A DNA stretch of 64,000 bases from Sipunculus nudus (lineage: Eukaryota; Annelida; Sipuncula; Golfingiida; Sipunculidae): the NCBI GenBank assembly GCA_026874595.1, contig CM049311.1, forward strand, positions 75,084,953 to 75,148,952, in the 5' to 3' direction. A program made the translations under genes and the position numbers. Numbering within the stretch: the stretch's first letter is position 1; the number at the start of each line of letters is the position of its first letter. This document shows positions 1-64,000 of this stretch, in pieces. The notes beneath the pieces were generated by a model. It was not told where the DNA came from. It was given only the letters and a program-made list of their open reading frames with translations, and searched no databases.

Positions 1-295
1 TGGGGTCAAATATGAATCTTAAAAAACTTTTTGATTTATTGTAAATTTAAGGTTTTTTGCCAGAGATCTTTAGCCGTTATAACATACTTAACATTTCTCA
101 TGTCATTTAACAGGCAGCATTCTTGTGTGATATGTGTACTGTTAAGATGGTCTTGTATCAAATGAACTAGATATATTATTATGATATGAATATTTCAGGA
201 TAAATATTCACATACAGTTTCTCAGGAGTACTGAAAAAATGACAGCAGTCTCAAAACCAGGGTTGTGTGGGAAATCCACGATATGAGTATTTTAA

Positions 296-1311
296 GGCCA
301 AAAAAAAAGGTATGATTCTCAAGCACTTTTTTTTCAGAAATAAGTGCAGGCAGGTGCTATTTTGTTTTTGACCTTTTTTTGTATGTTTCGGTAAAAATAT
401 CATATGATCAGGGAAAAAGACGAAAATAACAGAATTTTATGGCTAAACAGGTAAAAGCACTACATAACAAAGGAAAGCTTATCAAAATTTACGCTCTTTA
501 CACAGCGCTTTAACTATAGGCCTACTCCCTATATCGTAAGCTCTGTTTGTTATGACTTTGTATTCCGAATTGCTGCACCAGAGGGGAGCACTGTATTTTT
601 GTCCAATAAGATTAGACCTTGTGCTGGAAGACACAGCCAAGCGAGGAATACACGGAGCCAATCATGTTCATTTCGTTTTGAGTGACAGCTCATTGCCCCG
701 GTAACCGTCTCAACAGGCCACAGGCTCCGAGAAAATTGCCCCAGACCTGGTTTGCTTAGGGCCTTGGGCACATAGGAATCCTGGCTGGTGAGTTGTAATT
801 CAAACAAAATGTAACAACAAAGGCCGTGTGCACACCTCGCTGGCTGGTTTCAGTTCTGGAGACAACAGATACATGGCTACGCTAACACAGTCATTATGTC
901 ATAATCAAATTGGTCGATGATGCGAGAATACAGAGGGAGCAATTAAAATTTGACCGTAAACTGTCTTCAAACGGCGCTTGAAGCACAGCTATGGATGGAG
1001 CCAGGATGCCTGTCGAGTGTTTGTTTACTGGCATCTGGTTGGCTACTTGTCACATCATACGCTCAGTTTTTTTTTCAGTGGACAACGAACCGCCATCTGG
1101 TGTCTAAATATATCATAAACGGTCAAAGCTTGCAGCGTGAAAATAGTTGCTTCTTTAGAAGCGCAAGTTTTCCACTGCCTCCGGAGCGTAATCAAATTTG
1201 TATTATTTTATCTTCTTGAAAGATGAAAAACAAAATAAAAATTTATGATGCGAGGGGTTAAAATTGACATGGTCAGTGCCTGAGAACCATACCTTTTATT
1301 TTATTTGGCCT
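296..1311 (+). mobile_element. PIF/Harbinger-like MITE, copy 1, interrupted by a 0.7-kb insertion
   Basis: The left end reads GGCCAAAAAAAAGGTATG and the right end CATACCTTTTATTTTATTTGGCC, as inverted repeats, flanked by TAA on both sides (293-295 and 1312-1314). The family continues inward with 'TTCTCAGGCAC'. A TWA target duplication with G-rich TIRs is typical of PIF/Harbinger elements. The two halves (296-489 and about 1191-1311) align to the full copies at 27282, 37225 and 51013. Confidence 0.75.
490..1190. mobile_element. Unclassified insertion inside the MITE, with short TIRs and about 9-bp target duplication
   Basis: The segment begins TACGCTC and ends GAGCGTA, a 7-bp inverted repeat. 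It is flanked by near-identical ATCAAAATT(T) on the left and ATCAAATTT on the right. Aligned MITE copies lack this segment and show a single CTTACCAAT-like site there. A target duplication of 8-9 bp would suit hAT or Mutator-like non-autonomous elements. Chance open frames cross it, but I recognise no protein. Confidence 0.55.
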
Positions 1312-1314
1312 AAT

Positions 1315-4300
1315 ATGTCACTCACTAGTCCTTACAAACAGATCCTCACCACAAGCAGGTTCTCAGAGATTTGTACCTCAGGATGTGTCTTATTGTTAGG
1401 CCAAGCCAAGAAAACTAATTGTTCTTCAAACTCCAATAAAAAGATGGGGTGAGCAATAGAGACACAGAACATGGAAATTTTAAGCTTGCCAGGAAAAGTG
1501 CCAAAAATTTGCTCAGCACTTGAAACAGTGCATATGATTAACATCAGATTTAGTCCATTTTCCATGCTTTTAAGAGTTCTTTTTCAAAATCATGATAACA
1601 GCTCAAATTAGCAACATAACGGAGAACCTGGTTCTCATTTAATATTATAAAATAAAATTATAAAATTATTATTTTAATAAAAATAAATTAATGTAAAATT
1701 AATAAAATAAAGCAGGATTATTTAATCTGTGGAACAACCAACTTGTTTGGCCCTACTTTTGACTCAATGATTTTGGTTCATCATTTATTGTAAAACTTGT
1801 TCACATAATCCTAAGTTTATTCAGGGAAATAAATCAGTGGTATTTATGTTACTTTGTGTATCAATCATTGAATGGTGATGCTGAGTAAACTCTTCAAGTC
1901 ACCCTTAAAGAAGGTGCAGAAAGTATTGGAATAATCAACATTTAGCATTCTTTCATCTTGCAATCATGAGAGGCTAAAGCTTTAGATGAAGAGTTTGCTG
2001 ATATTTAATACATAAGTACCTTTATGTGAAAGGGAAAACATTGTAAACTAGCTGATTTATATTCATAGGTGATGTTAGTAATCTTATATATTTGTGCAGG
2101 TCATCAGATGGACAGATTTTACAAATACTGTTTATTTGTATATAATAAATAATTCCTAATAACCTATTTAGCTTATTTAATTTATGACACTATATATGTA
2201 CATCTGTTTTAATTAATATATTTTTATATTTATTTTTCATATGTTGATAATTGTATACTTGGATTTTGTAAAAGTATGATAGTATTTTCCATGACCAGTA
2301 TCAGATGGTTTTATTTGGGGGGGGGAATAATTATTTTAAGAACAATTTTTACAAATAACTTTGAGCCTCTTATAGATATTAAGATGCTATGCTAATTTTA
2401 TAAAATGTTATATAATTGTTTATGATAATGGACAGGGAATGCTCTCTTTTTTGTCACAGCTGCACAGTTCCACAGCAGCAAAGGTTTTGTCCAATTACTG
2501 TGACGTTACAAATTTCAGTATATGTGATGGTATGTATTGACATGATGAACAACAGCTTGGTCATCAAGTTTGGTCAGCACTTCTCTGCTGTAAAACCTGT
2601 CAGGAAAAGTTTTCTGTTTCATCATTTTATAATTTGTTTGGTATGATTTCAGTGCAAGATAAGAGTATTATTTTTCACTCAGGCAATCAGCAGGATACCT
2701 CCTAGCCTCCAACAACATTTCAACCAGACCTGTTATAACTTGTATACTTGTATAATAAATACCGATATCTTGAGAAAAAAACCCAGACATGGGTACATAT
2801 TATAGGTCAATTTGATATGACAAATACAGTTATTAATCAATGACAGAGGGATAGATTGTATACAAACAAATGTGTGTCAAGTCACCAAACAACAGAAAGA
2901 AAGAAAACCTTGCAAATTTTATTAGTTATTTCATAATCTGAATATATAAGAGAGCTTTCTTACCAGCATATAGTAAGTAGGCTTGATAATGTGATGAGTA
3001 TTATAATTCTAATGCGACTCACTAGTCAAATTCTCATCTGAGGCAGATTTTTAGAAATCACACATCAGGGGAAAGTGGGTTTATTTTCAATAATGACTTA
3101 ATTACGAACAAAAAAAGAAGAACGGGTACAAGACTGTTAAGAACTAGTTTGCACAATCCTAGGTTTATTCAGGGTAGTATTTTTGTTTTATGTCCAGTGT
3201 CATAATCAGTGGTCCTGCTAGGTAAACTGTACAGGGTTCCCTTCCAGAAGAAACAAAAAGTATCAAAATGAGGGATGACATATCTCGATCTTTTCTTGTT
3301 TTATGAATTAGAGGCTTAAAATTGAAAATTTTAGACAAAAGAAAATTATTATGATAAGATTCTGCCAATATTTAATGGAAGGGTGCCTCAATGTGAAAGG
3401 CCAATCAGTGAAATCCTAATTACATTGAAAGGGCATATAGCTTAAAATGTTTCACTGATTATGTATTTGTGTAAGATATTTGTCATATATGATTTGCTAT
3501 GTACCATATTTATAATATACAAAATAGTTATATCTAGGTATACAATTAACTTTTACATAATTTGTAATATTCTAATGCTATTATATACCTGTTTTAATTT
3601 TCATATTGTAAATTTTATTTTGTCTATGTCAAGCACAATCCTAATTCCATGACTTAATGATGGATATCATTTCCTGTGTGGAAACAGATTGTGATACTTT
3701 CTTTGGATATATGCTTCTAATTCACCCAACAGCAGAAAAAGGTAATCTGCTGACATTTCTTTGTTTATGTTATATTCTTAAAATCATGGTATGTTGACAC
3801 TTAACCTTTAACAGGCAGTGAATGCATTCAGAAAGAAACTTCTGTATCATGTTCTGTTATTATTATATTAAAAAAAATAGGCTCAGGTCAAAATATTACC
3901 TCAGAACCTGGGGTAATCAAATGCTCCAAAATTGAATGTTTTGCCCAATGTAATTGAAGGTCATGATAGGTGATACCAGAGTTTTAAACGGTATCATATG
4001 AATATCTGTCTTTTCTGTAAAATGTCCATATTATCTTTATCATTTTTATATTGCACAGTTTCAGTGTCCATATGGACAAACTTATGGATGGCAGTTGTCC
4101 AGGTACTTTTATTACGTGATATCTTCTAGTCATACTACTTTAGTTACATACTCCTTTAGTTACACAGTTTCAAAGGTAGATTGTATCAAACAGCTTCATT
4201 GACAATCTTTTTCACTAAGTCACATGTGTGTTGTTTTCATGCAGTAGAATTAGTACAATGGAAAATATACCTCATGGTACTTATGGTATTATCTGTGAAT

Positions 4301-4888
4301 ATGTTGTTCAAATCATATTTTCGAAATATCTTAAAGGTGTTGTTATTCAGTTGGAATAAACATTCTAGAATATTTATTGTGTCCTGTGATGTTGTGTTAC
4401 ATTTGCAATGTTAGGAGTGGTGTATCCTGTGTGAGGCCTTTAAATTCAGATATTGTTTTTATTAGCTTAGCTAATGGGTCCCTAATTTCACTCTGTGAAC
4501 TTATATGATGGTTAGCATCTAAAATTTGTTACTAAATATCTTAACAGTTGCTGCAGCTTTCTCCACAAAATTTTGCAAACATGTTTACTATATGTGACCA
4601 GTATTCTAAAAAAGCTTTTGCTTGTGCCACCTTTGTGGACTTACTTTCTCAGAACTTTAATTATGATTTTTATCCATTTTTCCTGAAAAACGTCAGAAAA
4701 GATTAACACTTTCGTATCACAGTTTACACCTCCTTAGAAGAAGGGAAATTAAATTAGAATGAACAGAGTTAAATTAATTTCAAAATGGCATGTTTATTTC
4801 AAATTTGGTTGATCACAAAATTTGACTGCTTGATCTGTTTGCATACAAATGTCTCATGAAAGTCTGGAGCTATCGGCTTCAAATTTTT
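1315..4888. other. AT-rich intergenic DNA with no gene seen
   Basis: No coding exon or RNA gene is recognisable here. Segments near 1790-2110 and 3140-3480 share landmarks (a 'CACAATCCTAGGTTTATTCAGGG'-like stretch, then 'CTGATATTTAAT' and 'ATGTGAAAGG'), suggesting two old copies of the same unnamed repeat. There is a short G run near 2321. Confidence 0.4.
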
Positions 4889-5945
4889 AGTGAACCTGTG
4901 GCGTTGTCCGTCGTCCGTACGTTTACCTATACTATCTTGAAAACGGCAAGAGTTAGCATCACGAAATTTTATGCAAAATATTACTCATCTACAAAACTCT
5001 ATTGGATTTTGCTTATTTTTTGGCTAACTGCATTTTCTTAGATTTTATAGGGAAAAGCTAAAAAAGCTTTAAAAATCTTCTTCTCCGAAATTGTTCAGCC
5101 AAATTGTCTAATATTTCAGAAAAAAAAATGATTTCTGGAACAATCTCTCTCAAGTTTCTTTGAATGGTTTAAGTTTGGTGATTTTTGGCCGAGTTACAAG
5201 AAGTTGAACTCAGTCATCTGTCCAAAAAAAGCATACTAAAATTACAATCTCAGAAACAGCTGGAGCTATCATCACCAAATTTTATGCTAATGTAGGTCAC
5301 GAGTCATATCTGAAATTTAGGTATTGGTGGCGCCACCTGCATCGGCCTTTTTTGTACAGGTGTCATCAGTGCCCTTATCATAATGACGACTACAAAAAAA
5401 ACTTCTTCTCTGAAACCATATGGCCAAATTGTTTAATATCGCACAGAAATGATCCTAGAATAGTGCTTTCTGAAGTCTGTTCAAATGGTCTCAGTTCAGT
5501 GACTTTTGGCTGAGTTATGGGAAGCTTAATTTAGTCATATGCCATAACAGCCAATTTTAGCTCCGTGGCTACAAAGATCTTCTCAACAAAACCAATGGGC
5601 CAAATTCTTTAATCTCACACATTGATTATCCTTAGATGTTGACAATTCAAGTTTGTTCAAATGGTTTTGGTTCAGTGATTTTTGGCTGAGTTATGGGAAG
5701 CTTAACTTAATCATTTTACTGTATTTTCCACTATGAGTTATAAACCTGCAAAACGTTTTTTTTGACTGACGCCACTGGAGCCAATTAGTTTAATATTTTA
5801 CAAGAATAATCCCCTAAATAATTCTTATAATAATTGTCTTTTATGGTTCCAAGGAATGAATTTTGGCTGAATTATAAAGATTGAATTGAGTCATTTTACA
5901 ATATATGTTAGCTGTGTAAAGCAGATACATCTATCCTGGCACCAG
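4889..5945 (+). mobile_element. Family B hairpin-ended repeat, copy 1, 3'-truncated
   Basis: This copy starts after TTTT with AGTGAACCTGTGGCG and then GTCCGTCGTCCGTACG. GAACCTGTG (4892-4900) is the exact reverse complement of CACAGGTTC near the right end of copy 2. Inside are divergent tandem units with phrases such as 'TCTCAGAAACAGCTGGAGCTATCATC', 'GGTGGCGCCACC' (5326-5337) and 'TTTTTGGCTGAGTTA'. The right-end hairpin is absent. Confidence 0.6.
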
Positions 5946-6244
5946 TTTATCAGTATTTGTTACATCATGCCTCTAGACATTTAAATTTCAGGTTATCTAT
6001 AGTTAATATTGACAAAAATGTTTTTTAAAAGTTTTTAAAAAATGTAAATTTATGATTTTAGATATTCCTCATGCCAGGCTATGTTTACAATCACAGGTAT
6101 ACAACTCTCTGTGGGTATACAAAGAAGACTGTACATGGATTATAAATAATTGGTATTCATACTCAACTTAATTCATGATTTTGCCTTCAGTGAGATGTAT
6201 CTGTATTATAATTTAGCATTCAATATGCATCTGTAGTAATTTTT

Positions 6245-8858
6245 AGAGAACCTATGAGCTACTGCGATGGTATGGCGGCTTCCGTCGTCTGTACGTTAAC
6301 CCATACTATCTCGAAAATGACTGGAGCTAGCATCATGAAATTTAATGCAAAATATTAGCCATCTGAAAAACTCTTTCTTAGATTTCAAAGAGAAAAAGCT
6401 AAAAAACTTTTAAAAAATCTTCTCCGAAACGGTCAAGCCGAATTGTTTAACATTTAACAGACATAATCTTTTATATAATCTCTCTCAAGTTTGTTCGAAT
6501 GGTTCAAGTTTGGTGAATTTTAGCCGAGTTACAGGAAGTTGAACTTAGTCATCTGTCCAAAAAAGCATACTTAAATGACAATCTCAGAAACGACCGGAGC
6601 TATCATCACCAAATTTTATGCAAGTGTTGGTCACATGAGTCGTATATTAAATTCAGGTATTGGTGGCGCCACCTGCATTGACCTTTTTTGTATGGGGGTC
6701 ATTGGTCATCTGTACATTAACCCATAATTTCTGAGAAATAGCAGGAGCTACCATCCCCACATTTTATGCAATTATCTGTCACATGTTGTGGGATTCAGCT
6801 TATTTATTTGCTATCTGCATTTACTTAGATTTTACAGGGAAAAAGCTGAAAAACCTTTAAAGTCTTCTCCTTGTAAACGGTCCAGCCAATTGTTCAATAT
6901 TTTACAGAAATGATCCCAGAGGCAAGCCCTCTCAAATTTGTTCAAATGGTTTGCATTTGATGAATTTTAGCAGAGTTACACGAATTTGAACTAAGTAATT
7001 TGACCAAGTAAGCATACCGACATAGTAATCTCAGAAATGACAGAAGCTAGCATTACCAAGTATTGTGCAAATGTTGGTCACTTGACTCATATTTGAAGTT
7101 GCAGATTTCGTGGTGCCACCTACATTGACCTGTTTTTAATGGGCAAAAACCTCATAATTTTAGCCTCTTTCAGCTTAAGATGTATATGATGAAACTGTCA
7201 AGTTGAATCGTTCAATTTTTCAAAAGAAATTATCCCAGTACATGTTTCTTTCAATCATATCAGAATAGAGTTTGTTGATTTTTGGTTGAGTCGTGAAAAG
7301 TTTAAGTTGGTCTCCTGGCCATTATTATGTCTATTTCAAACTGAGGACTGCAATAGTGTTCTTCTACAAAATTATTGTTTCAATCATAACTTCTGTAACA
7401 TTGCACAAAAATTATACTTAGTTGGCCTTTGTTCAAGTTAACTTGAATGATTTTTGGCAGAATTATTGGACCTTTAACAATTAAAGGACTGCATCTTTTA
7501 TTATTCTGGTTATTTTGATAAAAAGTTTATGAATATGTCAGCTTGAAAAAAAAGCATTTTAGCATAAGTCTCTCAGTATGTGTAAACAGATTTACCAACA
7601 GGCCATTATTGTGTCTTCATCTTTAAATAGATTGAGAAACTGCCAACTGTTTCAGATTTGGCAACAGATCAAGAGTTCATTCAGTGCAACCAGATATAGG
7701 TCAAGAGTTCATTCAGTGCAGCCAAGCACAAGGCATGTGATCACCTCATTTGGGACATGTGAACATCTTATGGGCACCATGTGATCACCTCATTAGTAGC
7801 AAGTGTACACATGAGTATCATGTGATCACCTCATGGGTGTCATGCCCCTCAGGGCTGCATATGGAGCCAATCTGTGAGCTTATGCAATGGTGTGGCTACT
7901 ATTTCAGATTTGTCAACAGGCAAAAGGTCAGTCTGGATCTATTTATAGCTTTTGCAGACTGCCATCTGTATTAGATTAGGCAACAGGTCAAGAGTTCACT
8001 CAGTGCAGCCAGGTATGGGTCAGGAGTTTACTCAGTACAGTAGCTGCCTTCTATTTATAGCCTTGGCAGACTGCCCACTGCATCAGATTTGGCACCAAAG
8101 TTCAGCCTGGATTTATTTATAGCTTTGGCAGACTGTCAACTTTCTCAGATTATGCAACAGGTCAAGAGTTTACTCAGTGCAGCCAGGTACAGGTCGAAAT
8201 TTCACTCAGTCTAGCCAGGTGCAGGTCATGAGTTCACTCAGTGCAGTAGCCTGAGCCAGCAATTTGTCACAGCTCACTCGGGGCAACTGCCTTTCTCACT
8301 TAAGCTTGGTCAGAACCATGCATAAGACTCAAGGTAAGTTTGATGTATTGGCTTGATATTTTGACCTGTCTATGTTTTCCTGGTGACTTTCTTGTTCACA
8401 AGACAGGTGTCGCCACCTACAATGACTTTAGCACAGTGTATGTGCCTGCTTACTTCTACAGAGGAATTTGATATATCAGCCTGAAATTGGGCATATTTAT
8501 ACATATCGAATAGCTTTGTTGTATACAAGACTGGTGGTGCCACCTTCAATAATTTTTGCACAGTGTGTGTCCCTGCTTATTTCTAAGGAGGGATTTGATA
8601 TATCAGTCTGAAATTGGGCATAAGTATATATCTCTGATAGCTTCGTTGTATACAAGATTGGTGGTGCTAGCTACAATCATTTTTGTGTTGTGTGCACCCA
8701 TGCCAGAATTTTAGCAGTGATGTTTGTGTAATTGTTTCTTATTCAAAATGTTTAGTACTTGCATTGTTCATATACATGAAAAGTAATGGTCCAGCATTGA
8801 AGCATTATACCTGGTGTATTTCCCAACGCACAGGTTCGCATTAGGCCTGTAGGCCTCG
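6245..8858 (+). mobile_element. Family B hairpin-ended repeat, copy 2
   Basis: The left end AGAGAACCTATGAGCTACTG is followed by TCCGTCGTCTGTACG. The right end has CACAGGTTC (8829-8837), then the hairpin AGGCCTGTAGGCCT (8843-8856), then CTCGTTTT. Internal tandem units of the 'gagctatcatcaccaaattttatgc' type run from 6290 to about 7330. A second set ('CACTCAGTGCAGCCAGGT', 'TTGGCAGACTGCC') runs from about 7600 to 8700. The layout matches non-autonomous Helentron/pearl elements. No transposase or helicase frame is present. Confidence 0.65.
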
Positions 8859-8860
8859 TT

Positions 8861-10233
8861 TTATAGGAATATTGATCATGTGACTGCTATGTGATTTTAA
8901 GGTGCAGGTGGCGCCATCTATGATGACTTGAGGTTTCACCTTTTTTGTGGATAAGCCACAAAAGATTGATATTCGCTTTCATGTCATATTAGACATTTCC
9001 GTAGAATAAGTCAAATGAAATAAGTATCAATTTAGTAAAATTATTATGAAAATCGTGTCTTTATGAAACTTAAAAAAATTGGTAAATCACTAAATGCGCG
9101 ATGTTTGTAAACAGGGTATGATTTTTGCAACCAAATAGCTCGGGAAAAGCTGCAACTGGCAACATCAATTTCAGAAAAATGGTATTCTTGCGACCGATGT
9201 CTAGTTTTAAGCAGCGGGTGGCTCCACCTATGTTGATTTAGTTCTGTGAGCAGAAATTGATTTACCCCCACATGCCTGTAGGTAAGTTAGAAAATATTGA
9301 CATTTTAACCTTCATACCATTATAAGATAATCCCTTAGAGGAAAGGGAATCGCATAAAAATACATTGAGTCAATATGTTTTAATCCGTCTTCTTGGAAAA
9401 CTGTTTGTCCACAGTTTATTATATTTTAATTCATAATTTGAGGATAAAAATGAATTGCCCAGTGATTGAGATGGCATAAAAATGTTTCTGTACTGAGGGA
9501 AGCAGTTATTACACTCTGCTTGGTCATAACACAGAGAACCCTCCTCACCCTCTGAAGGTAACGCTATGCCAAGACATTTGAGAGGACAGTAGTTGAGGAA
9601 CAATCCTCAAAATTTTGGAGAAAAGTGCCTCAAATATCCTCTGTACATTGCATATTTAAAAATGTTCTCAATATCGGAGAGGAACACCCCTTCCTATGTA
9701 CCTGTAATTATCATTCCAAACATAGCTATACATTTTTATTCATAATGTAGATGAAATAAACCAAAAGGAATATTTTTCATAGGATGAAAAAATTAATTAC
9801 TATATATATGGGTAATATATATATTTTTTCATAGTATATGTGTATTTTTATCATTTGTATACTACTGATATGTTCACTGCTTCCAAGGCCCTATTAGAAA
9901 TCAGTTCAATATGCTAATTGACGTCCTGGTATATATCTTTGTATTATATATATAATTTACAACAATAAATAACCTCTTTGCCCTGCCCTGTTATGTTCCA
10001 GTATCGCACGTGTAACCCGACCAATCCTATTGTGCACCCGAGGACAATAGGATCAGTGTCAGTCTTTCACATGCCCCCCACCCCCGACCCGAATCGCACA
10101 AAGCATAATCTCGTAATCTCGTAAAGTCTCACCTTTTCAAACCACGCCGTTAGCTTCATTCTAACCACATTCACCTGATGATCGGGTCGCATCCCGTGAA
10201 ACAGACTGTTGTGAATTAACAGTGTTGTTTTTC

Positions 10234-10236
<3 letters not shown>
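8861..10236. other. Degenerate repeat sequence, no gene seen
   Basis: Scattered core-like phrases remain (AGGTGGCGCCATCT near 8908, GGTGGCTCCACCTATG near 9219), so this probably includes very old copies of family B. Otherwise I see nothing interpretable. GC rises around 9980-10200. Confidence 0.35.

Positions 10237-10289
<53 letters not shown>
10237..10289. repeat. (AT)n microsatellite
   Basis: Uninterrupted AT dinucleotides, about 26 units. A C-rich stretch follows at 10328-10350. Confidence 0.95.
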
Positions 10290-10290
<1 letters not shown>

Positions 10291-12050
10291 CATAATACCC
10301 ATCAACCCATAAGCCAGTAAATAAGCGCCCCCCCCCCCACCCCCACCCCCGTTCTTGAATTCCTGGTTCCGCCACTGATACACTAGCTGTATAAGTTACT
10401 GATATACATGTATTACTAATAAGCAGATGTATAAGCCATAGATGGCACCACCTATGTTGGAGTATTGCTGAAATTTTTTTCACTTTCAACGTTTTCTTTC
10501 TTGATTACTGATTCTCATTCAAAATCGTTTAAACCCAAATGTGTTTGTAATTTTCTCCCATTTTATATCCCAGTGGACACAGCACAATGAAAGAATGGAA
10601 CTGGAAGCATAGGCTCTCTAAAGTGTTTTTAAATTTGTTAAAAATTCAGCATAAGTGACCTTCCCAAGATGGGCTTCTTTACTAACCTGAATGGCCTGTC
10701 CTTGTATTTTACTTGCCCCGCACACAATGTTTACTTTGTGATTTCGTCAACATGGGATAAGATTCGCCTAAAAATAAGGCAAAATCAAAGGAAAAGGTAA
10801 GCAAGAATAAAACCCAATTTTAGCCAGGTCACCTATAGGCTATACTGCACTTTTACCTTTAGTTTTACTACTTTAACATATAGTTTTTAATGTATTATTT
10901 GTTTTAATTGTAAATATGTTTATATATTAAATAACATGTTTTACAATTATCAAATAAAAGTGAATGCATGATTTTAACCTGTTGTTTATCTTATCGAAAA
11001 TGACATGCATTCAAGGCTGCGTTTTGGAGCTGGTCAACATCCAAACGAGCTGCGACGGGGCCATAAACTGGCGCCATCTATGAAAAGTATAACAAACTAT
11101 AAAATACATCAAATAGCCCGAAGCTAACGTCCGGGTAGGGCTGATAACTGAACAGTTTTCTTGTGGTGCACCCTAAAGAAATGAGACAACGTGAAATGTG
11201 TAATTCTTTGATAAACCATCATAAGTTTTTGACAGTGTTTGTTCAATTAAATATCAGCTCAGTTCACAAACACAGACCAAAATGTGCTTCGGCCTCGGAG
11301 CGCCACCATGTGTCTGAGTTAGAGACTAAGTGTTCTTGGGTAACCAAGACTGTAAATGAGTGCAGGGGGTTGGGTAACAGAGAAGCTGGTGATTGACAGA
11401 ATAAGGGAGGGTCGGAGAAACAAAAGGCCGACCATAGCTTTTTTATAACCAGGTGGGGGCACTTAACGTGCACTTGTTCAAAGTATAAAGGTGCTGAATA
11501 CATAGGCACTTCTCAATGATCAATAGGTTATTCATTAAGTTAAACAGTGGTTCTCGACATTTGTGGGAGTAGATCTGACACGGTTATTTACTCTCTCTCT
11601 CCGCTACAATTAAACCTGTAAGTGAACGCGAATCATACTTATTAAATTGTTTTTTTTTTCTTGTTTACACTCTTGAATGCCAGAATGGAGGTTGAATGTT
11701 TGTGCTCTCTCCCTCTCTGTATATATTTATTTACTGATGAAGCCACTTATTTGCAAGAAGTTTTTATCAAGCATATTAATTGTAACAAACTGTAGTAATG
11801 TTATTAACGTTAAGGCTAATTAAGTTTACCTTTTAGTAGTTTTACAGTGTGTAAGGGGGTTGTAGCTGATTGATTAGACCACCTAATATCTAGTTAATTT
11901 GGCATTAGTATTGTAACACAATTTTGAAATACTGTTGTTTATTGCTGGTTTAACACCATCTGTCTCAATTTTGGTGAATGCTTTGAAAAGCAACCCATTT
12001 TTTTTATAAAACTGAAGAGAAGTTTGTGGTTACTTTGCCCAAATGTTTCA
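10290..12050. other. Intergenic, no gene seen
   Basis: TGGCACCACCTATG near 10444 and TGGCGCCATCTATG near 11069 echo the cores of neighbouring repeats. Short open frames at 11163-11396 (+) and 11264-11509 (-) overlap each other and resemble nothing I recognise. Confidence 0.35.
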
Positions 12051-12597
12051 ACTATAGTCCGTTTCATCCCCTCATGTCCACCTGTTTTTTGCTATGAAAT
12101 TTTTTATTAGGTACATTTCAAGGGAAACAATTATAGTGTAGAGGAGAGGATTACAGAACCTAATTTTCAACTAGGTAACTAAATTCCTACCTTATGCCAT
12201 ATTTGAGTAACAGAATTTTCTGAAAATATGAGAAATCAGTCTACATTTTACAACATATCAGACCCACTTATGGCGGTCAAGGTCATTGGTCACATGCAAA
12301 AAAAGCCTCAACTGACAGCTGCTGATTGGATGATCTCATGTAAACACTCTAAAAAATATAACCAGCTAAAACAAAGATGGCTACTTATGGAGGGACACAC
12401 AATATCTGCCAGATCATGATAAAGAGACTAAAATGTTGTGAAACATGAACGGCGGATTTATTGTAAAATTTTTAACTGCCATATTAGGTTGTCACTTCCA
12501 TATGTTGTTTACTTGGAAAATATTGAAAAATATAAACTTTTAAGTAAATCATCTATAAAAAACAGGTGGACAGCAGGTGGTGAAATGGACTATAGTC
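12051..12597. mobile_element. MITE with about 40-bp terminal inverted repeats (family F), copy 1
   Basis: The left end reads ACTATAGTCCGTTTCATCCC and the right end, reverse-complemented, reads ACTATAGTCCATTTCACCAC. The inverted similarity continues through GTCCACCTGTTTTT. Two more copies lie at 43438 and 47302. Internal sequence such as 'CAGACCCACTTATGG' and 'TGACAGCTGCTGATTGGATGA' is conserved between copies. There is no coding capacity. Confidence 0.75.
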
Positions 12598-13774
12598 AAG
12601 TAATTTGTGCTTTTGGAGTCCATCACACAATTGCCCATAAATTAAGCTTTAATTTGATAGATTATATGGCCTTCTACCTGTCATGCAAGTGTAAAAACCA
12701 AGCTCCTGAAAATCGGTGAATGAAATGTAACACCTTATATATGTCTTAAAAAACTACTTTTAAATCAGCATTTTACTGGATTGAGGAATTATATCTCCAT
12801 TCACTCCTCATTTATAGAGCAGTCATTATAATGAGTGGCACTGAATATAGTGAATCTAGGATAGAGCTGTGGAGGATAAACAAGGGCCCAAGGACCCAGT
12901 GCTCACCTTTTAACCTTTGCATTGACAAAATCAGAAAGAAAAACCACTCATTTACAGGTGCTGTAAACACCACTGAATTTAACATTGACCCACAAACACA
13001 TTAATTTTTAGAAAAATCTATAAAGCCATTCATTTATTTGAATTTAATCAGAATGTGATATCAAAAGGTCAAGGACACTCACACCAAGGTAATGAGCACT
13101 TTGTTAAATGGGTCTGGTCTTCTTTCTTATTTAAGGTTTCATTTGACACTAGAATTCAATACCAAAAGAATAAGCGTGATGAAATGGGACTGTTTTATTA
13201 AGGATCAGTTGTTTCATTGCAACACCCCTTAAAAGGTCAGACCTCATTTAGGACATTACTGACCATCAAGATGTCATACCTGTACTGTTTTAGTTGTATC
13301 ATTTGATTTGTGTACTTTAAAATTCAAAATTTGAATGATTTCATGTTTTTATTCTTATTAACCCCTTTGAGTTATGTTCTTTGACAGAAACTTGTATCCA
13401 CAAACAGTGACTCTCTTACCTATGAAAATTTCAATGTGGCCAAACAAAAATTTAGAGGTTAATAAAAAAGATATTTTCTGTTAATCCAGAAAATTTCAGT
13501 GAAATATCTTAATCAGTTCTTGAGATACATTTATTTATTATAAAGAAATACAAACAAGAGAAAAAGCAATTTGTAGTTGCAGTTTATATGATATGATATA
13601 GCATTTAAATATAGTTTATATGCCCTGTTAATTAAGGGGTTTGAACCTTGGACATTACTTTTTTCAATAGATCTTAGACTGAGGTCGTAAATTTTAACTT
13701 TTTAAAAAAAAATGGTCATTTTGTCCCATGTCACACTTTTTGGACCACCTTGTGAAATGTGACCTATTGTTGTA
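12598..13774. other. Intergenic, no gene seen
   Basis: AT-rich sequence with no recognisable exon, RNA gene or complete repeat. Confidence 0.4.
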
Positions 13775-14005
13775 AACTGGTGTTACCCAGGCCCGGTGTC
13801 TACCGTACCTTTGGATCCTCGGTATGTAATCATCCCCATTGCTGGGTTATAACAACAAGTACCCCCCTTAAGACGCACTCTTTTGTAAGTGATACACAGC
13901 AGTGGGGCACAACCTTCCCATTAAGTCTGCAGACTGCCTAGGCTGAGATTACAACTCATGATCTCCTGGCTTTGAGTCCTGTACTCTACCCTTGAACCAC
14001 AAAGC
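13775..14005 (-). mobile_element. tRNA-derived SINE, copy 1
   Basis: Read on the minus strand, it starts GGCTTTGTGGTTCAAGG then GTAGAGTACAGGACTC, an A-box-like D-arm. Later comes GAGTTGTAATCTCAGCC, a degenerate B box. The body ends near 'GATGATTACATACCG'. A second copy lies at about 34790-35090. It is not a functional tRNA because the arms do not pair fully. Confidence 0.55.
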
Positions 14006-14017
14006 CATTTGAAAGCA

Positions 14018-14074
14018 GAATGCCTGATGTATGTCCCATTGCACAGGTTTGCATAAGGCCTGTTGGGCTTTTTT
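14018..14074 (+). mobile_element. Family B 3'-end fragment
   Basis: TGATGTATGTCCCATTGCACAGG then TTTGCATAAGGCCTGTTGGG matches the right end of family B. A family A element has inserted into its terminal T run. Confidence 0.55.
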
Positions 14075-15969
14075 AGCTCAGCTGACTATAAGTCATCTGA
14101 GCTATAGTCGTGGTCCATTGTCCGTCGTCCGTCCGTCTGTCCGTCCGTCCGTCCGTCCGTCCGTCCGTAGATGTGGCACGTTTTGAAACCGTAAGACCTA
14201 GGAATCCAAAATTCAGCATAATGTTAGATGTCCCCAAGATCTCCTACCAAGCCGAAAACTGGGTCTTTGCGACTTTGTTCCTTTGAGAAATTAAGGAAAA
14301 ACCTCATTTTTTTATTAAAATCCTATTTTCACACTTCAGGACTGCCTAATATCAAAACGACTCATCTGTTTTCCCTCATATTTACCATAAATATTCCTCT
14401 ATATAGTTACTATGTACATGCCAGAAATTAAGTCTGTAAAGTATAAATTCTTTAAGATATGGGCCCAAACATAATGGACTTTGTAAAAAATCAGGAAAAA
14501 TAATATCTCACTTAACATGAAAAATTTTGAAACTAGAGTCTATTTTCTCAAGTATATAACTATGTTTAATTAAGATTCAATTGTTTACCCAAAATTAGAT
14601 CTGAATTTTGTAAATTTTTTTAAGTTATTAGCATAAAAATAAAATCAGTACCTTAAATTTTGCCCAACTTTGACCATGGCACGTTTTTTTCCTGTAAGCA
14701 CCATTGATTTAATTTTCACAGCATGTAAACATAAATATTTAGTTTGTCTAAATCTGAAATTTGAAAATAAAAGCTTGAAAATTAAGCTAGTCATTGATTT
14801 TTTTTTTCTGTAGTCACTTGCTTTGATTACAGATGCAGGGTCCCACTCCAGGTCACTGGAAGTCAGCTATGCCAGGGTTTCTGATTTGTTACAGTCACTG
14901 GGGGAGATCCCCTGCTGTGACAGGTGTACAGTTATTCTCATATCACCACCCCAATCACCCCCCCCCCCCCCCCCCCCCCGCAAACCCAACCCACCAAGTG
15001 TTATGCAGTAATTGTTATTGTTTTCACTGTATCTCCTTAATTGTAATGCTGTTTCCACTTCGATATGCAAAAACTTTCCTTGAAAAAATAATTCAAGGTG
15101 TAATCCAGAAGATGCAATGTTGTGTAATGTAGCATTTTTAAAGAAATCAATTTTCTTTTAAATGATTTTAACAAATATAAATGAACCCTTAAATTATTAT
15201 AAAATATGAAGCACATTATGGATAAATAAAGACACAATTAAAAATTGTGAAATCTAAATCAAGTATTATTTTTAGATATTTATTGTTTTGCAGATTTAAA
15301 AGATATATTTTTGTGGTAAAAAATAAATTAACATTTGTATGCATGATGTGGTGTTATCTGACGTGATTGAGATTTATGATGATGCAATTGAGAATTATGA
15401 ATCAACTTTTATATTCAGATATATATGTTAAATTGGAAATGTATAGAAATATAAACTTAAATTAGAAAATAATTGATGTGATAAAAAAATCAGGATTTAA
15501 TACAAACATTTGTTCATTATTTTCCTGCCTCAGCAGAATTTGAGATCAGGCTTTGTTTGTCCTGTTTTATGTTGTTAATTAGCTATATTTCAACTGTATA
15601 CATTTCATAAAAAAATACATATATATTTAATAATATATATTATACAAAAAAAATAGATTGAATTGAACAAATGTGTAAACTACTGAAATGTCAACAGTTA
15701 ATCGAAAAACCAACTAATGATCATGGTAATAGTACGGATCATTTGTTCACAAACTGCTCACATGCTTTAGTTTCAACATTAGGAAACACATGGTCAGGTC
15801 ACAAAATATTTTTTGCAACAATTTCTTGCTCATCAATACAAACCAATCATATAAACCAACCATGGCCTTAATACCTCTTCTTCTTACACTTTATCTCCAT
15901 TAGATATTATTTTAGATTTTTACCTTCAAGTTTAACGTCAGCTGAGCACAGTGACCCATAGGTCCCTTG
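14075..15969 (+). mobile_element. Family A hairpin-ended repeat (pearl/Helentron-like), copy A1
   Basis: The left end is a 13-bp stem, AGCTCAGCTGACT-ATA-AGTCATCTGAGCT, after a T run. Next come GTCCATTGTCCGTCG and a (CCGT)n tract (14129-14167). A single core unit of about 600 bp follows (14170-14770). A C run lies at 14958-14979. The right end has TCAGCTGAGC, GTGACCCATAGGTC and CTTG before TTTT. The subterminal inverted repeat GCTCAGCTGA/TCAGCTGAGC is exact. No protein is encoded. Confidence 0.7.
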
Positions 15970-16071
15970 TTTTAATGGAGAAATCATTTTTAACTTTGCT
16001 GTCTTTGCCAGGTGAATTAACATGCATGTTTCAACTGACCAAACCTTATGCAGTCAGCCAACATACATTTT

Positions 16072-16220
16072 GCTCAGCTGACTACAAGATAACTGAGCTA
16101 TGGTGATGGTCCTTTCATCTGTCCATCTGTTTGTCCATCCATTAAAAACTTTTAAACCATTGGAGCTACAAGCCAAAATTTGGAATACTGTTAGATGTGC
16201 CTAATATCAACTACCAAGCA
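16072..16220 (+). mobile_element. Family A left-end fragment
   Basis: TTTTGCTCAGCTGACTACAAG then ATAACTGAGCTATGGTGATGG resembles the family A left hairpin, followed by a degraded TCCATC tract and 'CTGTTAGATGTGCCTAATATC'. The right end is not found. Confidence 0.5.
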
Positions 16221-16686
16221 GAAAAAAGGCAAAACCCTGGGTAACAGAGGTAAAACCTGGGTTAATACTTTTAACTCAGGTTTTACCCACTGGATCAGGT
16301 AAATTAGGGTTTACCTAGGTCAAATGCGAACCCTGCCATGAAGGCTGGACTTTGGTCCCTTACAAGGTACCAGTTAGTGCTATATATATATGAGACCTTT
16401 ATTTTATGTGTTTTGGTTAATTTATGGGGAAACCATTCTCTTTCTTACAATCACCATGCAACATGGGATGTGTTAATTATTGATTAATTAGGCTAATTTT
16501 GGAATCCCTGGATGTGGTACTGGCTGCTCATAATTGGCTAGGCTACAGGGAATATTCTGTAATCCTGGGTAATCACAGTAAAAATAATGTCTTTACCACA
16601 AATTTCAAGTCACATGTTTGAATTGATGACCAAAGAAACATGAGTAATCAATTAAAATTTACTGAAATAACAATTTACAGTTTCAG
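16221..16686. other. Region upstream of esterase exon 1
   Basis: This stretch holds a small inverted pair, AAAACCTGGGTTAA and TTAACTCAGGTTTT (about 16250-16285), and no clear TATA box or CpG-rich promoter. If the acceptor at 16686 is used, this is intron of a gene that begins further upstream. Confidence 0.3.
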
Positions 16687-16758
16687 GAGTATTGATGTGC
16701 ACCAAAAAAAATCCCAAAGGAACAAGAGCTGAGGGAGAACACCTCCATTCTTAAAGCC
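16687..16758 (+). promoter_or_regulatory. 5' UTR end and start-codon context of the esterase
   Basis: GCCATGG at the start is a strong Kozak context. TGA at 16693-16695 is in frame with it and closes the frame upstream. TTTACAGTTTCAG ending at 16686 is a good splice acceptor, so there may be a separate non-coding first exon upstream. I cannot place the transcription start. Confidence 0.5.
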
Positions 16759-44943
<28,185 letters not shown>

Positions 44944-44945
44944 TA

Positions 44946-45096
44946 CAGTGAAACCTGTGTTATAAGACCACCTGTGGAGCTGGCCAAAGGTGATCTCAGT
45001 TGACAGGTGATCTTATTAGACAGGTCAGTTATTTTGAATGTTCATAGTGAACAGGTGGTCTTGATAGAAAGATGGTCTTTCAAACAGGTTTCACTG
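44946..45096. mobile_element. Mariner-like MITE (family G) abutting the esterase stop codon
   Basis: TA|CAGTGAAACCTGTG and CAAACAGGTTTCACTG|TA are inverted repeats with TA flanks. The left TA directly follows the stop codon TAA (44941-44943), so the 3' UTR begins with the transposon. The interior has 'GACCACCTGT' phrases as in the intron 5 copy. Confidence 0.8.
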
Positions 45097-45351
45097 TACC
45101 TCCAGACAGTCTGGGCTGTCCAGTCAAACCTCAAACAGATGCAAAAATACCAGCTGAGCTCTCATTGGTTAGCAAATAATACTTGTGATAAGTGGACCAT
45201 GCTTTTTAATGCCTTTTCCCAGTGACCAATTAGCACTCTGCTGAGTGTAGCTTGAGGTCTTTTTGGTCCACTCTTCCTGTCTCAGCCATGATGACCAGGC
45301 CCCACTTCCCCATTCCTCAGATTCTTCAGCTAAATATTTCCTTTGAATTCT

Positions 45352-45357
45352 AATAAA
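45352..45357 (+). terminator. Candidate polyadenylation signal AATAAA
   Basis: AATAAA lies about 400 bp after the esterase stop and just beyond the 3'-UTR transposon. This hexamer is common by chance in AT-rich DNA, so the assignment rests on position only. Confidence 0.35.
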
Positions 45358-45805
45358 GGTAGTAAATTTTGTTTTCATCAAAACTGCTGTATTTAAATCA
45401 TACCGGCAGTTAATGCTTCTTTGATGGCAGTTGTAAAATAGATGTATTCCCTTGAAACCCACAAGGAACCCTTGAGCTGTGTTTCCCTCCTTCAGTTATT
45501 TTTAGATAACATATGACCATAGGGTTTTAACCAATTGTTAGTGAGGATTTCAAGGGCCTGTGCTTGTGGGCTGTCATGGGACTTCTTAATTAAACAAGTT
45601 GCGCTGAATCAAGCAAAATGCAAATCTGTCATCCAATTGTACCTCAGCATTTCTTCTGTCATACAACCTGACCAGGCATTTGTATTTTAAACATGGCCTG
45701 GTCCATTTTATAACATAAGTCATAATACAAAATACTCATTCCACCATCTGTTACAGCATCAAGTGTCAACCTGTTTTGGGGGAATAATTTTCCTATAGGC
45801 TTATG

Positions 45806-45925
45806 TAACAGGTGAAAAGAGAAACAGGACCAGATGTGGATTTGACCCTGTTACCTGTTTAACACAAGTCAGATGTTCTACCACTTCCCTAAAACAGCAA
45901 GCTTCACTTGCAAGGCCAATAGGTA
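45806..45925 (-). mobile_element. Family H related element, copy 2
   Basis: On the minus strand 'GAAGCTTGCTGTTTTAGG' then 'GAAGTGGTAGAACATCTGACT' and 'AGGGTCAAATCC' parallel the copy at 35963. A B-box-like motif is present. The ends are not clear. Confidence 0.35.
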
Positions 45926-46489
45926 AGCTTTAATCTAATATTATTTCATTGAAAACTAAAAATGGGAGTAAAAAATAATTAAAATTTTCAAGAATATTTA
46001 ATAACATTTTTTTAAAATTATCCCATGATCTGACAGATCTATCCTATGGTTGGATCTTTGTCTCTTTGAAGGAGCCATCTTTGTTTTTGCTAGATGTGTT
46101 TATTAGAGTGTTTACCCCACATCATCCAGTCAGCAGATTTTATGAGACCTGTTAAGCTGTGTGCATATTGCAGCAATTTTGACACACTGTTAAAATTACG
46201 GGGTATGTCCGGCTAATATGAGACGTTCCCAACATGCTTCTAACCATGTCATTATGACAGAATCAGCATCTGGCAATTCTATGATATGTAAATGAATTTC
46301 AGACGAAATTGTACAACAAATATCAGATGCCCAACTGGTTGATGCCATGGCTCGATTTATATGTTAATGATACCCGTAATTCTCACATGACAAAGATCAG
46401 CCAAATGTCCACCCAGCTTCAGCCAATTGTTAGAATTTGGGTCCTTGCCTCTGGTCTCTGTTGAATTTCATCTTTTAACAATCAACATA

Positions 46490-46666
46490 CAGTGGATCTC
46501 TACCTTGTGAGACCACCCCACAATGGTGACCACCCCACAATTATGATCATTTTCCTTGGTCTTGAATAAATGATCCAGGTAACTTAGAATTTCCCAAATA
46601 CTACCACCCTCAAATTTTGATCACTTTGGTCAGTCCCCAATGTGGTCGTAATTGTTGGGTTAACTG
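46490..46666. mobile_element. Mariner-like MITE (family G), copy 3
   Basis: TA|CAGTGGATCTCTACC and GGGTTAACTG|TA form a degraded TIR pair with TA flanks. The interior has 'GACCACCCCAC' repeats. Confidence 0.55.
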
Positions 46667-47108
46667 TATGTACTTGGAAATCCATTCTCCCAATTCAGGA
46701 TGACGCAGTGGTGGTACCATAATGAATTTGAAATATACTGTTATCTCAGAAGAGCTTCACATTCCGTTCATCCCTTAATCCTTATCATTGAAGGGACCAA
46801 TATGTCTTATACATACATCTGGTCCAGCTGAATTCATGGTTTTTCTGTAAATGTGTAGGTTCCCTCAGGTTAACTACCAGCATTCCATATAATTGTATGC
46901 GGTATAGAGGCACATGTGGTACTTATGCATATGCAGCTAGATAATGGACACCTTTGATTCCATGGGTATTTGAGTGTATGTGGTATGTATGTGTATGCAG
47001 CCAGGAATCAGACACATCAAATCCTCTTGGAGTATTTCTATCACTATGTGTATGTGGTAAGTATACAACTTCAGGCAGTAGAGAAATCGTCTGCCAGAGG
47101 AATAAAGT

Positions 47109-47140
47109 ACACACAGTAAAACACACTACATATATAAATA

Positions 47141-47206
<66 letters not shown>

Positions 47207-47223
47207 CTTGTTTTACTGTGTGT
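47109..47223. repeat. AT microsatellite inside a perfect 15-bp inverted repeat
   Basis: ACACACAGTAAAACA (47109-47123) and TGTTTTACTGTGTGT (47209-47223) are exact reverse complements flanking about 75 bp of nearly pure AT. It could fold into a long hairpin. Confidence 0.85.
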
Positions 47224-47301
47224 TCACATGGTAAAGAACTGTTAATCTCACCTGCTCGATCGGCCAAAGTGATCATGTGATTAAGAGGTTTGATGATTTA
47301 C

Positions 47302-47834
47302 ATTATGGTCCGTTTTATCCCCTCATGTCCACCTGTGTTTTGCTATGAAAATTTTTATTGGTTACATTGTAAGGGAAACAATTTTAGTGTAGAGGATTAA
47401 ATGACCTAATTTTCAACAAGGTAAATGGATAACAAGCTTGCACCTTATTTAGAAACAGAATTATTTGAAAATATGAGAAATCAGTCTACGTTTTTCAACA
47501 TATCAGACCCACTTATGGTGGTCATTTGTCATATGCAAAAATTGCTTCATTGACAGCTGCTGATTGGATGATGTCATGTAAAGACTCTAATAAAATATAA
47601 CCAGGTAAGGCAAAGATGGCTTCTCATGCTGGGTTCCATCATATCTGCCAGATCATCGAGTAGAGACTAAAAAGTCGTGAAACATAAACTGGGGATTTAT
47701 CGTAAAATTCTCAATTGCCATATTAGTTTGTCTCTTCTATAAGTAGTATCTAGGATATTATTGAAAAATATAAATTTTTAAGAAAATTATTTACAAAAAA
47801 CAGGTGGACAGGATGTGGTAAAACGGACTTTAGT
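47302..47834. mobile_element. Family F MITE, copy 3
   Basis: The left end GGTCCGTTTTATCCCCTCATG and the right end ACATCCTGTCCACC-type sequence in inverse match copy 1. A partial family G sequence ending TTTCACTGTATA follows at 47835-47903. Confidence 0.7.
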
Positions 47835-47903
47835 CTGGGACAAAGTGGTTGTCTTCACTAAGTGGCTGTCATGGTAGTGGTCTTCAGAAGATTTCACTGT
47901 ATA

Positions 47904-50900
47904 CACATAAGTATCAATAGAATCAGTCCAAGAGAAAATAATTATCTGATTCCTGACTGCATACACATACATGGAATGCCACCTTTATTGTAAAACGTCT
48001 AGATTTTCTTTCTGTATTTTCCTGTGGGAAACACCCTGTGCTTATCTTGTTGCTATAACAGAATAAAAACAGGTTAATACTGATTATTTGGAATAAGAAT
48101 TTATTTATTTTCTATCATATGTGCAGGTTTCATAATTTCTCAAAACAGAATGACTTCAGGTGTATAAAGAATTTGCTTGTTCAAGTTGAAGTCATGACAG
48201 TTGTATTTATCAGAGGGGAGAAAGTAGTTTTTGGTTCATTCACATACATACATTATATACACACACACACACACACACACACAGAGTGAAATCTCAAAAT
48301 TATGACCATCGAGAGAAACTTTATCGATAGAGTGGTTGCATTTTCAAGGTGGTTGTCTAAGCAGGGTCTGATATAAAAAGCAAGAAAGATTTGGTACCGT
48401 GAAAAAGTTTTTATTTTGTGTTGGTTGCTCTACCGAAGTGATCATTAGGTGAGGTTTTAAGATATGTTTTTTAATCTTCATACAATTTATGTATGAAGAC
48501 ATATTATTATGATAAATACTTCATTATTTTTCTTAAAGCATTAATCATGAAAACCCATGATGGTTAAGAAGATATCCTTGTTTCTGGAATTTCATGTATA
48601 GGTATTTTATATGTGTGAATATGAAAAAAATATATGTAACATGGTCTTACATCTTTCAGCCACATTAAATGTGCAATGTACAACTGTATAAATATAGTTC
48701 AGTAACTTTATAGATTTATATATTATAATCACACAGGTTAAAACATGACATCTAGTCTAGTTGTGTAAATGGTAACTTTGTATATAGTAAATATGGTGTG
48801 GTGTTGTAAGTTTTACATGGTGCTCCAATTAAACACTGGGGTAAAAGTGCAATATGATATACACAGGTAACATATATACAATTAAAGTAGCACTCAGACC
48901 AACAACTGTGATCATGGCACTGTCAGCACTTTCTTTCTCTCAGTGTAACACCTTTTTAAACAACATTCTTATTTATGTACTTGACGCCTTGGTCTCATTT
49001 ACCATGTTCTGTCTTCAGTTCACCATGTTCTTGAAGGTTGTCGGGGGACTTGGTAAAATTCAGACCTTTGCTATAGGACAGAAATGGAAGTTTTTATTTA
49101 TAGGATGTATTGATATACTCATTTCATTGTGTTCACCAAGAAGAAACATTTAAGTAAGTTCTCAGGCAAAGGTTTCCTGATAAAGCTGTCTCAAATATCT
49201 AATGAAAAAGATCACAAGGTAAAATGATTAAGCTGCTACTGTCAGTACTGAGTATATATTTTTAGCAAAGTTTTTTTTTTGTGCACTGTGATGCAACAGA
49301 ATGACTTTCTGTTGTATCATGGACAAACAGAAAGTCAGTATTGTCAATAAACTGTCAGGCTGCTTCACTCTTGTAATCATTTTAATTAATACAATGGATT
49401 TACAAATACATTTGATAAATCCTTAAACTTGTGGAAAAAAAGAATAATATTGTGTTGTTTTTTTATATATACTCTTTGCTGTTGCTCAATAGAACATTCT
49501 ATGACAAATATTTTAAAATAGTAATCATTTAATATTATGGTTAGCTTCATATGGATGGGGTTTCTCTAGAATTTCATTTTTGTAGTCTAATATGATGTTA
49601 TACAATACATATAGTGTATCCTTTATTTATATCAGTTATTCAATATATGCCCAGAATCTTATCAATTGAAACAGGAAGCAAGGTAACACAGAATGAGTGG
49701 AAATTCTTGTTCATTAGTGGAAGTTTAAAAAATATATATTGATACCGATATTTATAATATTAGTCTTTGATTTAAAGATAATGTAATAAGGCTTTTATTA
49801 TATATGATATCCATCATTTTCCTTGTAATGCTGCAGGTGTAAATGAGTTCAAGAGTATATACCACAGAATATATGAATGTTCACTTATGTAAGTGTAAGC
49901 CTTAATCACAAAGGTTTTATTTTTGGCAATAATTTCCACTTTGCAAATACATATATTGCTTATTTGAAACCTAATGAACTGATACAACAGAAACCCAACC
50001 ACAGTATGTATCTGCTTTATGCTACATTGTATTTCGTTACAATATTTAATTAATAGTGTTTAGTGTTTTCCTGCTGTTGTGGTTGTAGTATGTTAACATG
50101 GCTTGATGTACTCTATCATTAGCATGTTACAAGTATCATGATCTTCCAACAGTGATTGATTTTATATATATATATATATATATATTAAAGGTTGTTTGAT
50201 TGTTTAACTTTCAAAGTCAAGTACCCAATACAATCAGGTTTAAGGGGTACCTGCAATGTAAAACAATAATTCCACGTTTAATCATGTTTACATTATCATT
50301 CTGTGTAGGTGGACAGTCGTCTTTTAGTATATAAATGCATGTTATCAACAGCTATATAACATCACCTTTATGTTGGGCTTGTTAAGTGTAATTGAACAGC
50401 ATAGGATGTACTGAAAAAGATGACATATATTATCACTTTAAATACCAAACTGTCAAAAGAAGAATTCATAAGAACTTACAATGTGTCAGATAAAGAAACT
50501 TATGAAACTAACTGTGAGCTAAAAAGGACTTTCAAGCAAAAAAAAAAAATGTTTAGCTGTATGCTGCATTTGAGGAAGCTTTCAAATCTAGTATATGTAT
50601 ATAAACAATGTAATGAAATAAGGGAAAAATGTGGTAATTGTTCGTGATTATATACTCTTCTTCAATTATGTATTTAAATCATCTAATGATTATGTATTGA
50701 TGGAGGATGTACATTCTGCATAAAAGTGAATTTTAAGTTATTTGTAGTCATTTATCATGTCAGACCCACTGTTATGTAACTCACAAGTTGCCATGCCTTT
50801 CCAGGAGGATGCATTTAAACATGTATACAAATGTGCAATCATATACTCTTTTTTGGGTGTTATTACCCATAGCTGCATGTTGCAGAAATGCAAGGTAGGG

Positions 50901-51012
50901 CTATTTAATAGCTATAATAACCAGGTCACAATGCATGTTCTTAGAGTGCAAAAACTGGGTTGAGTTTTGGTATTTTACCGGTGCCAGATCATGCCTCATG
51001 TAAGGTACTTAA
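47904..51012. other. AT-rich intergenic, no gene seen
   Basis: This region contains a (CA)n run at 48259-48283, a worn family G-like sequence near 48284-48460, and an AT run near 50165-50185. An open frame at 48854-49153 has hydrophobic stretches but no family resemblance or splice context, and I do not call it. Confidence 0.4.
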
Positions 51013-51296
51013 GGCCTAAAAAATAATGGATATGGTTCTCAGGCACTTTTTTCCAGAAATCAGCGCGGGCGGGCGGTATTTTATTTTTTACCTTTTTTGT
51101 ATATTTTAATAAAAATGTCATATGATCAGGGAAAAGCATGAAATTAACAATTTGTATCGCTAAACAGGTTAAAGCACTACATAAATTGTATATTATATCT
51201 TCTTTGAAGATAAAAATCAAAATAAACAATTTTGATGCTGGAAGTTAAAATTGACGCGGGCGGTGCCTGAGAACCATACCTTTATTTTTTTGGGCC
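51013..51296 (+). mobile_element. PIF/Harbinger-like MITE, copy 4
   Basis: It is bounded by GGCC on each side and TAA duplications (51010-51012 and 51297-51299). TIRs contain TATGGTTCTCAGGCAC and GTGCCTGAGAACCATA. At 284 bp it is the shortest copy. Confidence 0.85.
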
Positions 51297-51737
51297 TAAC
51301 ACTAAAGCTTTTTTTCCAGATATCATAGCTATAGTCTATACTTTTTCATTTATATTTTAGGTTTTTAAAGCTCCAATAAATACAATGCTTTTTATATTCC
51401 ATTTACTTGGCTTTGACATTCATTTAATTTTTGCATTTACAATATTCTTTACCAATAATTTAATTAAGTGAACAGCTGGTTGAGAAGAATAAATTATCTT
51501 ACTTGTGTCCCTGTGACTTTGTGTTTATTTGTATGAATCTACATATTAAGCACTGGGGCTTCAAATGTATATATTATTTGTGACAAGTTACCTTTATACA
51601 TGTCAAGTTACCTGAAATTACCCCAACCTTATAATCTTAGTTGTGAGTGCATTTTGGCTTATCTGTTGGCTAACAGATGACGCCGTTTCGATAACACTGC
51701 ATATTATTCTGAAAAAAAAACTCGGTATGCGAGAACC

Positions 51738-51837
51738 TACTGACGCTAGACTTTTGTTTATCGACTTCAGTGCTATACTGCATTCAATACAATTCCCCCT
51801 AAGAATTTTTTTTATCTAAAATTAAAGGAACTAGGTC

Positions 51838-51906
<69 letters not shown>

Positions 51907-52640
51907 TTTGGATAATAAACATTTTATCGAATTGTCCACAGGTAGTTAAGATCGGTGATAGCATTTCTAAGGAGCAGTCTTTAAATACTAGGGCACCCCA
52001 GGGCTGTGTATTATCACCAACATAATATTATTTATTTACATATGACTGTGTGCCAAATCTGATGATTGTCTAATAGTGACGTTTGCAGTTGACACAACCG
52101 TTACCGAGTTTATCCGAGGAGCTAACGGAAATGAATACGGCCATGAAATTGAACACTTAGCTACGTGGTGCTCTGAAAACGAGTTGAATGTTGGGAAAAC
52201 CAAGATGATGATCATAGACTTTCGGCGTAAAAGATCAGAGATGTTGCCCATAGAAATTAATGGTTCTTTGGTAGAAATTGTCGATTGTATTAATTTTTAG
52301 GTATCCATATATCATCAAACTCGAAGTGATAGGAAAATGTAAAATATTGCACAGCGGCTGTACTTTTGAAGCAGACTTAGAGGGTTTGATCTAGGCTGAC
52401 TGGTGCTGCTGAAATTTTACAGAACAGTTAAAGAGAGTGTCTTAATTCTCTCTCACTGCGTGGGGAGGAAGCTTCAATGCCGAGGAACGGAATTTACTTA
52501 ATAGTGTTGTTTAAACGTCTGGGAAGATAATCGAGCCTTCTTTGCCATCTTTTGAATCAATTTACCATTAGAAAAGAGACTGCTAAAGAAAGCGAATGCT
52601 TAAATTAAAGATTCTATGCACTATATGTTTCAAATATTAA
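51738..52640 (+). pseudogene. Decayed LINE reverse transcriptase (L2/CR1/jockey-like)
   Basis: Pieces in changing frames match the reverse-transcriptase order: LLFIDFSA near 51750, KLKELG near 51818, QVVKIGDSISKEQSL then RAPQGCVLSP (51930-52020), FAVDTTVTEFI (from 52082), then LATWCSENELNVGKTKMMIIDF and a QRLYF-like segment near 52355. The catalytic F-A-D-D is F-A-V-D here, losing one aspartate. Frameshifts and stops break it, and an AT microsatellite (51841-51904) sits in the middle. It is a non-LTR retrotransposon remnant and cannot be active. Confidence 0.85.
51841..51904. repeat. (AT)n microsatellite inside the LINE remnant
   Basis: Pure AT dinucleotides, about 32 units, interrupting the reverse-transcriptase coding remnant. 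Confidence 0.95.
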
Positions 52641-53176
52641 AATCTCGAGTTCGTTATCGATCGTTCCAAAGTTATTAAACAAGAACTTTAACGAGTACCT
52701 ACGTGCATGTCAGCCACCCGGGAACTAAACCGATCCGTTGCGGAAATCTAATCTGTAGACAGTTCTCTTTTATATACGATTTTGTACGATTATTTATTTT
52801 CTACTTCAGTATATTCTTTTACAACAAGCTAGTCAAGACGTATACTGTTGTATCTTAACTTAAAACACAACCATTTCCACTATCAAACCTGACTATCCAA
52901 CCGGACTGATATCACAACCACAGGTGCCTAGTCCTAACTTTTTGTTACGTTTGCCATTAAATCCCTCCATAGTGATTCCAAGGTCACACAGACGGAAGTG
53001 AACATCTGTGCAGTAGGTAAAGACGTACACAAAACTAATGTTGCATCACATTTGATAAACAAAAAATCCACATATTTATCAAAGTTTGAACTAAAGCAGG
53101 TTATTAAATGTAAAATTCGAATTAAACGGGCCACTTTTAACAAAAATGTTTGTTTTTGTTTCTTATACATGTAATT

Positions 53177-54350
53177 GCATCCGCAAAAAACAGAGTTTTG
53201 GGGATACTATGTTTTTGTGCGGGTTCCGCCGCCGCGTTCGTTTCCGGAGAACTCCTCTGAGACCCTCGCACCGATCTTTTTGAAACCCGGCATAGTTGTT
53301 TCCTCCCCTATGTAGTTGTGCGTTACAAAGGCAGGTGGCGCCACTTACAACCCTTACTGTGCAGTACGAATATGGGTGTCTTTTAGATAACAGCCCACAT
53401 CTCAGGAGTGGTTTAATGTATTGAGCTGAAAGTGTGCTCTCCATCTCGTATCCAGACTTATGGCGCCATCTACAATCCTTATTGCGTAGCGACCATCTGA
53501 GCATTTGCCATCTATTCGTCTTGGTGGTTCTTCAATGTATTGGGTTATAATTGTACATTTCCGTAGATCTTCGACACCTCCATCTCATAAACAAGACTGG
53601 AGGCGCCATCTTCAGTCGTTTTCGCTTGGTGTCTATCCGTATATTTGCTTTGGATGGAAATTGCTCATATCTCAGGAGTAGTTCAAGGTACTGGTCTGAA
53701 ATTTGGCATGTCCATCCATCTTGGAGAGTTTTCTCGTAAGCCAGATAGGTGGCGCGGCCTACCTTCCCGTTGCCGTAGAACAAATTTATGCCCTTTTCTC
53801 AGGAGTGATTTGCATTATTGGCCTGAAATTGTACATATCCATAGATCTGGGACTCCTCCTTGGACTTAAGACTGTTGGCGCAATCTGCAATGGTTTTCCC
53901 GTGGCGTCCATCCGTAGAAGTGCTTTGGGTGAAAATTGCTCATATCGCGGGCGTCTTTCAAAGTGTTGGTCTAAAATTTGGCATGTCCATCTATCTTGGA
54001 GAGTTTTTTTCTAAACTAGACAGATGGCGCCACTTACCTTACCGTTTTCACTCAAACCATCCATCACTTCACCCGTACCACTTGGATTTCGACGGACACA
54101 CGTTGTCGCTTGTCCACTAACCGTATTCTAGTTACATTAATAGCCGTGACATTTGCCATGCTTGTTTTATCTCAGTCTCAAGCCAAATTATAGTTCATCG
54201 TCTCCAGAATTTCTTGTGAACGTGATGCCTTATGAAGTATTACATATTTTTACCTCAAATATGACACACAAGGTGGCTCCACCGAGTTCTCGGAAGAGTT
54301 CGAGTACTGGTGACCTTGATTTTCAAGGTAAAATCTGCGCAATTGTAGGA
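53177..54350 (+). mobile_element. Family C-like repeat with about 135-bp core units
   Basis: The left end GCATCCGCAAAAAACAG then GGGGATACTATGTTTTTG and CCGCCGCCGCG parallels the family C left end. Units with 'CTCAGGAGTGGTTTAATGTATTG'-like sequence recur near 53401, 53533, 53668, 53801 and 53945. Each is followed by GGCGCCATC or GGCGCCAC. The right end is not recognisable. Several overlapping open frames cross it in different frames and are not genes. Confidence 0.5.
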
Positions 54351-54744
54351 ATATTGTGACCCCAATAACTCTGAAAAAACAAGATTTTCTCCTAAAATTT
54401 TACACACCATTTCTTTCTGTCATGTTCCCTGTAATCAGGGTAAACAAGAAATCAGGCAAAAAGGCAGGTGAATTGCTATCTTTAAATATTCGCAAAGTAT
54501 AAAAAAATACCTAAATCTTTCTCTCACTAGTGATCGGGTGTATATTAATATATTAAACTAAGTAAGTACTCTTTGTTGATCGTAAATTTTGGATGTACGA
54601 GTAAACATGTATGATTCACATTAAACTTCATATTTAACTGTGTTCCCCGTCATGGATAAAAAGTCATGAATGTAATTTGTCACAGGTCCTTCCCCGTTCC
54701 CGTTATGACTGCGTCAGAGACGTTATTAGAAGATCTAGTGGTAT

Positions 54745-55034
54745 AAGCTCAGCTTACTGTAAGTCCGTCCTTTGTCCGTCGTGCCGTCCATGTACAGGGC
54801 ACAAATTGTATGTTCAAATATAACATGCCAACCTGATTGGTCCTCTGTGAAAACTAAAAAAAGAGGTCACTATGATCTACATTCTCCATATTTCAGCACC
54901 TCAGACTTGTATCAGTAAATATTCTATACATATGGCAGAATTTATTGTCATGAAATTTGGAAAACTCACTTGACCAAGGAGACTCGCTGTTGCGACAGAG
55001 GACCAGTTCCGCCACATACAATCTTTCAGTTTTT
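54745..55034 (+). mobile_element. Family A left-end fragment
   Basis: AAGCTCAGCTTACTGTAAGTCC then GTCCTTTGTCCGTCG and 'GGGCACAAATTGTATG' resembles an A3-type start. It is interrupted by A8 in 'TCTTTCAGTTTTT'. Confidence 0.5.
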
Positions 55035-57281
55035 AGCTCAGCTGACTGTAAGTCATCTGAGCTATAGCGATCACCCTTTGTCCGTCATCCGTCTGTCCGT
55101 CCGTCCGTCTGTCCGTTAACCTGGCACAAATCGTAACCGCTGGACCTAGAAACTTGTAACTTGACATTCTGAGAGGTTCATGAAAAATCTCCTTGGAAAC
55201 CAGAAATGAGGTCTCTGTTACCCATATCCTTCGAGCTATGGGGCCCCAAATTACCCCCCCCCCCCCACCCGAATAGTAAAAAGTTTCATACAAAAACAAA
55301 AACTTCAATATCTCATTAACTACATCACTGATGGTCATGATTTTCGGCATACATACTGATCATGAGATGTTCCATCAGTTCCTGCAGACTGGTGGCGCCA
55401 CCTATATTTTTTCGATTTTTTACGAATTTTTTTCTCTATTTTTGAGACCTTTAAAAATGTGAACATCTGTTAACAGGGCACAAATCATAAAGACTGGACC
55501 TAGAATCTGAATTCTTGACACAGTGAGATACCTATGAAAAGTCTCCGTGGAAACCTGAAATTAGTTCTCTGTTACCCATATCTTTCAAGCTATGGGGCCC
55601 CAAAGTACCCCCCAAAAATAGTCAAAAATTTCATACAAAAATTTCAATATCTCATTAACTACATCACTGATGGTCATGATTTTTGGCATACATATTTATC
55701 ATGAAATGTTTCATCAGTTCCTGCAGACTGGTGGCGCCACCTATATTTTTTCGATTTTTTACGAATTTTTTTCTCTATTTTTTGAGACCTTAAAAAATGT
55801 GAACATCTGTTAACAAGGCACAAATCGTTAAGACTGGACCTAGAATCTTCATTCTTGACACAGTGAGAGACCTATGAAAAGTCTCCATGGAAACCATAAA
55901 TTAGATCTCTGTTACCCATATCTTTCAAGCTATGGGGCCCCAAAGTACCCCCACTGAATAGTCAAAAATTTCATACAAAAACTTCAATATCTCATTAACT
56001 ACATCACTGATGGTCATGATTTTCGGCATACATATTGATCATGAGATGTTTCATCAGTTTCTGCAGACTGGTGGCGCCACCTGAATTTTTCGTTTTTTTA
56101 CGAATTTTTTTCTCTACATATGAGACCTTAAAAAATGTGAACATCTGTTAACAAGGCACAAATCGTTAAGACTGGACCTAGAATCTTCATTCTTGACACA
56201 GTGAGAGACCTATGAAAAGTCTCCATGGAAACCATAAATTAGATCTCTGTTACCTATATCTTTCAAGCTATGGGGCCCCAAAGTACCCCCACTCAACAGT
56301 CAAAAATTTCATACAAAATCTTCAATATCTCATTAACTACATCACTGATGGTCATGATTTTCGGCATACATATTGATCATGAGATGTTTCATCAGTTTCT
56401 GCAGACTGGTGGCGCCACCTGAATTTTTTAATTTTTTACGAATTATTTTCTCTATTTTTGAGAACTTTAAGGATGCAGTTATCTGTCAACAGGGTACAAA
56501 TTGTAACGACTGGACCTAGATTCTTTATTCTTGACACACAGGGAGACCCATGAAAAGTCTCCATGGAAACCTGAAATTAGGTCTCTGTTTCCCATATCCT
56601 TCAAGCTATTAGACTCCGAAGTATCCCTCAGAATAATGGAAAATTTGATACTAAAGATGAAGTATCTGAACAACTAATGCAGAGATCACCATGGTTCTTT
56701 GCATGGATATTGATTATGGAGTGTTTCAACGGTTTCTGCAGACTGGTGGTGCCACCTATATTTTATTCAATTTTTCGAATTTTAATCTCTATTTTTGAGA
56801 CCTTTAAGGATGCTGTCATCTGTTAATGTTGCACAAATTGTAACAACTGGACCGAGATTCTTCATTCTTGTAATGCAAGGAGGCCCATGAAAAGTGTCTG
56901 TGGAAACCTGAAATTAAGTCTCTGTTACCCATATCCTTCCAGCTATAGGACTCAGAAGTATCCCTCAGAATAATGGAAAATTTGATACAAAAGCTGAAGT
57001 ACCTAAACAACTAATGCAGAGATCACCATGATTCTTTGCATTGATATTGACCATGTGTTTTTATTAGTTTCTGCAGACTGGTGGAGCCATCTGTATTTTT
57101 TTTAAAGTTAACGCATTTTTTCTCAATTTTTGAGATATATAAATACAGACACAATCTTGGCCTGTTGGTTAATCTGTTTGATGCTTCAGGTGAATGGGTA
57201 TATACTACCATTCAGATGACAAAATTTCCTTTTACGAATCTCTTCCCAGTCAGCTGAGCGTCATGACCCATGGGTCACTTG
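55035..57281 (+). mobile_element. Family A repeat, copy A8 (six about 338-bp core units)
   Basis: The left hairpin AGCTCAGCTGACT-GTA-AGTCATCTGAGCT is followed by a TCCG tract. 'TGGACC' core landmarks lie at 55141, 55495, 55835, 56173, 56511 and 56848. GGTGGCGCCACC occurs in four units (55391, 55730, 56070, 56409). The right end has AGTCAGCTGAGC, TGACCCATGGGTCA and CTTG, as in A3. Confidence 0.78.
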
Positions 57282-57856
57282 TTTTAATGTTTTACTTTAA
57301 TTTTTGGGTATAACTGATTACACCTATTGATTTCAATTTCAACAGATCACAAATCTTTTCTACGTGTAAAGGCCCATGAATTTACACTTCACTTGTTGAC
57401 TTGTTGTGATAGATCCTCTGTCAAAATTTTAAATTAGGTCAATGCATTCTCCGTGAAAGGCGTTTTGAGTATCTCAGAATCCAAGACAGCTGTCAGCAAA
57501 AAATCATTCAAAATTCAGAATGCTAATTTATCTTGGAGAACTAACAATGCTATAAAGTTCAGCGGTGCAGCTTGAAAGCTTGTTATTATTACTTAATAGT
57601 ACATGTCCTTTTGAGAATGACAGATTACAGCCATCAGTCTACCTTCAGCTGGGCACAAATCATACCCGTTTATCTCTGACTATTATCATCTGATTTAGGG
57701 TGCGAAGACAAAGTTTTAGTTCGGCCCTTCTGAAAGGGCATACATTTGAATCATTACATCAAACTTTACGTACAGACTGGTTGTGGTACACCTGATCTAA
57801 TCACCGGGACGTACTAATCTCCCATTTACGGCTAATCTCCCACAGTTAACTCTTTT

Positions 57857-58260
57857 TACAGATTAAGCCACCTGGACGTGTGCAATGGACTCTAGTTTAT
57901 ACATTTATGGCCGGTCAATCTCCCACATTTAACTCTTTACAGATTAACCCACCTGGACGTGTCCTTTGGCTCCTAGTTTATACATTCACGGCTGATCTCC
58001 CACATTTAACTCTTTTACAGATCAAGCCTCCGGGACGTGTGCTATGGCCTCTAGTATATACATTCACGACTTATCTCCCACATTTAACTCTTTTACAGAT
58101 CAAGCCACCAGGACGTGTGCTATGGCCTCTAGTGTATACATTCATGACTTATCTCCCACATTTAAATCTTTTACAGACCAAGCCACAGGGACGTGTGCTA
58201 TGGCCTCTTGTTTATACATTCACGGCTAATCCCACTCATTTAACTCTTTTACATATTTAT
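57857..58260 (+). repeat. 78-bp minisatellite, about five units
   Basis: 'GGACGTGTGC' landmarks lie near 57873, 57954, 58033, 58111 and 58189, with spacings of about 81, 78, 78 and 78 bp. Because 78 is a multiple of three, a frame (57880-58329) stays open as 26-residue repeats (PPGRVLWPLVYTF...). I see no promoter, splice context or known family, so I treat it as non-coding. Confidence 0.85.
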
Positions 58261-58590
58261 AAGGATTTTGCATTAAAGACGTTCTGTGGATTCTTGACTT
58301 CATGGTCAGTAAATATGTTTCATGTATAAACTATGATGTTACATTACTCAGACAACCACATTTTTAAATGGATTATGGAGTCCGTATCTGTAAGACTATA
58401 ATAGTCCATATATGTGAGAATGTATTTCATACAGATTATGTATATGCAACATTACAAATATATGAACTATGAGAAAAATATATAATTATATATGCTTTAT
58501 AGATTTCTAGTAACCCTTTCAATAACATTTTCAAACACTACAATTAAAAGTTTTGAGACTGTCAGGTGACAGCAATCAGGTGACTTTCTT

Positions 58591-59166
58591 AGCTGTTGTT
58601 TCATCTGTTGTCCGGAAACCTAGTGTGTTTATTGATCATAAGCGTGTGTCCTATAGTTATCACCCTGTCCGTCCGTCTGTCCCTTTGACTGTCCGTCCGT
58701 CTGTTCGTCCACTAATTCATTTCCGGATGATAACTCCAGTTTTGATTGACATAAAGATTTCAAACTTGACATATATGGCCCACCACTAAAGCAAGAATCC
58801 AATGATTTTGGTCAATATAAAGGTTAAGGTCATAGCATCCACTTATTTAATTAGATTGTGGAATGTGGATGCATTTTAAGCCAAACTTTTCACCCCAAAC
58901 CTTCCATCTTTCACATATGGCTTACCTGCCAAAAGTGGAAGTAATCTGTAGATTTTGAGGTAACCTGGTCAGAGGTCAAGGTCATGGAACCAACTTTTAT
59001 AGATGGTTGTTATACATATCAAAATGGTGTAAGTTGCGGATAGTAGGTATTTAGATTTTTTGGTAAAAATGTCGAGGGTCAAGGTCACACGACCAACATT
59101 TGAAAAAGCTCATAAAATATCATCATAGACAAATTCAGCTGAGCGTCGAGACCCATGGGTCCCTAG
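58591..59166 (+). mobile_element. Family E repeat, copy 2
   Basis: The left part AGCTGTTGTTTCATCTG and GTGTGTTTATTGATCATAAG matches 40914. A GTCCGTCCGTCTGTCC tract follows at 58667. The core has 'GCATTTTAAGCCAAAC' and 'GGTCAAGGTCA'. The right end TTCAGCTGAGCGTCG, GACCCATGGGTC and CTAG is the family A-type end. Confidence 0.6.
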
Positions 59167-59479
59167 TCGAAATATTTCCAATTTTAGAAACTATATTTCC
59201 GAGTGCTTTTGAACCAGCGTCTACTTAAACGTCACTTCCTGTTTTATAATCCATATGCTCCGGCAGATATAATCCGAAATATTTAAACTCCTATGCTATA
59301 TGATAATAAGAGAGCACGTACACCGAGAGCGCAAAAAAATATAGATTTAAGCCCAACGTTACACAGCTGTACAGTCTCAAGGGTTCAACGATTAGCTCTA
59401 ATCTCAGGACTACACAAAAAAGAGCGTGGAGGACCACACAAAACAGGGACATGACGACACACTAAAGCCGTGAGCGTGT

Positions 59480-59555
59480 CGGCCTCTCTCTCTCCCCCCC
59501 CCCCCCCCCTTCCCCCCCCCCCCCCCCCCTCTCTCTTTCTCTCTCTCTCTCTGAG
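59480..59555. repeat. Pyrimidine low-complexity tract
   Basis: Mixed (TC)n and long C runs. An open frame on the minus strand across it is an artefact. Confidence 0.9.
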
Positions 59556-60599
59556 TCAGTATATACCACCCTTATATTCCCATAAAACGTGATAAATGAG
59601 GCAGAAACGTGCGATACAAGTCCAAGAGCATTCCACCAGTTTATCATAGTATTTTATGAACATTATTGTAAAGTTTTTTAACACAAGTAATAATTGTTAT
59701 ATAAAATGTGATATAGAGACCTGAATATGCATGGGTAGGGCGGACAATTAGAGATATTTTAAGCATCCGCTCAGTAGGTGCAGAAACACTCTGGAGGCTT
59801 CATGGGGTCGATGAATTTATCCGTTTGTATCAAGACCAAGTAGGACACTAAACAATATTTTCGGTAATCTTTTAAAGTTGGCCTTTTTATCTGACATATG
59901 TTATACGTATACGGATAACGCAGCTGGTATTGCAAGACACAGCTGTATGCTAATTACCTGGAGAATCACCTAGGTGAGGCACACACGCGGTCACAAGCGA
60001 GTTGTGACGTTCTATGACATAGCTCCAGTATAAAGGATAAAGGGATGCCCGAGGCTACACGTTCCTGGGCGCAATCTGGTACAGGGCACGGGCTTTCATG
60101 CCACGTTCTATTAACACTTGGGGTGCGGGGTTTGGGTAGCAGTACGCAATGTGACGGTACGTATGAACACTTACTGTTCACTATTTTATAAATATTTAAT
60201 TGCATCAGTGCCTATAAGATTCTAAATTGTGGATGGTAATGTTTTATTATAAAAGAAACTCTTTATGTATTTAAAGAGTCTTTTAAATACTAAAAAAAAT
60301 AGTTTTTAAAGGTTTGGAGGGTTTAAGCACACGTTCATTGATCAAAACTTGCATGAGCTTGAGTGTATCTAACAAGTTCTTATTTAATGTGTTTAAATTC
60401 TTTTTTTAAATCTGATGAAATTCCGAGGGTTCGTATCTGTAATACATATATGTAACCAGATGTGTTGTAAAGCGCCCCCAATGGACGGGTGTCCGCGTCT
60501 GTGTCCGTGTCCAGTATCCACGCATACATGCTTATATATCAGACGTGCTGCCATCTAATTACTGTATGAAGTTTTGCACAACAACGATTAAAGAGACCT

Positions 60600-61140
60600 T
60601 AAAGTGACCTTTCCTTTCCAGGCCAGGTCACAGGGGTCTTTTATTTATTATTTGCTTATCCATGCGATTGCTTTTGGTTTAAAATCAATGGTAAATTTAA
60701 CAGGTCAAATAAATCTTATTGGCTCTCTGGAACTAATTAACATTTTAGTGACCTTGACCTTTCCGGAATTTATCAGCACTTTTTGAATTTTAACCACTGA
60801 CACATTTACTGAAATGCCATCTTAGGCATATCTTAGGGATACAGGTGAATTGTTCTTATTTATTTGATTTGTACCATGGCCCGTTAACACCACTTTCTGA
60901 AATGAGGTCACTTTGACCTAATTTTCCCATGAAACTAAGTCAAAGAGGTTACCTTGATCAGTGCAACTGGCTTTGTCAAAAACTACCAGAATTACACCAA
61001 ACTACAATTTACATGTATACCACTGTACGAAAATAATCATTTTAGTAACGACCTTGACTTTTGTTTTCAAGGTCAAATCTCATTTGACACTGGCCATCAC
61101 TTGGTTGTTAGTGCGGTAGCACCCAGAGTGTTCGTTAGAT
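60600..61140. repeat. Degenerate repeat with TGACCTTGACC motifs
   Basis: 'AGTGACCTTGACCTTTCC' (near 60750), 'GAGGTCACTTTGACCTA' and 'GACCTTGACTTTTG' resemble the core sequences of families C and E, inverted and badly worn. No ends can be found. Confidence 0.35.
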
Positions 61141-63540
61141 TTTCGTTTTAATTTGCTGGATTGCATCAACTTACAACTCTCTTGCAATGGTTAACTTTTC
61201 GATGCATTTCGTCAATATATTTCTTTAATTGATTAGCACATTTGTGTTTTAATCAATAACTTGGTTTTTACTGAAACTGAACTATAGGTATATCCCAGGA
61301 ATGCTGGTCATTTGGTCTTAAATGTCAATACTGTGTTACTGTGCTTTTTTAAACTAGTTCATTGTGACCCAGTTCAGCTGTGAAGTCAGGCCATCTTTAT
61401 CGTTCTAATTACTTTTATCAATATTGAATGAAAATTATATTTCTAGGCCACTAGAAGTATACTATTAAAATTATTTTTAACGGAAATGTTTTCCTTTATG
61501 AGTCACTTGTTACGATAAAAAAACTAACCAATAACATTTGCGTCCAAGTAAAGCTGCATTACCAGAGCGAAAATGTAGAGAAAGATAAAAAGGTTACTAC
61601 TGACCGCTAACCTGCTCCACAACGGCTCCACCAAGCCCACCATATTAAGTCGCCAAACATTGCATGGTCTTATACTCCATATTTTACATAAATCCAGGTA
61701 AATATCCTTTATAATATCTATTTTATCAAAATATACGTGTGTTACAATAACTAGGATTAAAATAAAAATTACTCAATATTAGAAAACAAAATCCTTTAAA
61801 AATCACACCCATAGAGTATTTCCATTAAACAGAGTACCCAGTGTTATAATATAGGCCCAATCACTAATAAAGCATGTTGATTTAGCACGAAAAATAGCTT
61901 CTTCCCTTTAAAATAAATCTGTACCTGCCAAAATATTGCCTTGAAACCATTTGCTTACTCCTGTAAACGAGTGTTAAAATCAGTGGACCGAGCGCGACCA
62001 CAGGTGTCAACATAAACACAGCGAGTTGGGCTGTGTGAAACACGGAGAAGCAACACGTGTCAATCAGGAGATGCCCAGACTGACTTGGCCCCAAAAATGT
62101 AATACATGTTCCCTCTGGCTGAAACACCGCGTGTTGCAGCTCACAATTGGACCTCCGGTCACACGGCCTTTTAATGGTAAACAGACACGTAGACTGTGTT
62201 TACCAATACGCAGAACCATAACAAGGTGGTAAACAGCCGTATGCGAGGTACTTAGACTGTGTGCTGGCAAACTTTTTATAAAGCAAAACTGAACTGATAG
62301 TGTGAAAGGATAGGCATAATATGCTCCTGATTTTGTCCCTTTAAACCAAAAGAGATCTGGAACAAATACAGTGTATATCCGCTGCGTAAGAAGTGAAGCA
62401 GTGTTGGAACATTTCAGTCTTGGAATATTCCCAAGATCTAGGTCAGATTATTTCTTTTTATATTTTTAATTTTTCATTTAATGATATAAAAGGTCACTAT
62501 GACATAATTTGTTGATAATTTGAAACTATAGATATGTAAAGTTCAGAACAGAGCAACAACAAATTATATTGGTCTGTTTGTGATTTTAAATAAATAAAAA
62601 ATATTTCCAAGCAGTAAGTTTCCATGCACAATTTTCCTTACTAACTGATCTTCGGTAACTTTTCCCTTTAAATAATAGAAACGACCGAGAGCAGTATTTC
62701 CGCTTAATACAAAATGCTAGAGACTTCTGATTTATGATTTTAATAGTTTCTTTTCTCAAATAAAAAAAAATTATGACTGTAAGGAATTCCTTCGACATCA
62801 GTAATAATAAAATGCATCCGGATTCATACGCTTATCTCCAGTATAATACTTCGTCACCATGACCTCATTCACATACATACAAGTTACAGAATCGATTGGT
62901 TTATTAGGTTTTAATAAAAATGTAGCTGTGGCTATTAAAACTTAATGCTTGCAATATGACAAATAAAAACTAGTGTAAGCATTGTAAAAACAATACTGTT
63001 AATATAACATCTGAGAACAGTATAGGCTCCATTTAAATTCCCGTTTATATTGAGAATAACGTTAGTATGTAATGTCTATTCATACGTCCGCGGATTGTAC
63101 ACTAGTATGTTCCTACACAGAGATGAGCAAAATAAGAGGCCCACATGGGCTTTTCTTCTATAATTTGCGGATGAGGTCGCACTCACTGGCAGAAGGTTTC
63201 TCTGGCTTCTACTGGGAATTACGGGTTAATTGCCCACCGATCTCTCTCTGGAGATAGATTCCCGCCATCAGAGTTCAGACTGCCCTCGGAGTACTTTCTT
63301 GTATATCGTGCCTTTATCAAACATTGACTCACAAAAATGTCGAAATCGCTCATCGGGGCTGCCATTTTGCGAACACACTAAAACCCGGATGAAACACTTC
63401 GCATGTCAGAATTAAGGATATAGGCTACCGCTGGTGATTGAAAGTGCGAAGTGTCAAAGGCATCTCCTAAATAAACAAAATAACTTAAAATTAACAGTCA
63501 AACAAACAATCTTAACGTAAAACTTCAAGTAAATACCATT
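61141..63540. other. Intergenic, no gene seen
   Basis: No recognisable exon or repeat end. Around 61980-62270 the GC content rises and both strands have short open frames, but none shows a known domain. Confidence 0.35.
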
Positions 63541-63552
63541 TTTATTGTTCGT

Positions 63553-63603
63553 TCACACACACACAGATATATATATATGTATGTGTGTGTGTGGGGGGGG
63601 GGG
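63553..63603. repeat. Compound (CA)/(AT)/(TG)/G-run microsatellite
   Basis: CACACACACA, ATATATATAT, GTGTGTGTGTG and a run of G follow one another. The CA and TG parts are inverted and could pair. Confidence 0.85.
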
Positions 63604-63659
63604 TATTAAAAAGCCTTGTATTTCGTCCTAAATCACTAAGTATTTCCCAAGCATGACAT

Positions 63660-63960
63660 GTTTTCTGCGTGTAAGTAAAATTAGTCTGCGTTTGGAGCCC
63701 CCGGGTTGCCCTCCACTGCTCTGGGTAAGAGTTTTATTAATGATTTCACGGCGACAGTGCAGGAATACGTCGTATGCATGGATCAGCTCGGCCGTGGCAT
63801 GAGAGTTTTGGCGGGAACGAGCCTGACGTGTGGCAGACGACCAGCAGGTGACACGGCACGCGACGTGACGCCGGCACACTCCCGGCCCGAGATCGCGCAC
63901 CCTCACTTTTAAGAACCATTCTCGACGTGTGCACCTCACCGGAACTTGCATTCACATCTG
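63660..63960. other. CpG-rich stretch at the window edge
   Basis: This is the most GC- and CpG-dense part of the window, with many CG dinucleotides between 63690 and 63900. Open frames exist on both strands (63706-63912 + and 63628-63951 -) without recognisable homology. It could be a promoter or first exon of a neighbouring gene, but nothing decides this. Confidence 0.3.
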
Positions 63961-64000
63961 CTGTAAACTCAATTTATTGTGCACGCCTTAATGCTTATAG

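Follow-up and report, generated by a model that had tools for sequence, protein, structure and literature searches.

Probable non-autonomous Helentrons of three end families in Sipunculus nudus and a local insertion orientation shared by neighbouring copies

The repeats that fill a 64-kb stretch of the 1.43-Gb Sipunculus nudus genome (chromosome C6:75.08-75.15 Mb, referred to as the window) raise the question of what kind of element they are and why every one of those detected lies on the + strand. The window contains eight A-type elements, a single C element, two copies of B and one further B right end, and the element layout consists of a T-run, a 5' subterminal inverted repeat (subTIR), a microsatellite, a repeat core, a 3' subTIR, a hairpin, CTTG, CTCG or CTAG, and a T. 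Very probably these repeats are non-autonomous Helentrons (HINEs), non-coding rolling-circle transposons of a kind previously known in oysters and flies, and their ends fall into three families, A, B and C.

The B copy B1 (4884-8858) shows this layout from end to end: a T-run, the subTIR GAACCTGTG (4892), a GTCC microsatellite, the repeat core, the subTIR CACAGGTTC (8829), the hairpin AGGCCTGTAGGCCT, which folds, and CTCG. The second copy, B2 (~19308-30411), is split by A2 (19905-25974) and A4 (26170-29049), which have A-type ends and whose empty forms are found in B1 at ~6920-6945 and ~7139-7155, respectively; B2 has a degenerate right end at ~30354-30406, and its left end was not found. A2 in turn carries C (21715-24611), in which the subTIR GTATCCCCAGAC with an inverted repeat, a CCG microsatellite and a 289-bp core are followed by the subTIR GTCTGGGGATAC (24569), the hairpin TGGCACC-TGC-GGTGCCA and CTAG. 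The third B right end, B0 (14026-14069), was detected by nhmmer at 2e-14 with a profile for which this stretch was itself one of the three sequences used. It directly abuts the left end of A1 (14070-15969), forming a head-to-tail junction, so that both nested and head-to-tail insertion occur among the HINEs of the window. A-type ends also bound A3 (17640-19187; 338-bp core), A5 (31510-34153), which shares with A1 the core type of ~680 bp, and A8 (55030-57281; 5.9 copies of the 338-bp core), and a 5' fragment of an A element lies at 16068-16225. A6 (40481-41789), which sits in a C-like unit, begins with an A left end and a single 338-type unit; a weak second left end follows at ~40905, then a 289-type core and an A-type right end with TTAG. 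A7 (~58585-59166) has a degenerate A-like left end, recognised by eye, a GTCC microsatellite, a 289-type core and an A-type right end with CTAG.

The earlier note described five unrelated families, A to E, with one end plan between 14075 and 59166. The plan holds, and every shared terminal motif quoted is present in the window, but the number of end types is three, because the probable D and E of that note (40481-41789 and ~58585-59166) bear A-type right ends; "unrelated" is overstated for A, D and E. B1 lies outside that interval, the interrupted B2 within it. The subTIRs given as exact for A3 and A8 are so for A8, whereas the left copy of A3, AGCTCAGATGACT, is one mismatch from the quoted sequence. 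The 3' repeat, placed 25-45 bases inside the terminus, lies 30-43 bases inside it in A3, B1 and C when counted from its inner start, which agrees with the earlier note, and 21-31 when counted from its outer edge. A8 and C have exact subTIRs of 12 bp and A3 one with a single mismatch, in line with the length of at least 11 bp by which families are defined in the accessible text of PMC4067079; the B subTIR, at 9 bp, is shorter than that. The right-end hairpins fold in A, B and C and the left-end hairpins, formed by the inverted repeat beside the 5' subTIR, in A and C; no inverted repeat was seen by eye beside the left subTIR of B. To gauge chance, a subTIR of at least 11 bp adjoining TT, with a hairpin and a terminal tetranucleotide followed by T, was sought on the + strand and in 100 order-2 Markov sequences. 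Four matches are obtained against a random mean of 0.09 (at 12 bp, 4 against 0.01), namely C, A8 and two pairings of the A3 right end with other A-type left ends. At 9 bp the random mean rises to 1.37, so the B pair alone is not significant and the case for B rests on its copies.

Copies were counted genome-wide as exact right-end strings, with the reversed strings as controls, which yields 8,083 for A, 4,650 for B and 1,857 for C, and 0 for the controls. In all 30 sampled A right ends conservation runs as far as CTTGTT, with TT after the end, and the copies diverge beyond it. Among 21 A left ends (7 in the window, 14 at other sampled loci), conservation extends only from the T-run inward, and 17 have a run of four or more Ts. 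Two other C copies (L032 and L038) stop at, or at most 3 bases from, the C ends given above. The ends are therefore sharp in many A copies and in a few B and C copies, and the HINE/Helentron reading of the earlier note, which copies continuing past these ends would have contradicted, is supported. The same applies to target duplications. Three paralogous empty sites were found, each for an A copy, and their targets are T-rich with no duplication beyond the Ts. This result also bears on an identification of the repeats as short-inverted-repeat MITEs that move by cut and paste, which we consider very improbable. They do have short inverted repeats and lack coding capacity, and a MITE classification of pearl-type elements exists (PMC5139131, accessible part). 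However, the inverted repeats lie subterminally and asymmetrically, accompanied by a 3' hairpin, and the empty sites differ from a true TIR MITE in A4 (27281-27619, + strand; our family D), which has TTA at each side and an empty form in A5.

Ten element ORFs gave no transposase or helicase match and a single zinc-finger match, which is sub-threshold; the longest ORF in the window, of 203 aa, is located outside the elements. Scanning the window for Rfam families and tRNAs gave no matches, nor did searches of IMG/VR with exact A end strings or of GTDB genome contigs with one such string. A search of the genome for a Rep-helicase-endonuclease Helentron with matching ends, as had been proposed, was successful in part: there are 143 Helitron_like_N matches, and one Helentron locus, in pieces, encodes OTU, Rep, PIF1 and Exo_endo_phos domains, yet the search for matching ends gave none. 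In the one Helentron family followed, no A, B or C ends occur within ~15 kb, a stretch that falls short of its termini, and for this reason we only infer that the end families share their machinery. The protein, a Rep-helicase-endonuclease of the kind whose reading frames are open in the genome, would nick at the T-run and peel off the top strand, stopping at the 3' hairpin, and the peeled strand would be joined into a target with TT. Since only one strand would be joined, the orientation of a HINE would record which target strand was accessible, and this accessibility may be regional.

A single end type can enclose satellite-like cores of several types, and a 289-bp core is found with both C and A ends. 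That a satellite-like core occurs between unrelated ends suggests an exchange of core and ends that can go both ways. The core motif TGGTGGYGCCACCT has 40 matches against 0.41 expected; when the matches are clustered by how similar their flanks are, 8 groups remain at two mismatches and 2 at one, and with so few groups this excess is not pressed. A literature search for GGTGGCGCCACC returned nothing related, only work on bacterial enzymes without connection.

In the part of C1 examined, neighbouring insertions share a local orientation across families, clearly for A and B and more weakly for C. Within 100 kb, B lies on the same strand as the nearest A in 62/71 cases (circular-shift mean 49%), and outside the discovery region in 14/15 cases within 50 kb; for B and C the latter comparison gives only 7/12, where the signal fails, and C alone forms 43 runs against 50.7 (p 0.07). 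The common A-B orientation indirectly supports the interpretation of the earlier note, and the co-orientation of families hints at insertion guided by some local direction, for instance that of DNA replication. Orientation domains of 100-600 kb, drawn from A alone, proved too strong a description, as thinning to 100 kb gives p 0.48 and agreement outside 0-11.6 Mb is mainly in pairs closer than ~50 kb. The supply of T-runs was rejected as the cause of orientation. Window DNA outside HINEs has 406 T-runs against 363 A-runs of at least 4 and 127 against 142 of at least 5; near the C1 copies, where unrecognised HINE sequence may remain, the counts for at least 4 are 385 against 256, an imbalance that could yield ~60% concordance, not ~90%.

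Same-strand clusters might also arise from head-to-tail insertion at T-runs beside resident HINEs, from local spread or from segmental duplication, to which we assign a rather low probability. The head-to-tail junctions (B0-A1, and A-A in L021/L046, which are a single locus), the co-orientation of nested copies and the peak of concordance below 20 kb are all consistent with such local templating. Nevertheless, B still agrees with the nearest A in 24/27 cases at 20-50 kb, T-runs of four and five are balanced in the window, and when copies outside the discovery region are thinned to 20 kb, 18 runs are left against 24.0 (p 0.048), a signal that is only marginal. Alternatively, the transposase may use the single-stranded TT of one template strand at replication forks, so that orientation marks the predominant fork direction, a possibility that we advance tentatively. 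The same-strand excess between end families, runs that reach 1.09 Mb and 41 elements, and the bacterial IS200/IS605 precedent (PMC5371812, accessible part) point to it, as does the strand agreement of two TIR-type control families, which is at chance overall, contrary to which D-D pairs at 20-50 kb are on the same strand in 7/7 cases. Against it, concordance fades beyond ~50 kb outside 0-11.6 Mb, and the skews of non-HINE DNA are inconsistent between the window (TA +0.020, GC +0.010) and the surroundings of the C1 copies (TA +0.074, GC -0.068). Just as tentatively, orientation may follow genes, either through insertion that uses the strand exposed by transcription or through selection in introns that removes one orientation. 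The HINEs and both COesterase matches in the window are all on the + strand, which concerns one gene only, and the ~20-50 kb scale over most of the sampled arm resembles that of genes, but within 0-11.6 Mb the runs, 0.5-1.1 Mb long, would require long stretches of co-oriented genes. On the replication reading, Helentron insertion in this animal could be tied to some process that runs directionally along the chromosome, DNA replication being the likeliest, and the strands of many thousand HINEs with unrelated end families could then serve as a fossil record of the predominant fork direction, as a eukaryotic parallel to IS200/IS605; we hold this proposal with considerable reserve.

Two features reach beyond the known kind, the satellite-like core under unrelated ends and the co-orientation of neighbours across end families; no description of the latter for Helitrons was found in the literature searched, including the accessible parts of PMC5371812, PMC5876387, PMC4683698 and PMC7492417. 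Given this co-orientation, whether eukaryotic rolling-circle transposition is tied to replication or transcription in the host can be tested directly, by setting HINE strand lists against fork-direction and gene maps.

The anatomy of A, B and C is already published for Cg_HINE of Crassostrea gigas (PMC7492417) and DINE-1 (PMC4067079), as far as the accessible text of each extends. Cg_HINE resembles the present elements in its 5' subTIR with an inverted repeat, GTCC-like microsatellite, satellite-like core and 3' subTIR with a palindrome, in its preference for TT without target duplication, and in the presence of several unrelated families per genome, related flanks with unrelated cores and two-array elements. 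It differs in that each repeat cluster is reported to be tied to one flank pair, whereas here the 289-bp core lies under A- and C-type ends. Cg_HINE elements insert in both orientations, and no discussion of neighbour orientation was found in the available portion of that paper. HINE/DINE-1 elements and Helentrons, in the part of PMC4067079 available, likewise have subTIRs near the 5' end and farther inside the 3' end, a 3' stem-loop, T-rich unmodified targets with a variable number of Ts, and Rep-helicase-endonuclease partners in the genome; the partners there have at least 95% identical ends, and none such was found here. By their descriptions in the accessible parts of PMC11136912 and PMC5139131, the pearl-type CvA, CvE and CvG (Crassostrea virginica) and DTC84 (Donax) are similarly modular, with conserved ends around satellite-like repeats. 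IS200/IS605 elements, for which the replication link proposed here as a hypothesis was shown, are bacterial and have no helicase (PMC5371812, accessible part). A, B and C are not members of that group, and the comparison is one of mechanism, namely single-strand insertion with an orientation that follows chromosomal direction.

A, B and C denote end families of non-autonomous Helentrons (HINEs). In the window, at C6:75084953-75148952 (+) of the assembly, self-comparison and profile searches detect one C element, three right ends of B and eight of A type, and for A also seven left ends and a further 5' fragment; every HINE detected lies on the + strand. The elements consist, in order, of a T-run, a 5' subterminal inverted repeat (subTIR), a microsatellite (GTCC-like in A and B, CCG in C), a repeat core, a 3' subTIR, a hairpin (TGACCCATGGGTCA, AGGCCTGTAGGCCT or, in C, TGGCACC-TGC-GGTGCCA) and a terminal tetranucleotide (CTTG, CTCG or CTAG; TTAG in A6) with T next; A and C additionally have a left hairpin, formed by an inverted repeat beside the 5' subTIR. 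The motifs quoted in the earlier note are all found in the window, and its Helentron-like interpretation stands, but its five unrelated families reduce to three end families, as the elements that probably represent the extra ones, at 40481-41789 (A6) and ~58585-59166 (A7), carry A-type right ends. A scan of the window for this architecture with a subTIR of at least 11 bp gives 4 hits, two of which are pairings between ends of different A copies, whereas 100 order-2 Markov sequences average 0.09; at 9 bp the chance expectation is 1.37, and B is therefore not significant alone.

In the assembly searched (1,426,538,692 bases, 153 contigs), exact matches to the A right-end pattern number 4,072 in forward and 4,011 in reverse orientation, with 0 for the reversed control pattern; those to the B and C right ends number 4,650 and 1,857 (controls 0). 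All 30 fetched A right ends agree as far as CTTGTT and diverge beyond it, and the similarity among 21 A left ends (7 from the window, 14 from other loci) begins only at the T-run, which has at least 4 Ts in 17 of them. No target duplication beyond Ts is present at the three within-window empty sites, namely those of A4 and A2, both inserted in the B copy B2 (empty form B1), and of A6, whose host is a C-like unit, in contrast to the TIR MITE in A4, which is flanked on both sides by TTA and has A5 as its empty form. These observations establish the ends, the targets of the A copies and the lack of duplication. In the nesting order, B2 came first, A2 and A4 next, and finally C entered A2 and the MITE entered A4.

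At least three core types are present under A-type ends, namely ~680 bp (A1, A2, A4, A5), 338 bp (A3, A8 and a single A6 unit) and 289 bp (A6, A7). The 289-bp core also occurs in C, with differing ends (22280-22760 versus 41055-41527, 74%, E 4e-75), and C with this core is found again at two fetched loci, with the C left end in one (L038, 96%) and the C right end in the other (L032, 95%). The A-type examples are two window copies only, of which A7 has a degenerate left end. A6 looks like a chimera in which a 3'-truncated 338-type A element is directly joined to a complete 289-type element, the whole inserted as a single unit into its C-like host. The near-palindrome TGGTGGYGCCACCT, which may resemble a CTCF core, occurs in the window at, for example, 5325, 6661, 8532, 22039, 55390 and 55729; it is repeated in the cores of B and of the 338-bp type, appears a single time in C and is otherwise dispersed. 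Its 40 window matches (≤2 mismatches; 0.41 expected) are in excess largely because the cores are repeats. AGGTCAAAGGTCAAGGTCA-like strings in the 289-bp core (22375-24408, 41150-41600, 58973), together with nine exact AGGTCAAAGGTCA, every one +, presumably resemble nuclear-receptor half-site pairs. The element type is already known; in the oyster report a specific flank pair is said to accompany each repeat cluster (PMC7492417), and the occurrence of the 289-bp core with two kinds of ends deviates from that description.

Two window ORFs, both + and ~7.7 kb apart, match the COesterase family (30435-30602 and 38164-38358), and the degenerate right end of B2 lies only ~30 bases upstream of the first. 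The longest window ORF (203 aa) has no Pfam match and is, by our reading, a putative later COesterase exon. A 78-bp tandem repeat of 5.5 copies (57823-58253) lies within one 159-aa open frame, for which the Pfam match is sub-threshold only.

The orientation that different end families have in common is what merits further work. A and B share local orientation on the sampled arm of contig C1, the first 100 matches listed for each pattern all being on this contig. In its first 11.6 Mb, the strands of the A matches so listed form 26 runs versus 45 expected, and 68 of 91 C-A pairs within 300 kb agree in strand, a level reached by 0 of 20,000 circular shifts. B gives the clearest orientation result of the families: over 0-16.6 Mb its strand is that of the nearest A in 28/30 cases at <20 kb, 24/27 at 20-50 kb, 10/14 at 50-100 kb and 20/29 farther away, with 62/71 within 100 kb, for which 5,000 circular shifts yield a mean of 49% and a maximum of 78%. 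When the three families are merged (n=243), their strands fall into 53 runs, with 120 expected; one run, extending over 1.09 Mb, comprises 41 elements on the minus strand (21 A, 16 B, 4 C). Of 20 loci fetched around A right ends, 7 contain B sequence, in every case on the same strand as the anchoring A; C/289 sequence shares that strand in 2/2, and the A 680 core is strand-mixed in 2/14.

The pattern was first noticed in 0-11.6 Mb, and 11.6-57.3 Mb served as held-out sequence; there, same-strand pairs, which as elsewhere are not independent, number 9/9, 10/12 and 9/13 for A-A (<20, 20-50 and 50-100 kb), 7/8, 4/9 and 7/19 for A-C, and 5/6, 3/4 and 5/8 for C-C, and pairs beyond 100 kb are mostly at chance except A-A at 200-400 kb (22/28). 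Between 11.6 and 16.6 Mb, 14/15 B copies match the strand of their nearest A within 50 kb, but only 7/12 that of their nearest C, and the merged strands form 20 runs versus 31.2 (p 0.002), or 18 versus 24.0 after thinning to 20 kb (p 0.048). For A alone in the first 11.6 Mb, p is 0.014 when thinned to 30 kb and 0.48 when thinned to 100 kb.

Two TIR-type families served as controls: the D MITE family (GGCC termini, TTA duplication; 292-1313, 27281-27619, 37229-37535 on the - strand and 51009-51299), presumably PIF/Harbinger-like, with 1,035 exact genome-wide matches to an internal string, and the non-HINE 12041 family (~550 bp, TIR-like ends by eye; 12041-12597, 43428-43955 and 47304-47835), with 661. 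Pairs of controls with each other or with A and C are on the same strand in 11/27 cases (<20 kb) and 20/36 (20-50 kb); the corresponding figures for pairs of A and C elements are 52/59 and 60/75 (Fisher p 1e-5 and 0.008). Within the control set, the D-D pairs at 20-50 kb are 7/7. When paired with A, B or C, controls have the same strand in 4/7 (0-5 kb), 0/7 (5-20 kb), 5/13 (20-50 kb) and 16/33 (50-100 kb). The supply of T-runs is balanced in the window and moderately T-biased near the C1 copies.

None of ten element ORFs has a transposase or helicase match. Genome-wide, Helitron_like_N has 143 matches, with open frames reaching 2,426 aa. One locus yields pieces that show the Helentron combination, with matches to DUF6570, OTU, Helitron_like_N, PIF1 and Exo_endo_phos. 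For its copies on contigs C7 and C11, identity is 99.3-99.7% in the Rep piece and those downstream and ~95-97% in the repeat-rich upstream piece, and this high sequence identity suggests that the family was recently active. No A, B or C ends are present in the ~15 kb read of this locus, a stretch without a terminus; 12 of the 143 Rep loci were also read, at 3.4-3.6 kb each, and these reads revealed no autonomous partner for the HINEs. On C1, 13 of 15 Helitron_like_N matches fall within 63.9-71.8 Mb of the 110.9-Mb contig, whereas the HINEs are dispersed.

Following earlier reports, a Rep-helicase-endonuclease would transfer the top strand into TT, with the 3' hairpin as a putative stop signal (PMC4067079, PMC5876387, PMC8268682), and such one-strand insertion would record the target strand available at the time. 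Head-to-tail junctions occur between B0, an extra B right end, and A1 (14069/14070) and between two A elements at a single C1 locus, read twice as L021 and L046; insertion adjoining resident elements is a tentative source of the regional character of the orientation. Transcription is a possible, if doubtful, source of the same regional character. Replication forks might likewise impart it, a doubtful proposal made by analogy: for IS200/IS605, insertion orientation is reported to follow replication forks (PMC5371812), and the likeness lies in a regional strand bias arising from forks, which is reported there and proposed here.
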